Assembly (NCBI GenBank): GCA_015068705.1
Contig: SVJZ01000003.1
Span: 62,001-126,000, forward strand
DNA: 64,000 bases
Direction: 5' to 3'
Source: Oscillospiraceae bacterium
Lineage (GTDB): Bacteria; Bacillota; Clostridia; UMGS1810
Shown: positions 1 to 64,000 of the stretch, one piece after another
Numbering within the stretch: the first letter of the stretch is position 1
How the letters are laid out: the number at the start of each line of letters is the position of its first letter
Notes under the pieces: model-generated
Databases searched by the model: none
What the model was told of the DNA's origin: nothing
Seen by the model: only the letters and a program-made list of their open reading frames with translations
Translations under genes and position numbers: made by a program

Positions 1-603
1 TGCATATTTCCAGCGGCAGGGATGGGTGCACGCGCCCTGATTGGCGTCACGCCCGGTCATATAATTGCTCAAAAGGCATCGTCCCGAATAGGAAATGCAC
101 ATGGCACCATGGACAAATGCTTCCAGTTCCATATCGGTTTTTTGGCGGATGTCGGCAATCTCGGAAAGCGAAAGCTCGCGCGCCAACACCACACGGCTTG
201 CCCCCTGTGATTTCCAGAATTCCACCGACCGCCAGTTTACATTGTTTGCCTGGGTGCTGATGTGGATGGGCAGGTCGGGTGCGTATTCACGCGCAAGGGC
301 AAATAGTCCCGGGTCGGATATGATGACCCCGTCTGCACCCATATCGGCGACCGAACGGATGTAGTCGGGAAATGCATCCAGATCGGCGTTGTGGGGGATG
401 ATGTTTGCGGCGATATACACCTTTTTGCCGCGCGCGTGGGCAAAGTCAATACCCTCATTGAGCTCGTCGGGGGTGAAATTTTTTGCCGCTGCACGCAGCG
501 AGAATGCCTCGCCGCCTGCATACACCGCATCTGCGCCATAAATCAAAGCACATTTTAATTTGTTCAGACTTCCTGCCGGAGCAAGGAGTTCGGGTTTGTT
601 CAT
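1..603 (-). CDS. trhP: Peptidase U32 family protein, tRNA hydroxylation TrhP-like (partial)
   Basis: The open frame starts at ATG 603-601 and runs off the left edge, so only about the N-terminal 200 residues are present. It begins MNKPELLAPAGS, the U32 signature, and contains HGAMCISYSGRC followed by a Cys pair in GACTHPC, as in the YegQ/TrhP family. Family members form 5-hydroxyuridine at tRNA position 34 from prephenate. It lies 5 nt after trmR, which methylates that product, matching the Bacillus yrrM-yrrN-yrrO order. Whether this is the only U32 copy cannot be seen, since Bacillus has two in tandem. Confidence 0.88.
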   Translation of the reverse strand, partial: MNKPELLAPAGSLNKLKCALIYGADAVYAGGEAFSLRAAAKNFTPDELNEGIDFAHARGKKVYIAANIIPHNADLDAFPDYIRSVADMGADGVIISDPGLFALAREYAPDLPIHISTQANNVNWRSVEFWKSQGASRVVLARELSLSEIADIRQKTDMELEAFVHGAMCISYSGRCLLSNYMTGRDANQGACTHPCRWKYA

Positions 604-608
604 TCCAA

Positions 609-1244
609 TCACCGTACCTTTTTCTTTTTTACCGACAAGGATACCCCGTCGCCCAAGGGCAGGATGGTGGTGGTAAGTTCCTCGTCATGGGTAATTGCAT
701 CCAAAAACTCCCGTAAATTCATGGTGAGAGCACGTTTGGCATAGGGCGGGATGCCCGGCTGGGCAACCATTCCGTCAAAGAGCACATTATCTGCAACCAG
801 CACACCGCCCTCTTTGAGCAATCGCTTGCAATCGGGCAGATAGCGGTTGTAGTAGGATTTATTTGCGTCCAGAAAAATCAGATCGTAGTGTTGGTCCGGC
901 AACATCCGTACCACCGTTTCGGCGTCATCCTCAATGAGGTGGACGTTGCCCTCAGGTGCATACTGCGCCAGCACCTCTCTGGCATACGCCGCACGTTCGG
1001 CATCCTTTTCCACCGTGGTAACCGCACCATAGCGTGACAAAAGGGTTGTGCTGTAGCCGATTGCCGTGCCGATTTCCAGGATGCGTGAAGGGTTCAGGGT
1101 AACGCACAAAAACTGCAGTAGTTGCGCCGTTTCCGGTTTTAATATGGGTATATAATTTGCGTGTGCATATGCCTCTACCTCGGGCAGGGAAAAGCCGCCC
1201 GCATGCGCGCGCAAAAAGCGTTCTACATCAGGATTGGTAATCAT
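609..1244 (-). CDS. trmR: tRNA 5-hydroxyuridine methyltransferase (O-methyltransferase family 3)
   Basis: A 211-residue class I SAM-dependent O-methyltransferase. SAM motif I is ILEIGTAIG (residues 55-63) and the metal/substrate motif is DLIFLDANKSYY (121-132), typical of the cation-dependent COMT-like group. Small O-methyltransferases between mltG and U32 genes in Firmicutes are TrmR, which converts ho5U34 to mo5U34 in tRNA. The start lies 4 nt after the mltG stop and the stop is 5 nt before trhP, so these form one minus-strand unit. The specific role rests on synteny; a generic O-methyltransferase is the fallback. Confidence 0.85.
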   Translation of the reverse strand: MITNPDVERFLRAHAGGFSLPEVEAYAHANYIPILKPETAQLLQFLCVTLNPSRILEIGTAIGYSTTLLSRYGAVTTVEKDAERAAYAREVLAQYAPEGNVHLIEDDAETVVRMLPDQHYDLIFLDANKSYYNRYLPDCKRLLKEGGVLVADNVLFDGMVAQPGIPPYAKRALTMNLREFLDAITHDEELTTTILPLGDGVSLSVKKKKVR

Positions 1245-1247
1245 AAT

Positions 1248-2270
1248 CTACTGCGCCATCGCCGCGAGGTGTTCCTCGTAGGTTCTGGAAAAGACGTGCC
1301 TGCCCGATGCCGCCAGACCGAAGTAGAGGCAGTCGGTCTGTTCGGGATGGAGTGCCGCAGAGAGCGAGGCGCGTCCCGGGTTTGCGATGGGTCCCACCGG
1401 AAGTCCGGGGTTGAGATAGGTGTTATACGGAGATTTGATTTGAGTGTCTTCGGTGGAAAGCACCGGCTTTCTCTCCTTTAAAATATATTGCACGGTGGCA
1501 CACGATTGCAGGCGGTTCATATAGTCGGTACGTTTCAACCGGTTGTGAAACACGCCCGAAACCAAACCGCGATCTGCATCCGAAAGTGCTTCGCGCTCGA
1601 TGATGCTGGCAAGGGTAACCACCTCGTCTGCCGTCATGCCCAGCTCGTCCAGGCGGGTTTGGTCACACACCGCAGAAAACACCTGTTCAAAGCGGTTTAA
1701 GAATACCTTGACCACTTCCTCTGCCATCATGCCCCGTTCAAATTCATAGGTATCGGGGAAGAGATATCCTTCCAGTGCATAGGTGCGTTTGCCCTTGTCG
1801 GTGATGGAAGAGAGAAAGTCAAAATCGTAATCGGTGGAATTGATTGCCTGCTCAAATGCCTCCCGGCTCACAATGCCGTTTTCTGCCAGACGGTCGGCAA
1901 TCTGCCGCGCCTCAAATCCCTCCGGGATGAGCACACGCACATAAGATGCCGAGTTTGGCGCGCCATTTAAGGTTTGGATGATTTGGGCGTAGCTGTCGCC
2001 TATGGTGAGGTCGTATACGCCGGGTTGATATGCCGCGCCATAAAATCTTGCCGCCAGTTTATAGAGCAGTGGGCTTTTCACTACCCCCCATTCGCCCAAA
2101 AGCTGAGCAACGTCGGTGCCGGTTGCCCCTTGTGGGATGCGTATGGTTACGGTTTGTCCACTCTCACCCTGTGGTGAGCCAAACAGGCGAATGCCGCCCA
2201 CAATGAGCGCCATGCAGACCATGGCGGCAAGCACTGTGCGGAAGAAGCCGTTTTTTTTGCGTTTTCTCAT
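1248..2270 (-). CDS. mltG: Endolytic murein transglycosylase MltG
   Basis: About 340 residues with one N-terminal membrane helix (after MRKRKKNGFF) and a YceG/MltG domain. The catalytic Glu is in SIIEREA (about residue 225), followed by the conserved VSGVFHNRL and SPYNTYLNPGLPVGPIANPG blocks. It cleaves nascent glycan strands at the outer face of the membrane. An upstream in-frame ATG at 2285 exists, but AGGTG sits just before ATG 2270, so the shorter form is preferred. It lies 27 nt after yunB and 3 nt before trmR. Confidence 0.93.
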   Translation of the reverse strand: MRKRKKNGFFRTVLAAMVCMALIVGGIRLFGSPQGESGQTVTIRIPQGATGTDVAQLLGEWGVVKSPLLYKLAARFYGAAYQPGVYDLTIGDSYAQIIQTLNGAPNSASYVRVLIPEGFEARQIADRLAENGIVSREAFEQAINSTDYDFDFLSSITDKGKRTYALEGYLFPDTYEFERGMMAEEVVKVFLNRFEQVFSAVCDQTRLDELGMTADEVVTLASIIEREALSDADRGLVSGVFHNRLKRTDYMNRLQSCATVQYILKERKPVLSTEDTQIKSPYNTYLNPGLPVGPIANPGRASLSAALHPEQTDCLYFGLAASGRHVFSRTYEEHLAAMAQ

Positions 2271-2297
2271 TGGTACACCTGCCATTCTAATGGTTGT

Positions 2298-2957
2298 TTA
2301 TTGTGCATAAAGCTGCGGTACGCCGCCCACGATGAGGGTTTGCGCCACCGGCACCGAGGTGGTGACCTCGGCGATTGCATCGCCGCCCGGGAGCAGTGCG
2401 CCCATGTGTGCGGTGACATCCAGATAGATTTCGTGGCGGGTCTGATTGATGCCTGCGCTTAAAAATTCACTGCGAAAATCCACCTGCACCGTGCCATAGG
2501 GCACAATGGGAACCTGAAGCTCCGGACCAATGCCGGACAAAAGCTCCGAGTCGAGCAGAATGCCCAACGGAAGCCGTAATGTCATATATTCCTGCGCCGA
2601 CAGGGAATTTAAAATGTCCACCGTAAGCGCCGATTTGATTTTGTTCATCGCCGTCACATTCGCACTTACCGAAAGCACCTTGCCGTTTTGGTCGGTTACC
2701 GTTTGGGTAAGGGAGGGATAATCCACGCCCGATTGCCCCAGACGGGTGGATACCGCCTGCTCGATGATGCCCACCCCAAGGTGCTCAATTTCTGCCCCGG
2801 CAAGGGTGCGCACGGCAGGCGCAAGGCGAAAGAGAATGCTGGACGGTATGTAGAGTGCTGCTGCCACAATCAGGAAAATGAGTGCCACCCTACTCAACCG
2901 GTAGCGGCGGGGGCGGTATTTTCTGATACGACGGGGTTTGCCGAATTTCATCGCCAT
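2298..2957 (-). CDS. yunB: Sporulation protein YunB
   Basis: A 219-residue protein with a very basic N-terminus (RRIRKYRPRRYRLSR), one membrane helix (about residues 24-42) and an extracellular domain. The domain has the family blocks IEQAVSTRL, DQNGKVLSVSANVTAMN, LRLPLGILL and PIVPYGTVQVDF. YunB is a sporulation protein of the mother-cell programme in Bacillus; its biochemical activity is unknown. It sits between a methyltransferase gene (60 nt gap) and mltG. CATACCAT upstream of the start resembles a sigma-E -10 element, but no convincing -35 was found. Confidence 0.9.
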   Translation of the reverse strand: MAMKFGKPRRIRKYRPRRYRLSRVALIFLIVAAALYIPSSILFRLAPAVRTLAGAEIEHLGVGIIEQAVSTRLGQSGVDYPSLTQTVTDQNGKVLSVSANVTAMNKIKSALTVDILNSLSAQEYMTLRLPLGILLDSELLSGIGPELQVPIVPYGTVQVDFRSEFLSAGINQTRHEIYLDVTAHMGALLPGGDAIAEVTTSVPVAQTLIVGGVPQLYAQ

Positions 2958-3017
2958 AATATCACCATACCCTCTCTGATATTATGGTATGCATTCTTCC
3001 TGCGAAAGTTTCGTTGG

Positions 3018-3866
3018 TTATTCTTTGGTCAGGATGGTAACTACCATCTTGACAAAGCATTCTTTGATGAGCGGCAAGTGCGCAAGGGGTTTGAAGCAAC
3101 CACGAAGCGGCACTTCGCGGTAATATTGCACACGAAAAGGCGCACCCTGCAAAATGCGGTTGTAGCGTTTTACCGTCATTTTATTGATATAACTGATGTG
3201 CTCATTGCCTGCCTCATCTTTCGAAAAGCGGAATGCAATCCGGCGGTCACGGTCGGGTACGTCGGCAATCAGGTCTTTGTATGCGGCAATCATGGTTTTT
3301 TCCGAGAAAAACAGATGCACCCATGGAAAGCCCATCACATCCGACAGGTGTGCGCCATAGGGGTGATGATAAGGGCAGAAGTTGACAAACAACCGTCCGT
3401 CAGATTTCAGCACACGATGGCACTCGGCAAGTACCCGCTCCGGCTCGGCAACGTGCTCCATGGAATCATTCATAATGATGGTATCAAAGGTGCCATCTGC
3501 AAAGGGCAAGGCGGCGGCATCGCAACAGGTGAAGGAGAATTTATCCTCCAGCCCTTTCTTAAACGCCAATTCTCTGGATTCGGCGGCATATTCTTCCACC
3601 ACATCTACGCCGTGCACATGCTCTGCACCCAGTGTGCAGTAGTACATGGATTTTCCGCCTGCGCCGCAACCGATATCCAACACGGTTTTTCCGGCAAACA
3701 TATCCGAAGTGCTCAAAACCTGCGTGTAAAATTTGATGGTATCCGCACCCTTTTCAAACTGCCATTCGGGGTAGGTCATCTTGCCTTCATTCTGCAGGTT
3801 GAACGGATGTACCGGCAGGGGAAATAATTTATTCAGTGCCAGCAGGCACTTTTTTGCAACGGACAT
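3018..3866 (-). CDS. Class I SAM-dependent methyltransferase (Methyltransf_11/25 type)
   Basis: A 282-residue protein with SAM motif I VLDIGCGAGG (about residues 62-71), the acidic residue after beta-2 in VHGVDVVEEY, and motif IV DTIIMNDSMEHV. It has no membrane segment. The substrate cannot be inferred: the fold suits a small molecule, lipid or glycan acceptor. An AAAAGGAGG ribosome-binding site precedes the ATG. A terminator separates it from the upstream anti-sigma gene, so it likely has its own promoter or reads into yunB-mltG. Confidence 0.8.
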   Translation of the reverse strand: MSVAKKCLLALNKLFPLPVHPFNLQNEGKMTYPEWQFEKGADTIKFYTQVLSTSDMFAGKTVLDIGCGAGGKSMYYCTLGAEHVHGVDVVEEYAAESRELAFKKGLEDKFSFTCCDAAALPFADGTFDTIIMNDSMEHVAEPERVLAECHRVLKSDGRLFVNFCPYHHPYGAHLSDVMGFPWVHLFFSEKTMIAAYKDLIADVPDRDRRIAFRFSKDEAGNEHISYINKMTVKRYNRILQGAPFRVQYYREVPLRGCFKPLAHLPLIKECFVKMVVTILTKE

Positions 3867-3910
3867 ATTCTTGTCCTCCTTTTGGGTCTGTTTCTTCTAT
3901 TATAAACGAA

Positions 3911-3943
3911 AAAAGGACGAATGAAAAGAGCATTCGACCTTTT
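3911..3943 (-). terminator. Intrinsic terminator after the anti-sigma gene
   Basis: Arms AAAAGGACGAATG (3911-3923) and CATTCGACCTTTT (3931-3943) with one mismatch and a 7-nt loop, with T-runs on both strands. It lies just past the stop of the minus-strand anti-sigma gene. Confidence 0.75.
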
Positions 3944-3954
3944 TTTGAAAATTT

Positions 3955-5019
3955 TTATTTGAGGGTAACGGTAATGACACCATTTTTGACCTGCACCGAG
4001 GAAACTTCGGGGCGGTTTTTGAGCCATTCGGTCAGGGTGTCGCAATCCTCGTCCGCGTGAATGGTAATGGTATCACCTGTGTGGGTTATGGGACAATCGG
4101 TTTGCGTGCCAAGGGCAGTTATCAACGAATCTGCCGGGGAAACCGTGGTAAGGCTCGCATCGGAAATGCCGGCAGCAGATGATGCACCGCCCGACATTTT
4201 GCCGCCGGAGGCGCTTCCACCGCCGCCTCCACCCGAAAATGCCGGGGGTGTGACAGGCTGGGCGGCATCTTCCGGAACAAGGGCATCTACCGGGGGCAGG
4301 CTCGCCGGCTCGGCAGCGAGGGTTAAATTCTCCTGCACCGGCATGGGAGCTGCCTTTTGGGTGGGCGTGGATTCCGGCTCGGATTCCGCCAAAGACTCTG
4401 GCATCATGCGCACAAAGGGAGCTGCCACTTCGTTTTGGGCAGGTACAACCGGGTCAACGGGTTGGGTCTGCTCTATCTCGGAAACATCGGGCAGGGCGGG
4501 TTGTACCGGCTCGGTTTTTGCATTGGTTTGGGTGTTGGTGAGCTGTTTGCGGTTTTCGGCTTGCTCCGCTGCCATATCTGCCGTGAGTAGGGAATCTTCG
4601 CTTACATTCCCTATGTCCGATTTCTGCTCCGCGCCAGTGGTGATGGGTTGGGAAATGGAAGAATCGGCAAACTGCCTGGTTTGAGGAAGGTATACATCAA
4701 AATAGGCAGACCGCACAATAAGCACCAGTACCGCTGCGGCACAAAGCCCTGTATAGGGTTTTAAGACATTCCATACCGAACGGCGGACAACCGGCGTTGC
4801 AGCCTCTTGCATCAGTCGCTCATGCAGGCGCTCGGCAAAGTCATCCGGCTCGGGAACCATACTATCGTGCAGGGCGGAAACGGTTTTTTGGGTCAGCTCA
4901 TAGTCGTTACGGCAGTCGGCACAGATGTCCAGATGCGCCTGCAACCATGCAGTTTCCTGCTCGTTTAAGGCGTGGTCAATATAGGGCGAGATGAGTTCGC
5001 GCGCTTTTTTGCAATCCAT
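3955..5019 (-). CDS. Anti-sigma factor with N-terminal zinc-finger (zf-HC2) domain
   Basis: A 354-residue single-pass membrane protein. Residues 1-40 form the anti-sigma zinc domain with the H-x3-C-x2-C motif (HLDICADC). A hydrophobic helix lies near residues 88-105. The long external part is rich in Pro/Glu/Ala, then Gly/Ser (GGGGGGSASGG), and ends in a compact domain with DTITIHADEDCDTLTEWL. It follows the ECF sigma gene by 49 nt, the usual arrangement in which it holds the sigma factor at the membrane. The outer region is longer than in RsiW and may be the sensor; its signal is unknown. Confidence 0.85.
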   Translation of the reverse strand: MDCKKARELISPYIDHALNEQETAWLQAHLDICADCRNDYELTQKTVSALHDSMVPEPDDFAERLHERLMQEAATPVVRRSVWNVLKPYTGLCAAAVLVLIVRSAYFDVYLPQTRQFADSSISQPITTGAEQKSDIGNVSEDSLLTADMAAEQAENRKQLTNTQTNAKTEPVQPALPDVSEIEQTQPVDPVVPAQNEVAAPFVRMMPESLAESEPESTPTQKAAPMPVQENLTLAAEPASLPPVDALVPEDAAQPVTPPAFSGGGGGGSASGGKMSGGASSAAGISDASLTTVSPADSLITALGTQTDCPITHTGDTITIHADEDCDTLTEWLKNRPEVSSVQVKNGVITVTLK

Positions 5020-5068
5020 AAAAACAGTACCTCCCTTCGGTTTTTCTTTTCTTAAGAATAAGACGAAA

Positions 5069-5623
5069 TTAAAGCGAAAAATGTTCCCTGTTTTGGGAAA
5101 GAATTTTTTTCAATGCGTTTCGTGCACGGCTCAGACGGGATTTTACTGTTCCCTCCGAGCACCGCTCTGCCTGTGCGATTTCCTCATACGAAAGGCCCTT
5201 GATGTCGCGCAGAACAATCACCCGTTTGTGGTCATCCGACAGACGGGAAATGGCGTCATGTACCGCCCGGCGCAATTCGTTTTTCTCTGCGCTTTCCTGC
5301 GGTGAGGGGGCGTTATCCCGTATTTCCATGGGTGGGGAATCGTTGTCCTCGCCGTGGAGGGAAACCACAGTATTCCGCTTGCGGCGGCGTATTTCGTCCA
5401 GACACACATTGGTAACAATGCGATAGAGCCATGTGGAAAATTTTGCATCCTCGTGAAAGGAAGAAAGGGAACGATACACCTTGACAAATGCCTCCTGCGC
5501 CGCATCGGACGCGTCGTGGTGGTTGCCCATGAGCGAATAGGCAATGTTGTATGCGCCGGCACGATGGTCGGCAATGAGCGTTTCAAACGCCTGCACCTCG
5601 CCCGCTTTGGCGCGTGCAATCAA
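5069..5623 (-). CDS. ECF RNA polymerase sigma factor (SigW-like)
   Basis: A 184-residue sigma-70 family ECF factor. Region 2 contains GNHHDASDAAQEAFVKVYRSL and FSTWLYRIVTN. Region 4 contains HKRVIVLRDIKGLSYEEIAQ and GTVKSRLSRARNALKK. It is paired with the downstream membrane anti-sigma factor. The start is uncertain: TTG 5623 is the only standard start, but the strong ribosome-binding site AAGGGAGGGG (5648-5657) is too far upstream for it. That site is 6 nt from an in-frame ATC (5641-5639), which would add LSERE, a common N-terminus in the family. Confidence 0.9.
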   Translation of the reverse strand: MIARAKAGEVQAFETLIADHRAGAYNIAYSLMGNHHDASDAAQEAFVKVYRSLSSFHEDAKFSTWLYRIVTNVCLDEIRRRKRNTVVSLHGEDNDSPPMEIRDNAPSPQESAEKNELRRAVHDAISRLSDDHKRVIVLRDIKGLSYEEIAQAERCSEGTVKSRLSRARNALKKILSQNREHFSL

Positions 5624-5720
5624 TTCACGTTCTGATAAGATGGTGTTCCCCTCCCTTCGATTTTCTTTTTGAGCAAATTCTTTCGGTGCGTCGGAACCCG
5701 TCGCACGCTACAACAAATTC

Positions 5721-5749
5721 ATTCTATCATATTTTTTGCGCTTACACAA
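5721..5749 (-). promoter_or_regulatory. Candidate sigma-A promoter for the ECF sigma/anti-sigma operon
   Basis: On the minus strand, TTGTGT (5749-5744), 17 nt, then TAGAAT (5726-5721), about 80 nt upstream of the gene. The -35 is weak, and an ECF-type autoregulated promoter was not identified. Confidence 0.4.
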
Positions 5750-5758
5750 GTATCAATA

Positions 5759-5791
5759 CAAAAAATGGCGTGTGCTCTTGGCACACGCCAT
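5759..5791 (-). terminator. Intrinsic terminator after GRE cluster A
   Basis: A perfect 11-bp stem ATGGCGTGTGC (5765-5775) / GCACACGCCAT (5781-5791), loop of 5, followed on the minus strand by a run of six T. It closes the activase-GRE-glycosidase operon. Confidence 0.88.
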
Positions 5792-5814
5792 ATGGGGGAT
5801 GATTTTTCTGCGTG

Positions 5815-6807
5815 TTACCGCAAAATTTCTTTGGACGTAGCAAGTGCAATAAACCGCTCATCCTTATCGTTTACTGCACAATAGTAATGATACACGGTGT
5901 CCTCATGCTTGATGACCCAGCTTTTGTGGGCGATGATGTTTTCCCACTCGTATTGGGCTTTCACCAAAGGTTCCCCGTCCCATACCGTCCAATCCACCAG
6001 ATTGTAGGAGCAGGCAAAGGTGTTGTAGCCGCCTGCATCCCCTTGGAAACGGAAGAAAAACATCACGTAGATGTCGCCGATTTTTACAATCTGCGGATCG
6101 CCCGATATAAGCAGGTTTGGTATGGTGGTGGTTTCATCTAAAATGGGTTTGTCGAGATATCTTACCCAGTGCTCGGCATCATCCGATACCGCAAGGTAGA
6201 TTCGTTCCTTGGTGTCGGTTGCCTTGGCATTGTATACATTCACATACCGATGCCCCTGTGTCATGGCTTCATCCACAAACAGATTGCTTTTGTAAAGGGT
6301 AACCCGTTCAAATTCGCGGGCATCTGCGTCAAAGGGTGACAGGATGGGTTTTTCAAACTTCGTAAACGGACTGATGGGGCTGTCCGAATATGCCAACCCC
6401 ATGGATAGGGGGTCGGTTTCATATCCGTTGAGGTTACCGCCAAGATAGGATATATAGTATTTACCGTTCACGGATAGCAATTGGTTTGATCCGCCAAAAT
6501 GAAGGTCCGAAAAAGCTGCGTATCCGGCAATCTGCTTACTGTCCCAGCCTTCGCTGTCGGTGCGTGCAAACACCCTTCCTTCATACTGCCAATCCACCAG
6601 ATTATCGCTGGAAGCAAGGTGTGTTTCATATCCTGAATTTTCAGCGTTTTTGTCTATCATGATATAATACATATACCATTTGCCACACCATCGGAATACC
6701 GACGGACTGTCGGTAAGATGGTTATTTTGCTTGATGACCGCGCCCACTTTATAGGGCGTTTTGATTGCCTCATAGATTTCTGTCATTGTTTGGGTGGAAA
6801 TGTTCAT
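5815..6807 (-). CDS. Glycosidase-like beta-propeller protein (GH43/GH32-type fold)
   Basis: 330 residues from ATG 6807, which has AAAGGAG 7 nt upstream; the longer open frame to 6948 lies within the GRE gene. Propeller repeats carry aromatic and acidic signatures: DSPSVFRWCGKWYMYY, ASSDNLVDW, ISGDPQIVKIGDIYVMFFF and YNLVDWTVWDG. These resemble five-bladed GH43/GH32/GH130-like enzymes. There is no signal peptide, so it is probably cytoplasmic and acts on small oligosaccharides. It is the last gene of GRE cluster A, 13 nt after the GRE stop. The exact GH family and substrate are not determinable by eye. Confidence 0.75.
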   Translation of the reverse strand: MNISTQTMTEIYEAIKTPYKVGAVIKQNNHLTDSPSVFRWCGKWYMYYIMIDKNAENSGYETHLASSDNLVDWQYEGRVFARTDSEGWDSKQIAGYAAFSDLHFGGSNQLLSVNGKYYISYLGGNLNGYETDPLSMGLAYSDSPISPFTKFEKPILSPFDADAREFERVTLYKSNLFVDEAMTQGHRYVNVYNAKATDTKERIYLAVSDDAEHWVRYLDKPILDETTTIPNLLISGDPQIVKIGDIYVMFFFRFQGDAGGYNTFACSYNLVDWTVWDGEPLVKAQYEWENIIAHKSWVIKHEDTVYHYYCAVNDKDERFIALATSKEILR

Positions 6808-6820
6808 GGTTGTCACTCCT

Positions 6821-8803
6821 TTATCCCGAATATTCGTATCGCTTGATGATATGGTTCTGATACTCCACATCGATTTCGTTGAAATACCCACTCCATCCCC
6901 ACACACGGACAATGAGGTCAGGATGTTTTTCGGGATGCTTTTGTGCATCCAGCAAGGTATTGCGGTTTAAGGAATTGAGCTGTAACTGATGCCCGCCCAG
7001 CTGAATATATGCCTTTACCAGTTGCGCCACTTTTTTGATGCCCGTATCGTTTTTTAATACCGAATCGTGGATTTCTATGGTAAGTGGACCGCCGTTTATG
7101 ATATCTGTCATATCAAACTTTGTAAAAGACGCCATCACAGACAACAGACCGGCAGGCGCCACGCCGGGTGACGGGGAAAAGCTGGAGGAATACGCCTCAA
7201 AGTCGCCTCTGCCATCAGCAGTAGCCGGGCACGCATAGCCCTTATAGATATATTCCATGGCACTTCCTGTGCCGGCACGCCATATACCGCCATACGGATG
7301 TTTTCGATGGTTCATGGAACTTGCAAATGCGCCCATCAGCTCGGAAGCAATCTCATCTACATAATCATTATTATTCCCCATTTTTGGGCTGTTTTTTAAT
7401 CGGTTTCGCAACGGGACAACCCCCTCAAAATTTACCGAAAGGGCTTTGAGCAGAAGTTCTTTTTTGATGCTTTTTTCATCATAGATATTCTTTTTTACTG
7501 CCGCGAGGGCATCGGTTGCATTGGCAATCCCTGCACCGTGGCAGCCGTAATTCATATATTTTGCACCACCCCGACGCATATCTGAAAGAGATTCGATGCA
7601 GCCATCCACAAACAGGGATAGCAGCGGGCAAAGCGGTGTGATGTAATCTTCCCGCTCTGCTGCCAGTTTAGCCGATTCGTCACAAATTTCTTGTTTCACA
7701 TAAGACATCAGTTGTTCAAAGGTCTGACAATGTGTCAGGCGCGTCTTAATGACCCGATCCACCACCGCCGGGAAATCCATTACATGAAAATTTGGGATGT
7801 CTGCACCGCGGTTTGGGATGATATACTCCCAGCAGGCAGCAACGGTATAATCCAGCGCATCTTGTCTGTCATAGCCCAATTTTACAAGACCCGGCACAAC
7901 CACATCATCGTTGCAGTACTGCGGAAACCCAAGCCCCTGCTTGGTAAGGAGGGTCGCAAACTCATAGATTTCATCGGGCGTGTTTTTGCCCACACGCAGA
8001 TTGATTTTGGGGTCAATCAGAGAAAGGGAAAGGGAGGCTTGCATACAAAGGTGAGAAAGGGGATTGTACATACTGTTTCCGTTTTGGTCAAAGCCACCCA
8101 AAACCAGACTCTGCCCGTTGTCCCCCTGTTGCATACCGTGATAAAGGTCGGTGTCATAATTTAAGGAGATAAAAAATTCTTCTATCAGTTCCAAAAGCTG
8201 TTCCTGGGTGCTACCTTCCTCTTTTGCCTTCTCATAATACGGATACAGATATTGGTCAAACCGTCCCAACCCGATGTGTGATGCCCCGTAAAGACGCAGG
8301 CAAAAAATGATAAATTTCATAAATACCAACGCCTCATACAGGGTGTCGGCACCCTTTCGGGGTATTTTTTCCAATGCGCAAGATAGTTTGGTATTTCCTG
8401 CTTTTTTTGCATTTTCACGGCATTGATCCGAGAGTTCTATGCAGATTTGAATGAGTGAGAGCAGGAGATTTCCGTATTCAAGTTTTTGGCTATCGTCGGT
8501 TTGGGACATGCTTTGGCGGATTTGATGGGCGGTTTGGTCAAATCCCACAGATACAATTCTCATATAGTTTGGTGTGATATTTCCTTCCCGCACCGGCGGA
8601 TGAAAATCGGTAGATCGGTTAAAGCCAAACGAATCGTCGGGAAATACACGGGGGTGCTCTGCGTTTGCGGCTTTTTGAAAGAGGACTACCTGCTTTTTCA
8701 TGTCGAAATCATCCGGCTCAAACGGGATGCTTACCGATAATCGTTCGTTTTTGTAGGTTGCTGATTTTAAAAAGGCTAACAATGTTTCGATTCTCTTTGT
8801 CAT
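6821..8803 (-). CDS. Glycyl radical enzyme, PFL/dehydratase superfamily (GRE A)
   Basis: 660 residues from ATG 8803, preceded 6 nt upstream by GAGGTG (a GTG at 8812 overlaps the activase stop). The C-terminal glycyl loop is RVWGWSGYF (Gly about 636). The mid-protein thiyl loop is AACWEYIIP (Cys about 324, Glu about 326), giving the C-x-E arrangement of dehydratase/eliminase GREs rather than the Cys-Cys of pyruvate formate-lyase. It is shorter than typical members (about 780-850). It follows its activase by 5 nt and precedes the glycosidase-like gene. Substrate unknown; carbohydrate-derived is likely from context. Confidence 0.85.
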   Translation of the reverse strand: MTKRIETLLAFLKSATYKNERLSVSIPFEPDDFDMKKQVVLFQKAANAEHPRVFPDDSFGFNRSTDFHPPVREGNITPNYMRIVSVGFDQTAHQIRQSMSQTDDSQKLEYGNLLLSLIQICIELSDQCRENAKKAGNTKLSCALEKIPRKGADTLYEALVFMKFIIFCLRLYGASHIGLGRFDQYLYPYYEKAKEEGSTQEQLLELIEEFFISLNYDTDLYHGMQQGDNGQSLVLGGFDQNGNSMYNPLSHLCMQASLSLSLIDPKINLRVGKNTPDEIYEFATLLTKQGLGFPQYCNDDVVVPGLVKLGYDRQDALDYTVAACWEYIIPNRGADIPNFHVMDFPAVVDRVIKTRLTHCQTFEQLMSYVKQEICDESAKLAAEREDYITPLCPLLSLFVDGCIESLSDMRRGGAKYMNYGCHGAGIANATDALAAVKKNIYDEKSIKKELLLKALSVNFEGVVPLRNRLKNSPKMGNNNDYVDEIASELMGAFASSMNHRKHPYGGIWRAGTGSAMEYIYKGYACPATADGRGDFEAYSSSFSPSPGVAPAGLLSVMASFTKFDMTDIINGGPLTIEIHDSVLKNDTGIKKVAQLVKAYIQLGGHQLQLNSLNRNTLLDAQKHPEKHPDLIVRVWGWSGYFNEIDVEYQNHIIKRYEYSG

Positions 8804-8808
8804 GGTCT

Positions 8809-9657
8809 TCACCTCAAAAGTTTGGTTTTGATATGATATGCTTCAAAAATTTCTTGATGGATTTGCACATCTGCATGTTGGTCAAATCCCGGTGTATAGG
8901 TTCTTCCCACTGACCGGTATTTTCCGCCCGCCATTTTGTTATACGATAAAAGCTCTGCGTAGGTTACCCCGCATTGGTTGAGCAGTCCTGCGATGGCGCC
9001 AAGATTTTCTTTGGTGTCTGTTACCGAGGGAATGAGAGGGATTCGGACAACAAACTCCCTGCCGCTTTTGGCGAGGGTGATGAAGTTTTTGAGGATAATT
9101 TGGTTGGAAACGCCGGTAAATTGCTTGTGTAAATCATCATCCATGAGCTTTAAATCGTAAAGAAAATAATCTGCCTTTTCCAACACCTGTCCAAACAAAT
9201 ACTCCTCACAATATCCACAGGTTTGAATTGCGGTGTGAAGCTTGCCTTTCAATTCTTCCATGCACGCAAACACAAATGCACTCTGACTCAAAGGCTCACC
9301 ACCCGAAAAGGTGATGCCACCCCCATCTTGTAAGATGGTCTTGTGCTTCAAAAGTTTCTCGCAAAGTGCAGGGGCGGTGTAATGCTCTCCGCACATCCGA
9401 AAAAGATTTGCAGGACAAGTGTCCATGCATTCTTTGGAGTACACCCGTTTGTCATGGAAGGTTGTTGCATACTGCTCGCAGTTGCCACAATTCAGGCAAC
9501 CGTTTGGACTTTTTATCATTTCGGGATAAAACTCCTGCCCCTCGGGGTTGTGACACCAACTGCAACGCAATGGGCACCCCTTTAAAAAAACGGTGGTTCG
9601 GATTCCCGGTCCGTCATAAACCGAAAATTCTTCTATAGAAAAAACCATACCCTTCAT
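8809..9657 (-). CDS. Glycyl-radical enzyme activating enzyme (radical SAM)
   Basis: A 282-residue radical SAM protein. It begins with the activase signature YDGPGIRTTVFLKGCPLRCSWC, in which CPLRCSWC binds the SAM-ligating 4Fe-4S cluster. A ferredoxin-like insert follows (CLNCGNC and later C-P-A-N), then ITFSGGEPL for SAM contact. It installs the glycyl radical on the adjacent GRE. ATG 9657 has AGGAGG 7 nt upstream. It is the first gene of the minus-strand operon and divergent from an AraC regulator. Confidence 0.92.
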   Translation of the reverse strand: MKGMVFSIEEFSVYDGPGIRTTVFLKGCPLRCSWCHNPEGQEFYPEMIKSPNGCLNCGNCEQYATTFHDKRVYSKECMDTCPANLFRMCGEHYTAPALCEKLLKHKTILQDGGGITFSGGEPLSQSAFVFACMEELKGKLHTAIQTCGYCEEYLFGQVLEKADYFLYDLKLMDDDLHKQFTGVSNQIILKNFITLAKSGREFVVRIPLIPSVTDTKENLGAIAGLLNQCGVTYAELLSYNKMAGGKYRSVGRTYTPGFDQHADVQIHQEIFEAYHIKTKLLR

Positions 9658-9675
9658 GTAACCACCTCCTGATTC

Positions 9676-9729
9676 TTTTTTGAACGCATTTCATTTTTGA
9701 ACAAGTTTCCATTTTTGAATGCGTTTCAA
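9676..9729. repeat. Three direct repeats upstream of the activase, candidate AraC operator
   Basis: Three copies of a TTTTTGAAnnnrTTTC unit, with TGAA at 9681, 9698 and 9716 (spacing 17-18 nt). They lie in the intergenic region between the activase and the divergent AraC regulator. AraC-family proteins commonly bind direct repeats of this size and phasing. Binding is inferred. Confidence 0.5.
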
Positions 9730-9816
9730 TGGCTTTTCTCCGTTTCCCAACAGCTTTTTGCTTCTTATCTAACCGATTTCCAACCATTTCCTAACCAAAG
9801 TATGACAAAAATGTAT

Positions 9817-9845
9817 TGACAAAGCAAGCAACATCTTATATAATT
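9817..9845 (+). promoter_or_regulatory. Sigma-A promoter of the AraC regulator gene
   Basis: TTGACA (9817-9822), 17-nt spacer, TATAAT (9840-9845): a consensus promoter ending 31 nt before the ATG. Confidence 0.85.
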
Positions 9846-9876
9846 TTGGACAAAAGTTAAGAAATGAGGAATTGAC

Positions 9877-10644
9877 ATGATTATGCATCAACCCACAAAT
9901 TCCCAAGGAAATTACAACTATAACGCATTCGTTTATACAGACACTTTTTATGAACCGCATTTCCACGCAAACTACGAGCTCATCTACGTTTTCAAGGGAA
10001 AAATGCAGCTTATCATAAACGGATTATCGCAAGAATTGTGCTCGGGGGAGATCTATCTCATCGCACCATATACCGTACATTCTTTCCTCATTGACAAGAA
10101 GACCACTGCCTGGGTCGGGTTATTTTCGGACGATTTTGTGGCAAGTTTTTCTGCAAAAAACCGTTTTTTTGCATACGAAAAATTCCGCTGCGAAAAAACA
10201 GTAGAGGATTTTTTGATAATGCATCTTTTTTATCAGGGAACGCCCGATCGGTATATGCTCAAGGCTTGCCTGTATATGGTGTGTAACGAATGTGTGAACA
10301 ACGCAGAGAAAACACAACGAAATCAAGATCCCGATTTTACCCAAAAGGTAATCCGGCATATTTCAGAGCATTTGGGGGAAGACCTTTCCGTGCAACAGCT
10401 TGCACAGGAGTTAAATTACGAATACCACTATTTTTCGGCATTGTTTCAGAAGTGTTTTTCCATCAATTTTAAAACCTTTGTCAATATGCTCCGGTTTGAG
10501 CAAGCCTGCAAACTTCTTTCTGACCATTCCCGAAAAATCACCCAAATTTGTACCGAGTGTGGGTTTGGGAGTTTGCGCAATTTCAACCGGGTATTCAAAG
10601 GACTTAGCGGGGTTACCCCCAGCGAATACAGAAAAAGCATATAA
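9877..10644 (+). CDS. AraC-family transcriptional regulator
   Basis: 255 residues. The N-terminal half is a cupin-like sensor domain (HFHANYELIYVFKGKMQLIING...YLIAPYTVHSF). The C-terminal about 100 residues hold two helix-turn-helix motifs (LSVQQLAQELNYEYHYFSALFQ and ITQICTECGFGSLRNFNRVFK), ending in the family signature GVTPSEYRKS. It is divergent from the GRE A operon and separated from it by three direct repeats, so it is the likely substrate-responsive activator of that operon. Its ligand is unknown. Confidence 0.9.
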   Translation: MIMHQPTNSQGNYNYNAFVYTDTFYEPHFHANYELIYVFKGKMQLIINGLSQELCSGEIYLIAPYTVHSFLIDKKTTAWVGLFSDDFVASFSAKNRFFAYEKFRCEKTVEDFLIMHLFYQGTPDRYMLKACLYMVCNECVNNAEKTQRNQDPDFTQKVIRHISEHLGEDLSVQQLAQELNYEYHYFSALFQKCFSINFKTFVNMLRFEQACKLLSDHSRKITQICTECGFGSLRNFNRVFKGLSGVTPSEYRKSI

Positions 10645-10676
10645 ACGCGGTGGCACAACGCCTTGTCCCGTCAATC

Positions 10677-10712
10677 AAAAAACGCATCCTTTTTATAAGG
10701 ATGCGTTTTTTT
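10677..10712. terminator. Bidirectional intrinsic terminator
   Basis: AAAAAACGCATCC / GGATGCGTTTTTT, a 13-bp stem with T-runs on both strands, between the convergent araC-type gene and the stalk-domain protein gene. Confidence 0.9.
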
Positions 10713-10728
10713 GATTCCGGTGATATAA

Positions 10729-11865
10729 TTACTCTGTCTCGGCAAAGAAATTTACATAGTCAAGCTCTGCATCAGCGGCAAAATCTGCCTCTGCGCCATC
10801 GGTATCCACCTCGATGATAAAGCAGGGGAGCTGTGCCGGGATGGACATGGTCATCATGGTGCTGTGACGTGCATCAATCTTATCGCCTGCTTTGAGGTCT
10901 GCAAGGGTAAGAGTTTCGCCCTTGTCGTTGCGGATGATGGTGGGTGCGCCGGTGTTGAGTACCGAATAGTTAAGCACATCATCTTCCATGCCGGTAGCCA
11001 GTACGGTTACCTGACCTGCCTCGGTGTCAACCTCTACGATGGTTGCGCAAAGGTCAATATACTGCGCCTCTTCTGCTACAACGCCCATCTCGGGGTCGAG
11101 TGCCGGCAGAAGGGTGATGGAAACGGGGTTGTTTACGGGCGGCTCGCTCATGCCCATCACGTCACCAAACTCCACCTCTACCATATCGCCTACCATCAGG
11201 TCTGCTGCGGTGATAACCTCACCGTCTGCTCCGGTGATGGCGGTTTCTTCGGAAATGTTTAAGATAACGGTGCCCCATTCGCTGCTTTCAACGGTGATGG
11301 TGCCCTCGCTGATTTCGGAGATGGTTTCGGGCATGGATGCCGGTACATTGATGTCGGCATCGGGAGTGGGTTCTTCTGTGCCGGTCATCTCACCGGTTTG
11401 GGTGATGGTGATTTCGCCAGATGCATTCATGGTGAGTTCACCATGGAGAATGTCGGTTACAAATGCGTGGGGAACGTAGGTTACGTCCTCTTTTACCTCG
11501 GTTGCTTTGCCCAACTGCATGGGGGCGGTGCGCGCAAAGGTGTAGCCATCCTCGCCCTGGGTGAGGGTTATGTAATGCGGCAGGCGAATCAGCTCGATGC
11601 GTTTACTCTCTTCCTCCCAGGTAACCTCATAGCCCAGTGCCTCGCAAATTTTGCGGAGGGGGAGCATGGTGTGACCTTCCGACTCATATATGGCGGCATT
11701 TTCGATTGCGTTACCATTGATGGTCAGGGTATAGCTTTGCGCCATACGGGTGCTCATGACGTTGGGGTCAATCTCCTTACCGGGAACATAATCGGCAAGC
11801 GATGCTGCCGGGGACGCTGCCATCATGGCAGCCAGGGTAATTGCTGCATATTTTTTGTAGTTCAT
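10729..11865 (-). CDS. Exported copper amine oxidase N-terminal-like (stalk) domain protein
   Basis: 378 residues from ATG 11865 (GGAGGAAAAA upstream). A signal peptide (MNYKKYAAITLAAMMAASPA) is followed by a copper-amine-oxidase-N/stalk domain (INGNAIENAAIYESEGHTMLPLRKICEALGYEVTWEEE). Two beta-rich modules come after, each with a (A/T)xxDL(K/M)xGD motif (TAADLMVGDMVEV and TLADLKAGDKIDA). These domains are common in Clostridia surface proteins and do not imply amine oxidase activity. It is probably secreted; the role is unknown. The protein is strongly acidic overall. Confidence 0.75.
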   Translation of the reverse strand: MNYKKYAAITLAAMMAASPAASLADYVPGKEIDPNVMSTRMAQSYTLTINGNAIENAAIYESEGHTMLPLRKICEALGYEVTWEEESKRIELIRLPHYITLTQGEDGYTFARTAPMQLGKATEVKEDVTYVPHAFVTDILHGELTMNASGEITITQTGEMTGTEEPTPDADINVPASMPETISEISEGTITVESSEWGTVILNISEETAITGADGEVITAADLMVGDMVEVEFGDVMGMSEPPVNNPVSITLLPALDPEMGVVAEEAQYIDLCATIVEVDTEAGQVTVLATGMEDDVLNYSVLNTGAPTIIRNDKGETLTLADLKAGDKIDARHSTMMTMSIPAQLPCFIIEVDTDGAEADFAADAELDYVNFFAETE

Positions 11866-11918
11866 TGGAATTTTTCCTCCTTGGATTTTGTTTACACACA
11901 TATGACGTGTGGGTTAAC

Positions 11919-11949
11919 AAAAAAGTTCCGCTTTTGGCGAAACTTTTTT
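11919..11949 (-). terminator. Intrinsic terminator after the polysaccharide deacetylase gene
   Basis: AAAAAAGTTCCGC (11919-11931) / GCGAAACTTTTTT (11937-11949) with one mismatch and T-runs, 9 nt past the deacetylase stop. Confidence 0.8.
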
Positions 11950-11957
11950 AAAAAATT

Positions 11958-12896
11958 TTAATAGGCACTGTTGGTGAGCGGAAGGAAGGTATATCCTTCG
12001 CCTTTTAAAAAGGAAATCATCTCTTCCAGTGTGTCTGCGGTAACCTGCTTTGCCGATGCATCGTGCATGAGCACCACCACGTCTTCCCGACCGGCGACCG
12101 ATTCTTTTAAGGTGTTCATCAGGTATGCACTGTCGGGATTTTGTTTTTCCGAGTCGCCGTTTAATGCGTTCCAGTCGATATATTGGTAGCCATGCTCCAG
12201 CAATACATCCCGGTAAGGATGCTTGTATTCTTCAAACGAGCCGCCGGGGAAACGGAAAATGAGGTTGTTGTAATCCAGCCCCAAAGCGGTATTGATGACC
12301 TGACGGGAATGATTGAGCTCCTCGGCAAAGCTTTCGGGCGATGCGTATACTTTGCCATAATCATGCGAATAACTATGGTTGCCGATGCTATGTCCTGCTT
12401 CATACACCCGTTTGACCAGTGCGGGATTTTGCTCGGCACGCATTCCCAACATAAAAAATGTGGCACGGATGTTGTGCTTTGCCAGAATATCTAAAATTTG
12501 CTCTGTGATGGAGGACGGACCATCGTCAAAGGTGAGATATGCCGTTTTTACGCCATCCGGATTATACAGTGCAGGAAGCAGTGCAGGATGGTTTGCGGCA
12601 GTTCCTTCTGCGACGGCACGGTTGTACGCCTCGAGCGCTTCTTTGCGTGCACGCATGGCGGCAATCCGTCGGGCAATCTCCTCGGGCACCGGCGGAGCAT
12701 CCACAAGAGCACCCTCTACTGCTTTGATGCGGTGTTGTGCCGGATCGTCCCGGTCTGACAGGGTGGCGGCAAGCAAAGCTGCAACAGCCAGAAGAACAAC
12801 TAAAACACCGCACAAAATCAAAATTTTGCGGCGCCTTCTGCGGCGGCGTGCATAAGGAGATGAGCCGGTATACATGGGTTTCATGGTACGGTTCAT
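11958..12896 (-). CDS. Membrane-anchored polysaccharide deacetylase (NodB domain)
   Basis: 312 residues. An Arg-rich cytoplasmic start (YARRRRRRRK) and a signal-anchor helix (about residues 26-46) lead to a linker and the NodB domain. Motifs visible are the catalytic/metal TFDDGPS, the metal-binding H-S-x-x-H in GNHSYSH, and FRFPGGS. Such enzymes N-deacetylate peptidoglycan or chitin-like sugars at the cell surface; sporulating Clostridia use some in cortex modification. The exact substrate is not assignable. It is divergent from spoIVB. Confidence 0.88.
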   Translation of the reverse strand: MNRTMKPMYTGSSPYARRRRRRRKILILCGVLVVLLAVAALLAATLSDRDDPAQHRIKAVEGALVDAPPVPEEIARRIAAMRARKEALEAYNRAVAEGTAANHPALLPALYNPDGVKTAYLTFDDGPSSITEQILDILAKHNIRATFFMLGMRAEQNPALVKRVYEAGHSIGNHSYSHDYGKVYASPESFAEELNHSRQVINTALGLDYNNLIFRFPGGSFEEYKHPYRDVLLEHGYQYIDWNALNGDSEKQNPDSAYLMNTLKESVAGREDVVVLMHDASAKQVTADTLEEMISFLKGEGYTFLPLTNSAY

Positions 12897-12955
12897 GATA
12901 ACAATCCTCTCTTTTGTATGTTTTAAGATAATGATTCAATATGTTTTCTACCTTT

Positions 12956-12983
12956 ATTATATCACAATTTTATTATAACGCAA
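12956..12983 (-). promoter_or_regulatory. Candidate promoter of the deacetylase gene
   Basis: On the minus strand, TTGCGT (12983-12978), 16 nt, TATAAT (12961-12956). The -10 is consensus and the -35 partial. Confidence 0.5.
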
Positions 12984-13105
12984 GGTTGTAACATTATTAT
13001 TACATCCACACATCAATTTTTAGCATTTTTGCGAATTATTTTGCAGGATAGAACAACCCTGTCGCGGTCAAATTAAGAGCAGTGATTTGACGGTGGGAGT
13101 GTGTG

Positions 13106-14344
13106 ATGTTGAAGAAAAAAAGGAAAATTTTAATTGGCGTAGTGGGCATACTGATTTGTGCGCTTGGTGTGTTGCCTGCCGTATTGCTGCCCAATACCAT
13201 TACCCTGATGGAGGGACAGTTGCCCGAGCAACTCAATACCCGCCTGGTGCGGTTTGAAAGTGCAGAGCTGCCGGTTGGGCGGTCGGGTGCACTGGTGGGC
13301 GGCAGGGTGACCGATGGTGGGACATCCGCAGGATATACCGTACAGGCAAAATTGTTTGGCATCCTGCCGGTAAAGGCGGTTTCGGTGGAGGTGGTTGAGC
13401 CTGCGCGGGTGATTGCAGGCGGCAGTGCCATCGGAGTAAAGCTATATACCGGAGGTTTACTGGTGGTTGGTGTTTCGGATTTTCGGCAATCGGGCGGCGG
13501 AACGGTTTGCCCCCCACGGGAGGCGGATTTGCGGTGCGGCGACCTGATTACCGAGGTGGATGGCGACAAGGTTTCAGCCATTTCGACATTTTCCGAACGC
13601 ATCAATCAGACGGCAGGGAATCCTGTTACCCTGACATTGGAACGGGACGGAAAGATTCTGCAAAAGGCAGTTGCTCCCAAATGTGATGCGACAGACGGCA
13701 GGTACAAACTGGGTTTGTGGGTGCGTGATTCCACCGCGGGGATTGGTACCCTTACCTTTGTGGAACCACAGAGTTGTCGCTTTGGTGCGTTGGGACACGG
13801 GATTGCCGATGCGGATACGGGAGAGCTGCTACCACTTGCGAAAGGGCAGATTTTACCGGCAAAGATTTTGTCGGTAAAACGTGGCGAAAAGGGAAGCCCG
13901 GGGGAACTTCGAGGAGCATTTTCACAAAAGGATGCGGCACTTGGCGAGGTGGATGCCAATACCGATTTTGGTTTGTATGGCAAGATGACCAACGCTTTTC
14001 TCTTGCAGGGGGAAACCCTGGAAACGGCAGGTCGCACCGAGGTGCAGGTGGGAGATGCGCAGATTTTGTGCACGGTTGAGGATGGCGAGCCAGAATGGTT
14101 TGACATTGCCATTGAAAAGGTAACCCACTTATCCGACGCTACATCCAAGGGAATGGTGCTTCGGGTAACCGACCCCGACCTGCTTGCTGTTACCGGTGGC
14201 ATTGTGCAGGGGATGTCAGGTTCGCCAATTATTCAAAACGGTAAAATAGTCGGGGCGGTAACCCACGTTTTCGTAAACGATCCAACGAGGGGATATGGAA
14301 TTTTTATAGAAAACATGTTAGCAGAAGCAGAGAAAATTAAATAA
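13106..14344 (+). CDS. spoIVB: SpoIVB serine peptidase (sigma-K checkpoint signal)
   Basis: 412 residues from ATG 13106 (a GTG lies one codon upstream). It has an N-terminal membrane anchor (KILIGVVGILICALGVLPAVLL), a PDZ domain around CGDLITEVDGDKVSAIS, and a C-terminal SpoIVB S55 peptidase domain. His 231 (LGHGIAD) and Ser 373 (MSGSPI) match the catalytic positions known in Bacillus SpoIVB. In Bacillus the protein is secreted from the forespore and triggers pro-sigma-K processing. The usual downstream neighbour spo0A is absent; a terminator and a recombinase ORF follow instead. Confidence 0.95.
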   Translation: MLKKKRKILIGVVGILICALGVLPAVLLPNTITLMEGQLPEQLNTRLVRFESAELPVGRSGALVGGRVTDGGTSAGYTVQAKLFGILPVKAVSVEVVEPARVIAGGSAIGVKLYTGGLLVVGVSDFRQSGGGTVCPPREADLRCGDLITEVDGDKVSAISTFSERINQTAGNPVTLTLERDGKILQKAVAPKCDATDGRYKLGLWVRDSTAGIGTLTFVEPQSCRFGALGHGIADADTGELLPLAKGQILPAKILSVKRGEKGSPGELRGAFSQKDAALGEVDANTDFGLYGKMTNAFLLQGETLETAGRTEVQVGDAQILCTVEDGEPEWFDIAIEKVTHLSDATSKGMVLRVTDPDLLAVTGGIVQGMSGSPIIQNGKIVGAVTHVFVNDPTRGYGIFIENMLAEAEKIK

Positions 14345-14347
14345 GGG

Positions 14348-14383
14348 AAATGCTCGTCTATTAAAAATAGGCGGGCATTTTTT
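14348..14383 (+). terminator. Intrinsic terminator of spoIVB
   Basis: AAATGCTCGTCTATT (14348-14362) / AATAGGCGGGCATTT (14366-14380) with G-U pairs and a T-run. Confidence 0.85.
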
Positions 14384-14387
14384 ATAG

Positions 14388-14521
14388 AAAGGAGGAATTT
14401 TTGAACAAAGTAATGTTACATTTATGTTACATTTTTATCTGAGTGGTTAGATTTGGATGTTTTTTACCGTTATTACCTTATGAAGGGGTAAATTTATAAT
14501 AAAAACAAAGGAGGAATTTTT
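14388..14521 (+). repeat. Direct repeat of a ribosome-binding-site block flanking an AT-rich stretch
   Basis: The 15-mer AAAGGAGGAATTTTT occurs at 14388-14402 and 14507-14521. The first copy is followed by TTGAACAAAGTA and a stop soon after, so no gene follows it now. The second precedes the recombinase ORF. The sequence between is AT-rich and carries a doubled TGTTACATTT. This may mark the left edge of inserted DNA. Confidence 0.5.
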
Positions 14522-14522
14522 A

Positions 14523-16928
14523 ATGTGTTATAATAATGCTAAAAAAGCAAACAGGAGCGAGGCAATGGCAAGAAAAAGCAAATATGAAGAAAACAACAAA
14601 CTAAAAAAGGAGGAAAATAATATGACTAAAATAGGTATTTACGCTCGATTATCTGAAGCGGACGGTGACAATTGTATAAGTGAATCTATCAAAAACCAAA
14701 TTTTATTAGCAGATAGTTATATTAACGGACTTGCAGACACAATATGTGTGAAAACATATATTGACGACGGATATACGGGGCTAAATTTTGAAAGGCCAGC
14801 ATTTAGCGAAATGATGTCCGATATACAGTCCGGAATTATCAACTGTGTAATCGTTAAAGATATTTCGCGATTAGGAAGAAACTATATTGAATTAGGAGTT
14901 CTCTTAGCTGTAGATTTCAAACGAATGAAGGTCAGATTTATAAGCATAAACAATCAGTATGACAGTATAAATGATTCTGACGACCTTCCCGGTATTGGGG
15001 TGATATTGCAAACCGTTGCGGATAATCAAGTGTCAAAGGATACTTCGAAAAAGGTGTCTTCCTCAATTTCCGGCAAAATATCATGCGGTGAGTTTATTCC
15101 ATCTTCAAGCAGTATTCCTTATGGATATTTACGGGATTCAGAAAATAATACATATGCCATTGACGATGAAACATTTATAGTCGTGAGAAAAATATATTCA
15201 ATGAGGGCTGACAATTCCAGTATTTCTGCCATTGTGAACTACTTAAATGCTGAAAATGTTCCAAGCCCCGGAAAGCTTCGATATATGAGAGATATGACTA
15301 CAGATGAAAAACTAAAAGAAAGCCAATGGAACAGAACAACAGTAAGAAAAATATTAAATGATGTTTCTTATATCGGCAACAGAGTTCATGGGAGAAAGAA
15401 AAAGGAAACTTGTGATTCTGTTAAAAAGCGTACTTCTAAGGACGAATGGACTGTCATTGAAAATGCTCATCCTGCAATTATTTCTAAAGAATTGTTTGAT
15501 AAGGTACAAGCAGTAAATAATAACGAACTTCAAAAACTTGCAAAACAAGAAGCTAGAGCTGAAGTTGAAGCAGATTTCCGTGAAATGTTAAGAGGCAAGC
15601 TGTTTTGTGCTGATTGCGGTGGTGCTATGATTGCAAAGAAAAGTTCGGCTAAAACGGATTCAAACAAGTCAAGTTATATTTATTATGAGTGCAGTAAATA
15701 TTATTCAAACCATAACCATTGTAATGTTCACTATGTTAGAGAAGATACGATTGTGTCTAAAATTACATATTTACTAAATCATTATGCAGACATATGCATA
15801 TCTACAGAGTATCAAAAAGCAGAGTTAATTCCGCACAAAAATAGTCTGGTAAATATACGAAAAGAGATTCTATCCATGCTCAACGCAAAGGATTATATTA
15901 TTTATAAACTGACCGGACGGTTTGTAACCGATTATTCGGATGCATCCGGCACCTGCCTGATGGATTTGAACACATTGGAGTGGTCGGACACCCTGTTTGC
16001 CCTGTCGGGGCTTGACAAGGGGAAAATGCCCGACATTTTGCCCTCTGTGGAAGTGGCAGGTAAGGTTACCAAAGAGGCGGCAGCACAGTGTGGCTTGATG
16101 GAAGGAACGCCTGTAGTTTGCGGCGGCGGTGACGGTTGTTGCGCCGCGGTAGGAACCGGTGTGGTAAAGGAAGGGGTGGCAAATTGCTGCCTGGGTACCT
16201 CGTCCTGGATTTCGCTTGCAACTAAAAAGCCCATATACGATGAAGATATGACCACCTTCAACTTTGCACACATTGTACCGGGGTACACCATGCCCTGCGG
16301 CACCATGCAAACCGGCGGTGGCGCGCTCAGCTGGGCGGTGAGCAATCTGTTTGCACCGGTGGATGGATATGCGGCGTATGACAAGCAGGATATCTATGAT
16401 TGTGTAAACAAAGAGGTTGCCCTATCTCCGGTGGGAGCAAAAAATCTGTTTTTTCTGCCCTATCTGATTGGAGAGAGAAGCCCTCGTTGGGACGACAAAG
16501 CAAAGGGTGCATTTGCAGGACTTACCTTAAATCACGGGCGGGGCGATATGTTGCGCGCGGTGATGGAGGGTGTGGGATATAATCTGGAGCTGATTTTATC
16601 TGCATTTCGCAAAAGCGGCAGCAGTATTGACAATTTAATCTTAATTGGCGGCGGTGCCCGAAACAAGGTGTGGCGGCAGATTCTGGCAGATATTTTGGGG
16701 GTTACGGTGCGCATCCCCGACGATCTGGAAGAAGCCACCTCCATGGGTGCGGCAATTACTGCAGGTGTGGGTATTGGTGCGTTTGAAAGCTTTGATGTGG
16801 CGGAAAAATTCATCCGCATTCAGCAGCAAAACACCCCCAACCCGTCCGTTGCATGCGCATATGACAAACAAAAAGCACGATTTGATGCGTTGTATCATTC
16901 GTTAAAACCCGTATTTGAAACCATGTAA
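14523..16928 (+). CDS. Chimeric ORF: large serine recombinase fused in frame to a truncated xylulokinase-type FGGY kinase
   Basis: An 801-codon open frame made of two unrelated parts. Up to about codon 449 it is a large serine recombinase. Its best start is ATG 14622 (AAAAAAGGAGG upstream), with the resolvase motif YARLS (catalytic Ser 11 from there), DISRLGRNYIELG, a recombinase domain and a zinc-ribbon (CADCGG...YYECSKY). The remainder, from LNAKDYIIYKLTGRF, is an FGGY xylulokinase-like protein (TDYSDASGTCL, CGGGDGCCAAVGTG, LIGGGARNKVWRQILADILG) lacking its first 130-150 residues, including the N-terminal ATPase-fold half. The recombinase lacks its C-terminal end. Base composition changes from AT-rich to GC-rich at the join. 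Kinase activity is unlikely. Confidence 0.85.
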   Translation: MCYNNAKKANRSEAMARKSKYEENNKLKKEENNMTKIGIYARLSEADGDNCISESIKNQILLADSYINGLADTICVKTYIDDGYTGLNFERPAFSEMMSDIQSGIINCVIVKDISRLGRNYIELGVLLAVDFKRMKVRFISINNQYDSINDSDDLPGIGVILQTVADNQVSKDTSKKVSSSISGKISCGEFIPSSSSIPYGYLRDSENNTYAIDDETFIVVRKIYSMRADNSSISAIVNYLNAENVPSPGKLRYMRDMTTDEKLKESQWNRTTVRKILNDVSYIGNRVHGRKKKETCDSVKKRTSKDEWTVIENAHPAIISKELFDKVQAVNNNELQKLAKQEARAEVEADFREMLRGKLFCADCGGAMIAKKSSAKTDSNKSSYIYYECSKYYSNHNHCNVHYVREDTIVSKITYLLNHYADICISTEYQKAELIPHKNSLVNIRKEILSMLNAKDYIIYKLTGRFVTDYSDASGTCLMDLNTLEWSDTLFALSGLDKGKMPDILPSVEVAGKVTKEAAAQCGLMEGTPVVCGGGDGCCAAVGTGVVKEGVANCCLGTSSWISLATKKPIYDEDMTTFNFAHIVPGYTMPCGTMQTGGGALSWAVSNLFAPVDGYAAYDKQDIYDCVNKEVALSPVGAKNLFFLPYLIGERSPRWDDKAKGAFAGLTLNHGRGDMLRAVMEGVGYNLELILSAFRKSGSSIDNLILIGGGARNKVWRQILADILGVTVRIPDDLEEATSMGAAITAGVGIGAFESFDVAEKFIRIQQQNTPNPSVACAYDKQKARFDALYHSLKPVFETM
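15855..15895. other. Junction between recombinase and xylulokinase sequence
   Basis: Upstream of about 15870 the codons are AT-rich and recombinase-like; downstream the composition and protein family switch at once (NIRKEILSM to LNAKDYIIYKL). No inverted or direct repeat was seen exactly at the join. Confidence 0.7.
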
Positions 16929-16942
16929 AGGAGTGTATTACC

Positions 16943-17926
16943 ATGAAACAATCCACATTATTTGCGGCATTGCCCGAATATGTTGCAACCCCTGACGGTA
17001 TGACCATTGACAAAGAGGGCAATCTTATCCTCGCCTGCCCCAACTATGCAGACCAGAGCCTGCCGGGGTGTATTTTAAAGATAGACAAGGACAAAAACAT
17101 CCGCAAATGGTTCGATGTGCCGGTGCATGAGGAAACCGGTCTTGCCTCCCCCATGGGCATTGCGTTCGGACCGGATGGCGATTTGTATATCTGTGACAAC
17201 CAGGGGTGGCCCGGAAAACCCGAGCTGGTGCGCAAGGGCAGGATTCTGCGCGTTCGCATCGAGGGGGACAAGATTGTAAAAACCACTGTGGTTGCCAAAA
17301 ACATGGAGCATCCCAACGGCATGAGAATCCGGGACGGATACATCTATGTAACCCAGAGCACCATGGAACTGGTACAAGACCCTTCGGGGAAACTGGTCAG
17401 TTGTGTGTATCGTTTCGGGCTGGAGGATGAAAATATTGACATTACCAATACACTGGAGGACGAAAATATCCTGACCACCTTCCTGACCCAGAATCCGGAT
17501 GACCAGTATGGTGTGGACGGAATTGAATTTGATCGTGACGGAAATCTTTTGGTGGGAAATTTCGGCGATGGTGCTGTGTATAAAATCACCTTCAACGAGG
17601 ATTTGTCGGTAAAATCAAACGAAATCTGGGCGCAGGACAAGGAAAATCTGGAAAGCACTGACGGTATGATTATGGATGCTGAGGGCAATTTATATATTGC
17701 AGATTTTTGTGCCAATGCGATTGTAAAGGTTGCACCCGATGCCACCGTGACCAAGCTCTGCTGTAACGGGGATACTGACGGATTAAACGGCGAACTGGAC
17801 CAGCCGGGTGAGCCTATTATCTGGAACGGCAGACTGGTGGTATCCTGCTTTGACGTGGTGACCAGTGATATTGTGCTCAACACGGCGCACGAGCTGCCCG
17901 CAACCCTTGCGGAGATTCAACTGTAA
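16943..17926 (+). CDS. SMP-30/gluconolactonase family beta-propeller protein
   Basis: 327 residues, six-bladed propeller type, with repeated strand motifs: TPDGMTIDKEGNLILA, SPMGIAFGPDGDLYICDN, HPNGMRIRDGYIYVTQS, GVDGIEFDRDGNLLVGN and STDGMIMDAEGNLYIADF. The family includes Ca/Zn-dependent sugar lactonases that open aldonolactones. There is no signal peptide, so it is cytoplasmic. It sits 14 nt after the truncated kinase and 17 nt before GRE B, in one operon, supporting a sugar-lactone or sugar-acid pathway. Lactonase activity is inferred from family and context. Confidence 0.8.
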   Translation: MKQSTLFAALPEYVATPDGMTIDKEGNLILACPNYADQSLPGCILKIDKDKNIRKWFDVPVHEETGLASPMGIAFGPDGDLYICDNQGWPGKPELVRKGRILRVRIEGDKIVKTTVVAKNMEHPNGMRIRDGYIYVTQSTMELVQDPSGKLVSCVYRFGLEDENIDITNTLEDENILTTFLTQNPDDQYGVDGIEFDRDGNLLVGNFGDGAVYKITFNEDLSVKSNEIWAQDKENLESTDGMIMDAEGNLYIADFCANAIVKVAPDATVTKLCCNGDTDGLNGELDQPGEPIIWNGRLVVSCFDVVTSDIVLNTAHELPATLAEIQL

Positions 17927-17943
17927 CAGACGGAGGAATCCAT

Positions 17944-20100
17944 ATGACAAACCAACAAAAAGCGATGGCATCGGTTGCCGCGTCCATAAAAATGCTACGG
18001 GAAAAGCCGGTGGAGAGTGCACTGGTGGAACGGTATTTCCTGCTCTACGAGGCGTGGGAGATGGTAAAAGATCTGCCCCAACCCCTCCAACTGGGAAATG
18101 CCATGTACCACATCCTTTCCAAGGCATCTCTGCCCATTTTAGAATATGACCTTTTGCTGGGCAGATTTGACGATCATGTGCCCACTCCCGAGGAGCAGGC
18201 GCAGCTGGAGAAAATATGGAGTGAAATAAACCTTTATGAAAACCCCATTACCCGGCACAATTTTGGGCACACCACCCTGGATTGGAGTGGGGTGGTTTTT
18301 GAGGGGATTCCTGCGCGTATCCAAAAGTGCGAGGAGAAAATCCGGCTTGCCAAAGAAAGTGGCGAGGACAAAAATGTGCTGAATTTTTTGGAGGGGATGT
18401 GCCTCATATACAAGGGCATTTTGCGTTACATCGAGCGGTATGGGGAGCAGGCGAAGAGGGCAGGCATGGAAGATTGTGCCGCCGTATGCCAAGCTCTTAC
18501 CGAAGGTGGTGCCAAAACTTTTCGCGAGGCATTGCAGATGATTTTGTTTGTCTACAACATCCATCTCATTTATTCGGGCGCGGGTGTGGACTGTGTTTCG
18601 GTGGGGCGGTTGGACAATGTGCTCCTGCCCCTATACCTCACTGACCTCAAAGAGGGCAGACTGACCCGGGAAGAGACTGGGTATCTCATTGACGATTTTT
18701 CTGCAAAAATGAGCCTGCATCTGGGCAGAGGTGAGCACCAGATGGCGTATCTCAACGAGGATTATTATCACACCGGATGGGATCGCAACCATGTGTTTGA
18801 TTCGCCCGGTTACATTGTGCTGGGCGGTTACAGCAACGGCGGTGACCACTGTGAAAATCCGCTTACCCTGCTCTTTGCAGAGCACATTCATCCGGGACTG
18901 AAAAACCCCGTATATATCTGCCGTCACACTCGTGACCGCAGTGATGCGTTGTGGGATATTTTAAGCGAAAAAATCCGAAGCAATGCGTCCATATTGATTT
19001 ATAATGATGAAACCATGATTCCTGCCCAACGCCACATCGGTGTGGAGGCGCAGGATGCGGTCAATTACGGCATCCATCCCTGCAACTGGCCCGACATTGA
19101 CGGGGGCGAGGTGGTGGACATGGTGGGCGGACCCATCCCCCATCTCATCAACCGCGTGTTGGAAGAACATGCGAAAATTGGTAGTATGGAAGATATCTAC
19201 CGCATGATGGCAGAGCAATTCCGGAAAGAACTCGCCCCTTGCTTTGCGACCTACCGAAAAAAATATCGGGGAGCACTCCTTCCCTCCGACGGTCGGCTTA
19301 CCATGACCGACTGCTTTTTGAAAGGTCCGCTGGAAAAAATGCGGAGTATGGACTTGGGCGGAGCCAAATACCCTGCCGTATATGTGCTGGTGCGAAACAT
19401 CGGCACCGCAACCGATATGCTTTGTGCGGTTGAACAGGTGGTCTATGAGAAAGGGCAGTGTACCTTATCCGAATTGGTTGGGGCAACAGAAGATAATTTT
19501 GAATCCCGCCCCGACCTGCTTGCGGCATGCAAGCAAGCCCCCAAATACGGCACCGACAACCCCAAAGCAGATGCAGTGATGAAACGGATTATGAATCTGC
19601 TGTTAGATGTTACCGACGAGGAAGCGACAAATAGCGACGGGGTGCGTGATGTGGTTACCTTAAACATTGCCTTAAACGACTCCAACCATCTGGCGGACGG
19701 CAAGGAAATGGGGGCGACAGTAGATGGAAGACGGGCAGGCGAGCCGTTGAGCGAAAATCTTGCACCTTCAGTGGGAAGTGCTCCTGCGGTGACCTCCTTG
19801 CTCAATTCTGTGGCAAAGCTCCCCTTTGACCGGATTCATTCGGGCGTACTCAATGTGAAACTGTGCCCGGGTGAAAAGACGGATGCGACGTTGATTAAGC
19901 AGCTCATCGACACCTATTTTGGTGAGGGCGGAATGCAGTTGCAGTTTAGTATCACCGATAATGAAACCTTGAGAAGAGCGCAGCAAACCCCGGAGCAGTA
20001 TCGGGATTTGCTGGTGCGCATTACCGGCTACAGTGCAGTGTTTGTGGATATGTCCAAGGACGGGCAGGAGGAATTTATCCGCCGTGAGGAAACCAAATAG
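17944..20100 (+). CDS. Glycyl radical enzyme with atypical cysteine loop (GRE B)
   Basis: 718 residues of the PFL/dehydratase superfamily. The glycyl loop RITGYSAVF (Gly about 695) is canonical. The thiyl loop NYGIHPCNWPDIDGG puts Cys at about 380 but has Trp (382) where dehydratases carry the catalytic Glu of C-x-E. Blocks VSVGRLDNVLLP and PGYIVLGGYSNGGD are family-like. It is followed 19 nt later by a second, dissimilar GRE and then one activase. It does not match the motifs of choline, glycerol, propanediol or hydroxyproline lyases. The reaction is unknown. Confidence 0.85.
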   Translation: MTNQQKAMASVAASIKMLREKPVESALVERYFLLYEAWEMVKDLPQPLQLGNAMYHILSKASLPILEYDLLLGRFDDHVPTPEEQAQLEKIWSEINLYENPITRHNFGHTTLDWSGVVFEGIPARIQKCEEKIRLAKESGEDKNVLNFLEGMCLIYKGILRYIERYGEQAKRAGMEDCAAVCQALTEGGAKTFREALQMILFVYNIHLIYSGAGVDCVSVGRLDNVLLPLYLTDLKEGRLTREETGYLIDDFSAKMSLHLGRGEHQMAYLNEDYYHTGWDRNHVFDSPGYIVLGGYSNGGDHCENPLTLLFAEHIHPGLKNPVYICRHTRDRSDALWDILSEKIRSNASILIYNDETMIPAQRHIGVEAQDAVNYGIHPCNWPDIDGGEVVDMVGGPIPHLINRVLEEHAKIGSMEDIYRMMAEQFRKELAPCFATYRKKYRGALLPSDGRLTMTDCFLKGPLEKMRSMDLGGAKYPAVYVLVRNIGTATDMLCAVEQVVYEKGQCTLSELVGATEDNFESRPDLLAACKQAPKYGTDNPKADAVMKRIMNLLLDVTDEEATNSDGVRDVVTLNIALNDSNHLADGKEMGATVDGRRAGEPLSENLAPSVGSAPAVTSLLNSVAKLPFDRIHSGVLNVKLCPGEKTDATLIKQLIDTYFGEGGMQLQFSITDNETLRRAQQTPEQYRDLLVRITGYSAVFVDMSKDGQEEFIRREETK

Positions 20101-20119
20101 TCAGAAAAGAGGGATTGCC

Positions 20120-22120
20120 ATGCCTGATTTATCAAAATTAAAAGAACTGATATTTGAAACGGATGACAATGCCTGCTTTATTGAGCGGGAGCGCATACTT
20201 GCGCGGCTGGATAAGGAAATGGCAGATTACAACGGTGCCGACAAGCAAGCACGGGTGTTTGCCACCTTGCTGTCGGAGGTTTCCACGCCGGTTTATGCGT
20301 GTGACTATTTTGCCGGACGTGTGGTGGAGGGATTGCCGGATGAAGGAATGAAAGCGCCGAGCATATTACTGGAAGCAACCGGTCACATGAGTTTTGATTA
20401 TGAAAAGCTTTTGCGTGTAGGGCTGAAAGGTATTCTGGACGAAATTTGCGCGGTTGCCCATAAAAAGGGCGATGATGCATCGTTGCAATTTTCCGACAAT
20501 GCGCGCATTTTGGTAGATGCCATCCGTGACTTTGCCGTTCGTTATGCCGATGAGGCGGAGCGTATGGGGCGCGAACGCATGGCAAAGGCGCTGCGCATCG
20601 TGCCGTTTGAGCCGGCGTACGATTTTTATTCGGCGTTGCAGGGAATATGGCTCATTCATATGATTGCAAGCTGCTATGTGGGCGCGCGGGATTATGCGTT
20701 TGGTAAGTTTGACGGGTATATGGAGACGTATTACCATAAGGCACTTGAAAACGGAGAAACAAGAGAAGAACTTGCCGAATTGCTGGCAGGATTTCTGGTT
20801 AAAACAAACGAAATTTGCGGCAGATGTGCATATGATTACCGCACAAAGCCAGTTTTATCATTTTCGTCAAAACAATATGTAAATATCGGCGGAGAGGTGC
20901 CCAATGAATTTTCGACGGTGGTGCTGGATGCGGCAATGCGTTCCAACATGGCACAGCCGGAGATTACTGTGTTGCTAAAACCCGATGCAGATACGGCGTT
21001 TACCCAAAAGGTCTTTGAGGCGCAAAGCGTACTGACCGATAAAATGAATATTTACAACTATCCTGCCACTGTTGCGGCATTTATCAACATGGGCATTGAC
21101 GAGAAGATTGCAAAGGATTATACCTACTCTGCCTGCTGTACGGTGGATTTGCACTATCACACCTATCGGCGTGAGTATTACGTTCCGGTGCCGCAGATAC
21201 TCATTCAAACGCTGGAGGGTGGGGATTACACCAGTCTTGAAGAGGTGCTGGAAGCATTTCGGCACAGGTTGTGCGCTGATATGCAACACAATGCCGACGA
21301 GGAGCAGCAGGATCGCACCCAAGCCGAAGGAAAATATTTTTTGTTGGATGCACTTTTGATGCCCGACAGTGCAGTCGAGTGTCGGTATCCGTGTGATGGA
21401 ACATCACCCTACAATCTCCTTAATCTCTTTTGCCCGGGCATTGCCACGGTGGGCGATTCGCTGATGGTGCTCGACAAGCTGGTGTTTGAGGAAAAGCGAT
21501 ACACATATCGGGATTTTATCACCATTGTTCGTAACAATTTTGAAAATCACGAGGAACTGCGGCAGGAGATTTTGAATTACACCAAATTCGGCAACGACAC
21601 CGCTGCCGATAAATACACCGTGCTTGCGGCAAACGCCTTTCTTGATGCGGCGGATGCTCTGGTGTTGAAAAGGAACTTTTTTGCAGCTCCCGGCTTTTAT
21701 TCCTTGCAACGGGATAATTTCTGGGCAGGCGAGGTGGGGGCAACCCCGGATGGCAGGAAGGCAGGAGAACCATTCAGCGAAAATCAGTCCCCCACTTACG
21801 GGGCGGACAAAAACGGCATCACCGCACTTTTAAAGAGTCTTTCCAAGCTACCCTTTGAACGAACGGTGACGGGTGGGCTAAACCTTACTTTTTCGCAAAA
21901 AATGAGTCCGGACATTTTGCAGGCATTGGTACTTTCCTATTTTCAGATGGGAGGCTTTCATGTAGGGATATCGGTGGTGGATAAAGAAACCTTGCGTGAT
22001 GCCATGAGAAACCCTGACAAATACAAGAGCCTCACCGTGCGGCTTTACGGGTTTAGCGAATATTTTGTAAGCCTTGCCGAATGGCAGCAGATTGCGGTGC
22101 TCAATCGCACGGCTTATTAA
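20120..22120 (+). CDS. Second glycyl radical enzyme, Cys-Cys loop (GRE C)
   Basis: 666 residues from ATG 20120; the longer open frame to 20033 only overlaps GRE B. The C-terminal glycyl loop is VRLYGFSEYF (Gly about 644). The thiyl loop YTYSACCTVDLHYH has adjacent Cys residues (about 339-340), recalling the Cys-Cys of pyruvate formate-lyase, but the surroundings (TVDLHYH) are unlike PFL. It is short for the superfamily. Two unlike GREs in tandem with one activase suggest either successive steps on one substrate or a hetero-oligomer in which one chain is catalytic. Neither can be decided from sequence. Confidence 0.85.
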   Translation: MPDLSKLKELIFETDDNACFIERERILARLDKEMADYNGADKQARVFATLLSEVSTPVYACDYFAGRVVEGLPDEGMKAPSILLEATGHMSFDYEKLLRVGLKGILDEICAVAHKKGDDASLQFSDNARILVDAIRDFAVRYADEAERMGRERMAKALRIVPFEPAYDFYSALQGIWLIHMIASCYVGARDYAFGKFDGYMETYYHKALENGETREELAELLAGFLVKTNEICGRCAYDYRTKPVLSFSSKQYVNIGGEVPNEFSTVVLDAAMRSNMAQPEITVLLKPDADTAFTQKVFEAQSVLTDKMNIYNYPATVAAFINMGIDEKIAKDYTYSACCTVDLHYHTYRREYYVPVPQILIQTLEGGDYTSLEEVLEAFRHRLCADMQHNADEEQQDRTQAEGKYFLLDALLMPDSAVECRYPCDGTSPYNLLNLFCPGIATVGDSLMVLDKLVFEEKRYTYRDFITIVRNNFENHEELRQEILNYTKFGNDTAADKYTVLAANAFLDAADALVLKRNFFAAPGFYSLQRDNFWAGEVGATPDGRKAGEPFSENQSPTYGADKNGITALLKSLSKLPFERTVTGGLNLTFSQKMSPDILQALVLSYFQMGGFHVGISVVDKETLRDAMRNPDKYKSLTVRLYGFSEYFVSLAEWQQIAVLNRTAY

Positions 22121-22202
22121 AAAATATCAACACAAAAAGCCTTGACGGAGCAGAAGAAACGTGGGATAATTGCATTGAACGAGAAATGAGGGGGGAACAA
22201 TC

Positions 22203-23036
22203 GTGACGGGTGAGATATTCAATATCCAAAAATTTTGTGTCAACGATGGACCGGGCATCCGCACCACGGTGTTTTTCAAGGGATGTCCTCTATCTTGCGT
22301 GTGGTGCCACAACCCCGAGAGTCGCAGTGTGAAAAAGCAGATATTATGCTATCCGGACAAGTGTGTGGGATGTGGCAGATGCGCACATCTTACAGTGGAT
22401 ACCCCCGACTTCTTTTGTCCAAATGGTGCCAAGGAAATCTGTGGCAGGACTGTTTCGACAGATGAAGTAATTGCCGAGGTGATGAAGGACAAGACGTTTT
22501 ATGAAAATTCGGGCGGTGGCATGACCCTGTCGGGTGGCGAGCCACTCTTTCAACCCGAATTTGCGCTCGAATTGCTCCAGAAAGCCAAGAAAGAGGGGTT
22601 ACATACCGCCATCGAAACCTGTGGCTTTGCTGCAAAGGACACGCTGAGAAAAATCGCGGCATATACCGACCTGTTTTTATTTGATTTCAAGGAGAGCGTT
22701 CCTGCACTGCACCAGCAGTTCACGGGAGTGGACAATCGCGTGATACTGGAAAATCTGAAGCTTTTGGATGAATTGGGCAAGGATATTGTGTTGCGCTGTC
22801 CCATCATACCCGGCTATAATGCGCGCCCTGACCACTATGCAGCAATCGCGCGTGTGGCGGAGAAGTTTAACCACATCATTGGCGTGGATATTGAGCCATA
22901 TCATTCGCTGGGTGAGGGAAAATACCGCGCGCTCGGCAAGGATGTGCCCGAAATTACCATGCCGGTAAAAGAGGAAGTGGACACAGTGATTGCCGATATT
23001 CAGTGCAAAACATCTGTTCCGGTACGGAAGGGATAA
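22203..23036 (+). CDS. Glycyl-radical enzyme activating enzyme (radical SAM)
   Basis: A 277-residue activase starting at GTG 22203 (GAGGGGG upstream). Motifs: NDGPGIRTTVFFKGCPLSCVWC for the SAM cluster, a ferredoxin-like cluster motif CVGCGRC with a later FCPNGA, and MTLSGGEPL. It is the only activase near GREs B and C, so it likely serves both. It is the last gene of the operon, followed by a terminator. It is related to but distinct from the activase at 8.8-9.7 kb. Confidence 0.92.
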   Translation: MTGEIFNIQKFCVNDGPGIRTTVFFKGCPLSCVWCHNPESRSVKKQILCYPDKCVGCGRCAHLTVDTPDFFCPNGAKEICGRTVSTDEVIAEVMKDKTFYENSGGGMTLSGGEPLFQPEFALELLQKAKKEGLHTAIETCGFAAKDTLRKIAAYTDLFLFDFKESVPALHQQFTGVDNRVILENLKLLDELGKDIVLRCPIIPGYNARPDHYAAIARVAEKFNHIIGVDIEPYHSLGEGKYRALGKDVPEITMPVKEEVDTVIADIQCKTSVPVRKG

Positions 23037-23058
23037 TATTTATTTTGAAGGTATTCTT

Positions 23059-23083
23059 TGCCCGCATTTTGCGGGCATTTTTT
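23059..23083 (+). terminator. Terminator of GRE cluster B
   Basis: TGCCCGCA (23059-23066) / TGCGGGCA (23070-23077) followed by TTTTTT. Confidence 0.88.
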
Positions 23084-23133
23084 GTGCAGAAACGAGCAAC
23101 AGGAAAAAGTTTGAATTTGCGCAAAAAAGAGTA

Positions 23134-23162
23134 TTGACAATGGGTACTGCGAGTGCTACAAT
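23134..23162 (+). promoter_or_regulatory. Promoter of the amidohydrolase gene
   Basis: TTGACA (23134-23139), 17 nt, TACAAT (23157-23162), 38 nt before the ATG. The gene is therefore transcribed separately from the GRE operon. Confidence 0.8.
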
Positions 23163-23200
23163 GCGCTTGTAAACATAATTTCTCCAAGGAGGAGAGGGCG

Positions 23201-24778
23201 ATGAAGCAGAGAAAGTATTTTGAAATTTTTGCGCGTGAGGGCCGTCCTACTGTGCCGAACAAGGATTATCCCTATCAACATGAGGTTTTGCTGGAAGATA
23301 TGAAATATGCGAGAGTGCATGGTGCGGCAATTTTTGAAAATATCGGTTTGGAGCAGTATGTTGTGCAGGCAAACAAGAATGCGCTGCGCATCGCCGGCGA
23401 ACAGTCGCGCCTGTTTGCACTGGCGGCGGTCACTCCCACTACGCCGATGGAAACGGGTGAACCGGACTATTTTGAACGGTTGCTCCAGAGCGGTGTACGG
23501 GGTTTTGTATTGGCGTGTCCCGAAAAGCATCCTGATTATCTGGATGAAATTGCCGAGGTGCTCATACGCTACAATCGTCCACTCATTTTTGTGCACTGTA
23601 ACCCTGCTGAAAAACTCTTTCAGATTGCGGCAATCGCCGAGGCGTATCCCAAATTGAATATTATCATGTATGGCATTCACTGGGGCGCGGCACGGGTGTT
23701 TTTCAAGACCATGAAACGTTACCCAAATCTGTATTTTGATTTTTCCTCCAATCAACTCAATGATATTCTGGAGCTGAGCAAAAAACATTTTGGCATCGAG
23801 CGGGTTCTTTTCAGCAGTGCATGGCCATACAGTAGCATGGCAGCCATGAAAGCCATGGTGGAATATGCGGACCTTACCGAAGAGGAAAAGGATTTGGTGG
23901 CACATGGGAATGCCTGCCGTCTGTTTGGCATTTCGCCGGATGAATTGGAGTTGTATGATGATTCCATTTGTGAATTTGACACCATCGCAGCCGAGGCGGA
24001 TGCAGGATTGCCCATCTCGGTTCCGGTGATTGATGCGCACACCCATATTGTGGGCGGCGGTGCGCCGGTAAACTATTTTATGCCCAATCCCGATCCGGAT
24101 TCCATGGCAAAGAAAATGGACCGGATGGGTGTGGATACCACCATTACCGCACCGTGGACCGGACTTGCTTACGAGGGATCCGATGCAAATAACGAAACAA
24201 TAGGTGCGGCGAAAAAGCATCCTGAAAAATTCCTGGGTTATTCGGTGTGTAATGTCAATTACCCCGGAGATGCAGAGGCGGTAATCCGGACACACGAGGA
24301 AAACCCCGACCTGTTTGTGGGCATCAAACCCTATCCGCCGTATCAGAAATTCCGTCATACCGATGAGATTTGTGCGGATTGGTATGCCTATGCCAATGAG
24401 CACCATCTTCCTGCGCTCATCCACACCGCGTGTGATGATTTTGCTGAGCAGGTGGATGAGATGGCGGATCGTTATCCCAATGTAACCTTCATCATGGCAC
24501 ACACCGGTGCGGATTATTTCAACGCACGCAAAAACATTGCCGTTGCCAAAAAGCACCCCAATGTGGTGCTGGATATCACCTACACCTCCACGGCACGCGG
24601 CATGGTAGAATTTCTGGTGAGCGAGGTTGGTGCAGAGCGGGTGATTTACGGTTCGGATGCGCCCATGCGTGACCCGTCGCCTCAGCTGGGTTGGGTGTGC
24701 TATGCACGCATCAGTGAAGAGGATAAGAAAAAAATTCTGGGCGGTAATATCAAACGCATTATGGAGCAGAGAATTTAA
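23201..24778 (+). CDS. Tandem amidohydrolase-2 (metal-dependent hydrolase) protein
   Basis: 525 residues from ATG 23201 (AAGGAGGAGAGGGCG upstream). It holds two amidohydrolase TIM-barrel copies. The second (from about 275) has the full metal set: DAHTH (278-282), ALIHTACD, FIMAHTGADY and VIYGSDAP. The first (1-265) keeps barrel landmarks (FVHCNP, IIMYGIHWG, RVLFSSAWP) but lacks the N-terminal H-x-H and the late metal-binding Asp, so it is probably inactive. The family includes decarboxylases and lactone or ester hydrolases acting on aromatic or sugar-derived acids. Substrate unknown; it follows GRE cluster B but has its own promoter. Confidence 0.78.
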   Translation: MKQRKYFEIFAREGRPTVPNKDYPYQHEVLLEDMKYARVHGAAIFENIGLEQYVVQANKNALRIAGEQSRLFALAAVTPTTPMETGEPDYFERLLQSGVRGFVLACPEKHPDYLDEIAEVLIRYNRPLIFVHCNPAEKLFQIAAIAEAYPKLNIIMYGIHWGAARVFFKTMKRYPNLYFDFSSNQLNDILELSKKHFGIERVLFSSAWPYSSMAAMKAMVEYADLTEEEKDLVAHGNACRLFGISPDELELYDDSICEFDTIAAEADAGLPISVPVIDAHTHIVGGGAPVNYFMPNPDPDSMAKKMDRMGVDTTITAPWTGLAYEGSDANNETIGAAKKHPEKFLGYSVCNVNYPGDAEAVIRTHEENPDLFVGIKPYPPYQKFRHTDEICADWYAYANEHHLPALIHTACDDFAEQVDEMADRYPNVTFIMAHTGADYFNARKNIAVAKKHPNVVLDITYTSTARGMVEFLVSEVGAERVIYGSDAPMRDPSPQLGWVCYARISEEDKKKILGGNIKRIMEQRI

Positions 24779-24790
24779 AAAATCAAACAC

Positions 24791-24831
24791 AAAAAGCCGT
24801 GTTTTCCTGCAAACGGGAAGGCACGGCTTTT
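24791..24831 (+). terminator. Terminator of the amidohydrolase gene
   Basis: AAAAAGCCGTG (24791-24801) pairs with CACGGCTTTT (24822-24831), with an inner TTCC/GGAA stem. Confidence 0.85.
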
Positions 24832-24833
24832 CG

Positions 24834-24862
24834 TTGACAATAATCGAATTGCATGATACAAT
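24834..24862 (+). promoter_or_regulatory. Promoter of the GH43 gene
   Basis: TTGACA (24834-24839), 17 nt, TACAAT (24857-24862), the same boxes and spacing as the amidohydrolase promoter, 32 nt before the ATG. Confidence 0.82.
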
Positions 24863-24894
24863 GACGTTAACGGATTTTTACGGAGGGATGTTAC

Positions 24895-26301
24895 ATGAAT
24901 GCATACAAAAACACCTATTGCAATCCCATGAAGGTGGAAAATTACCCCATGGGCTATGAAGCCCCCGACCATCGCTCGCTGGCAGACCCGAGCGTGATTT
25001 ATTATGAGGGCAAATGGTATATGTACCCCAGCTATGGCATGGCGTATGTGTCGGAAGATTTTATAACATGGAAGCACCACCCCATTCAGCCGGTGGATAT
25101 TGGTTATGCACCTACCGTGGTGGTACATAAGGGCAAGATTTACCTGTGTGCAAACGGCGATAGCGCTATGCTCTATGTGGCAGACAATCCGCTCGGACCA
25201 TTTGAACAGGTGGGGCATATGTGTTATCCGAACGGTGAAAAGGTGGACGGTCCGGACAAAATGCTCTTTTCGGACGATGATGGTCGCCTGTATTTGTATT
25301 TTACCCAAAATTTTACCGATAAAGAGAGTGGCATCGCCATCTATGGTGTGGAGCTGGACGGCGACAACCCTACCAAGGCATTGACCGACCCGATACACCT
25401 GATCGGATTTCACCCCGAGCACACCTGGGAATGTTTTGGCGCACGCAGTCAGCACAAGGGGCTTGGATGGATCGAAGGCGCGTGGATGGTGAAAATCAAC
25501 GGGCGCTATTACCTCACCTATTCGGGTAGCGGTACGGCATTCGGCACCTATGCGACCGGCGCGTATTACTCGGACGAAGGTCCGCTTTCAGGCTTTGTGT
25601 ATCAAAAGAGAAATCCCATCTGCTCGCGCAACTACGGATTGACCCGTGGCGGCGGACACGGGAGTATTGTGGAGGGACCCAACGGCACCTACTGGTCATT
25701 CTACACCATTCCCATCAGCTATTCCTTTAAGTTTGAACGCCGCATTGGTATGGACCCGATTGAGGTGGACCAAAATGGGGAGATTATGATGGTTACCAAT
25801 ACCGATACCCCGCAATGGGCACCGGGCGCAGTGGCAGACCCGTATCATAACGGGGCGACCGATTTGGTGCCGCTGACCATCAATATGCCGGTATATGCGT
25901 CGGGCAGTGCACCGGGCAGAGATCCGCTCTATGCGGTGGACGAAAACCTGCAATCCTGGTGGCAACCGGCGGCAGAGGATGACGAAAAGAGCCTTACTGT
26001 TGATTTGCGAGGAAGTTATCTGGCATCGGCAATGCGCATCATCTGGCGTGATGTGAATATCAACATCGCCGAGGGTCGATGCCCCGGCGCATTCCAATAC
26101 AAGGTGGAGGTTTCCACCGACGAGAAAAACTGGGTGACGGTGGTGGATAAAACCGCCAACACCACCGACTATGCGGTGGATTATGAAACCTTTGAAACGG
26201 TGCCGGCAAACTTTGTACGCCTTACCGTTACGGGAACCCCTGAGGGGATTGAGGCAGGCGTGATTGACTTTACGGTGTTTGGGAAATATCCGCAAGAATG
26301 A
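24895..26301 (+). CDS. GH43-family glycoside hydrolase with C-terminal discoidin (F5/8 C) domain
   Basis: 468 residues without a signal peptide. The N-terminal five-bladed propeller shows the GH43 acidic residues: base Asp in SLADPSVIYYEGKWYMYPS, the pKa-setting Asp around VDGPDKMLFSDDDGRLYLYF, and the acid Glu in WIEGAWMVKINGRYYLTYSG. The last about 135 residues (from ASGSAPGRDPLYAVDE to the end) form an F5/8 type C carbohydrate-binding fold. GH43 enzymes act on arabinose-, xylose- or galactose-containing glycans. The lack of a secretion signal suggests imported oligosaccharides. Confidence 0.87.
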   Translation: MNAYKNTYCNPMKVENYPMGYEAPDHRSLADPSVIYYEGKWYMYPSYGMAYVSEDFITWKHHPIQPVDIGYAPTVVVHKGKIYLCANGDSAMLYVADNPLGPFEQVGHMCYPNGEKVDGPDKMLFSDDDGRLYLYFTQNFTDKESGIAIYGVELDGDNPTKALTDPIHLIGFHPEHTWECFGARSQHKGLGWIEGAWMVKINGRYYLTYSGSGTAFGTYATGAYYSDEGPLSGFVYQKRNPICSRNYGLTRGGGHGSIVEGPNGTYWSFYTIPISYSFKFERRIGMDPIEVDQNGEIMMVTNTDTPQWAPGAVADPYHNGATDLVPLTINMPVYASGSAPGRDPLYAVDENLQSWWQPAAEDDEKSLTVDLRGSYLASAMRIIWRDVNINIAEGRCPGAFQYKVEVSTDEKNWVTVVDKTANTTDYAVDYETFETVPANFVRLTVTGTPEGIEAGVIDFTVFGKYPQE

Positions 26302-26302
26302 T

Positions 26303-26334
26303 AAAAAGCGTGACAAATTTCGGTCACGCTTTTT
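26303..26334 (+). terminator. Terminator of the GH43 gene
   Basis: AAAAAGCGTGAC (26303-26314) / GTCACGCTTTTT (26323-26334), perfect 12-bp stem. Confidence 0.9.
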
Positions 26335-26363
26335 CTGTGCAATTTTTGACGGATACAACGTTG

Positions 26364-26399
26364 AAAAGCGACCCGAAGAAAGGTCTTCAAGTCGCTTTT
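26364..26399 (-). terminator. Terminator of veg
   Basis: AAAAGCGAC (26364-26372) / GTCGCTTTT (26391-26399) with a nested GAAGA/TCTTC stem; it lies downstream of veg on the minus strand. Confidence 0.75.
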
Positions 26400-26420
26400 G
26401 AAAGCAGGATGTGTATTTGG

Positions 26421-26687
26421 TTATGCGCCCTGTTGTGTGCTTTTGAACACCACAACCTCAACCGCTCTGGTAAGAATGTCGGTATAGGAGAAGGTGAGTC
26501 TTCTCTCCCGCGTTTCATCGTCGGGTTGATCGAGCTTGATGACAAAAATACTCGGATAGGTTTTTTCGATCACGCCGCGGCGGATAATACGCTTTTTGCG
26601 CCCGCGTTTTGCGGTCAGCTGAACTCTGCGGCCGACATAGCCTTCCAGACTTTCTTTAATCTGATCCAACTGATTTTTTTCTGCCAC
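26421..26687 (-). CDS. veg: Veg family protein
   Basis: 88 residues. The pattern IKESLEGYVGRRVQLTAKRGRKKRIIRRGVIEKTYPSIFVIKLD then RRLTFSYTDILTRAVEVVVF is the Veg family. Veg is a small conserved Firmicutes protein highly transcribed in vegetative cells and linked in Bacillus to biofilm gene expression; its molecular role is unclear. A consensus promoter is 23 nt upstream of the start. Confidence 0.93.
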   Translation of the reverse strand: MAEKNQLDQIKESLEGYVGRRVQLTAKRGRKKRIIRRGVIEKTYPSIFVIKLDQPDDETRERRLTFSYTDILTRAVEVVVFKSTQQGA

Positions 26688-26709
26688 TTTCTGTCACCTC
26701 ATTTTTTGT

Positions 26710-26738
26710 AGTATAACATATTTTTCCACTTTTGTCAA
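26710..26738 (-). promoter_or_regulatory. Promoter of veg
   Basis: Minus strand TTGACA (26738-26733), 17 nt, TATACT (26715-26710). Confidence 0.85.
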
Positions 26739-26892
26739 ATGAAAAATGAATATTATACCAAATGCATGGAAAAATAGCAAGCATTATTTTCGAAAAAAGG
26801 AGTTTTTTTGTGAAAATGTCCTCGTATACCAGTATTTCCCACAAAAGGTGAAGTTATACGTTCTGAGCGGAGATGAAAGTGGAGAATGGAGT

Positions 26893-27450
26893 TTACCGCG
26901 CGGAGCGAGAAAGGATGTTACCCCGAAAAAGAATGGTGGTTACAATGGTTGTGATGATGATTTCGGGTACCATGTAGCTTCCGTTGTAAACGAGGGAATA
27001 GATGAGTACCCCCTGCCCTTCGGGCGCATAAACGCCCCATATGAGCAGCCCCGAAAGGATGTGGCAGATGTAGCGGAGCGATGTGACGGTAAATGCCGAA
27101 AGAGGTATGGCAAATTTGTTTTTTCCAAACAGGGAATAAAACATTCCCGAAAGCCCGAGCACTCCGAATGCAAGCAGGTAGTCAAGCAAAACGACCAGCA
27201 CAAAATAAATAAAGCTTTGTGTGGGTGGCGGATAAAAACCAAACATCATTTGTATGAGAGCAAATGCAACAGAGGAGCAAATCCCCCATTTGGTGCCATA
27301 GAGAATACCGATAAAGACAATGGGTACCATGGATGCCAGGGTAACACTCCCGCCTTGAAGCCAGGGGGCGGGAATAATTTTGCTGATAAACATAAGCAAC
27401 GTTGCAAGTGCGGTCATGAGCGCACTTGTGGTTAGTTTTTTTGTGTTCAT
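26893..27450 (-). CDS. thiT: Energy-coupled thiamine transporter ThiT
   Basis: About 185 residues with six membrane helices, the S-component of an ECF transporter. LTTSALMTALATLLMF and PAPWLQGGSVTLASMVPIVFIG match ThiT; the conserved gating/ligand region WLQGGS is visible. The start is taken at ATG 27450 because AAAGGA is 9 nt upstream; ATG 27456 is the alternative but is only 3 nt from it. A TPP riboswitch with an attenuator precedes it, which confirms a thiamine role. It needs the shared EcfAA'T module encoded elsewhere. Confidence 0.93.
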   Translation of the reverse strand: MNTKKLTTSALMTALATLLMFISKIIPAPWLQGGSVTLASMVPIVFIGILYGTKWGICSSVAFALIQMMFGFYPPPTQSFIYFVLVVLLDYLLAFGVLGLSGMFYSLFGKNKFAIPLSAFTVTSLRYICHILSGLLIWGVYAPEGQGVLIYSLVYNGSYMVPEIIITTIVTTILFRGNILSRSAR

Positions 27451-27497
27451 TTTCATTCGTCCTTTCTTGTCAAAATTCCAGAAAAGAACAATCCCAA

Positions 27498-27530
27498 CAA
27501 AAAAATCGAACCGAGGGAATTCGGTTCGAT
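27498..27530 (-). terminator. Attenuator terminator of the TPP riboswitch
   Basis: On the minus strand, ATCGAACCGA (27530-27521) pairs with TCGGTTCGAT (27514-27505), followed by a run of T. It lies between the aptamer and thiT, so ligand binding is expected to cause early termination. Confidence 0.88.
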
Positions 27531-27544
27531 TGCATGGATCGAGA

Positions 27545-27640
27545 CAAATATTTCCCTACGTTGGCATTATCCAAATCAGGTTTTGGGTTAAAGCGGCAAT
27601 ACGCTTACTCTCAGCCTGCATGCGCAAGCTCCCCGTTTTT
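27545..27640 (-). promoter_or_regulatory. TPP (THI-box) riboswitch
   Basis: Read on the minus strand, the aptamer contains CGGGGAGC, then GCTGAGA, ACCC, ACCTGAT, GGATAATGCC and CGTAGGGAA in the canonical order and spacing. It senses thiamin pyrophosphate and controls the downstream thiamine importer through a terminator. Confidence 0.96.
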
Positions 27641-27667
27641 TAAAATGATTGTTCCGGAACAAGAAAT

Positions 27668-27695
27668 AGTATAGCAGAAATATTGATTTTGTCAA
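27668..27695 (-). promoter_or_regulatory. Promoter of the riboswitch-thiT transcript
   Basis: Minus strand TTGACA (27695-27690), 16 nt, TATACT (27673-27668) with TG two bases before the -10. Confidence 0.82.
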
Positions 27696-27730
27696 GCCCT
27701 AATTTCTAGTCGTGGGGATGCAATTATGTA

Positions 27731-27759
27731 TTGAACATGGATGGGGATGGTGGTATAAT
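27731..27759 (+). promoter_or_regulatory. Promoter of the SLH protein gene
   Basis: TTGAAC (27731-27736), 17 nt, TATAAT (27754-27759). The divergent thiT promoter is about 35 nt away. Confidence 0.75.
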
Positions 27760-27795
27760 GGGATATATTATATTGAAAAAGGAATGATATTATAC

Positions 27796-29163
27796 ATGAA
27801 AAGAAAGTTTTTGCGGTTGGTTGCCGGGGTGGTTGCGGCAGGGGTGGTCATTTTGTCGGCATTTACGGTGGGAGCACAGAGCAAGCCCATCTATGCGATG
27901 GACGATGCGGAATTGGAGGCGTTTATAAAGAGCAAGCCGGAGTTGGCAGGTATGCTGGAAGGCAAGAGCGAGGAGCAGATAAAAAATATCATCGGTGCAA
28001 TGGACGAGGTGTTACTTCGGGAGCAGGCGTTTGATGATGTTACCCCCGAGATGTGGCATTACCCTTATGTGATGACCCTATACAACAAGGGCGGCGTGAG
28101 CGGAATCGGAAACGGATGCTTTGACCCGGACGCCGATGTGACGGCGGCGGAATTTTTTGCCATTGCCGCACGATTGGTAATGCCGGACAAAATCGATATG
28201 AGCTCTTCCGAGGAGTGCTGGGCATTCCCTTATTATGATGCAATGGTGGCAGAGGGAATGATTCGGGCGCCTCATAAGTATTATAGTGAATGGCCGCGGA
28301 GCATGGAGGATTTTGTCTATCGGGAGGAGATACCGGATCGAGACGGGTATGTTTTTGCCGGTCCTGCAGAATATCATCATTATGGTATGGGACGACCGCT
28401 TAGCCGTAATGATATGGCAATGCTCCTGGTAAGACTTGCTCGGTACCGGGGAGAGCGAATCGGAAAGTTGGAGGGGATTGAAAACAACATTGACGATTCT
28501 GCAGAGTGCAAGGAAGAGGTATTTGAGGCATATTCGGCAGGATTGGTTACCGGCAAGGGTGATGGCAATTTTGACCCCTACGGCAGGATGACCCGTGCTG
28601 AACTGTGTGTGGTATTTTGCCGGCTGATGAACTATATCCCCCGTGAGGAAGTGGTGGCACAGGCGCAAAAGCACAGCGATTACATTGTGACCGCCGCCGG
28701 TCCCATGAAGGGCAAGATCAAACCCGAGGTGGCACGCAAATACAATTTAGAGGCGTTGTCCAAGATGTATGTGAAAGAGGATGAAAACGGAGTGTACCTT
28801 ACCATCACGGTACCCGAACTACCCGAAGAGCTTGCAGATTGCACATTCAGCTATTATGTGAGTGGTGTAAATTCTCTGGATAATTATTTCTTTGATGACC
28901 CCGAATTTATGCGTTACCAATTAAAGCCGGGAGAAACACACACCGGACATCTGATACACTATGATACCGAAGGACCGGTAAGGTCGAGTGAAATTGCCTA
29001 TATGGAATTTGGTGTGAAAATTCAAATTCCTGATTATGGATATACCTTGTACCATCAGGCAGACACCACTTCCAAGGAACTGGTGCTGGAAAGCTGGTAT
29101 GATGACCGATACGAGGCAATTGCCGCAGATGTGTCGCACATATTTGCAGGAATTGGGAAGTAG
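27796..29163 (+). CDS. SLH-domain surface protein
   Basis: 455 residues from ATG 27796 (AAAAAGGAATG upstream); an open frame to 27712 lies across the promoter. A signal peptide (FLRLVAGVVAAGVVILSAFTVGA) is followed by an acidic helical stretch. SLH repeats come next: MWHYPYVMTLYNKGGVSGIGNGCFDPDADVT and EVFEAYSAGLVTGKGDGNFDPYGRMTRAE flank a degenerate middle repeat. The C-terminal about 150 residues are an unrecognised domain rich in Tyr and acidic residues. SLH repeats tether proteins to pyruvylated wall polymers. Function beyond anchoring is unknown. Confidence 0.85.
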   Translation: MKRKFLRLVAGVVAAGVVILSAFTVGAQSKPIYAMDDAELEAFIKSKPELAGMLEGKSEEQIKNIIGAMDEVLLREQAFDDVTPEMWHYPYVMTLYNKGGVSGIGNGCFDPDADVTAAEFFAIAARLVMPDKIDMSSSEECWAFPYYDAMVAEGMIRAPHKYYSEWPRSMEDFVYREEIPDRDGYVFAGPAEYHHYGMGRPLSRNDMAMLLVRLARYRGERIGKLEGIENNIDDSAECKEEVFEAYSAGLVTGKGDGNFDPYGRMTRAELCVVFCRLMNYIPREEVVAQAQKHSDYIVTAAGPMKGKIKPEVARKYNLEALSKMYVKEDENGVYLTITVPELPEELADCTFSYYVSGVNSLDNYFFDDPEFMRYQLKPGETHTGHLIHYDTEGPVRSSEIAYMEFGVKIQIPDYGYTLYHQADTTSKELVLESWYDDRYEAIAADVSHIFAGIGK

Positions 29164-29171
29164 AGAGGGGC

Positions 29172-29207
29172 AAAACGGGGATTCTCTAAAAAGAGACCCC
29201 GTTTTTT
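29172..29207 (+). terminator. Terminator of the SLH protein gene
   Basis: AAAACGGGG (29172-29180) / CCCCGTTTTTT (29197-29207), inner TCTCT/AGAGA stem. Confidence 0.88.
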
Positions 29208-29242
29208 GTTGGATATATAAAGGAAAAAACAGAGAAAAAACC

Positions 29243-29272
29243 CTTGCAAGTGTGCAAAATATGGTATATACT
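29243..29272 (+). promoter_or_regulatory. Promoter of the proS operon
   Basis: TTGCAA (29243-29248), 18 nt, TATACT (29267-29272), about 40 nt before the proS ATG. No T-box leader fits in this short space. Confidence 0.65.
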
Positions 29273-29311
29273 ATAAGGTAACGGAAAAAACAAAAAAGAG
29301 AGGAAAAGACC

Positions 29312-31012
29312 ATGAAATTGTCACATTATCTGATGCCTACCCTGCGCGATGTGCCGGCGGAGGCAGAGATTGAAAGCCACAAGCTGATGCTGCGTGCAGG
29401 GTTGATGCGAAAGCTCGCCTCGGGCGTGTATTCCTACCTGCCCATGGGTCTGCGTGCCCTGCGCAAGGCAGAAAAAATCGTGCGCGAGGAGATGGACGCA
29501 CACGGCGGTCAGGAGCTTTTGATGAGTGCACTGCTCCCCCGTGAGGACTATGAGGCGTCGGGTCGCTGGGAGGTATTCGGCGAGGATATGTTCCGCTTGA
29601 AAGACCGCAACGGACGAGATTTTTGCCTTGGCCCCACACATGAGGAGATTTTTACCAATGCAGTAAAGGCAACCGTGAAATCCTACAAGCAGCTTCCGGT
29701 TACCCTGTATCAGATTCAGACCAAATACCGCGACGAACGCCGTCCGCGCTTTGGTGTCATCCGCAGCCGTGAGTTCCTCATGAAGGACGCATACAGCTTT
29801 GACCGCGACACCGACGGACTGGACATTTCCTACAAGCAGATGTATGATGCATATCGTTGCATCTTTGACCGGATGGATATGGATTACCTGATTGTGGATG
29901 CCGACAGTGGCGCCATGGGTGGCTCGGGTTCGCAGGAATTTATGGTAAAGTCCGACATCGGTGAGGATACCATTGTATACTGCTCGTGCGGCTACTGTGC
30001 AAACGAGGAAAAAGCACAGAGCGTTGCCGATGTGTGGAATGGCGATGCGGCAGAGCTGGAAATGGAGAAAATCCCCACCCCCAATGCAAAGACCATTGAA
30101 GAGGTTTCCGCATTTCTCAATACCGACCCCAGACAGTTTGCCAAAACCCTGCTTTATCAGGCAGATGACAAGTTTGTTGCCGTGATGGTGCGTGGTGACC
30201 GCGAGGTAAACGAAACCAAGCTGAAAAACCATTTGGGTTGCTTGGAACTGGCACTTGCCGAGGCTGACGATGTGGTGCGCATTACCGGTGCACCGGTTGG
30301 GTTTGCAGGTCCGGTGGGACTTTCCATCGAGGTGATTGCCGATGAAGAGGTTGCTGCCATGAAGAATATGGCGGTGGGCGCAAACGAGGCAGATATGCAC
30401 ATCAAGAACGTGAACATGGGACGGGATTTCACCCCTGCGCATGTGGGAGATTTCCGTAATGCCGTTGCCGGCGACAAGTGTCCCAAGTGTGGTAAGGAGC
30501 TTTCCACCTGCCGTGGCATTGAGGTGGGTCACATCTTTAAGTTAGGCACCAAATATTCGGATGCACTGGGTTGCGTATATCTGGATGAAAACGGCAAGGA
30601 GCAGGTTATGGTAATGGGTTGCTACGGCATTGGTGTAACCCGTTGTCTGGCAGGTATCATCGAGCAGCACTGTGACGAAAAGGGCATCATCTGGCCCATG
30701 TCGGTTGCTCCCTTCCATGCGGTGGTGGTGCCGGTTTCCCACAAGGATGCCGACCAGATGGCACTTGCCGAGGATATTTACAACCGCTTGAAGGCGGCAG
30801 GGGTTGAGGCGGCGTTGGACGACCGTCCCGAGCGCCCGGGTGTAAAATTCAACGATGCCGACCTGATTGGTTTCCCCATCCGCATTACGGTGGGCAGAAA
30901 ATCGGGCGAGGGTATTGTGGAATACAAGTTGCGTGCCGAGGCAGAGGCAGTAGAGCTTACCATTGATGAGGCAATCGCAAAGACTGCCGAGCTGGTGAAA
31001 GCAGCACAATAA
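29312..31012 (+). CDS. proS: Prolyl-tRNA synthetase (bacterial type with editing insertion)
   Basis: 566 residues. Class II motifs are visible: motif 2 in [27 protein letters not shown] and motif 3 in [18 protein letters not shown]. An about 180-residue YbaK-type editing insert lies between them ([32 protein letters not shown]), which removes mischarged Ala-tRNA(Pro). The C-terminal anticodon-binding domain contains [20 protein letters not shown]. It charges tRNA(Pro) and is followed by gltX, 40 nt on. Confidence 0.97.
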
Positions 31013-31052
31013 GCGGATTTATATTTTCCAAAGAAAGGCAAGGGAATCACAT

Positions 31053-32510
31053 ATGGATAAAATCAGAACCAGATTTGCCCCGTCTCCGACGGGATATATG
31101 CACATTGGCAACCTGCGTACCGCACTGTATGCGTATTTGCTGGCAAAACACAGCGGCGGCGATTTTGTGTTGCGCATTGAGGACACCGACCAGGAACGCT
31201 ATGTGGAGGGTGCAGTTGACCTGATTTACCGCACCATGGCAGAAACCGGCTTAAAGCATGACGAGGGTCCGGATTTGGGCGGCGAGTACGGTCCGTACAT
31301 CCAGAGCGACCGTCGGGGTATTTACAAAGAATACGCCGAAAAACTGGTGGAGCTGGGCGGTGCTTACTATTGCTTCTGCGACAAGGAGCGGTTGGAGGCA
31401 CTCAAAGAGGCGCAAAGTGCGGCAGGCATTTCCCCCAAATATGACGGCTTTTGCCGGAGCCTGACCAAGGAGGAGATTGCTGAAAAGATTGCAGCAGGCG
31501 TGCCCTATGTCATCCGGCAGAAGATTGACCAGCGCGGCACCACCACTTTTAAGGATGAGGTATTTGGTTCCATCACGGTGGAAAATTCTACCCTGGACGA
31601 TAATGTGCTGTTAAAATCGGACGGACTGCCCACCTACAATTTTGCAAACGTGGTGGATGACCACCTGATGTGCATTACCCACATCATCCGTGGCAGTGAG
31701 TATCTGTCCAGCACCCCCAAATACAACCTGCTCTATCATTCGTTTGGTTGGGAAATCCCCACCTACATCCACGTTTCTCCGGTTATGAAGGAGTCGGGCA
31801 AAAAGCTCTCCAAGCGTGAGGGTGACGCATCCTACGAGGATTTTATCAACAAGGGATATTTGAAAGATGCCATCATCAACTACATCGCACTGCTTGGCTG
31901 GAGCCCCGGAGGGGAAAACGAAATCTTTACACTCGATGAGCTGGTAAAAGAATTTTCGGTGTCGGGCATCAGCAAATCGCCCGCCATCTTTGACGAGAAG
32001 AAACTGGCTTGGCTTAACGGCGAGTATATCCGAAAGCTTACCGCAGAGGAATTTTTGGAGTATGCAAAACCGTTTTATGAAAAGGCGTACAAGCGTGAGG
32101 ACATTGATGCATTGTTCCTGTCGGGGCTTTTGCACGACCGTACCGAGAAATTCTCGGACATCCCCGAGCAGATCGACTTTATCGATGCGCTGCCTGATTA
32201 TGATATTGACCTTTACAATCATAAAAAGATGAAAACCAATCCGGAAAATTCGCTGGAAAGCCTGAAGGCGATGCTCCCCGTATTGGAGGGGATTTCCGAG
32301 TGGAATCTGGAAAACATCCACGATGCGCTCTTTGCACACATTGCAGAGCGTGAAGTGAAAAACGGGCTGGTGCTCTGGCCGCTGCGTGTGGCGGTTTCGG
32401 GTAAGGCGTTCACCCCCGGCGGTGGTCCTGACCTTGCGGCGTTGCTGGGCAAGGAGGATACCATTGCCCGTGTGAAGGCAGGTATTGCCAAGCTGGAGCA
32501 GGCATTATGA
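31053..32510 (+). CDS. gltX: Glutamyl-tRNA synthetase
   Basis: 485 residues, class I synthetase. The HIGH-type motif is in [17 protein letters not shown] (residues 8-24) and the KMSKS-type motif in KKLSKREGD (around 250). The C-terminal half is the helical anticodon-binding region. It charges tRNA(Glu). Discriminating versus non-discriminating behaviour cannot be decided from sequence, and gatCAB is not in the window. Its stop overlaps the lspA start by 4 nt (ATGA), implying translational coupling. Confidence 0.97.
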
Positions 32511-33175
32511 TGTGGATTGCGCCGGTTGCCGTGGTGCTGGTGGTGATGGACCAACTCATCAAGATAGCGGCAATCCGAGCCCTTGCGCCGGATGGCGTGC
32601 AGACGATACTTGAGGGGTTGTTTTCCCTTGCGTATGTGGAAAATCGCGGTGCTGCTTTTGGCGTTTTGCAGGATGCGCGGTGGTTTTTCATTGTGGTGAC
32701 GGCGGTGCTGCTTTTGGCGTTGACGGTGTTTCTGGTGAAGAAAAAGCCGCAATCCATATGGATGAAGCTTGCTGCCACCCTCATTTATGCAGGCGGGGTG
32801 GGAAACCTTATCGACCGGTTGCAAAAAGGGTTTGTGGTGGATATGTTCCGCTTTGATTTTGTTGATTTTCCGGTGTTTAATTTTGCGGACATCTGTGTGG
32901 TGGCCGGTGCGATTGCGCTATGTATTTACATTTTGTTTGCAAGTGACGGAGAAAATCAGGTTGGCGGAGAGGAAAAACCTGACCAAGTGGGAAAAAATGC
33001 CCCGGACGATGTTGAGGGAGCAGACCTTGTGGGGGAATTTGTCCCGAATGACAATGGGGAGACTGACCGTGTGGGAGCGGAACCCCAAGATGAGGCAAAA
33101 CAATCCGAGCAAGCAGAGGATGCCACCCAAAATGATCGGGAATTTGAAAACGGAGAAGAAGGACAAGATGCGTGA
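32507..33175 (+). CDS. lspA: Lipoprotein signal peptidase with a long acidic C-terminal tail
   Basis: 222 residues. The first about 146 are a normal four-helix signal peptidase II with the catalytic Asp pair: D103 in VGNLIDRL and D128 in FNFADICV. The N-terminal VVMDQLIK and VENRGAAFG blocks are conserved. It cleaves prolipoproteins after Lgt has lipidated them; lgt is at 55.5 kb. Residues 147-222 are an extra, very acidic and probably disordered tail with loosely repeated D-(Q/L/R)-V-G units, not seen in typical family members of about 150-170 residues. The 3' end overlaps the next gene by 8 nt. Confidence 0.93.
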
Positions 33176-34058
33176 AATCATAATAAGCGTTGCAGGAGAA
33201 AGGCTGGATCGTTCGGTGGACGGGATGAGCCGCTCGCAGGTACAACGGCTGATTAAATCGGGAAACATTACCGTGAACGGCGCACCATCTGACACCGGTT
33301 ATCGGGTGAAGGTGGGTGACGTGATTATGGTGGACGAGCCCGAGATGCGTTCCATTGATGCGGCGCCGGAAGATATTCCGATTGATGTGGTGTATGAGGA
33401 TGAGCATCTGCTGGTGGTAAACAAGGAGCAGGGCATGGTGGTTCACCCCGGAGCGGGAAACTGGACGGGAACACTGGTCAATGCACTGTTGCACCACTGT
33501 GCCGGCAGTTTAAGCGGCATCGGCGGTGCCGAGCGGCCGGGGATTGTGCATCGTATCGACAAAGACACCTCGGGACTTCTGGTGATTGCCAAGACCGACC
33601 TTGCGCATCAATCGTTATCCGAACAGATAGGCGAAAAATCGGTCAAGCGCGAATATGTTTGTGTGGTAAATGGGCAGGTGCCCGATCGCCGCGGCAGAGT
33701 GGATGCACCCATCGGGCGGCATCCGAGTGCCAGAACCAAGATGGCGGTGGTGGCAGACGGGCGCAATGCGGTGACCCATTTTGAGGTGCTGGAATATTTT
33801 GACGGGGCAACCATGCTCAAATGCAGGCTGGAAACCGGACGCACCCATCAGATTCGTGTGCATATGGCGTATATGGGGTATCCTGTGTTGGGAGATCCGG
33901 TATACGGCAGCAGGCAAAACCCCTACCGGCTGGCGGGGCAGGCGCTGCATGCGCAGACATTGGGGTTTGTGCACCCTGCAACCAAGGAATATATGGAGTT
34001 TAGCGCACCGTTGCCCGGATATTTCGAAGGGCTTTTGGAGCAATTGAGAAGTGAATAA
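33168..34058 (+). CDS. RluA-family rRNA/tRNA pseudouridine synthase (RluD-like)
   Basis: 296 residues from ATG 33168, inside the end of lspA. An S4 RNA-binding domain is at the N-terminus (RLDRSVDGMSRSQVQRLIKSGNITVNG). The catalytic motif is HRIDKDTSGLLVIAK with Asp at about 131, and ETGRTHQIRVHM is conserved. It is the usual lspA neighbour in Firmicutes (ylyB position). It converts uridine to pseudouridine in structured RNA; the exact site is not certain. Confidence 0.92.
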   Translation: MREIIISVAGERLDRSVDGMSRSQVQRLIKSGNITVNGAPSDTGYRVKVGDVIMVDEPEMRSIDAAPEDIPIDVVYEDEHLLVVNKEQGMVVHPGAGNWTGTLVNALLHHCAGSLSGIGGAERPGIVHRIDKDTSGLLVIAKTDLAHQSLSEQIGEKSVKREYVCVVNGQVPDRRGRVDAPIGRHPSARTKMAVVADGRNAVTHFEVLEYFDGATMLKCRLETGRTHQIRVHMAYMGYPVLGDPVYGSRQNPYRLAGQALHAQTLGFVHPATKEYMEFSAPLPGYFEGLLEQLRSE

Positions 34059-34066
34059 GCATAAAG

Positions 34067-34102
34067 AAAAAAGGACTATTCCACAAGGGATAGTCCTTTT
34101 TT
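34067..34102 (+). terminator. Terminator of the proS-gltX-lspA operon
   Basis: AAAAAAGGACTAT (34067-34079) / ATAGTCCTTTTTT (34090-34102), perfect 13-bp stem. The following 34103-34289 holds nothing recognisable. Confidence 0.92.
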
Positions 34103-34289
34103 GTGTGTGAAAGAAGGGGAATAGCCGTTCTGTTTTTTCGCCAAAACGTGTTTGTTTACGCGATTTTTGACCGATTCGCCCGGATGTGAAACAAAAACGG
34201 AAAGGGAAAGTTTGAGGGGGAACGCAAATTCGTTGGGAAAAGGATGGGCGAGAATCGGTGATGTGTTATTTTAAGGTTAGATAGAAAGA

Positions 34290-35198
34290 TTACTCTTCGA
34301 AACAATCGTAGGTAGTTAAGATATGTTTACCCAGGCGGCAGAGGAAGGTATCGTATGCCTCGTATACCTCGGGTGAGGGTGCAACAAGGCGGGTGAAACG
34401 GGGGAACTCATAGCGGGTATCAAACCAGTAGTTCGCCGGATGCAGGGCGGTGACCGCCTCAAAGGTGAAATAGCCCTGATAGCCGATATCCAGCAATGCG
34501 CACATGAGGTCATCCAGATTCAAAATGCCCATATAGGGGGCAAGGTGCTCGTCTTTTTCGCCACGGTTGTCATTGACGTGGAGCGCGTACAGGTGCTCGC
34601 CGAGGGCGGTGATATGGTCATACTGCAAGCCGTCCATATTGCCATGACCGGTGTCCCAGCAAGCGTGCAGCAGCGGATGGTTGACAAACTCGATAAATTC
34701 ACGTTGGTCGGCGCCGGTGTAGAGGTTGTATTCGTCGCTATCCCCTACCCGATACATATTTTCCACTAAAATGTTGACCCCGTAACCTTCGGCGGTGGGG
34801 AGAATGGTACGGAAAAAGGCGCGGTTGCGCTCAAAACATTCCTCCTTGCTGATGTCCGGCAGGCTCCCCGGATGGATGACGGTATTTTTGATACCGAGAT
34901 ATGCGCACACTTCAATGGAACGGATGACACGCGCGGTGTAATCGGCATTGAAGGGGGAGATGGGGTTATCGCCGGGGGCGTGTGCCTGCACAAAGTCCAT
35001 ACCGAGGCTTTGCGCTTGGGTAAGCAGAGCTTTGGCGGTTTGCTGCCAATCGTCTGCAAAGATGAGGGGGTCGTCCGGTTTGGGGTCCATCATATTGAGG
35101 TCGATGTGGCGAAAGCCTGCGTTATACAGGTGGGTGATGCGTTCCGGATAATCGGTGGGACAAAATTCAAAATCGCAGGTTGTGGATGCAAGTTTCAT
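34290..35198 (-). CDS. Sugar phosphate isomerase/epimerase family TIM-barrel protein
   Basis: 302 residues of the xylose-isomerase-like/AP-endonuclease-2 superfamily. Likely metal ligands are the Glu in NILVENMYRV, the Asp/His pair in HACWDTGHGNMDG, the His in YALHVNDN, and a C-terminal Glu in GYFTFEAVT. The start has a good AGGAGG. The family covers isomerases, epimerases and dehydratases of sugars and inositol derivatives; nothing nearby fixes the substrate. It is monocistronic on the minus strand next to the prophage edge. Confidence 0.8.
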   Translation of the reverse strand: MKLASTTCDFEFCPTDYPERITHLYNAGFRHIDLNMMDPKPDDPLIFADDWQQTAKALLTQAQSLGMDFVQAHAPGDNPISPFNADYTARVIRSIEVCAYLGIKNTVIHPGSLPDISKEECFERNRAFFRTILPTAEGYGVNILVENMYRVGDSDEYNLYTGADQREFIEFVNHPLLHACWDTGHGNMDGLQYDHITALGEHLYALHVNDNRGEKDEHLAPYMGILNLDDLMCALLDIGYQGYFTFEAVTALHPANYWFDTRYEFPRFTRLVAPSPEVYEAYDTFLCRLGKHILTTYDCFEE

Positions 35199-35305
35199 GG
35201 GGAACCTCCTAGGGATTTTTTTGATGAGAAAAACGATTTCTTTTAAGCACAGAGTAATGATTTAAGTATTTGTTATATTTTTGATATAGATCAACCTCCC
35301 CCTTA

Positions 35306-35377
35306 CCCCCTCCAATCTTGGAGGGGGAATTTTTGCTTGGGGTATGTGTTGCAGTCCTTTGGACTGCAACACATACC
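35306..35377. repeat. Two adjacent perfect hairpins at the left edge of the prophage
   Basis: CCCCCTCCAA (35306-35315) / TTGGAGGGGG (35318-35327), loop 2, then TTTTT. Next comes GGTATGTGTTGCAGTCC (35341-35357) / GGACTGCAACACATACC (35361-35377), a perfect 17-bp stem with a 3-nt loop. They occupy the gap between the isomerase gene and the phage repressor. They could be a terminator plus a MITE-like or REP-like unit. Confidence 0.7.
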
Positions 35378-35462
35378 TTAGATAGACACAAGGAGGAATA
35401 TGGGTTCGCTTTTTGGCGAATATTGATGTTGGGATAATTGAGAGTATGAAAATGGTGGGGAA

Positions 35463-36077
35463 TTACATGGTGGTGCGGCGGGAACGGCGAAGCTCCCAGA
35501 ACACGCCCAGAATCCGTACCGGCATTTCCTCAATTTCTGCATTGGAGAAAAAGCGGGATTCATATTGCGGATTGAGGGGTTTTAGCACAATGCCCGACTG
35601 ATGGCGTTCCACCCGTTTGAAGGTGGCATCATTGCCATTGACCAGGACAGCGCAATCTTCGTTATTATCACAGGTTTCCTGCTTTCGGAAGATGATAGTA
35701 TCGCCATCCCGATATTCGGGGAACATGCTATCGCCCTTGATGCGCAAGCCGAAATATTCCCTGCCACCCTCTGTCCAGGCGGCTGGGATTTCTTCATAAT
35801 CCAGCACATCTTCGATTGCCTCGATGGGGATGCCGGCAGGGATATAGCCCAGCACCGGTACGCGCACTGCGCCCCGGGTGGGGAGGCTACCATAGCCAAG
35901 CAGATAGTGGGGGGTGCAATCCAGTACACGGCAGAGTGCGTCCACAATTTCCGGCTTGATGGTGCGGATTTCACCGCTCTCGTAGCGTTGGATGGTGGCG
36001 TCGCGTACGCCCACCTGTTTGGCGACTTCTGCAAGGGTAAGACCAAGTGCCTTACGGCGTAATCTGATATTATTCAT
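35463..36077 (-). CDS. Phage-type XRE repressor with S24/LexA-like autopeptidase domain
   Basis: 204 residues from ATG 36077 (GGAAGGAA upstream). Residues 1-60 are an XRE helix-turn-helix (LTLAEVAKQVGVRDATIQRYESGE). The C-terminal S24 domain has the cleavage-type Ala-Gly (residues 81-82), catalytic Ser 117 in GDSMFPEY and Lys 154 in ATFKRV. This architecture fits RecA-stimulated self-cleavage after DNA damage, so it is the likely lysogeny-type regulator of the phage module. It is the second gene of an operon led by an SLH protein, only 5 nt away. Confidence 0.9.
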   Translation of the reverse strand: MNNIRLRRKALGLTLAEVAKQVGVRDATIQRYESGEIRTIKPEIVDALCRVLDCTPHYLLGYGSLPTRGAVRVPVLGYIPAGIPIEAIEDVLDYEEIPAAWTEGGREYFGLRIKGDSMFPEYRDGDTIIFRKQETCDNNEDCAVLVNGNDATFKRVERHQSGIVLKPLNPQYESRFFSNAEIEEMPVRILGVFWELRRSRRTTM

Positions 36078-36082
36078 CACAA

Positions 36083-37384
36083 TCAGTTCCTTCCGGAGAA
36101 ATTGACAATTCTATAAAATACCGATGCAACCTCGGCACGGGTGAGGTTGTTGTGTGGGAGGAAATTGCCCTGCTCATCACCATTTAACAGACCGGTGGAA
36201 TAAGCACTGTTGACTGCCTGCTTGCGGTTTTGCGAAACCGATCCGAAATCGGGGATGGTAATGCCTTCATCCGATTGGACGGGTCTGCCATATGACCTCG
36301 CCACAGCAACCAGAAGGTATGCCATATCCTCACGGGAAAGCGGTGTGTCCAGTGCGGTTGCAGAGAAATCGCTCTGGGTGAACAGACCCAGCTCAATCGC
36401 CCGGTTGAAATAGGAAAGTGCCCAGTGACCCGACGGGCTTGTGCCGATATCTTGTTTTTCCAGTACACGGGTGGCGATTGCCAAAAATTCGCCCAGGGTG
36501 ACATTGCCCTCGGGGTTGTAGGTGGTGACGCCATAGACGGGAGCGGCAGTGCCTTTGACATAGCCCGAATCTGCCATGGCAACGGCATCGCCATGTGCCC
36601 AGTGACCTTCCATGTCCGAAAAGGCAACAATCTGTGAGGTGCTGATGCCGGTATCGGTGAGGAAGGATTCGAGGGTGTCGCGCACTGCGTCGTAGTTTTC
36701 TAATGTCATGAGCTCTAAACGCAGATGCAGGGTGAAATAGCCAAAGCGGCGCAACTCGCTGGGATCCTTTTCCAGATGGATGGTCTGCCGGGCAACAGAG
36801 ATCATTTCTGTGAGGTTGGAGACGTCTTCCTCATTGAGGGAGGTTTTGGTGTGTGCCGTGCTACCCACAACCGTCATCATTTTGGCAGGTTGGATATATC
36901 CGGAGAGGAATTGGAAGAGGTCTGTCTTGACCGTTTCCCATGTTTTTGTGGGACTAATTTTCAGAAAGTATGTATATTTATCGAATTTTTTCTGCCATTC
37001 GATGACGGTGCTGAGTTGGATGGGGTGAACCTCGTTGATGGCATCAATATATGCGCTAAGCTCCCGAAGTTTTTCTCTCTTTTCGGCGGTGGGACCCATG
37101 CCATCTTCCATAAGGGGAGTGAGCAGGTTGATTTGCTGTGCGACATGCTGCATGGCCTCACCCACGGTAGTATTGAGCGCAGGGAGAAAGACAGACATAT
37201 TGTCTGCGGTTTGGGCGGCGTGTTGCTCCATAGCGGCTTGCATCTCGGGGGTGAGCTCACCGATGACGGCGACGATATCTACCTCTTTGCCGGCATTGGT
37301 GTAGGGAACTACATGTGTGTCGGATGCCAAGGCGGCAGAGAACAACAATGCTGCAGAAAGAGCGGTACATAGAAATTTTTTCAT
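36083..37384 (-). CDS. SLH-domain surface protein co-transcribed with the phage repressor
   Basis: 433 residues. A signal peptide (MKKFLCTALSAALLFSAALA) is followed by a helical, unrecognised 200-residue domain (ELTPEMQAAMEQHAAQTADNMSVF and on). Three SLH repeats come next (MEGHWAHGDAVAMADSGYVKG; SGHWALSYFNRAIELGL; NSAYSTGLLNGDEQGNFLPHNNLTRAE). It should be exported and wall-bound. It is transcribed from the operator region with the repressor directly downstream, so it would be expressed in the repressed state. A surface role such as blocking adsorption is only a guess. Confidence 0.82.
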   Translation of the reverse strand: MKKFLCTALSAALLFSAALASDTHVVPYTNAGKEVDIVAVIGELTPEMQAAMEQHAAQTADNMSVFLPALNTTVGEAMQHVAQQINLLTPLMEDGMGPTAEKREKLRELSAYIDAINEVHPIQLSTVIEWQKKFDKYTYFLKISPTKTWETVKTDLFQFLSGYIQPAKMMTVVGSTAHTKTSLNEEDVSNLTEMISVARQTIHLEKDPSELRRFGYFTLHLRLELMTLENYDAVRDTLESFLTDTGISTSQIVAFSDMEGHWAHGDAVAMADSGYVKGTAAPVYGVTTYNPEGNVTLGEFLAIATRVLEKQDIGTSPSGHWALSYFNRAIELGLFTQSDFSATALDTPLSREDMAYLLVAVARSYGRPVQSDEGITIPDFGSVSQNRKQAVNSAYSTGLLNGDEQGNFLPHNNLTRAEVASVFYRIVNFSGRN

Positions 37385-37417
37385 GATACGATCTCCTTTT
37401 TATCATTTGATAAGACC

Positions 37418-37446
37418 AGTGTAACACGGAATTTGGGAAAATGCAA
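37418..37446 (-). promoter_or_regulatory. Promoter of the SLH-repressor operon
   Basis: Minus strand TTGCAT (37446-37441), 17 nt, TACACT (37423-37418), 34 nt before the SLH start. Confidence 0.7.
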
Positions 37447-37457
37447 GACAAAAATTT

Positions 37458-37539
37458 CGTAAAACGTAATTTTTTCATAAAAAAGGGTTGACTTTTACGG
37501 AATGGGTTTGCTATAATGCAAAACATACGGAAAACGTAA
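37458..37539. promoter_or_regulatory. Candidate repressor operators between divergent promoters
   Basis: Near-identical sites CGTAAAACGTAA (37458-37469) and CGGAAAACGTAA (37528-37539), with a half-like TTACGGAA at 37495-37502. One copy lies close to the leftward -35, one just past the rightward -10, and the half-site overlaps the rightward promoter. Phage repressors use this layout to switch both promoters. Confidence 0.6.
37488..37517 (+). promoter_or_regulatory. Rightward promoter into the phage genes
   Basis: TTGACT (37488-37493), 18 nt, TATAAT (37512-37517), overlapped by repressor-site-like sequence. Confidence 0.72.
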
Positions 37540-37584
37540 GTTTTTGTGTAGAAATTTCGAAATTAGTAAGAAGAGGACATCAGG

Positions 37585-38172
37585 ATGGACAGAATAAAAA
37601 GAGGAACAATCCCCCAGTCTGCTTTGCAGACAGCCCCCTTTACACAAGGGGGCCTCTTACGGTGCGTCGGGGACGCCGGTCCCTACGGGCAAAGCATAGT
37701 AGAAGGCTATGATGGGTGCGTTGGAGAGGGAGGGAAAAACAAGGTAAGAACAATCCCCCAGTCTGCTTTGCAGACAGCCCCCTTTGCACAAGGGGGCCTC
37801 TTGCGGACCGTCGGGGACGCCGGTTCCTACGATGTGGAGAACGATAGCTTGCGTAAGACGAGGCGGGCAATGGCAGAAGGCAATGGCTCATGTGAAGGTA
37901 AAGAAACTGCGCTTTCCAGACCGTTTACCAAACAGACCAGATGGATTATCTGTGTGTGGGACATCCGTGGCGAACAACCGGCAGAGACGGCACGGATGAT
38001 GCGGCGACCGTTACGGGAGATTGAGCAGACGTTACTTGAGGCGCGGGAAGATGGTTATTATGAGAAGGTGCGGCGGTATCTGGACGATTATGACCAGACC
38101 CATGCGCGGAAGGTATTGGAAGGGATTGCGGCGTTGATGGGTGCGTTGGAGAGGGAGGAAAAAACAGGGTAA
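37585..38172 (+). CDS. Small phage-region protein with a repeat-derived N-terminal half
   Basis: 195 codons. The first about 95 are translated from two copies of an interspersed repeat (QSALQTAPFTQGGLLR occurs twice) and are probably not native coding sequence. The second half (RWIICVWDIRGEQPAETARMMRRPLREIEQTLLEARED... to ALMGALEREEKTG) looks like a genuine small helical, possibly DNA-binding phage protein. Its true start may have been lost to the repeat insertion, or the reading frame may have shifted near 37890. It is the first gene after the rightward promoter. Function unknown. Confidence 0.5.
   Translation: MDRIKRGTIPQSALQTAPFTQGGLLRCVGDAGPYGQSIVEGYDGCVGEGGKNKVRTIPQSALQTAPFAQGGLLRTVGDAGSYDVENDSLRKTRRAMAEGNGSCEGKETALSRPFTKQTRWIICVWDIRGEQPAETARMMRRPLREIEQTLLEAREDGYYEKVRRYLDDYDQTHARKVLEGIAALMGALEREEKTG
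37604..37747 (+). repeat. Interspersed repeat, copy 1
   Basis: Unit beginning GAACAATCCCCCAGTCTG, then a CAGTCTGCTTTGCAGAC palindrome, a CCCCCTTT...CAAGGGGG pair, a CGGGGACGCCGG block, and a tail ATGGGTGCGTTGGAGAGGG. It is about 144 nt and abuts copy 2. Confidence 0.85.
37748..37900 (+). repeat. Interspersed repeat, copy 2
   Basis: Same unit as copy 1 from GAACAATCCCCCAGTCTG through the CGGGGACGCCGGTTCCTACGA block. The tail is more diverged, and the junction with phage coding sequence is near 37900. Confidence 0.85.
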
Positions 38173-38335
38173 GAACAATCCCCCAGTCTGCTTTGCAGAC
38201 AGCCCCCTTTACACAAGGGGGCCTCTTGCTGACCGTCAGGGACGCCGGTCCCTACGATGTGGAAAATGATGGTTTGTGTGAGAAGGGGCAGGCAAGGGCA
38301 GAAGGCTATGGTGGGTGCGTTGGAGAGGGAGGAAC
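38173..38335 (+). repeat. Interspersed repeat, copy 3
   Basis: The same unit directly after the stop of the small phage gene, ending in GTTGGAGAGGGAGG. The 30 nt before it (ATGGGTGCGTTGGAGAGGGA) match the tail of copy 1, so unit and flank were duplicated together. Confidence 0.85.
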
Positions 38336-38437
38336 AAGTTCGGGGAGAGTGCGGTTGAGAGAGAAAAAGGGTATGAGAAAGCACTTGGCAGAGCATGTGG
38401 ATGAAAGCAGGAAGGAACGAAGGGAAATGTGGACGAA

Positions 38438-38932
38438 ATGAATGAAAAGCAACGGCGGTTTGCGGAGGAATATCTGGTGGACGGGAGTATATCTGCCGCA
38501 GCCCGAAGGTCGGGGTATAGCAAGTGTCATGCGGTGCAACTGATGAAGAAAGAGGAGATGCGCAGCTATATCGAACAAAGAAAAAAACAGATGGCGGCGC
38601 AGGCGGATGCGGATTGCTCGGAGGTAATCAGGGAATTATCCACCATAGCGTTTGCCAACATAGCAGATTACATGAAGGTGGTAAATGAGGAAGGGGAGGC
38701 AAGAGTGGTGGCATTGCCCACCGAGGAAATTCCACCCGAAAAAATGCGTGCGGTGGCGCAAATCAAACAGGGAACAAAGGGTGTGGAAATTAAGCTATGC
38801 GACAAGATGCGTGCATTGAACCTTCTGGGATTGCACACAGGGGCATTTGATCTGCAGGAGGGGAAAAGTGATGAGGACGGCGGACTTGCCGAGGCACTCA
38901 GAGAAGCGGCGCAAGGGGCGTGGGAGGATTGA
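38438..38932 (+). CDS. Phage terminase small subunit
   Basis: 164 residues from ATG 38438 (GTG 38429 is an alternative). The N-terminal helix-turn-helix NEKQRRFAEEYLVDGSISAAARRSGYS is the Terminase_2/XtmA signature; the C-terminal part (KMRALNLLGLHTGAF) is the oligomerisation region. It recognises the DNA to be packaged and feeds the large subunit, whose start overlaps its stop by 13 nt. The PBSX-like type was noted from the N-terminal motif and the partner gene. Confidence 0.88.
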   Translation: MNEKQRRFAEEYLVDGSISAAARRSGYSKCHAVQLMKKEEMRSYIEQRKKQMAAQADADCSEVIRELSTIAFANIADYMKVVNEEGEARVVALPTEEIPPEKMRAVAQIKQGTKGVEIKLCDKMRALNLLGLHTGAFDLQEGKSDEDGGLAEALREAAQGAWED

Positions 38933-40176
38933 GCGGAAGGTTTTGCGGCTTTTCGTTGCAACAGAGAAAAGTGCTGACCTGGTGGAAGGAGCAAAGCGGC
39001 GTGTCCCACAGCAACGGGGTGATTGCCGACGGGTCGGTGCGAAGTGGCAAGACATTGGCTGTGGCGTTATCCTTTATGTTATGGGCAAACCAATGTTTTG
39101 ACGGGATGCAATTTGCCATGTGCGGTGCAACTGCAAGATCATTGCGGCGCAATGTGGTTACCCCATTGGTGCCCATGCTGCTTGCCGAGGGATTTTCTGT
39201 TAAGGACAACCGGGGCGAAAACAAGCTTACCATATCCAAGGGAGGCAGGCGCAATTTCTTTTATCTGTTTGGCGGGGCGGATGAGGATTGCCAGGATGCC
39301 ATTCAGGGCATGACCCTTGCAGGGGTGCTATTTGACGAGGCGGTGCTGCTTGCCGAGAGTTTTGTCAACCAGGCGGTGGCAAGATGTTCGGTTGCGGGGT
39401 CTAAATTCTGGTTTACCTGCAATCCGGACGGACCCTTTCACTGGTTTAAGAAAAATTGGATTGACCGTGCGGAGCAAAAGGGACTTTTATATCTGCATTT
39501 TACCATGCGGGACAATCCGTCATTGAGTGATGAGGTGCGCAGACGGTATGAGAGTTTGTATACCGGGGTATTTCGCAGGCGGTTTGTGCTTGGCGAGTGG
39601 TCGGCGGCGCAGGGTGCAGTTTACGATATGTTTGATCCAAAGCGGCATATAGTGGAAACATTGCCCCGGACATTTACAAGGCTTTGTGCGGCGGTGGATT
39701 ACGGCACGGCAAACCCCACGGTATTTTTGCTCTTTGGCGAGTCAGACGGGGTGTGGTATGGCATCAGGGAGTATTATTACGACGGGCGCGCGGAAGGCCG
39801 GAGCAAGACGGATGTGGAGTATGCGGATGATTTGGAAGCATTTTTAGACGGCACGGCGTGCGAGGTGATTGCAGACCCGTCGGCGGCATCCTTTCTGGCG
39901 GAATTGCGGCGGCGTGGGATTGCGGCGAGGAAGGCAAACAATGCGGTTGTGGACGGGATACGGCGTGTGGGAAATGCGTTGGAGAGCGGCAGGTTGAAGT
40001 TTTGCGTCGGGATGGAGCATACGGTGCGGGAATTTTACGCATATGTGTGGGATGAGGATGCGGCAGAACGGGGCGAGGACCGACCGGTCAAGCAAAACGA
40101 CCATGCGATGGATGCGGTGCGGTATTTTGTGATGGGGCGGTTTTTTGTGTCCGAGCGAGAGAACCGGTCGAGGTAG
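38920..40176 (+). CDS. Phage terminase large subunit (PBSX/XtmB-like)
   Basis: 418 residues starting at GTG 38920. ATPase Walker A is GSVRSGKT (38-45) and Walker B is GVLFDEA (Asp 139, Glu 140). The C-terminal nuclease has AAVDYGTANPTVFLL and later acidic residues (CEVIADPSAASF; QNDHAMDAVRYF). It pumps DNA into capsids and cuts it. Both activities look intact. The TAG stop is embedded in a GC-rich hairpin related to the upstream repeats. Confidence 0.93.
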   Translation: MGGLSGRFCGFSLQQRKVLTWWKEQSGVSHSNGVIADGSVRSGKTLAVALSFMLWANQCFDGMQFAMCGATARSLRRNVVTPLVPMLLAEGFSVKDNRGENKLTISKGGRRNFFYLFGGADEDCQDAIQGMTLAGVLFDEAVLLAESFVNQAVARCSVAGSKFWFTCNPDGPFHWFKKNWIDRAEQKGLLYLHFTMRDNPSLSDEVRRRYESLYTGVFRRRFVLGEWSAAQGAVYDMFDPKRHIVETLPRTFTRLCAAVDYGTANPTVFLLFGESDGVWYGIREYYYDGRAEGRSKTDVEYADDLEAFLDGTACEVIADPSAASFLAELRRRGIAARKANNAVVDGIRRVGNALESGRLKFCVGMEHTVREFYAYVWDEDAAERGEDRPVKQNDHAMDAVRYFVMGRFFVSERENRSR

Positions 40177-40212
40177 GGGCGTTTGCAGGCTGTCGAGGAC
40201 GCCAGCCCCTAC
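40173..40212. repeat. Fourth, partial member of the repeat family, overlapping the terL stop
   Basis: GTAGGGGC (40173-40180) pairs with GCCCCTAC (40205-40212). The core GTCGAGGACGCCAGCCCCTAC matches GTCGGGGACGCCGGTCCCTAC in copies 1-3. The rest of the terL-portal gap (40213-40383) holds no gene. Confidence 0.65.
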
Positions 40213-40383
40213 ATTTTTAGATTAAATCAGTATTTACTCAAGGGGAAGCCTGAAAACATTGCGATGTACGATCGTAGGGAAAGGCATAGGTGTCATTGCA
40301 CAGGCGGAACAGCACGCAGGCTATTTTCTACGAGGTTGAGGATGACAATTTGAGGAAAAAGAAATGAGAAAGGTGGATTTGGG

Positions 40384-41715
40384 ATGGAATATCAGGGATT
40401 GACCAGGATGGTTACCGAAGAGCTGGGTGGAGTATATGCCCGGGAAGTGTTAGCCGACATGGCAGAGGCGATACGGCTTTACCAATGCTATGACGGCGTG
40501 GGGCAGATGTGGGAGAGCGACCAAACCGACTACGTTCCCACCCGTCAGGTGACCAATTTTGTGCGAAAGCTCATTGACAAGGAGGCGCGGTTTATGTTTT
40601 CCCGTGCGCCGGAAATTACCCTGGAGGGCGATGGTGAGGGGGTAAAGGCGTTGCAGGAGTATGTGCGCAAGGCATTAGAAAAAACCGGGCTTTCTGCAAA
40701 ACTTTCGGCGGCCGGCAGGGATTGCTTTATCGGGCGAAGGGTTGCCTTGAAATTATGGCAGGGAGAAGATGGTGCAGAGGCGATTTTTTGCCCCTCTACC
40801 GAATTTGTGTTTGAAACCGAGCCGGAGAATGCAGACCGGTTGCAGAAAATAATATTTTTCCATGCCATAAACGACGAGGCGGAGCGAAAGAACCAACGGC
40901 TATGGAAGCAGCGGTTTTACATGGAGAACGGACGCTGCTTGGTGGATGAGGCCATTTATGACGGATATGGCAGGATGATAGAGCCGGTCATGCTTGGAAA
41001 GGATACCGGGCTTACCTTTATCCCTGCGTATGTGGTGATTAACGACGCACTGACGGGGGATTTGCGCGGAACCAGTGATGTTGCCCTGATGATGGCGGAT
41101 CAGGACCGCTACAACCGGCTCAAAAGCGACGAGGCGGATGCGCTGAAATTTCATTTATTTCCCATTACGGTGGCAAAAAATGCGAGCGGGAAATGCCTGG
41201 ACAAGATGAAAATTTCGCCGGGTGCGTTGGTGGATTTACAGACTGATCCTGCGGCCGGTGAGGGTGTGCAGGCAAGTCTGGAAAAGCTGGAGAGCAAGTT
41301 TGCGTATGTGGATGCGTTGGAGGGGGCACTAGCCCGTACCAAGGCGGATATGTATGCGTTATTGGAGGTGCCGGACATCTCGGTGGATACACTTTCGGGG
41401 GTGATTACCAGTGGAAAAGCCATGCAGACCTTGTATTGGGAATTAAAATGCAAGGCGGAGGAAAGATGGCTTGCCTGGGACAAGTGCCTGCGATGGCTGG
41501 TGGATGGGGTGATTGCACTGGGACGTGCGAGGGGAGAAAAATTGCCCCAAACAGAATACCGGATCAGGATTGAACACCTCTACCCCGTGACGGATGATGA
41601 GGATGCGGAGCGCACACTGGACCTCAAAGAGGTGGAACAAGGAGTGCGCAGTGTGGAGAGTTACCGCGAAAAATGGGGAATTGAGCCGTTTTTATACACC
41701 GGTGATGGTGTGTGA
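40384..41715 (+). CDS. Phage portal protein (SPP1 gp6-like)
   Basis: 443 residues. The family pattern is clear: RQVTNFVRKLIDKEARFMFSRAPE near the N-terminus, FIPAYVVINDALTGDLRGTSDV in the middle, then VPDISVDTLSGVITSGKAMQTLYWELKCKAEE. The portal dodecamer forms the DNA entry vertex and connects to the terminase. AGAAAGGTGG precedes the ATG. Length is normal and no disruption is visible. Confidence 0.88.
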   Translation: MEYQGLTRMVTEELGGVYAREVLADMAEAIRLYQCYDGVGQMWESDQTDYVPTRQVTNFVRKLIDKEARFMFSRAPEITLEGDGEGVKALQEYVRKALEKTGLSAKLSAAGRDCFIGRRVALKLWQGEDGAEAIFCPSTEFVFETEPENADRLQKIIFFHAINDEAERKNQRLWKQRFYMENGRCLVDEAIYDGYGRMIEPVMLGKDTGLTFIPAYVVINDALTGDLRGTSDVALMMADQDRYNRLKSDEADALKFHLFPITVAKNASGKCLDKMKISPGALVDLQTDPAAGEGVQASLEKLESKFAYVDALEGALARTKADMYALLEVPDISVDTLSGVITSGKAMQTLYWELKCKAEERWLAWDKCLRWLVDGVIALGRARGEKLPQTEYRIRIEHLYPVTDDEDAERTLDLKEVEQGVRSVESYREKWGIEPFLYTGDGV

Positions 41716-41747
41716 AAATAGAGAAAACAAAAAAGGAGGGATGAAGA

Positions 41748-42305
41748 ATGCTGGAACGATGGAAGACGTTGTTGGGCGAGATGGCGGATGAGGAGGAGCT
41801 GGCGAGATTTCAGGAGGAACTGGATGAAAGCTACATATCCCGTGCCGACGCCCAGGCACAGGCAGACGAGGCAGAACAGGAATTTGTCCGCAGGGGGGAG
41901 CGCATTGCCGAACTGGAGGGCGAGATGGCGCAGAGAGAGGAGCGCATTGTCGAACTGGAGGGCGAAATGGCGCAGAGAGAGGAGCGCATTGCCGGGCTGG
42001 AGGGCGAAATGGCGAAAATCCGCATGGATGCAATGGTGGATGCGGCACTCATCAAGGCAGGCGCGAAAAATGTGCGTGCGGCAAGGGCGTTATTGGACAT
42101 GCAGGCACTTACGGATGCCGAGGATGCATTACCCCTGCTGGAAGAACAGATTGCCCAAATGCAGGACAGTGACGGGTACCTGTTTGAGCAAAAGGATGCA
42201 GGGTATCTGACACCGGGGAATTTTGCCCGAAAACGGGCGGTGCTCGACGAGGGCGGCTTGACCTATTCGCAGGCAATGCGCCTTAGAAGAGGAATTTTAA
42301 ATTAA
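41748..42305 (+). CDS. Phage scaffolding protein (GP20-like) with tandem coiled-coil repeat
   Basis: 185 residues between portal and capsid genes. It is a strongly charged coiled coil in which a 14-residue unit (RIAELEGEMAQREE and variants) occurs three times in a row, two heptads each, encoded by 42-bp DNA repeats. The C-terminal part (DAALIKAGAKNVRAARALLDM...SDGYLFEQ...GYLTPG) matches phage minor structural GP20/scaffold proteins. It would guide capsid assembly and leave or be degraded. Confidence 0.82.
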   Translation: MLERWKTLLGEMADEEELARFQEELDESYISRADAQAQADEAEQEFVRRGERIAELEGEMAQREERIVELEGEMAQREERIAGLEGEMAKIRMDAMVDAALIKAGAKNVRAARALLDMQALTDAEDALPLLEEQIAQMQDSDGYLFEQKDAGYLTPGNFARKRAVLDEGGLTYSQAMRLRRGILN

Positions 42306-42324
42306 AAAAGGAGAGAAATGTAAG

Positions 42325-43359
42325 ATGGCACAATTTGATGCAAAACAATTTAATGCAGAGGTTTTCGGGAAGTATGTGGAGCGCATCCCGAGCCTGAAAA
42401 AGACCGAACTGGTAAATTCCAAAGCGCTCAACAGACGTGATGACTTAAAGGCGGTATTTGCCGAGCAGACGGGCAGTTATTATGCAACTGTGCCGGTATT
42501 TGCACCCATTGACGGGGAGGCACTCAACTATGACGGACAGACCGACATTACCGCAGACACCACCAACACCTATGCGCAGTCTATGGTGGTTGTGGGGCGC
42601 GCAAAGGCATGGGTGGAGAGAGATTTTGCCTCCGACCTTGCAGGCGGTACCGATTTTATGGACAATGTGGCACAGCAGGTGGCAACCTACTGGGACGAGG
42701 TGGATCAGGCAACCATGATGAGCGTGCTCAAGGGTATTTTTGCCATGAGCGGCGGAGCAAACAAGGTGTTTGTGGATGGGCACACGCTGGACATTTCGGG
42801 TGAGGAGAGCGAAAATGCCGTGGGCGCAACCACCCTCAACACCGCCATGCAGAAGGCTTGCGGTGACAACAAGGACAAATTTTCGGTGGTGGTACTTCAC
42901 TCGGCGGTTGCAACCAATCTGGAAAATCTCAACCTGATTGAGCGCCTCAAATATACCGATGCGGAGGGCATTTGCCGTGAACTGACACTGGGCACCTGGA
43001 ACGGACGTACCGTGTTGGTGGATGATTCCATGCCGGCAGAGGAGATGGACGGGTATACCGCATACACCTCTTATGTGCTGGGAGAAGGTGCGTTTGACTA
43101 TGCGGATGTGGGTGCGGCAGTGCCCTATGCGATGGACCGTGATGAGCAGAAAAACGGCGGACAGACCACATTGTATACCCGTTCAAGAAAGGTAATTGCA
43201 CCGTTTGGTGTAAACTTTACCAAGACTGAAATGGCAACCCTGTCCCCCACCAATGCAGAATTGGAAAATGGTGCAAACTGGTCGCTGGTAACCGACGGCA
43301 ACGGCAATGCAATCAACCACAAGAATATTGCGATTGCACGCATCATCAGCCGAGGCTGA
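42325..43359 (+). CDS. Phage major capsid protein
   Basis: 344 residues right after the scaffold gene, with AAAAAAGGAGAG upstream. The N-terminal arm (QFNAEVFGKYVERIPSLKKTELVNSK) and the block SYYATVPVFAPIDGEALNYDGQTDI, then MVVVGRAKAWVERDFASDLAGGTDFMDNVA, are typical of HK97-fold capsid proteins found with GP20 scaffolds. No separate maturation protease is encoded nearby. Confidence 0.85.
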   Translation: MAQFDAKQFNAEVFGKYVERIPSLKKTELVNSKALNRRDDLKAVFAEQTGSYYATVPVFAPIDGEALNYDGQTDITADTTNTYAQSMVVVGRAKAWVERDFASDLAGGTDFMDNVAQQVATYWDEVDQATMMSVLKGIFAMSGGANKVFVDGHTLDISGEESENAVGATTLNTAMQKACGDNKDKFSVVVLHSAVATNLENLNLIERLKYTDAEGICRELTLGTWNGRTVLVDDSMPAEEMDGYTAYTSYVLGEGAFDYADVGAAVPYAMDRDEQKNGGQTTLYTRSRKVIAPFGVNFTKTEMATLSPTNAELENGANWSLVTDGNGNAINHKNIAIARIISRG

Positions 43360-43369
43360 GGTGGCAAAC

Positions 43370-43636
43370 ATGAACGTGCGCTTGGAAAGGCTCAAGGAAA
43401 ACTTAAGGGAGAGTGACTACCCGTTTTTTGAGGAGGCGCAGTTGATCCGTCTGCTGGAAGAGGCTGACGGGAATGTGGATGCGGCAAGCTATCGGGGATT
43501 GATTATCAAGGCGGAGCAGGACGGGATTGACCTGTCTGATCTTCAGATGGAGTCCATGCGGGGGTACTGGTTATCCCTCGCACGGCTCTATCGCCCCGAT
43601 GCAGGCGGCGTGTTGAAACGGGGGGACGGCAATTGA
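43370..43636 (+). CDS. Small phage protein, probable head-tail connector
   Basis: 88 residues from ATG 43370 (GAGGTGG upstream). It is an all-helical, acidic protein (LERLKENLRESDYPFFEEAQLIRLLEEADGNVDAASYRGL) ending in a conserved-looking YWLSLARLYRPDAGG. Position between capsid and tail genes and the helical-bundle pattern fit gp6/gp15-type adaptors that dock on the portal. The call is positional. Confidence 0.6.
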   Translation: MNVRLERLKENLRESDYPFFEEAQLIRLLEEADGNVDAASYRGLIIKAEQDGIDLSDLQMESMRGYWLSLARLYRPDAGGVLKRGDGN

Positions 43637-44031
43637 ACCTCAGATGGGCAATGCGTTTGCTCCGCACCATGAAACGGCGCGGAATATGTGAGGAGTTTCG
43701 GTTTTACCGCTATGTTGCAGACCAATACGGAGAAGGCAGAATATGGGAGGAAGGGGTTGTGACCGAGGGATATTTTTCCGAGTTACTCCATCGGGACAAT
43801 CCGTATATTTCCCGCCAAACCAGTGAGGTGGGTGTGGCCGACAAGGGGTGCACCCCCATGATGGTGATTCCCTATGAGGAAAATCCGGGAATTTTTCCGG
43901 GAGATTTTGCGGAGGTTGGCAAGGCGGTATATGAGGTGCTGCATGTGCGTGAGGTGGCAGGGGTATATTGCCTGGTGTCTTTGCACCGTGCGGCAAAGAG
44001 GTTGAGTGAAGATGTGGAAGAAAATATTTGA
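43633..44031 (+). CDS. Phage head-tail joining protein (positional call)
   Basis: 132 residues starting at TTG 43633, overlapping the previous stop. It has a basic start (WAMRLLRTMKRRG), then a beta-rich body (VADKGCTPMMVIPYEENPGIFPGDFAEVGKAVYEVLHVREV). Size and place suit a head-closure or stopper protein; no family motif is recognised with certainty. Confidence 0.55.
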   Translation: MNLRWAMRLLRTMKRRGICEEFRFYRYVADQYGEGRIWEEGVVTEGYFSELLHRDNPYISRQTSEVGVADKGCTPMMVIPYEENPGIFPGDFAEVGKAVYEVLHVREVAGVYCLVSLHRAAKRLSEDVEENI

Positions 44032-44344
44032 TTGCCTGCGTGCGGCAGGATTTGACGTATGTGCACCGGGCAAAAAAGAGGCACCTGTGGCAGAGGCATA
44101 TGTATGCGTGGTGTGTGGCGGTGCGCAGGAAGGGCATGGTGTTTGTGCCGAGCAGGCGTATTATGACCTGATTTGCTGTGTGCCGGATGGGCGGTATTCG
44201 GAACTGGAAGGGTTTATCCGTTCGGTGAGGACGGCGGTAAAGCCGGTATTGAGTGTGATGCCGGGGATTCCGGAGATACGCTATGATAAGCAGATGCGCG
44301 TGTGGTGTGCCCCTGTGCGTTGCAGGGCGGTAAGAAAGATATAA
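44012..44344 (+). CDS. Phage head-tail/minor structural protein, unknown
   Basis: 110 residues from ATG 44012 (GTG 44006 possible), overlapping the previous gene by 20 nt. It is notably Cys-rich, with eight Cys including CVVCGG and LICCVPDG. The C-terminal VLSVMPGIPEIRYDKQMRVWCAPVRCRAV is beta-rich. Position before the tail-tube gene suggests a tail-completion or adaptor role. No family is recognised. Confidence 0.5.
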   Translation: MWKKIFDCLRAAGFDVCAPGKKEAPVAEAYVCVVCGGAQEGHGVCAEQAYYDLICCVPDGRYSELEGFIRSVRTAVKPVLSVMPGIPEIRYDKQMRVWCAPVRCRAVRKI

Positions 44345-44359
44345 TCAAGGAGGAAAATC

Positions 44360-44929
44360 ATGAACAATACCATAAAACAGTTGGACGAGCATGTACTGGG
44401 AAACATTGTGCGTGCACAGATTACCCGTGAGTGCGAGGGTGGAGAAAGCTATGTGTTTGAAACGGCATCCGAGGCAGGGATTACCCCTTATATGAGTGAG
44501 GGCGAGGAGAAAATTCACCGTGTGAAAAATCAGATTTTAGGCAGCATCCGTACCGAGGATATTGTGCTGGGTTATGACATCAAGCTGGTAAACAACACAT
44601 TTTCTCCCGAATTGCTTGCACTGGTGGACGGCGGTGTGGTGACCAAGGATGAAGCGGACAATTTTGTAAAATACGAAGCACCCGAGGCAGGGGTGGCGTT
44701 GGAGAGGGAAAACCTGACGGTTACCCTGTATGCGCAGGAGGTGGACTGTGACGGCGGTGCGTTGGGATATTATAAATTTTCCTTCCTGCACGCAAAGGGT
44801 AAGCCGGTGGAATATTCCTTGAAGGACGGGGAGTTTTACATTCCGGAGATGACCCTGCGTTCCCGTGCAAAACGAGGCGAACGACCCGTGACGGTGGAGC
44901 TGTTGGATGAACTTCCGGCATTGTCCTGA
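44360..44929 (+). CDS. Phage major tail (tube) protein
   Basis: 189 residues with AAGGAGG upstream. It is beta-rich with ITPYMSEGEEKIHRVKNQILGSIRTEDIVLGYDIKLVNNTFSPELLALVDGG and a C-terminal YYKFSFLHAKGKPVEYSLKDGEFYIPEMTLRS, the pattern of tube-forming proteins of non-contractile tails. It sits immediately before the tail-assembly chaperone genes, the expected position. No sheath gene is present, so the tail is siphovirus-type. Confidence 0.78.
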   Translation: MNNTIKQLDEHVLGNIVRAQITRECEGGESYVFETASEAGITPYMSEGEEKIHRVKNQILGSIRTEDIVLGYDIKLVNNTFSPELLALVDGGVVTKDEADNFVKYEAPEAGVALERENLTVTLYAQEVDCDGGALGYYKFSFLHAKGKPVEYSLKDGEFYIPEMTLRSRAKRGERPVTVELLDELPALS

Positions 44930-44947
44930 TGAAGGAGGGGTTGCCGG

Positions 44948-45337
44948 ATGAATCGGGTAAAGACGGTAATTTCTGCATTTGACGGGTGCGGAGAAATGGA
45001 GGTAACCCTCAGGCGTCCGAGTGTTTTGTCCATGGCCCGGGCAGGGAAAATTCCAAATCCGCTTTTGGGCGCGGTGGCGAAACTATTTGATTTTGCAGGG
45101 GCAGGAGCGAGCGAGCCGAGTCTTTCGGAGATTGGCGAAACGGTGCATGTGATTGCGCAGGAGGCGTTGGTTGAACCGGCTTACGAGCAGGTGAAGGAAG
45201 CACTTACCGATTGCCAGCTAATGGAGATTTATCATTTTGTCAAAGGAGGTACGGCCGCTCTGGCCTGCTTTCGTCGGCTCGGAAAACTTTTTTCGGGTAC
45301 TGCAGGTGTGCGAGCAGACCGGCAGGGCGATGAGTGA
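44948..45337 (+). CDS. Tail assembly chaperone, first frame (gpG-like)
   Basis: 129 residues between the tail-tube and tape-measure genes. The helical core (IGETVHVIAQEALVEPAYEQVKEALTDCQLMEIYHFVKGG) resembles tail assembly chaperones. From about residue 115 the sequence becomes unstructured (SGTAGVRADRQGDE) while the overlapping +1 frame stays protein-like. That is the layout of a gpG/gpGT programmed frameshift pair. Confidence 0.68.
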   Translation: MNRVKTVISAFDGCGEMEVTLRRPSVLSMARAGKIPNPLLGAVAKLFDFAGAGASEPSLSEIGETVHVIAQEALVEPAYEQVKEALTDCQLMEIYHFVKGGTAALACFRRLGKLFSGTAGVRADRQGDE

Positions 45338-45482
45338 AATACTGGGGCTTGATGACGGATATACAGCGTTTTGCTTGGACGAGGCGGCGGTATTTGCCAG
45401 AATGCGTTTAAAATCCGGGGACAGACCTGTGTGCAGGCAGGGGGCGCGGTCGTTTGCTGCATGGCTGGAAGGAGGCAGGTGA
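45237..45482 (+). CDS. Tail assembly chaperone, second frame (gpT-like), probably read by frameshift
   Basis: An open frame of 81 codons in the +1 frame relative to the upstream chaperone, overlapping it by 101 nt. The only start in the overlap, TTG 45237, has no ribosome-binding site, so independent initiation is doubtful. A C-T6-C run at 45287-45294 would allow tRNA(Phe) to slip +1, joining ...GKLF to RVLQVCEQTG. The tail LDDGYTAFCLDEAAVFARMRL reads as ordinary protein. Confidence 0.6.
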   Translation: MSKEVRPLWPAFVGSENFFRVLQVCEQTGRAMSEILGLDDGYTAFCLDEAAVFARMRLKSGDRPVCRQGARSFAAWLEGGR

Positions 45483-45485
45483 GAT

Positions 45486-47207
45486 ATGGGCAGAGATAAT
45501 TTGAAATTCAAAAAAGAATATGATATATTTTCCTACCAAGTGAAAAGCGGTCAGGTGAGCACGGCGGAGCAGATTTCCTGGTGGAATGATGCGGCAAAAC
45601 GCTATGCGTATGACATGGACGTGGTGAGAGAGGCAGGGATTGCGGTGTATGAGCTGAACAAAAAGCTTGCCGCACAGACCCAGAAAGCCAATGCCAAAGC
45701 GCAAAAGCAAGCCGAACAGGCGAGAAAACAAGCCGAGCGGGAGAGAAAAGAACGCATCAAGGCGCATGACGAGGAGATTGCCCGAAAGGAGGATGCCGAC
45801 AAGAGATGGAATGAGTATCAGCTGGCATCCGGTCAGATGTCGGAAAAAGAATTTGCCGGAAATTTGAAAGCGCGTGCCGACCGTTACCGCGCATATGCCG
45901 AGGACCTTGTCCATCTGAAGGAGGCAACCAAGGAGGAACGGTTGGAGCTGGAAAACAAGTACATTGCCAAAGCAGAAGAGCTGGAAACAGAACATGCAAA
46001 GCGGATTCAGGCACTGCGGAAAGAGGCAGCAGAGATACGCAATATGGGGTCGCTGGAGTATGTGACAGAGCGCGCCTATCAGGATGACTGGCGACAGTTT
46101 GGCGATACGCCGCAGGCGGCATTTGAACGGTTTTCGGCAAACAACCGCGCCGACATGGAGGCAGGGTTGATTGATGAGCAGGAGTATGCGAAACGGGTGG
46201 AAACATTCGGGCAGAAGATGTATCGGGACAGAATCACTGCGTCAAACATCTGGCTCAAGCAGGAACAACTCAACAACCGCATTACGGCAGACGAATATGT
46301 GGACGGGTTGGAACGGATGCTGGAATATACCCGTGAATATTATGCTGCCGGTATGATTGGTGCGGAGGAGTACGCCCAAGGTGTGCTGGACATTGAGGAG
46401 CAGATCTTTGCCAAGCGAAAGGAACAGCACCGGCAATATCTTGCCGAAATCAAGGAACGCAAGGATGCGGTGGATGAGTCGGCACGGACGGAAATCGAGG
46501 CGTTGGAAAAGCAGTATGAAAGAAAGCGTTCTGCCAAAGAAGATGAACAGTTGGAAGAGGAACTGAGTGAACTTCGGGCACAGGAAAGGCTTTATAAAAA
46601 TGCCCAGACCCGTGAGGGAAAGGAACGTCTGGAGGACATCCGTGCCGAAATAGGCGACATTACCGAACGGTTGGAGGACAACGCGGCAAAGGCACAACTG
46701 GAATCCAGGAAGGATCAGATTCTTGCCTCTGCCGAGGCGGAAAAGGGATATCTGGAAGCACTTAGCGAACAAAAGGCGCAGGAACTGGGGCTGATTTACG
46801 CAAATGGCACCTACCTTGCCATGCAGGATGTGCAGACGGCATTTTCTGAGGCGGCGCAGGTGCAAAGCACATTTGCCAAAGAAAGTACCGACAAGATGCG
46901 CACCTACCAGACGGGGCTGGGAAATATGCTTCTGTCTGCCAACCAGGCGGTGGCGGATGCGGTACTGGAGCAGTTTTCCATCTTTTCCCAATCCCTTTCT
47001 GCCATGCGTGCACAGATTGCGGCAGACCTTACCGCCATAAACGGGATGCAGATGGGGCAATATGGTGCAAAGACGGTGGACAACCGCACCAGCACCAGTA
47101 TTACCATCAACGATTACGGAACAAAACGCATCAGCGGAATTTCGGGTGCACAGGAGCTATACGGGGCGGCAATTTCTGCGCTCATGGCGAAGGGGGTGAA
47201 GTGGTAG
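45486..47207 (+). CDS. Phage tail tape-measure-like coiled-coil protein
   Basis: 573 residues, almost entirely charged coiled coil (KANAKAQKQAEQARKQAERERKERIKAHDEEIARKED and similar), with a C-terminal globular end (TSTSITINDYGTKRISGISGAQELYGAAISAL). Position between the chaperone and the distal tail gene is that of the tape measure. It is short and has no hydrophobic segments, which most tape measures carry. At about 1.5 angstrom per residue it would specify a tail near 85 nm. Confidence 0.7.
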   Translation: MGRDNLKFKKEYDIFSYQVKSGQVSTAEQISWWNDAAKRYAYDMDVVREAGIAVYELNKKLAAQTQKANAKAQKQAEQARKQAERERKERIKAHDEEIARKEDADKRWNEYQLASGQMSEKEFAGNLKARADRYRAYAEDLVHLKEATKEERLELENKYIAKAEELETEHAKRIQALRKEAAEIRNMGSLEYVTERAYQDDWRQFGDTPQAAFERFSANNRADMEAGLIDEQEYAKRVETFGQKMYRDRITASNIWLKQEQLNNRITADEYVDGLERMLEYTREYYAAGMIGAEEYAQGVLDIEEQIFAKRKEQHRQYLAEIKERKDAVDESARTEIEALEKQYERKRSAKEDEQLEEELSELRAQERLYKNAQTREGKERLEDIRAEIGDITERLEDNAAKAQLESRKDQILASAEAEKGYLEALSEQKAQELGLIYANGTYLAMQDVQTAFSEAAQVQSTFAKESTDKMRTYQTGLGNMLLSANQAVADAVLEQFSIFSQSLSAMRAQIAADLTAINGMQMGQYGAKTVDNRTSTSITINDYGTKRISGISGAQELYGAAISALMAKGVKW

Positions 47208-47963
47208 GTGGATTGGAATTCATTTACCTTTGCAGGAAAGCACAGTCTGGATGATATGGGGTTGTATACCCTTTTGACCACCCAATCGCTGTTTGCAGAG
47301 CCAAAACGCACCGCTGCCGAATGGTACGGGATGGACGGCGAGAGGGATTACAGCACCCACAATCCGCAGGAGAGGTTGTTTTTTAAGCCACGTCTAATTG
47401 GATATGAGTGCCATTTTGCCGCAGACAGTACCGAGGAGTTTTATGAAAAGGCGCGCCGGATTGGATTGTGGCTTGCAACGGCCGGCAAGGCAAAACTGAT
47501 GCCGGATGGGGAGCCGGACATTTATTATATGGCGCAGGCGGTAAACCTGTATGCGCTGGACAATATTACCGGGATGAGCGGATCCTTTCCGTTGGTGTTT
47601 CGGTGTGACCCTTACCGCTACGAACGGCGTGAGGATTGTGCAGTATTGGAGGAAGGAACCGGAAAGAGGGAGATTTTGCTGGGGAACCGGGGATATCACG
47701 TGCCGCCGGTGATTACCATAACCGGAAGTGCGAAGGAGATTACCCTGAAAAACGGCGAAAAGGAACTGGTGGTAGCAGAGGAAATTGACCGGGCAGAATT
47801 GGTGGTGGATTGCCAGAATATGACCGTGACAAAGGACGGCGTGGCAGTAAACCACAGTGCACGCGGCAGCTTTTTTGAACTTTCGCCGGGGGCAAACAGA
47901 ATTTTGGTGGAAACGGCGGGGACGGTATCGGCGCAGGTGCGCTGGCGCACCCGTTATGTATAA
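47208..47963 (+). CDS. Distal tail protein (Dit-like)
   Basis: 251 residues starting at GTG directly after the tape-measure stop. The N-terminal half (FTFAGKHSLDDMGLYTLLTTQSLFAEPKRTAAEWYGMDGERDYS) matches Dit proteins that form the hexameric hub at the tail tip. The C-terminal galectin-like half includes VPPVITITGSAKEITLKNGEKELVV and ends LSPGANRILVETAGTVSAQVRWRTRYV. Confidence 0.83.
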   Translation: MDWNSFTFAGKHSLDDMGLYTLLTTQSLFAEPKRTAAEWYGMDGERDYSTHNPQERLFFKPRLIGYECHFAADSTEEFYEKARRIGLWLATAGKAKLMPDGEPDIYYMAQAVNLYALDNITGMSGSFPLVFRCDPYRYERREDCAVLEEGTGKREILLGNRGYHVPPVITITGSAKEITLKNGEKELVVAEEIDRAELVVDCQNMTVTKDGVAVNHSARGSFFELSPGANRILVETAGTVSAQVRWRTRYV

Positions 47964-47972
47964 GGAGAAACG

Positions 47973-50021
47973 ATGGAACTGATGATATTATATCCGGCAG
48001 GGACGACGGATTTTACCACCCTTGGTGCAGGGGTGCTGACCGATGTGCAGGAGGTTTGCATCAAAGAGGTGCTCAACGGCGGACACACGCTGACATTTTC
48101 TATCGGACGGGACAGCGCATTGTATCCGCAGATGGTGTATGATGCCTATATCAAGGCGGAGGGGCAGCTATTTCGTATCCGCTCGGTGGAGGAAGGACGG
48201 GGCGGTGACGGTGCGCCGTTTGCACATATTTCGTGTGTGCATGTGTGGTATGAGGCGGCAGATTGCAAGTATATTCCTCATTTGTGCACACCGTCGGGGG
48301 AAATCGAGGTGGACGGATGGATCGGACAGACGCCCGAAGAGATGTTGCGTCAGGCGTTTGACGGGACACAATTTGTGGTGGGGGATGTGGAAATTACCAA
48401 GCCGACCGACTTATTCGGGACAAAAACCAACCCTGCCGCGGTGATGAACCAACTGATTGAGCAGGTGGGCGGAGAACGGGAGTGCGACAATTACACCCTG
48501 CACCTGCGAAAGAAAAGGGGGAGTCGCACCGAACGGGTGATTCGTTATGGCAGGGACACACAAAGCATTACCCGTTCGGTGGATGATGCCGCCCTGATTA
48601 CGCGCCTCTACCCTTACGGGCAGGACGATCTGGATATTTCATCGGTGAATGGTGGGAAACCATATCTGGATAGTCCTCTGCAGGGTAATTACAGTTATAT
48701 CAGATGCGGAAGCATGGATTTTCCTGAGGTGACCGACCCGAAGGAGTTGTATGAAAAAGGGTTGGAGCAGTGGAGCAATGCGGAAAGCGAGGGAATCGAC
48801 CTGCCGCGTGTGAGTTATCGGCTGGGGGCGGGCGAGCTTTCGGGTGTGAAGATGGGGGACACGGTACGGGTGACCGATCAGGTGCTTGGTGCGGATGTGA
48901 CCGCGCGGGTGGTGGAGATGGAGGTATATCCGTTTGAACCGGTGCGTGACAAGATTACCCTATCCAACTTTTCCCTGCCGCCGCGCAGTATCGCCGAGCG
49001 GGTGGCACAACAGGCGGCGCAGGTAAACCGGATGACCGACCGGTCGGGTTGTGTGATGAGCCAATATCTGGACAATGTGAGAGGGAAGATGGTCAGTGAG
49101 GTGGGCGAACACACCGCCCGCAGGCTTACGGTACATCAGCTGGGGGATATCTGGGTGGACAACCCGGACAATCCCACCCGTGCTATGGTGATATCCGACG
49201 GCATTTTTGCGGTTGCCGACAGTAAAAAGGAAAACGGCGACTGGGACTGGAGAACGGTGGGAACGGCAGAAGGGTTGATTGCAGATGCACTTCATGCTGA
49301 CTGGATCAATGCCGGATTTATCAATACCGACAAAATTACCGTGCAAAGTACAGACGGCACGGCAAAACTGACGGGGAGCGAATTTTTGATTACCACCCCG
49401 GATGGATTTGAGGCACGGATGTCGGGGGAACGGGGGTTTGAATACATCTACTCCTACAAGGATGGTGTGCCCTATGATTATGTGCAGATAGACCACAGGG
49501 GTACCAGACGGTACTGGCACGGGGCGAGGATTCCCGAGGTGTATCAGTTTGCCAAGGGGGAAACGGTGTGCTATATGACCAATGACGGGTTGATGACCTA
49601 CGGGGTGATTTACCTTCCGGGTGCGGCGTGGAAGGAAATTGCCAAAAAGTACAACCAGTTGATGGATGATGACAGTCGCAGCGAGGAGGAACGGCGGACG
49701 CTTTCCGAAAAGATGATTCAGGCGGTTGCCATACCCCAACGGTTTGTGGGGGCGTCTGCCAGCTACAATATGGTTGTGGTGGCAAATCAGTTGGTCAGGA
49801 GAAGTATTGGCGAGGAACGTGTGATTGATCTGCTTGAAACCGATGCGACGGGTACTGTTTACAAGGTTAACAATGACGGGGATACCGGAACGGTTTATTA
49901 TGATGGCGCATTGCTCCGGTATTCCGGTTATGGCGGATACAGGGTGGGGGAAGTTGCAACGGTGAACCACTGCGGTATTTATGCGGCGTATGATATTGCG
50001 GTGACCATGGATGTGGAATAA
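47973..50021 (+). CDS. Tail tip/endopeptidase tail protein (Tal-like)
   Basis: 682 residues. The first about 330 match prophage tail-tip proteins (ILYPAGTTDFTTLGAGVLTDVQEVCIKEVLNGGHTLTFSI; VDDAALITRLYPYGQDDLDISSVNGG; RLGAGELSGVKMGDTVRVTDQ). The remainder is a beta-rich extension with a collar-like WINAGFINTDKITVQSTDG and a long C-terminal domain. It forms the baseplate spike. No peptidase catalytic set was identified, so cell-wall cleavage is not claimed. Confidence 0.8.
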   Translation: MELMILYPAGTTDFTTLGAGVLTDVQEVCIKEVLNGGHTLTFSIGRDSALYPQMVYDAYIKAEGQLFRIRSVEEGRGGDGAPFAHISCVHVWYEAADCKYIPHLCTPSGEIEVDGWIGQTPEEMLRQAFDGTQFVVGDVEITKPTDLFGTKTNPAAVMNQLIEQVGGERECDNYTLHLRKKRGSRTERVIRYGRDTQSITRSVDDAALITRLYPYGQDDLDISSVNGGKPYLDSPLQGNYSYIRCGSMDFPEVTDPKELYEKGLEQWSNAESEGIDLPRVSYRLGAGELSGVKMGDTVRVTDQVLGADVTARVVEMEVYPFEPVRDKITLSNFSLPPRSIAERVAQQAAQVNRMTDRSGCVMSQYLDNVRGKMVSEVGEHTARRLTVHQLGDIWVDNPDNPTRAMVISDGIFAVADSKKENGDWDWRTVGTAEGLIADALHADWINAGFINTDKITVQSTDGTAKLTGSEFLITTPDGFEARMSGERGFEYIYSYKDGVPYDYVQIDHRGTRRYWHGARIPEVYQFAKGETVCYMTNDGLMTYGVIYLPGAAWKEIAKKYNQLMDDDSRSEEERRTLSEKMIQAVAIPQRFVGASASYNMVVVANQLVRRSIGEERVIDLLETDATGTVYKVNNDGDTGTVYYDGALLRYSGYGGYRVGEVATVNHCGIYAAYDIAVTMDVE

Positions 50022-50036
50022 AGGGGGGATTATAAA

Positions 50037-51551
50037 ATGGAAGAAATCAGAAAACACTATCGCCTGATTTGTGATGTGATGGCGAAAAAACCCGTGCGTA
50101 CCGACATGGTGCTCTGGCAGGGTGACAGTGCGGCGTACCGGATGGAATTTGTGTTGCGGTGTGGCGGTGAGGCGTTTGTGGTGCCCGAGGGGACAACGGC
50201 GGCAGTGAGTTTTTTGCGCTGCGACGGAACCACCGCTTGCAAGCAGGCAGAAGTTTCGGGCAATACGGTGGTATATGAACCGGATTTACAGGATGTGTCC
50301 TGCCCCGGTGCGTGTATGGGTACGGTAGAACTGTACAACGGGGATACTCGTTTGACTTCGTGGGCGTTTTGGTTTGAGGTGGCACCTATGGTGGGCGATG
50401 GGGTGATTACCCCCACAAGCGATGAGGTTACCCTGGTGACACAGATGGTACAGGAACTTACCCAAACGGGAGATTATGCAAAAGAACAGGCAGAATATGC
50501 CAAGCAGCAGGGTAACTATGCGGCAAAAAGCATTGGCGATATGGAAAACCTTTCTACCGAGGACAAGGAAACCATGGTGGGAGCAATCAATGAGGTAAAA
50601 AATGCCTTTGACGGGATGCAATTGCTGCCACTTAAGGTGGAGAGCGTGATGGATATAAACTTCCTGTGCAATGAGGGATTGTATTATGTGCAGGAAGAGG
50701 TGGAGGGGGAAACCTGGCACTATTATGTGATGGTGGCAAGAATGTTCAGGGAAAACGAACAACAGTTTTTGCAGCTGAAATTATTTGACACGCCGGCTTC
50801 CCTTTGCAAGGACACCGACCAAACGGCAAAAATAATGTTCCGGTGGGGATACAGGAGGAGAACGGTGGAAGAACCGCGCCCGGGCGGACCTCCCGATCCA
50901 ATTGTGGCAGAGGAATTTCGTTGGAATGATTGGCAAACCCTGGTAATGAGCACGGAGTTTGACCAGGTGGCAGATTTGCAAAAGTGGGACAAACGGGTGA
51001 TGAAGGACCAGGAATTTAGCGGATATACCAAAATAAAGAACGCGGATTTCCCCTACACCACTGAAGTGGGAATCAATGCATTTGCTGATTGCACCCGGTT
51101 GGAAACAGTATCGTTACCCAAAGCGACCACCATAAAAGGGTATGCATTTTACAACTGCAAGGCATTGCATACGGCAAATCTTCCCGAGGTGACAGAGATG
51201 GGGCAGGATGCGTTTGCCAATTGCCATGTGCTCCAAACGGCACAACTGCCCAAGTTGACTGCTGTTAACAAGCAGACATTTTATCATTGTTATAAATTGG
51301 AGAGGTTGGAACTGCCCAAGGTGACTCGGATCGGGAAAAATGCATTCCGCTCGTGTACCGGCTTATATTATCTTATTTTAAGCGGCAATACGGTTTGTGC
51401 ACTGGAAGATACCGAGGTATTTCACGAAACACCCATTGCAAAGGGGTGGGGATTTATCTATGTGCCGGACGAATTGGTGGAAAGCTACAAGGCGGACGAA
51501 AAGTGGTCGGTTTTTGCAGAAAGAATTTATCCAATGAGCGAGATGGCATAA
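50037..51551 (+). CDS. Baseplate/receptor-binding protein with BspA-type leucine-rich repeats
   Basis: 504 residues. The N-terminal about 130 resemble BppU-type baseplate domains (MVLWQGDSAAYRMEFVLRCGGEAFVVPEGTTAAVSF). A helical linker follows (LTQTGDYAKEQAEYAKQQGNYAAKS). Residues about 340-455 are four or five LRR_5 repeats (INAFADCTRLETVSLPKATTI; YAFYNCKALHTANLPEVTEM; DAFANCHVLQTAQLPKL; TFYHCYKLERLELPKVTRI). BspA repeats are usually bacterial surface adhesins; here they replace the normal phage receptor-binding head. It is the last gene of the phage module. Confidence 0.8.
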   Translation: MEEIRKHYRLICDVMAKKPVRTDMVLWQGDSAAYRMEFVLRCGGEAFVVPEGTTAAVSFLRCDGTTACKQAEVSGNTVVYEPDLQDVSCPGACMGTVELYNGDTRLTSWAFWFEVAPMVGDGVITPTSDEVTLVTQMVQELTQTGDYAKEQAEYAKQQGNYAAKSIGDMENLSTEDKETMVGAINEVKNAFDGMQLLPLKVESVMDINFLCNEGLYYVQEEVEGETWHYYVMVARMFRENEQQFLQLKLFDTPASLCKDTDQTAKIMFRWGYRRRTVEEPRPGGPPDPIVAEEFRWNDWQTLVMSTEFDQVADLQKWDKRVMKDQEFSGYTKIKNADFPYTTEVGINAFADCTRLETVSLPKATTIKGYAFYNCKALHTANLPEVTEMGQDAFANCHVLQTAQLPKLTAVNKQTFYHCYKLERLELPKVTRIGKNAFRSCTGLYYLILSGNTVCALEDTEVFHETPIAKGWGFIYVPDELVESYKADEKWSVFAERIYPMSEMA

Positions 51552-51552
51552 C

Positions 51553-51610
51553 AAAAGAGCGACAAAGGAGATGCTTGCACAAATGTGCAGTCACCCTTTT
51601 TCGCTCTTTT
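51553..51610 (+). terminator. Terminator closing the phage structural operon
   Basis: AAAAGAGCGA (51553-51562) / TCGCTCTTTT (51601-51610) enclosing an inner TTGCAC/GTGCA stem, then further T. No holin or endolysin follows. Confidence 0.85.
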
Positions 51611-51637
51611 TCTTGTTTCTTCCTTTATATATAGCAA

Positions 51638-51802
51638 TTATTTTCGCGCACATCCGATGGCTACCGCTGCAACTGCTGCCATGGCAAAACCTGCCGCGGC
51701 AAGCGCAATCATGCCGAGGGTGTTTTTTTGTTGCACCGGGGTGGGCTTTTTGCGTGCTTTTGTCTTGACACGGTAGTGAATCTGAGGGGTATTGGTGTTC
51801 AT
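51638..51802 (-). CDS. Small single-pass membrane protein, unknown
   Basis: 54 residues from ATG 51802 with GGGAGG 8 nt upstream. It has a basic N-terminus (RVKTKARKKPTPVQQK) and one Ala/Gly-rich helix (MIALAAAGFAMAAVAAVAIG) ending CARK. It is divergent from rpmG and lies between the phage terminator and the ribosomal operon, so it may belong to either side. No known family is recognised. Confidence 0.6.
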   Translation of the reverse strand: MNTNTPQIHYRVKTKARKKPTPVQQKNTLGMIALAAAGFAMAAVAAVAIGCARK

Positions 51803-51838
51803 GTGATCGCCTCCCGAAAAATTTTTTTCATTTTCCTC

Positions 51839-51867
51839 TTGACAATTAGTTTGGCTTGTGGTATAGT
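51839..51867 (+). promoter_or_regulatory. Promoter of the rpmG-secE-nusG operon
   Basis: TTGACA (51839-51844), 17 nt, TATAGT (51862-51867). A weak GAGT/ACTC stem with eight T follows at 51877-51897. Confidence 0.8.
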
Positions 51868-51948
51868 TTTTATACTGAGTGAGGACTCTTTTTTTTTGCA
51901 CAAAAAATGAAAAGAGTTTTGGTAAAGATATCAAGGAGGACGAGTAAC

Positions 51949-52098
51949 ATGAGAACCAGAATTACATTGGCATGCAGTCAGTGCAAGCAGAGAAATTACA
52001 ACACCATGAAAAACAAAAAGAACGACCCTGATCGGTTGGAGATGAAAAAATACTGCCGTTTCTGCAGAGAGCACACCCTGCACAAAGAAACGAAATAA
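51949..52098 (+). CDS. rpmG: Ribosomal protein L33
   Basis: 49 residues from ATG 51949 (AAGGAGG upstream). [25 protein letters not shown] and [17 protein letters not shown] carry the two CxxC zinc-binding pairs, so this is the zinc-containing L33 form. It is the first gene of the conserved rpmG-secE-nusG cluster. Confidence 0.95.
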
Positions 52099-52116
52099 GA
52101 AAGGACTGTTGTAACC

Positions 52117-52338
52117 ATGGCTGAAGCAGCAGAAAAGAAAAGCAGAAATCCGTTCCGCTCCATGGCGAAATTTTTCCGCGAACTCAAATCCGAGATGAAA
52201 AAGGTGGTTTGGCCCAACCGCAAGCAGGTTATAAACAACACCCTGATTGTGTTGGCCGTTACTGTAATCATCGGCGCATTCATCTGGATTCTGGACGCAA
52301 TCTTCCAGTACGGTCTGTTCCAGTTTATTACCAGATAA
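52117..52338 (+). CDS. secE: Preprotein translocase subunit SecE
   Basis: 73 residues. The amphipathic region FFRELKSEMKKVVWPNRKQVINNT is the SecE signature, followed by one membrane helix (TLIVLAVTVIIGAFIWILDAIF). It clamps SecY in the SecYEG channel. It lies 18 nt after rpmG and 37 nt before nusG. Confidence 0.96.
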   Translation: MAEAAEKKSRNPFRSMAKFFRELKSEMKKVVWPNRKQVINNTLIVLAVTVIIGAFIWILDAIFQYGLFQFITR

Positions 52339-52375
52339 ACGGAATTTGGCGTAAAGGAGGCCGGAGAGCGCAATT

Positions 52376-52894
52376 ATGGGAAATAATGCAAAATGGTATG
52401 TTGTGCATACCTATAGCGGCTATGAAAACAAGGTAAAAACCAACCTGGAAAAAATTATTGAAAACCGCCATCTGGAGGATTTTATTCTGGATGTTCGTGT
52501 TCCCACCGAAGAGGTGGTTGAAACCAAAGGTGACGAGCGTAAGACGGTAACCCGCAAGGTGTTTCCCGGTTATGTACTCATTAAGATGGTAATGACCGAT
52601 GACACGTGGTATGTGATCCGTAACACCACCGGTGTGACCGGCTTTGTAGGTCCCGGCTCCAAGCCGGTTGCCCTGACCGAGGAAGAGGTTGAGGCACTGG
52701 GCATGGAGGTTCGTGAGCTTAACGTTACCTATGCGGTTGGCGATAATGTAAGGGTAATTGACGGACCGTTTGTTGACCAGATTGGTCTGGTGGAGGAGAT
52801 TAATGAATCCGCCCGCAAGGTCAAGGTTGCTCTGGTTATGTTTGGCCGCACCACATCATTGGAATTGGACATGCATCATGTAGAGTCCATCTAA
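52376..52894 (+). CDS. nusG: Transcription termination/antitermination factor NusG
   Basis: 172 residues. The NGN domain begins KWYVVHTYSGYENKVKTNLEKIIENR, and the KOW domain contains GDNVRVIDGPFVDQIGLVEEIN. It binds RNA polymerase and couples transcription to translation. Normal length, with AAAGGAGG upstream. Confidence 0.97.
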   Translation: MGNNAKWYVVHTYSGYENKVKTNLEKIIENRHLEDFILDVRVPTEEVVETKGDERKTVTRKVFPGYVLIKMVMTDDTWYVIRNTTGVTGFVGPGSKPVALTEEEVEALGMEVRELNVTYAVGDNVRVIDGPFVDQIGLVEEINESARKVKVALVMFGRTTSLELDMHHVESI

Positions 52895-52930
52895 AAGTAG
52901 TATAATAGCGGTTTGTAACCGTTTATTATA

Positions 52931-52967
52931 GTGGGAGGAAGCGCAAAGGGCGTTTCCGCCATACCAC
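52931..52967 (+). promoter_or_regulatory. rplK leader hairpin, candidate L1-binding site
   Basis: GTGGGAGGAAGCGC...GGCGTTTCC...TACCAC folds into a stem with GTGG/CCAC ends just before rplK. A matching GTGGGAG...ACCAC element lies before rplA. L1 autoregulates L11 operons through leader structures; the assignment is by analogy. Confidence 0.5.
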
Positions 52968-52993
52968 ATTGAAAGTCGAGGAGGTGTTTGTAA

Positions 52994-53419
52994 ATGGCAC
53001 AGAAAGTTACGGGGTTCATCAAACTCCAGATTGAGGCAGGCAAAGCGACTCCCGCCCCTCCGGTAGGTCCGGCACTGGGTCAGCACGGCGTAAATATCAT
53101 GCAGTTCTGCAAAGAATTCAATGAGAAAACCGCCAAAGATGCAGGTCTTGTTATCCCGGTAGTAATTACCGTATATCAGGATCACTCGTTCTCTTTCATC
53201 ACCAAAACGCCGCCGGCAGCAGTTCTGCTCAAAAAGGCGTGCAAGATTGAAAGCGGTTCGGGCGTACCCAACAAGACCAAGGTTGCGACCATCAGCAAGG
53301 ATGCAGTGCGGCAGATTGCCGAGCAGAAAATGCCCGACTTAAACGCTGCCAGCGTAGAAGCTGCAATGAGCATGATCGCAGGCACGGCCAGAAGTATGGG
53401 TATCGTAGTAGAGGACTAA
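52994..53419 (+). CDS. rplK: Ribosomal protein L11
   Basis: 141 residues. [36 protein letters not shown] and [17 protein letters not shown] are diagnostic. It forms the GTPase-centre stalk base with L10 and L7/L12. It is first of the rplKAJL block, with a strong GAGGAGGTG. Confidence 0.98.
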
Positions 53420-53433
53420 TTGTCCGCAAAAAC

Positions 53434-53463
53434 GTGGGAGAGACCATTGTCTTGATTGACCAC
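53434..53463 (+). promoter_or_regulatory. Second GTGGGAG...ACCAC element before rplA
   Basis: GTGGGAG (53434-53440) and ACCAC (53459-53463) repeat the element upstream of rplK, just ahead of the rplA ribosome-binding site. It is a probable second L1 site. Confidence 0.4.
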
Positions 53464-53480
53464 AGAAGGAGGAAGCGAAA

Positions 53481-54173
53481 GTGCGTAAGGGTAAAAAGTA
53501 TGTCGAAAGCGCAAAGCTGATCGACAAAAGCAAGCTCTATGAGCCTGCGGAGGCATTTGATCTGGTAATCCAGACCTCCAAGGCAAAGTTTGATGAAACT
53601 GTTGAGCTCCATATCAAATTGGGTGTTGACTCCCGTCATGCCGACCAGCAGGTTCGTGGCGCGGTTGTTCTGCCCCATGGTACCGGTAAAACCGTTCGTG
53701 TACTGGTATTTGCAAAGGGTGACAATGTGAAAATCGCAGAGGAAGCCGGCGCAGATTATGTAGGCGGCGAGGAGCTGGTAGCAAAAATTCAGAACGAAAA
53801 CTGGTTTGAGTTTGACGTTGTAGTTGCAACTCCCGACATGATGGGCGTTGTAGGTCGCATCGGTCGTGTGCTCGGTCCCAAAGGCTTGATGCCGAACCCG
53901 AAGGCGGGTACTGTTACCCCCGACGTGGCAAAAGCCGTTGCCGACATCAAAGCCGGTAAGATTGAGTATCGTCTGGACAAAACCAACATCATCCACTGCC
54001 CCATCGGCAAAAAGTCGTTTGGCGTGGAAAAACTCACCGAAAACTTCGACACCGTTATGGCTGCCGTTGTGAAGGCAAAACCGTCCGCTGCAAAAGGTCA
54101 GTACCTGCGCTCGGTATCGGTTGCGTCCACCATGGGCCCCGGTGTAAAAATCAACACTGCACGTCTTGCGTAA
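53481..54173 (+). CDS. rplA: Ribosomal protein L1
   Basis: 230 residues starting at GTG 53481 (GAAGGAGG upstream). [29 protein letters not shown] and [22 protein letters not shown] are diagnostic. It binds the L1 stalk of 23S rRNA and often represses its own operon mRNA. Confidence 0.98.
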
Positions 54174-54182
54174 AATTGGGTG

Positions 54183-54211
54183 TTGACAAGATAGGTTTTT
54201 TATGCTATAAT
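54183..54211 (+). promoter_or_regulatory. Internal promoter of rplJL
   Basis: TTGACA (54183-54188), 17 nt, TATAAT (54206-54211): a consensus promoter between rplA and the L10 leader. Confidence 0.88.
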
Positions 54212-54221
54212 GCATGAGTAT

Positions 54222-54325
54222 GATTTCCGAAGATAGCAGGTACCAGTAAATCCTGCCGAGGAACTCTAAACAGTGTAAATTCTGATAGGGGTTTCTTGCG
54301 TCTTCGGCAGGAAATCCCTTTTTGG
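54222..54325 (+). promoter_or_regulatory. Ribosomal protein L10 leader RNA
   Basis: The long-range pairing CCGAAGA (54228-54234) with TCTTCGG, plus the internal AGCAGG/CCTGCC helix with the GAGGAACTCTAAACAG loop, is the L10 leader bound by the L10-L7/L12 complex for feedback control of rplJL. Confidence 0.85.
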
Positions 54326-54364
54326 TTTCCTGAAAAGCAAATTTGTATGGGAGGTGAAACCATA

Positions 54365-55066
54365 ATGCCAAGTGCAAAAGTATTGGAACAGAAAAAAGAA
54401 GTGGTTGCTACTCTGATTGAACAGCTCAAAAATGCACAGGCAGGCGTTTTGGTGGACTACAGGGGTTTGACCGTCAGCGAAGATACCGCACTGCGCGTAA
54501 AACTGCGTGAGGCGGGCGTTGAATATAAGGTTGTGAAAAACACCCTGACGAGATTTGCCGCAAAGGAAGTTGGCTTTGACGAGCTGGATTCCGTGCTCAA
54601 CGGTCCCACTTCGCTGGCTATCAGCGATACCGACCCGATTGCTCCGGCAAAAGTTATCTCGGAGTTTGCTAAAACCAATGAGAATCTGCAGATTAAAGCA
54701 GGTTTCCTGGATGGCAAAGTCATCAGCCTGGATGAGATTAAAACGCTGGCATCCACACCGGCAAAAGAGGTGCTTATCGCCAAGATCATGGGCAGCTTGA
54801 ATTCGCCCATCTCGGCTCTGGCTCGCACCCTGCAGGCTCTGGTCGACAATGGCGTAGAGCCGGCTGACATCGTAAAAGACGCTCCTGCAGCAGAGGCAGC
54901 TCCCGCAGAGGAAGTAGCACCCGCTGAAGAGGCACCCGTAGCCGAAGAGGCTGCACCTGCTGAGGAAGCAGCTCCCGCGGAGGAAGCAGCTCCGGCAGAA
55001 GAAGTAGCAGAAGAAGCTGCTCCTGCAGAGGAAGCAGCACCGGCGGAAGAACCCGCTGCAGAATAA
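54365..55066 (+). CDS. rplJ: Ribosomal protein L10 with long Ala/Pro/Glu-rich tail
   Basis: 233 residues from ATG 54365. The N-terminal 172 are normal L10 (EQKKEVVATLIEQLKNAQAGVLVDYRGLTV; YKVVKNTLTRFA; KIMGSLNSPISALARTLQAL), including the C-terminal helix that carries L7/L12 dimers. Residues 173-233 are an added low-complexity tail of APAEE-type repeats. Standard L10 ends near 165-175. The tail may extend the flexible stalk or be a neutral expansion. Confidence 0.96.
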   Translation: MPSAKVLEQKKEVVATLIEQLKNAQAGVLVDYRGLTVSEDTALRVKLREAGVEYKVVKNTLTRFAAKEVGFDELDSVLNGPTSLAISDTDPIAPAKVISEFAKTNENLQIKAGFLDGKVISLDEIKTLASTPAKEVLIAKIMGSLNSPISALARTLQALVDNGVEPADIVKDAPAAEAAPAEEVAPAEEAPVAEEAAPAEEAAPAEEAAPAEEVAEEAAPAEEAAPAEEPAAE

Positions 55067-55091
55067 AAAATACGTATAGGAGGTTACTATA

Positions 55092-55463
55092 ATGAGTGTT
55101 GAAACGATTTTGAATGAAATCAAAGAACTGAAGCTGCTGGAAGTAGCTGAACTGGTTAAACTGATGGAAGAGGAATTCGGCGTAAGCGCTGCAGCTCCGG
55201 TTGCAGTAATGGGCGCAGTTGCTGCTGATGGCGGTGCTGCTGCTGAAGAGAAGACCGATTTCGACGTAGTACTGGCTGATGCTGGTGCTGCAAAACTGAA
55301 GGTTGTTAAGGCTGTTCGCGAGCTGACTGGTCTGGGTCTGAAAGAAGCAAAAGATCTGGTTGACGGCGCACCTGGCACCATCAAAGAAGGCGTAGCAAAA
55401 GAAGAGGCAGAGAAGATGAAGGCTGCTCTCGAAGAGGCTGGCGCAAAAGTAGAACTCAAATAA
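55092..55463 (+). CDS. rplL: Ribosomal protein L7/L12
   Basis: 123 residues. The N-terminal dimerisation domain ([18 protein letters not shown]), an Ala-rich hinge, and the C-terminal factor-binding domain ([34 protein letters not shown]) are complete. It recruits translational GTPases. It is followed by a terminator rather than rpoB. Confidence 0.98.
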
Positions 55464-55483
55464 GAGTACTTCTTCAAAAAATG

Positions 55484-55520
55484 AAATTCCCCCGTGGCTG
55501 GATTGCTGCGGGGGAATTTT
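55484..55520. terminator. Bidirectional terminator between rplL and lgt
   Basis: AAATTCCCCCG (55484-55494) / CGGGGGAATTT (55509-55519) with T-runs on both strands. Confidence 0.92.
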
Positions 55521-55535
55521 TTGTTTGTTATAAAA

Positions 55536-56411
55536 TTATTCTTCTGAAAAAATTTCGGTATGGTTGTTGATGGTGATTGATGCCCGTTTTTTGAGTAAAA
55601 TCAACGCAACCAGTGCGCCAATTGCAGATAATAACGCCAACAGTTGTGAGATGCGTACCGGACCGAGGTAAAGGCTATCCGAACGCAGCCCTTCCAGAAA
55701 AAACCGACCGATTCCATAAAGCAGAATATAGGTGCAAAACACCTGACCATCAAATTTCTTTTTGCCGAACAGATGGAGCAACACCGCAAGAACACCCACA
55801 TTCCACAACGATTCATATAAAAATGTGGGATGCACTTCGGCAAAGACGGTTTTGCTCATATCGGTATAAAGTCGCATCCGCCACGGAACGAGCGAGCTTG
55901 CCGCACTGCCGAATGCCTCGCGGTTGATAAAATTACCCCACCGCCCGATTGCCTGACCAATCACCAGCCCAATGCCGCCAATGTCCATCATTTTGGGCAA
56001 ACTCACCTTCTTGATGCGGCAGTAAACCACAGTGGAGATGCAGGCGGCAATGATACCACCATAGATGGCAAGTCCACCCTCCCATATTTTAAATACATCC
56101 ATCCACCGCCCCCGATATTCGTCCAGAGCAAACACAACATAGTAAATCCGTGCGCCGATGATACCAAGTGGTGCACCGAGCAGAACAATATCGAGGATGT
56201 TGTCCTGGGTAATTTCGCCGGTGCGTGCTGCAAGGCGCAGTGCCACGGCGATGGCGATTAAAAAGCCAATGGCAATGATGATGCCATACCAGTGAATGCC
56301 CGTCCCCAAAACGGTAACACTCGGGTTGACCTCAATTCCCAGCCCCGGAAAGGCAATGGGACCGTTGAAACTACGATTGGCAAGGTCTGCCGCCGTACTG
56401 ATATCTGTCAT
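55536..56411 (-). CDS. lgt: Prolipoprotein diacylglyceryl transferase
   Basis: 291 residues with about seven membrane helices. The Lgt signature IGRWGNFINREAFG and the WYGIIIAIGFL, GARIYYVVF and EGGLAIYGGIIA blocks are present. It transfers diacylglycerol to the lipobox Cys of prolipoproteins, the step before LspA. It is the last gene of an operon with two M16 proteins (19 nt gap). Confidence 0.96.
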   Translation of the reverse strand: MTDISTAADLANRSFNGPIAFPGLGIEVNPSVTVLGTGIHWYGIIIAIGFLIAIAVALRLAARTGEITQDNILDIVLLGAPLGIIGARIYYVVFALDEYRGRWMDVFKIWEGGLAIYGGIIAACISTVVYCRIKKVSLPKMMDIGGIGLVIGQAIGRWGNFINREAFGSAASSLVPWRMRLYTDMSKTVFAEVHPTFLYESLWNVGVLAVLLHLFGKKKFDGQVFCTYILLYGIGRFFLEGLRSDSLYLGPVRISQLLALLSAIGALVALILLKKRASITINNHTEIFSEE

Positions 56412-56430
56412 GTAAATTCCCCCTGTTCAC

Positions 56431-57711
56431 TTATTGGGTGATGAGCGAAACTGCCATGTTTTCCTCGCGGAACACCTCTTGCAGGCGTTGGGTGAGGAAT
56501 CCAAGGTCGATCTGGTCGTATACCGACGGGAAATCCATCACGTCCACCCCGTTTAAGATGTTGCGGCAGTACATGGTGGCAATATCCTCTACATCATTGA
56601 AGGAACGGAGAAAACTCCCCAGTGCCGCCCGTTTGGCGCGCTCAAATGCAGTTTTGTCAATGCCGTTTTTGCGCATGGACGAAATGGCTTCCATCACACG
56701 TTCCACCACCTGGTCGGGATGCTCCGACTCGCCGCCGATGATGGCGCAGGAATACTGCGGTTCCATCATCAGGTCGGTGCCAAATTCGGCATTCACCAAT
56801 CCCTGCTCATACAAATTGCAGTATAAATCACTGCTGTGTCCTGCAATCAACCGGAGCAGCAAGTTGGTACCCAACTCATATTTCAAAAATTCTCTGCCGG
56901 TTTGCAGATGATTATCCTTAAATCCAATGTTAAACATGGGAATGGATACCGCAAGCGATTGCTCAATCCGTTTTTGCACAATAGCATCCGGCTCGTCGGG
57001 ATAGATGGATTTCACTGCGCCGGTGGGACCGTCAGCACGCACGGTGCGGTCGGCAATGGCAAACACCTCGTCCACATCCACATCACCTGCCACGCAAAGA
57101 ACCATGTTTCCGGGATTGTAGAAGGAATTATAACAGCGGTAAAGCACATCCTTATCAATTTGGGCGATGCTTTCCACCGTGCCTGCAATGTCGATGTTGA
57201 CGGGGTTGTTATGATAAATCGCCTTGAGCAGTTGGAAGGTTACCTGCCATTGGGGGTCATCGTCATACATCCGGATTTCCTGACCGATGATCCCCTGCTC
57301 TTTGGATACATTTTCCTCGGTAAAATAGGGGGTTTGCACATAGGAAATAAGGTGCTCGAGGTTTTCGTTGAAATGATTGGTGCAGGAAAACAGATAGCAG
57401 GTGTTGGTAAACGAGGTGAATGCATTGGCGTTGGCACCATACTTGGCAAATGCATCAAACGCATTACCTCCGTCGGGTTGCTCAAACATCTTGTGTTCCA
57501 AAAAGTGCGCTACACCGTCCGGCACAAGGATGGGGTTGGATTCGCCCAAGGGTACAAACCGATTGTCCATGGAGCCGTATCGTGTGCCGAAGATGGCATA
57601 TTTTTTATAAAATCCCTTTTTGGGGATGACAAAAACCCCCAAACCGCTCTTGTGCTCGCCGGCGTAAACCACCTCGCCCAGGCGTGTGTTTTCTATTTTA
57701 TGATACTGCAT
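56431..57711 (-). CDS. M16-family zinc peptidase (YmfH-like, catalytic)
   Basis: 426 residues. The inverted zinc motif HFLEH (His 69, Glu 72, His 73) and the distal Glu region NVSKEQGIIGQEIRMYDD are intact. It lacks a signal peptide, so it acts in the cytoplasm, probably with the adjacent non-catalytic partner as in YmfF/YmfH pairs. It overlaps that gene by 14 nt. The substrate is unknown; peptide or processing roles are typical of the family. Confidence 0.9.
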   Translation of the reverse strand: MQYHKIENTRLGEVVYAGEHKSGLGVFVIPKKGFYKKYAIFGTRYGSMDNRFVPLGESNPILVPDGVAHFLEHKMFEQPDGGNAFDAFAKYGANANAFTSFTNTCYLFSCTNHFNENLEHLISYVQTPYFTEENVSKEQGIIGQEIRMYDDDPQWQVTFQLLKAIYHNNPVNIDIAGTVESIAQIDKDVLYRCYNSFYNPGNMVLCVAGDVDVDEVFAIADRTVRADGPTGAVKSIYPDEPDAIVQKRIEQSLAVSIPMFNIGFKDNHLQTGREFLKYELGTNLLLRLIAGHSSDLYCNLYEQGLVNAEFGTDLMMEPQYSCAIIGGESEHPDQVVERVMEAISSMRKNGIDKTAFERAKRAALGSFLRSFNDVEDIATMYCRNILNGVDVMDFPSVYDQIDLGFLTQRLQEVFREENMAVSLITQ

Positions 57712-58981
57712 GGGTATCCTCCTTCCCTTTGAGGAAATAAACCGTGTCCAGCTTTACTTTGGTGAAGGCGCGCACCACATCTTCGGTGGTAACGGCTTTG
57801 ATTTTGTTTATGGCATCATCAATAGTATCTGAAAGTCCAAACAATGCACATCCCAGATAGTAATCACGCATCAGGTGCGGACTGTCCAGATAGGAACGGT
57901 ATTGATTGATGATATATTCTTTGGCAATGGCAAGTTCCTCGTCGGTAAAGGCACCTTTTTTGGTGGCCTCCAACTGGAAGAGGATTTCTTTTTTTGCCTT
58001 TTTGAAATTTTCAAATTCAATGCCGGACGATACAATCATAATGGGATTGAATTTGTCCAACGCAGAGGAAGCATAGTAGCAAAGGCTCAATTTTTCACGC
58101 ACGTTGTTAAATAGTTTGGAGTGTGCGCCTGCGCCGAAAATACTGTTTGCCACAACCAACGCATAGTAGTCGGGGTCGAGTGCGGTTGTGCAGGTGCGAA
58201 GTCCTAATGAGAGCTTGCCCTGTGCAACGTCGAATGCCTCTTCCACCATCTTGATTTCTCCCGCTTGCTTTTTCTCGGGTGTGTATTTTAAGGGGGTGAT
58301 GGCGAAATTCCGATCCTTTAATGCGGTGCGCACGGCATCGCACAGTGCATCCACGTCGGCATCACCTATCGCAAAAATGGTCAGAGGGCTTTTGGTGATG
58401 ATGCTTTGGTAGTGGGCATAAAGGGATTGGGGTGAAATGGTATCCAGATCCTCGACATAGCCAAATTCAAACAGCGCCGCCGGCTCATCTGCACACATCT
58501 CGCTGATGCAACGGTAGGTGGCGTAGGAACGTTTGTCATTCACCAACGCCTCTATGGCATCTTTGAGGTTTTTCTTTTCGATTTCCACATAGGCAGGGTC
58601 AAAAACCCCCTCCACCGTACGGGGCGAAAAGAGAAAATCCAGCATCAGCCCTACGGCATCTGCCAGTACAGGGCGGTCGGTATAGGTGTCCGAGAGAACA
58701 CTGATGGACGATACGAGGGATTGTACATTTCCCTTTTTTGCGGCAGAAACGTTATAACGGGTGCCGTATAAATCTTCGGTGTAGCGGTTGATTTCCGCCA
58801 TACCGGAAAGTTTTTTTGTGCCACGCCGCAATACCTGCGCCAAAAGTGCATTTTTGGTAACCTCTTCCCTGCAAAGCGGGCGGTGCAGATATGCCGATAC
58901 GGTAGTAGTTTTGTACTTGGCGTCCGGGATGTGATACAGATGGATGTGCTCATCCAGACAAATATGGGTGATAGATTGCAT
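57698..58981 (-). CDS. M16-family non-catalytic partner (YmfF-like)
   Basis: 427 residues from ATG 58981, which has AAGGAG 10 nt upstream; ATG 58999 lacks one. The M16 fold is recognisable (TEDLYGTRYNVSAAKKGNVQSL, FNNVREKLSLCYYASSALDKF), but the HxxEH zinc motif is absent, as in the inactive member of M16B heterodimers. It is transcribed ahead of the catalytic partner and lgt. Confidence 0.88.
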   Translation of the reverse strand: MQSITHICLDEHIHLYHIPDAKYKTTTVSAYLHRPLCREEVTKNALLAQVLRRGTKKLSGMAEINRYTEDLYGTRYNVSAAKKGNVQSLVSSISVLSDTYTDRPVLADAVGLMLDFLFSPRTVEGVFDPAYVEIEKKNLKDAIEALVNDKRSYATYRCISEMCADEPAALFEFGYVEDLDTISPQSLYAHYQSIITKSPLTIFAIGDADVDALCDAVRTALKDRNFAITPLKYTPEKKQAGEIKMVEEAFDVAQGKLSLGLRTCTTALDPDYYALVVANSIFGAGAHSKLFNNVREKLSLCYYASSALDKFNPIMIVSSGIEFENFKKAKKEILFQLEATKKGAFTDEELAIAKEYIINQYRSYLDSPHLMRDYYLGCALFGLSDTIDDAINKIKAVTTEDVVRAFTKVKLDTVYFLKGKEDTHAVS

Positions 58982-59037
58982 CAAATCAGCTCCTTCCATG
59001 GGTTGTGCAATAAGATTACAAAAAGAAATATACCCTT

Positions 59038-59065
59038 ATTATATCACAAATTCTGCAATTTACAA
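59038..59065 (-). promoter_or_regulatory. Promoter of the M16-M16-lgt operon
   Basis: Minus strand TTGTAA (59065-59060), 16 nt, TATAAT (59043-59038), 57 nt before the start. Confidence 0.55.
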
Positions 59066-59154
59066 ACCATAATTTTGTATATTGCAATACATACAAAAAA
59101 TGGATTTTGCCTTGTGGAGAATTAACAAATTTTTTCCAAAAACAAAAGTCGTGA

Positions 59155-59183
59155 TTGACAGAATTTGTATATTCCATTATAAT
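59155..59183 (+). promoter_or_regulatory. Promoter of spoVG
   Basis: TTGACA (59155-59160), 17 nt, TATAAT (59178-59183). This is a sigma-A type; a sigma-H site as in Bacillus spoVG was not seen. Confidence 0.85.
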
Positions 59184-59229
59184 GAAACTATCAAAGTTCT
59201 ACATTGTTAGACAGAAGGAGACAAGGGTA

Positions 59230-59502
59230 ATGGAGATCACGAACATTAAAATTAAACGTTTTGCTTCCGAAAGCAAGATGAAGGCGATTGCATCCATCAC
59301 TTTCGACGACTGTTTTGCAGTGCACGACATCAAGGTCATTGAAAACAATGACAAGGTGTTTGTTGCTATGCCAAACAAGCGTTTGAAGGACGGAACATTC
59401 AAGGATGTCGCCCACCCCATCAATATTGAGGCTCGTCAGTACATTGAGAGCGCAGTTATTGATGCGTATAACAATGCACCTCTGATTGAAGACGAGGCAT
59501 AA
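59230..59502 (+). CDS. spoVG: SpoVG, septation and sporulation regulator (RNA/DNA-binding)
   Basis: 90 residues from ATG 59230 (AGAAGGAG upstream). MEITNIKIKRFASESKMKAIASITFDDCFAVHDIKVIE and FVAMPNKRLKDGTFKDVAHPIN are diagnostic. SpoVG binds nucleic acids and affects division-septum placement and many post-transcriptional targets. It is monocistronic, with its own promoter and terminator. Confidence 0.97.
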   Translation: MEITNIKIKRFASESKMKAIASITFDDCFAVHDIKVIENNDKVFVAMPNKRLKDGTFKDVAHPINIEARQYIESAVIDAYNNAPLIEDEA

Positions 59503-59526
59503 ATTTTTTGACTTCGCATACATCGG

Positions 59527-59551
59527 AACGCCCCAAAAAGGGCGTTTTTTT
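59527..59551 (+). terminator. Terminator of spoVG
   Basis: AACGCCC (59527-59533) / GGGCGTT (59540-59546) and a T-run. Confidence 0.88.
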
Positions 59552-59575
59552 GTTGCCCTTTTTCTGAGTTTGATA

Positions 59576-59605
59576 GTATAAATCCCACCTCCCTTTGCCA
59601 TACTA
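59576..59605 (+). promoter_or_regulatory. Candidate sigma-G promoter of the ger operon
   Basis: GTATA (59576-59580), 18 nt, CATACTA (59599-59605) matches forespore sigma-G boxes known from Bacillus. Transcription would start near 59612, leaving a very short leader that begins at the ribosome-binding site. Confidence 0.6.
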
Positions 59606-59625
59606 TATGCAAAAGGGAGGTTTTT
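59587..59625 (+). terminator. Terminator-like hairpin that includes the gerA ribosome-binding site
   Basis: ACCTCCCTTT (59587-59596) pairs perfectly with AAAGGGAGGT (59612-59621), followed by TTTT. The 3' arm contains the ribosome-binding site of the next gene, and the loop contains the sigma-G-like -10. Confidence 0.65.
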
Positions 59626-59627
59626 CC

Positions 59628-61232
59628 ATGTTGCGCAATTTTTTCTTTTATCGCAAAAAGGAGCGGAGGTATGAATTTTCCCTCTCTCCCTCCACCCAAA
59701 AGGCACCCAGTGCGGCGCCCGACGGATTTAAACCGGTAGATACCGATATTTCTAAAAATCTCGAATATGTAAAACGGGTGCTTTCCCTTCCCCAAAACGG
59801 AGACATCATCCTGCGCGAATTTGAGGTGTCGGCAAATGGCGGTGCATACCGAGCGTTTTTAATCAACGCCGAGGGTGTGTCGCGTACCGATAGCATCAAT
59901 GTGAGCATCCTGCGTCCCCTGATGGAGCTTTCCCATGCAAAGATCGATTCCAAACTTACCACATTGGATTTTATATACAACCGCCTGCTTTCTCATAATC
60001 AGGCACGAAAAGAGCCGGACATCAACAAGCTGATTGAGGCGGTGCATTTTGGCAATGCCATTTTGATGGTAGACACCCTTGATACCGGATTTTTGATTGA
60101 TGTAAAGGGCTGGGAACATCGCACGGTGGGTGAGCCGAAAAACGAGGCAGTGGTACAGGGTCCGCACGAGGGATTTAACGAAATGCTGCGGAGCAACACC
60201 GCACTCATTCGCAAAACCATCAATAATTCCAATCTGGTGATGGAAAATATTCCGCTTGGAAAAACGGGAAAAACCGCATCCGCACTGTGTTATCTCAAAA
60301 ATGTTGCCAATGACGGGCTGGTGGATGAGGTAAGACGGCGAATGCGTGAAATCGATGTGGAATATCTGCTCTCCTCACTGGATTTGGAGCAATATATCGA
60401 GGAGGCAAGTTTTTTGTCACTGCCGCAAACGATTACCACAGAACGTCCCGACCGTGCTTGCCGTGCGCTGGTGGAAGGGCGAGTGGTGATTGTGGTAAAC
60501 GGAAGCTCTCATGTGCTCATCCTGCCTGCCACGGTATTTGACCTTGCCTCATCTCCCGAGGATGAGTATCTGCGATTTCCCTATGCAATACTGGTGCGTG
60601 TGGTGCGTATCGCCGCCATGTTTATCGCCATGCTGTTTCCGGCGGTGTTTTTGGCAGTTACCAATTTCCATCAGGAACTGATTTTGTCGGATATTCTCTA
60701 TGCCATCGCATCTTCGCGTATGAGCGTTCCGTTCCCTGCATTGGTGGAACTTTTGCTGATGGAGCTTTCATTTGAGCTCATCAAAGAGGCAGGTATTCGT
60801 GTGCCGGGACCCATTGGACCCGCGCTCGGTATTGTGGGTGGTCTGATACTGGGTCAGGCAGCGGTTTCGGCAGGAATTGTAAGCCCTATCATGATTATCG
60901 TGGTGGCGGTAACGGGCATTGCATCTTTTGCGATTCCCAGCTATTCTCTCTCGTTTGCATTTCGGTTTACCCGGTTTTTGTATCTGGCAGTTGCGGCAAT
61001 GGCAGGGTTTCTGGGTATTTTTTCCTTGCTCTTTATTCAGGCGTTGACGGTGCTAAACACCAAATCATTTGGAGTGCCCTTTACCTCACCGGTTGCACCG
61101 AGAGGGAAAGAAGGCATTATGCGCTTGCTCTTTACCGCGCCGGTTTGGAAGGGTGATACACGCCCGTCCTATCTGGACCAGAAGGATAGAGAAGAACGGG
61201 GAAAATGGAGCCGGAAGTGGATGAAGAAATAA
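59628..61232 (+). CDS. Spore germination receptor A subunit (GerA/SpoVAF family)
   Basis: 534 residues from ATG 59628 (AAGGGAGG upstream). The hydrophilic N-terminal half contains DINKLIEAVHFGNAILMVD and VVQGPHEGFNEMLRSNTALIRKTINNSNLVMENIPLGKTGK. The membrane half has at least five helices with RVPGPIGPALGIVGGLILGQAAVSAGIVSP. It is the A subunit of a germinant receptor in the spore inner membrane. It is first of a three-gene operon. Confidence 0.95.
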   Translation: MLRNFFFYRKKERRYEFSLSPSTQKAPSAAPDGFKPVDTDISKNLEYVKRVLSLPQNGDIILREFEVSANGGAYRAFLINAEGVSRTDSINVSILRPLMELSHAKIDSKLTTLDFIYNRLLSHNQARKEPDINKLIEAVHFGNAILMVDTLDTGFLIDVKGWEHRTVGEPKNEAVVQGPHEGFNEMLRSNTALIRKTINNSNLVMENIPLGKTGKTASALCYLKNVANDGLVDEVRRRMREIDVEYLLSSLDLEQYIEEASFLSLPQTITTERPDRACRALVEGRVVIVVNGSSHVLILPATVFDLASSPEDEYLRFPYAILVRVVRIAAMFIAMLFPAVFLAVTNFHQELILSDILYAIASSRMSVPFPALVELLLMELSFELIKEAGIRVPGPIGPALGIVGGLILGQAAVSAGIVSPIMIIVVAVTGIASFAIPSYSLSFAFRFTRFLYLAVAAMAGFLGIFSLLFIQALTVLNTKSFGVPFTSPVAPRGKEGIMRLLFTAPVWKGDTRPSYLDQKDREERGKWSRKWMKK

Positions 61233-61246
61233 AAAGGAGGCAGGGT

Positions 61247-62323
61247 ATGCGTTTGAGAGAGGGAGAGGCAACATGGCTTCTTACGGTGTTGCTCACAAGC
61301 AAAATTTTATTTGCAGGAATCGGTCGGTTTGTGGCTGTCTCCGGCACGGCAGGATGGCTGCAATCCATTTGGTGCGTGTTTGTGGCACTGGTGATATTTC
61401 GCGTGTTGTGCAGATTATACCGCCCGTTTGAGGGTAAGGACATGATGGCAGTTGCCGAACTGGGTATGGGCGTAGGTGCACGGGTATTGGTTGGAGTGTT
61501 GGTTTCGGGTGCGCTCATGTTACACACCGCCTTGATGCTCCGCATTTACGCAGATACCGTTTCGGCACTTACCCTGTTTGAGTCGCCGTTGTTTTTCGTG
61601 CTCTTGTTTTTTGCCGCAACCATGATGGCAGGCGCATTTGCGGGTCTGGGCGGATTGGCGCGGATTTGTATGGTGGCAGGCGTGGTGCTCGGTGGAATGC
61701 TCGCGCTTTTGCTGTTTCTTTCTGTGCCTCGCTTTACTATAGAGAATCTCTTTCCGATTTTGGGCAAGGGCGTTCCTGCCGTATTGGGCGGTCTGGATGG
61801 ATTGGAAATCTTTTCGGATGTTGCCCTGCTCTTTCTGATTACCCCTCACCTGAACCGGGATGGCGCATACCGTCGGGTGGGCACCAGGGCGCTCGTATGG
61901 TCAGGGGTTACGGTTACGGCATTTGTTCTGGTGTATCTTTTGTGTGTGCCCTACCCTGCGGCTACGCAGTTTAAATTACCCATGCTGGAGATTGCAGGCG
62001 GGGTAAATGCAGATGTGGTCTTTCAACGCGCCGAGGGCATCTTTTTGCTTGTGTGGATTTTTGCAGGATTTTTGTCCCTTTGCATCACCTTTTATCTTTC
62101 CCTTTATTCGTTTTCCCGTGCGGCATTTCTTTCCGATCGCAGAGGGGTAACTGCCGCTTTTTTGGTCATTGCAGTTGCCCTTGCACTCATCCCGGGCGCA
62201 GATGGTAGCTATGCGCGGTATTATCAGGTGTTTTTTCTGGGATATACGGTTTTTGCGTTTGGCTTGCCGGCGGTTTTGGCAGTGGGAGCAAGACTTTGCG
62301 CAGGAAAGGGGGCGCAGGAATGA
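61247..62323 (+). CDS. Spore germination receptor B subunit (GerB, APC-type transporter fold)
   Basis: 358 residues from ATG 61247 (AAAAAGGAGG upstream); the longer frame to 61205 overlaps the A subunit. About ten membrane helices, beginning REGEATWLLTVLLTSKILFAGIGRF and including VLGGLDGLEIFSDVALLFLI, as in GerB/GerAB proteins that bind germinant. It overlaps the C-subunit start by 4 nt. Confidence 0.9.
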   Translation: MRLREGEATWLLTVLLTSKILFAGIGRFVAVSGTAGWLQSIWCVFVALVIFRVLCRLYRPFEGKDMMAVAELGMGVGARVLVGVLVSGALMLHTALMLRIYADTVSALTLFESPLFFVLLFFAATMMAGAFAGLGGLARICMVAGVVLGGMLALLLFLSVPRFTIENLFPILGKGVPAVLGGLDGLEIFSDVALLFLITPHLNRDGAYRRVGTRALVWSGVTVTAFVLVYLLCVPYPAATQFKLPMLEIAGGVNADVVFQRAEGIFLLVWIFAGFLSLCITFYLSLYSFSRAAFLSDRRGVTAAFLVIAVALALIPGADGSYARYYQVFFLGYTVFAFGLPAVLAVGARLCAGKGAQE

Positions 62324-63444
62324 AAAAAATCTTATGCGTGTGCTTGTGTATTGCCCTGCTGCCGTTGAGCGGATGCTATGATGGGCATGAAATTGAGCAA
62401 AAGGCGTATGTGGTCGCCATGGGAATTGACAAGGGAGAAACGGCGCCCCTTGCGGTGACCTATGCGTTTGCCGACCCCGGAAAGGCATGGAGTGGCGGCG
62501 AGGAGGGCGGCGGAGGCGGTGGCGAAGAAAGCGGCCCCACCATCAATGTAACGGTGGAGGCGCAGGATATTTTTTCGGCACTGGATGAAGCAGGTGCGCG
62601 CATCGGGAAAGAGGGTACCCTATCCCATATGGTGCTGGCGCTTTTTTCGGAAGAAATTGCCACTCACGGATTGGATGGAGTTGCCGCATCCTTTATGCGC
62701 GATTTAAAATCCCGACCCAAAATCAATCTTGCGGTTTGTGCGCAACCCTGCGCTGATTACCTGAAAGCAATCCGTCCGCAGTTGGAGTCCAACCCCGAGC
62801 GATACCTCAAGCAGGCATTTTCCCACCAGACGGGAATGCCCATGCCGGGTACCACCTTGTATGAATTTTATACCAAATGTGTGCTGAGCGGTGAAGCGGG
62901 GATGTTGCCCATTGCCGCCAAAGCAGACGAGGAGGATGCACCGGGACGGACGGGAATGGACGGCATGGCGTATTTTAATGGTGGGCGGATGATTGGGCGT
63001 GGAGAAAATGAAGATGCATTTTACTATTTGCTGCTGCAGGGTGGTACATTTCGCACCCATGTAACGGTGCAGGAAGGGGAACGGGTAGCAGTATTTGATG
63101 TGCGGCGCACCGAAAAACCGGCGGTCAGGGTGATAAAAGGCACGCCGGATCGGGTTTTGGTCACCTTAAAGGTGGATGGGGCGCCGGTATCCGACACGGC
63201 AGGATTTTCAGATACCCAAGAAGAACGTCGGTTTCTTACCCATTACCTTAACGAAGGAATCAAGGCGTATCTGGAAAAGACCGCATATTCGGTGGGGGAT
63301 TTGTTTGGGTTTGGCAGAGCGGCACGTCGGAATTTTATCACATGGCAGGAGTGGGAGAGGTATGACTGGGGCGATAGGTATCCGTTCGCACGTTTTTCGG
63401 TAGAAACGGATGTTACAGTGCAGCGAAACGGATTGGTGGAATAG
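62320..63444 (+). CDS. Spore germination receptor C subunit, Ger(x)C lipoprotein
   Basis: 374 residues from ATG 62320. The lipoprotein signal MKKILCVCLCIALLPLSGC has its lipobox Cys 19 (a substrate for the Lgt and LspA encoded in this window). GYD-type start YDGHEIEQKAYVVAMGIDKG and ESNPERYLKQAFSHQTGMPMP are family features. A Gly/Glu insert (GGEEGGGGGGEESG) lies near residue 65. It completes the germinant receptor. Confidence 0.93.
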   Translation: MKKILCVCLCIALLPLSGCYDGHEIEQKAYVVAMGIDKGETAPLAVTYAFADPGKAWSGGEEGGGGGGEESGPTINVTVEAQDIFSALDEAGARIGKEGTLSHMVLALFSEEIATHGLDGVAASFMRDLKSRPKINLAVCAQPCADYLKAIRPQLESNPERYLKQAFSHQTGMPMPGTTLYEFYTKCVLSGEAGMLPIAAKADEEDAPGRTGMDGMAYFNGGRMIGRGENEDAFYYLLLQGGTFRTHVTVQEGERVAVFDVRRTEKPAVRVIKGTPDRVLVTLKVDGAPVSDTAGFSDTQEERRFLTHYLNEGIKAYLEKTAYSVGDLFGFGRAARRNFITWQEWERYDWGDRYPFARFSVETDVTVQRNGLVE

Positions 63445-63455
63445 GAGGAAGAAGG

Positions 63456-63614
63456 ATGTTTTGGTTTCGGTTGGCGGTATGTGTGTTGCTTGCTTGGGTG
63501 GTGTGCTACACCGCAAGCTATGGCGTGTGGGAATGGAAGAGTGGTAGTAAGGGCGCGGCGTGCGCAGTGTTTGCGGTGTGCGCGCTGGCGGTGGTGTTGC
63601 CGGTATTTGCGTAA
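63456..63614 (+). CDS. Small two-helix membrane protein after gerC
   Basis: 52 residues from ATG 63456 with AGGAGG 8 nt upstream. Two hydrophobic stretches (FRLAVCVLLAWVVCYTASYG and AACAVFAVCALAVVLPVFA) are joined by WEWKSGSKG. It starts 12 nt after gerC in the same direction, so it is probably part of the operon. Its size and place recall the small D subunits of some ger operons, but no sequence identity is claimed. Confidence 0.65.
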   Translation: MFWFRLAVCVLLAWVVCYTASYGVWEWKSGSKGAACAVFAVCALAVVLPVFA

Positions 63615-63616
63615 GG

Positions 63617-63922
63617 TTAATCCAGTAATTCGTCGGATTTTTGTTTGAGTTCCAGTGCGATTTTTGCACCCAAAAGCAAGCCTATTTCGAAATACACCTC
63701 TTCAAACACGGTGGTTTGTTGGTCAAAGTAGCCGTAAATTTGGTCGAATTCATCGATATCGGGAAAGCGTTCACGCAAAAAGGAAACAGCATTTTTTCGG
63801 GCGTCTGCGATACGTTGGGCATAGGTTTCTTCGGGGAGTTCATAGAAATTTTCGCGGTTTTCGCGCAGGAATGTGATGATGGAATCTTTGGATGCGCGGT
63901 GGGATAGGTTTTTGAAATACAT
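63617..63922 (-). CDS. Hypothetical protein, helical
   Basis: 101 residues from ATG 63922 (GGAG 8 nt upstream). It is hydrophilic and helical (SKDSIITFLRENRENFYELPEETYAQRIADARKNAVSFLRERFPDID), ending in EEVYFEIGLLLGAKIALELKQKSDELLD. It has no signal, no membrane segment and no recognised family. Convergent with the ger operon, its stop is 2 nt from the small membrane gene. The AT-rich 63940-64000 upstream likely holds its promoter. Confidence 0.65.
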   Translation of the reverse strand: MYFKNLSHRASKDSIITFLRENRENFYELPEETYAQRIADARKNAVSFLRERFPDIDEFDQIYGYFDQQTTVFEEVYFEIGLLLGAKIALELKQKSDELLD

Positions 63923-64000
63923 GGGGAACACTCCAATCAGATAAGATAATTTACTATATTATAGCATGATATATTCATAAATGCAACTAAAATATGAATA

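Follow-up and report, generated by a model that had tools for sequence, protein, structure and literature searches.

Gene content of the locus

The window, the whole 64,000-nucleotide stretch analysed, encodes two adjacent glycyl radical enzymes (GREs) on the forward strand, GRE B (718 aa; 17944..20100, +) and GRE C (666 aa; 20120..22120, +). Both are intact open reading frames with Pfam PFL-like and Gly_radical domains, scoring 187.6 and 67.0 bits in GRE B and 199.9 and 67.2 bits in GRE C (PFL-like cut-off 24.3). GRE C starts at the ATG at 20120, matching its orthologues, and not at the GTG at 20033 of the mechanically called reading frame. The two proteins are 23% identical, in keeping with the original prediction, made from the DNA sequence alone, of two dissimilar GREs at this position. 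One activase had also been proposed to serve both enzymes. A single activase does lie in the operon, a radical SAM protein (22203..23036, +; TIGR02494 303.6 bits, above cut-off; Pfam Radical_SAM), but it is of the C type: it falls among the C-linked activases, the nearest of which is at 64%, and the B-linked activases of other genomes form a separate clade.

The other predicted neighbours are present as well. Upstream of GRE B are an SMP-30/gluconolactonase-like protein (16943..17926, +; Pfam SGL 54.9 bits), the hub gene of a neighbourhood conserved in other genomes, and a truncated FGGY kinase. Downstream of the activase lie an amidohydrolase with two Pfam Amidohydro_2 stretches (23153..24778, +) and a GH43 glycosidase with an F5/8 type C domain by Pfam (24895..26301, +). 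No homologue of the amidohydrolase was labelled in related neighbourhoods and its membership of the pathway is only putative, while a distant GH43-like protein (27% identity) sits within the equivalent Ructibacterium locus. The original prediction had missed a further GRE, the third of the window, which together with its activase occupies 6821-9657 on the minus strand. By alignment and tree, this enzyme belongs to a subfamily that we call W and keeps the CXE Glu in its loop, A-A-C-W-E (6821..8812, -); its activase gene (8809..9657, -) overlaps it by 4 bases.

Active-site residues and classification of GRE B and GRE C

Both proteins are GREs: each has the two domains, a glycyl loop and a thiyl Cys, and an activase is encoded in the locus. 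The C-terminal glycyl loop is kept in both, as predicted, and alignment places the glycyl residue at G695 in GRE B (loop RITGYS; 20026..20028, +) and at G644 in GRE C (loop RLYGFSEYF; 22049..22051, +). The Cys loops are indeed non-standard at the residues first singled out (380 and 382 in GRE B, 339 and 340 in GRE C), and they are invariant within their subfamilies. The GRE B loop reads Cys380-Asn381-Trp382-Pro383-Asp384 (19081..19095, +), with Cys380 aligned to the thiyl Cys and Trp382 occupying the position of the Glu in the CXE eliminase motif. In the GRE C loop, Cys339-Cys340-Thr341-Val342-Asp343 (21134..21148, +), Cys339 aligns with the thiyl Cys and is followed by Cys340, and Thr341 takes the Glu position; the CXE motif is thus absent from both. 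All 13 B rows, drawn from 12 loci, carry CNW[PVI]D, and all 9 C rows carry SACCT[FV]DL, a few of these rows being one contig present in two collections. In a direct comparison, none of PFL, TdcE, YbiW, PflD, HypD, CutC and propanediol dehydratase had either loop, as had been supposed for several established families.

HypD requires the CXE Glu, which is reported to be conserved across GRE eliminases (PMC7077986). GRE B and GRE C share with HypD the GRE fold and the eliminase His (HypD His160, glycerol dehydratase His164), but not this Glu. The His is present as His109 in GRE B (18268..18270, +) and His89 in GRE C (20384..20386, +), each invariant in its subfamily. An acidic residue at Cys+4 is common to the whole clade: Asp384 is invariant across B and Asp343 across C, and the closest sister sequence has Glu. 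The claim that Trp replaces the catalytic Glu of GRE B therefore stands for the CXE position, but to call the Glu missing perhaps overstates the case, since the invariant Cys+4 acid, judging from the alignment, could take over and perhaps stands in for the +2 Glu throughout the clade. A neighbouring residue in the role of the Glu is close to the outcome that the original prediction had itself named as counting against it.

In the tree, B and C are each fully supported (100/100) and join a Clostridia GRE, L021 (720 aa, genome G096), in one clade with support 98/99. L021 is the sister of C, with Glu at Cys+4 and an activase in the C-linked clade; it differs in its loop, C-N-R-A-E, and in its neighbours, an aldo/keto-reductase-like gene and its own activase. 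Neither B nor C clustered with any characterised GRE placed in the tree, including PFL and E. coli YbiW and PflD, which agrees with the original expectation. Isethionate sulfite-lyase, benzylsuccinate synthase and arylacetate decarboxylases, compared by PDB match, resembled B and C only remotely (16-21% identity). Against the NCBIfam models for HypD, CutC, HpfG/HpsG, HPAD and indoleacetate decarboxylase, B and C scored 96-201 bits with equivalog cut-offs of 1000-1150 (for HypD, 189 and 179 bits with a cut-off of 1100), and against PFL (TIGR01255) 83 and 74 bits with a cut-off of 994. Together, the cut-offs and the tree speak against membership of a characterised GRE family. From their sequences, B and C are assigned to two distantly related, new subfamilies of one new clade of compact GREs.

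AlphaFold models of GRE B (pLDDT 84) and GRE C (pLDDT 77) both had glycerol dehydratase 1r8w as their best PDB match, and the best structural matches were all eliminases: 1r8w, CutC, PflD and YbiW. Model confidence was low at the glycyl loop of both proteins and at the Cys loop of GRE C, where side chains are not placeable.

A conserved neighbourhood in other genomes

An alignment scan of genome contigs with the SMP-30 protein returned 80 loci, with orthologues of up to 89% identity, and defined a conserved core consisting of a zinc dehydrogenase, an FGGY kinase (xylulokinase-like; 412 bits, XylB cut-off 380), SMP-30 and deoxyribose-phosphate aldolase (DeoC; 229 bits, equivalog cut-off 117). 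Four GRE subfamilies adjoin this core, namely B, C, W (whose relatives do so in loci L035, L066 and L068) and D, counted as unrelated. Where SMP-30 was flanked by 3 kb or more of sequence in each direction, DeoC occurred in 12/12 loci with a GRE and 21/46 without (Fisher p = 0.0006, relatedness ignored). A GH88-like partner seems to replace the GRE, being present in 1 of the 12 GRE loci and 21 of the 46 others, a pattern confounded by relatedness. The core lacked an adjacent GRE in 63 of the 80 loci, some of them with DeoC; this requires either another origin for the deoxy-sugar or a different function for the core. GH43-like, GH31 and GH3 genes were found near some GRE loci.

Searches that started from the GREs, preceding the SMP-30 scan, had led to the same neighbourhood. 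Both close relatives of C (2/2) had the core or an SMP-30 fragment alongside, the latter in genome G092, which keeps C and its activase with only that fragment. Of three B relatives, one sits on a contig of 3.7 kb, and the other two adjoin SMP-30 or the complete core. Further copies were rare: a single-protein scan of genome contigs with B gave no matches, family- and order-level genome searches for B recovered the window genome only, 399 phylum-wide genomes held no B or C beyond the window genome, and the families of G087 and G092 yielded no further B or C. The tandem itself did not recur, and the window is alone in having both B and C among the loci examined. In the open-access literature searched, this neighbourhood of GRE, SMP-30 and DeoC was not described.

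A recombinase island at the window locus

The kinase remains noted in the window are truncated, as predicted, but they are not merely decayed. What remains is the C-terminal region of a xylulokinase-like FGGY kinase (15877..16928, +; tblastn), about the first 155 residues having been lost; against the Ructibacterium orthologue, tblastn gave 60% identity from residue 128, with clear homology from MLNAKDYII. At the junction the kinase is fused in frame to the truncated 3' end of a large serine recombinase, whose N-terminal part, with Resolvase, Recombinase and Zn-ribbon domains by Pfam and NCBIfam, lies at 14523..15872 (+). The recombinase island has 34% GC, with a profile of 0.34-0.39 compared to about 0.50 in the flanks, and the recombinase is 30-35% identical to plasmid-borne recombinases, some annotated DUF4368. 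No clear insertion repeats were seen around it.

In the window genome, which is 93% complete, neither the orthologous kinase N-terminus (elsewhere than at this locus), nor the zinc dehydrogenase of the core, nor DeoC (in one protein search of the assembly) was found. The recombinase island takes their place at this locus. The route upstream of SMP-30 thus appears broken in the window genome, whether through a genuine rearrangement or through a join made in assembly, and B and C there may consequently be remnants or feed another route.

Proposed route and alternative explanations

Kinase and DeoC genes are linked to the GREs across genomes, even though the window genome itself has a truncated kinase and no detected DeoC, and the reading that best explains the data as a whole, which we favour while placing it somewhat short of even probability, is that B and C cleave a C-O bond to supply a deoxy-pentose to these two enzymes. 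The activase would install the glycyl radical, and the thiyl radical would abstract hydrogen from the substrate, whether a pentitol, a C5 sugar or a related sugar derivative. The C-O bond would then break, aided by the His and the Cys+4 Asp, to leave a deoxy-pentose, which the FGGY kinase would phosphorylate and DeoC would split into glyceraldehyde 3-phosphate and acetaldehyde. Several observations count against such a route: SMP-30 and the zinc dehydrogenase have no explained part in it, the CXE Glu is absent from both enzymes, with a bulky Trp in its place in B, the core often has no GRE next to it, and the kinase start, the dehydrogenase and DeoC were not found in the window genome. The original prediction had suggested radical chemistry on a sugar acid or related compound. 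Sugar chemistry is likely from context, but a sugar acid is less supported than a deoxy-pentose because the conserved partner elsewhere is DeoC, the gene not found in the window genome.

The route would be analogous to the radical ring-opening by YbiW and PflD, lyases of 1,5-anhydroglucitol and 1,5-anhydromannitol 6-phosphate, which forms 1-deoxyfructose 6-phosphate, a deoxy-sugar phosphate (PMC12441222). Like B and C, these lyases have the GRE fold and an adjacent activase gene, and in E. coli fsaA lies close to ybiW, where B/C-type loci have DeoC instead of FsaA. B and C might likewise cleave an ether, opening the ring of an anhydro-sugar or a glycoside, instead of dehydrating a free sugar or polyol. 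Their close structural matches include YbiW and PflD, glycosidase genes lie nearby, and the aldolase partner is analogous to that of YbiW. We nevertheless regard ether cleavage as unlikely, since YbiW and PflD (23-25% identical to B and C) retain the CXE Glu that B and C have lost and act on phosphates imported by the PTS (PMC12441222), whereas an FGGY kinase accompanies the GREs in their loci. Glycerol/1,2-propanediol dehydratases (1r8w, 5i2a, 9rco) offer another precedent, being the top structural match and among the best sequence matches and sharing the thiyl Cys and the His164 equivalent. If the acid had merely moved from Cys+2 to Cys+4, B and C could be ordinary 1,2-diol dehydratases acting on a small diol in an incidental neighbourhood. 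This is distinctly improbable given that they are just 24-26% identical to the propanediol dehydratase of their own genome, lack Asp447 as well as the CXE Glu that diol dehydratases have, possess a shorter N-terminal part and belong to subfamilies linked to the sugar core in many genomes.

PFL and TdcE, like B and C, have no Glu at Cys+2, and a Cys pair occurs in PFL and in all C sequences, so that PFL-like C-C cleavage without an acid/base Glu, with the second Cys of C as acyl carrier, has to be weighed. The pairs are one residue out of register, contrary to the likeness originally drawn: the thiyl Cys comes second in Cys418-Cys419 of PFL but first in the pair of C, and B has no pair. This register speaks against PFL-like thiolysis for C. 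PFL also carries Arg at the position of the B and C His, lies in neither clade and is 19-20% identical, and we rate C-C cleavage as having little likelihood. A heteromeric GRE composed of B and C, raised originally and in keeping with the adjacent genes and single adjacent activase seen here, is hardly credible because each occurs alone elsewhere, usually with its own activase, and a separate glycyl loop and Cys are present in each protein. For the window genome in particular, the pair could have lost its function, left over from a pathway that the recombinase insertion disrupted, as the truncated kinase, the undetected DeoC and dehydrogenase, and the similar situation in G092 would suggest. 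We think this rather improbable: B, C, the activase and SMP-30 are intact, the GREs carry the invariant residues of their families, and the recombinase-kinase junction may be an assembly chimera.

Implications for sugar breakdown in gut Clostridia

Returning to the deoxy-pentose route, we know of no earlier substrate hypothesis for these GREs, and the recurring linkage of four GRE subfamilies to a kinase and DeoC gives a first one. Gene context and sequence suggest a new radical step in sugar breakdown, which is in part our inference from the linkage to deoxy-sugar breakdown genes. The CXE Glu is treated as a hallmark of GRE eliminases, and a clade that lacks it while keeping the rest of the site, with an invariant acid elsewhere on the loop, would mean either a wider mechanism or a different chemistry. 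More broadly and more tentatively, it is possible, if doubtful, that Clostridia of the gut and rumen bypass the pentose phosphate pathway with several GRE subfamilies that lack the CXE Glu. These would turn pentoses, pentitols or compounds derived from them directly into 2-deoxypentoses, the acid/base residue of B and C being shifted two positions along the Cys loop, and kinase and DeoC would then yield acetaldehyde and glyceraldehyde 3-phosphate. If true, this would give gut anaerobes an oxygen-sensitive way to use plant-derived C5 compounds.

Family placement of the tandem glycyl radical enzymes

Proteins B (17944-20100, plus strand) and C (20120-22120, plus strand) are real glycyl radical enzymes (GREs), both carrying PFL-like and Gly_radical domains (Pfam). 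Their AlphaFold models (pLDDT 84 and 77) gave near full-length matches to solved GREs, with glycerol dehydratase 1r8w the top match of each, and the two share 23% identity. Both missed every curated NCBIfam equivalog cut-off by far, including HypD (B 189, C 179 bits; cut-off 1100) and CutC (163 and 145; cut-off 1050). A maximum-likelihood tree was built with E. coli PflB, TdcE, YbiW and PflD, HypD, CutC and the window genome's propanediol dehydratase as references, leaving out isethionate lyase, benzylsuccinate synthase and arylacetate decarboxylases. B and C formed separate clades (support 100/100 each) and, with an uncharacterised GRE from a Clostridia genome (L021), one clade (98/99) apart from all references. 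As the original prediction held, neither groups with a characterised GRE among those in the tree.

The window genome (1.77 Mb, 36 contigs, 93% complete) encodes several further GREs, one with a PFL-type loop. Its propanediol dehydratase (G000:C5, locus L027) scored 1257 bits against the Roseburia enzyme, in a locus resembling the microcompartment type.

Cysteine loops

The CXE motif, with Glu two residues after the thiyl Cys (Cys+2), is reported to be conserved among GRE eliminases, and HypD activity is abolished by E436Q and by H160Q (PMC7077986). Alignment on the thiyl Cys places Trp382 of B, Thr341 of C, Gly of GRE D and Glu of GRE W (two further subfamilies) at this position. The non-canonical loops first noted in B and C, each invariant in its subfamily, are confirmed, and the eliminase His is retained (H109 in B, H89 in C). 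The Cys pair of C had been likened to that of PFL; the likeness is superficial because the thiyl Cys comes first in the C pair, followed by the second Cys, whereas in PFL it comes second. Cys+4 is Asp in all B and C sequences and Glu in L021, an acid absent at this position from the aligned reference GREs. Judging from sequence, Cys+4 could point the same way as Cys+2 if the loop is extended; this clade may therefore have relocated the acid instead of losing it.

The window's third GRE, W (6821-8812, minus strand; with its activase at 8809-9657, minus strand, spanning 6821-9657), has the loop AACWE and Asn at the His164 position. GRE D has the loop N-S-C-M-G, with no acid at either Cys+2 or Cys+4. 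Four Clostridia genomes (G066, G087, G092, G096) each hold 14-19 first-look GRE candidates, many of those read being short GREs with varied Cys+2 (C-Y-E, C-N-E, C-N-R).

A conserved neighbourhood

Upstream of B lie a truncated FGGY kinase gene and an SMP-30 gene (16943-17926), and downstream of C a radical SAM activase gene (22203-23036), then amidohydrolase and GH43 genes. All are co-directional on the plus strand, with short gaps among the first four complete genes. When 391 genomes of the class were searched with the GREs, three relatives of B (40-45% identity) and two close relatives of C (62%) turned up, and their surroundings have a core in common. B in G087 and C in G091 each occur with this core of zinc dehydrogenase, FGGY kinase, SMP-30 and deoxyribose-phosphate aldolase (DeoC); an SMP-30 gene adjoins B in G042, and an SMP-30 fragment adjoins C in G092.

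Scanning an SMP-30 alignment against 84,980 species genomes yielded 80 loci in Bacillota, Bacteroidota, Spirochaetota, Planctomycetes and others, and B, C, W or D lay next to the core in 17. Where at least 3 kb of sequence flanked SMP-30 in each direction, DeoC was present in 12/12 with a GRE versus 21/46 without (p = 0.0006, which overstates independence, the loci being related). DeoC and the kinase score above the NCBIfam deoxyribose-phosphate aldolase and xylulokinase cut-offs. Glycosidases (GH31, GH3, GH43-like) adjoin some GRE loci, consistent with sugars from plant polysaccharides.

Other arrangements were also seen. W relatives adjoin the core in L035, L066 and L068. GRE D (L019:15960-18020, L030:3606-5741, L031:4608-6674) adjoins DeoC in L019 and L031 and GRE C in L030. 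L020 (9225-11471) is another eroded copy, retaining GRE C and activase with SMP-30 reduced to a short fragment. A GH88-like gene accompanies the core (L044, L049, L077 and others) in 21/46 well-covered loci without a GRE versus 1/12 with one, as if the two replaced each other. In Akkermansiaceae and Bacteroidota (L071, L086, L091, L098-L100, L102), a GRE-less SMP-30/kinase/dehydrogenase core, with DeoC in Parabacteroides-type loci, adjoins small membrane proteins and a ~850-aa protein with a hydrazine-synthase-alpha middle domain.

Activase, pairing and the truncated window copy

A heteromeric B-C enzyme, suggested originally, is rejected, as other genomes carry B without C and C without B, mostly with an adjacent activase. 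Tandem GREs elsewhere are B-B (L042) and C-D (L030); the L042 pair (4714-9114) lies behind one activase, DeoC and SMP-30. On the proposal that one activase serves both proteins, the operon does carry a single radical SAM gene, but activases fall into B-linked (97/96), C-linked (98/96) and W-linked (99/98) groups, and the window's belongs to the C-linked group (nearest relative 64% identical). Therefore, either B was recruited to a C-type activase or another activase acts on it.

A serine recombinase gene of 34% GC (14380-15875; flanks ~50%), apparently without its 3' end, continues in frame at ~15,875 into what is left of the kinase, its C-terminal part. One protein search of the rest of the 93% complete genome did not find the dehydrogenase, kinase N-terminus or DeoC. 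In L029, a complete locus closely related to the window's (88% identity in SMP-30), the gene order is DeoC, dehydrogenase, kinase, SMP-30, C, activase. The junction is either a real rearrangement (insertion with deletion) or an assembly chimera.

Proposed chemistry

GRE nature, residues, clade and linkage are established for B and C. We infer that they would cleave a C-O bond of a C5 compound to give a deoxy-pentose, which the kinase and DeoC would then take. YbiW and PflD offer the nearest precedent: they open 1,5-anhydrohexitol 6-phosphates to 1-deoxyfructose 6-phosphate (PMC12441222), and the aldolase gene fsaA is close to ybiW. Weighing against the proposed route, a GRE is missing beside the core in many loci, B and C lack the CXE Glu, and SMP-30 and the dehydrogenase are left without a part. 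The original interpretation was partly right, shorn of its heteromer and PFL analogy. Two invariant non-canonical Cys loops mark two rare GRE subfamilies linked to a deoxy-sugar core, and their recurrence beside it makes the window pair more than an isolated oddity.
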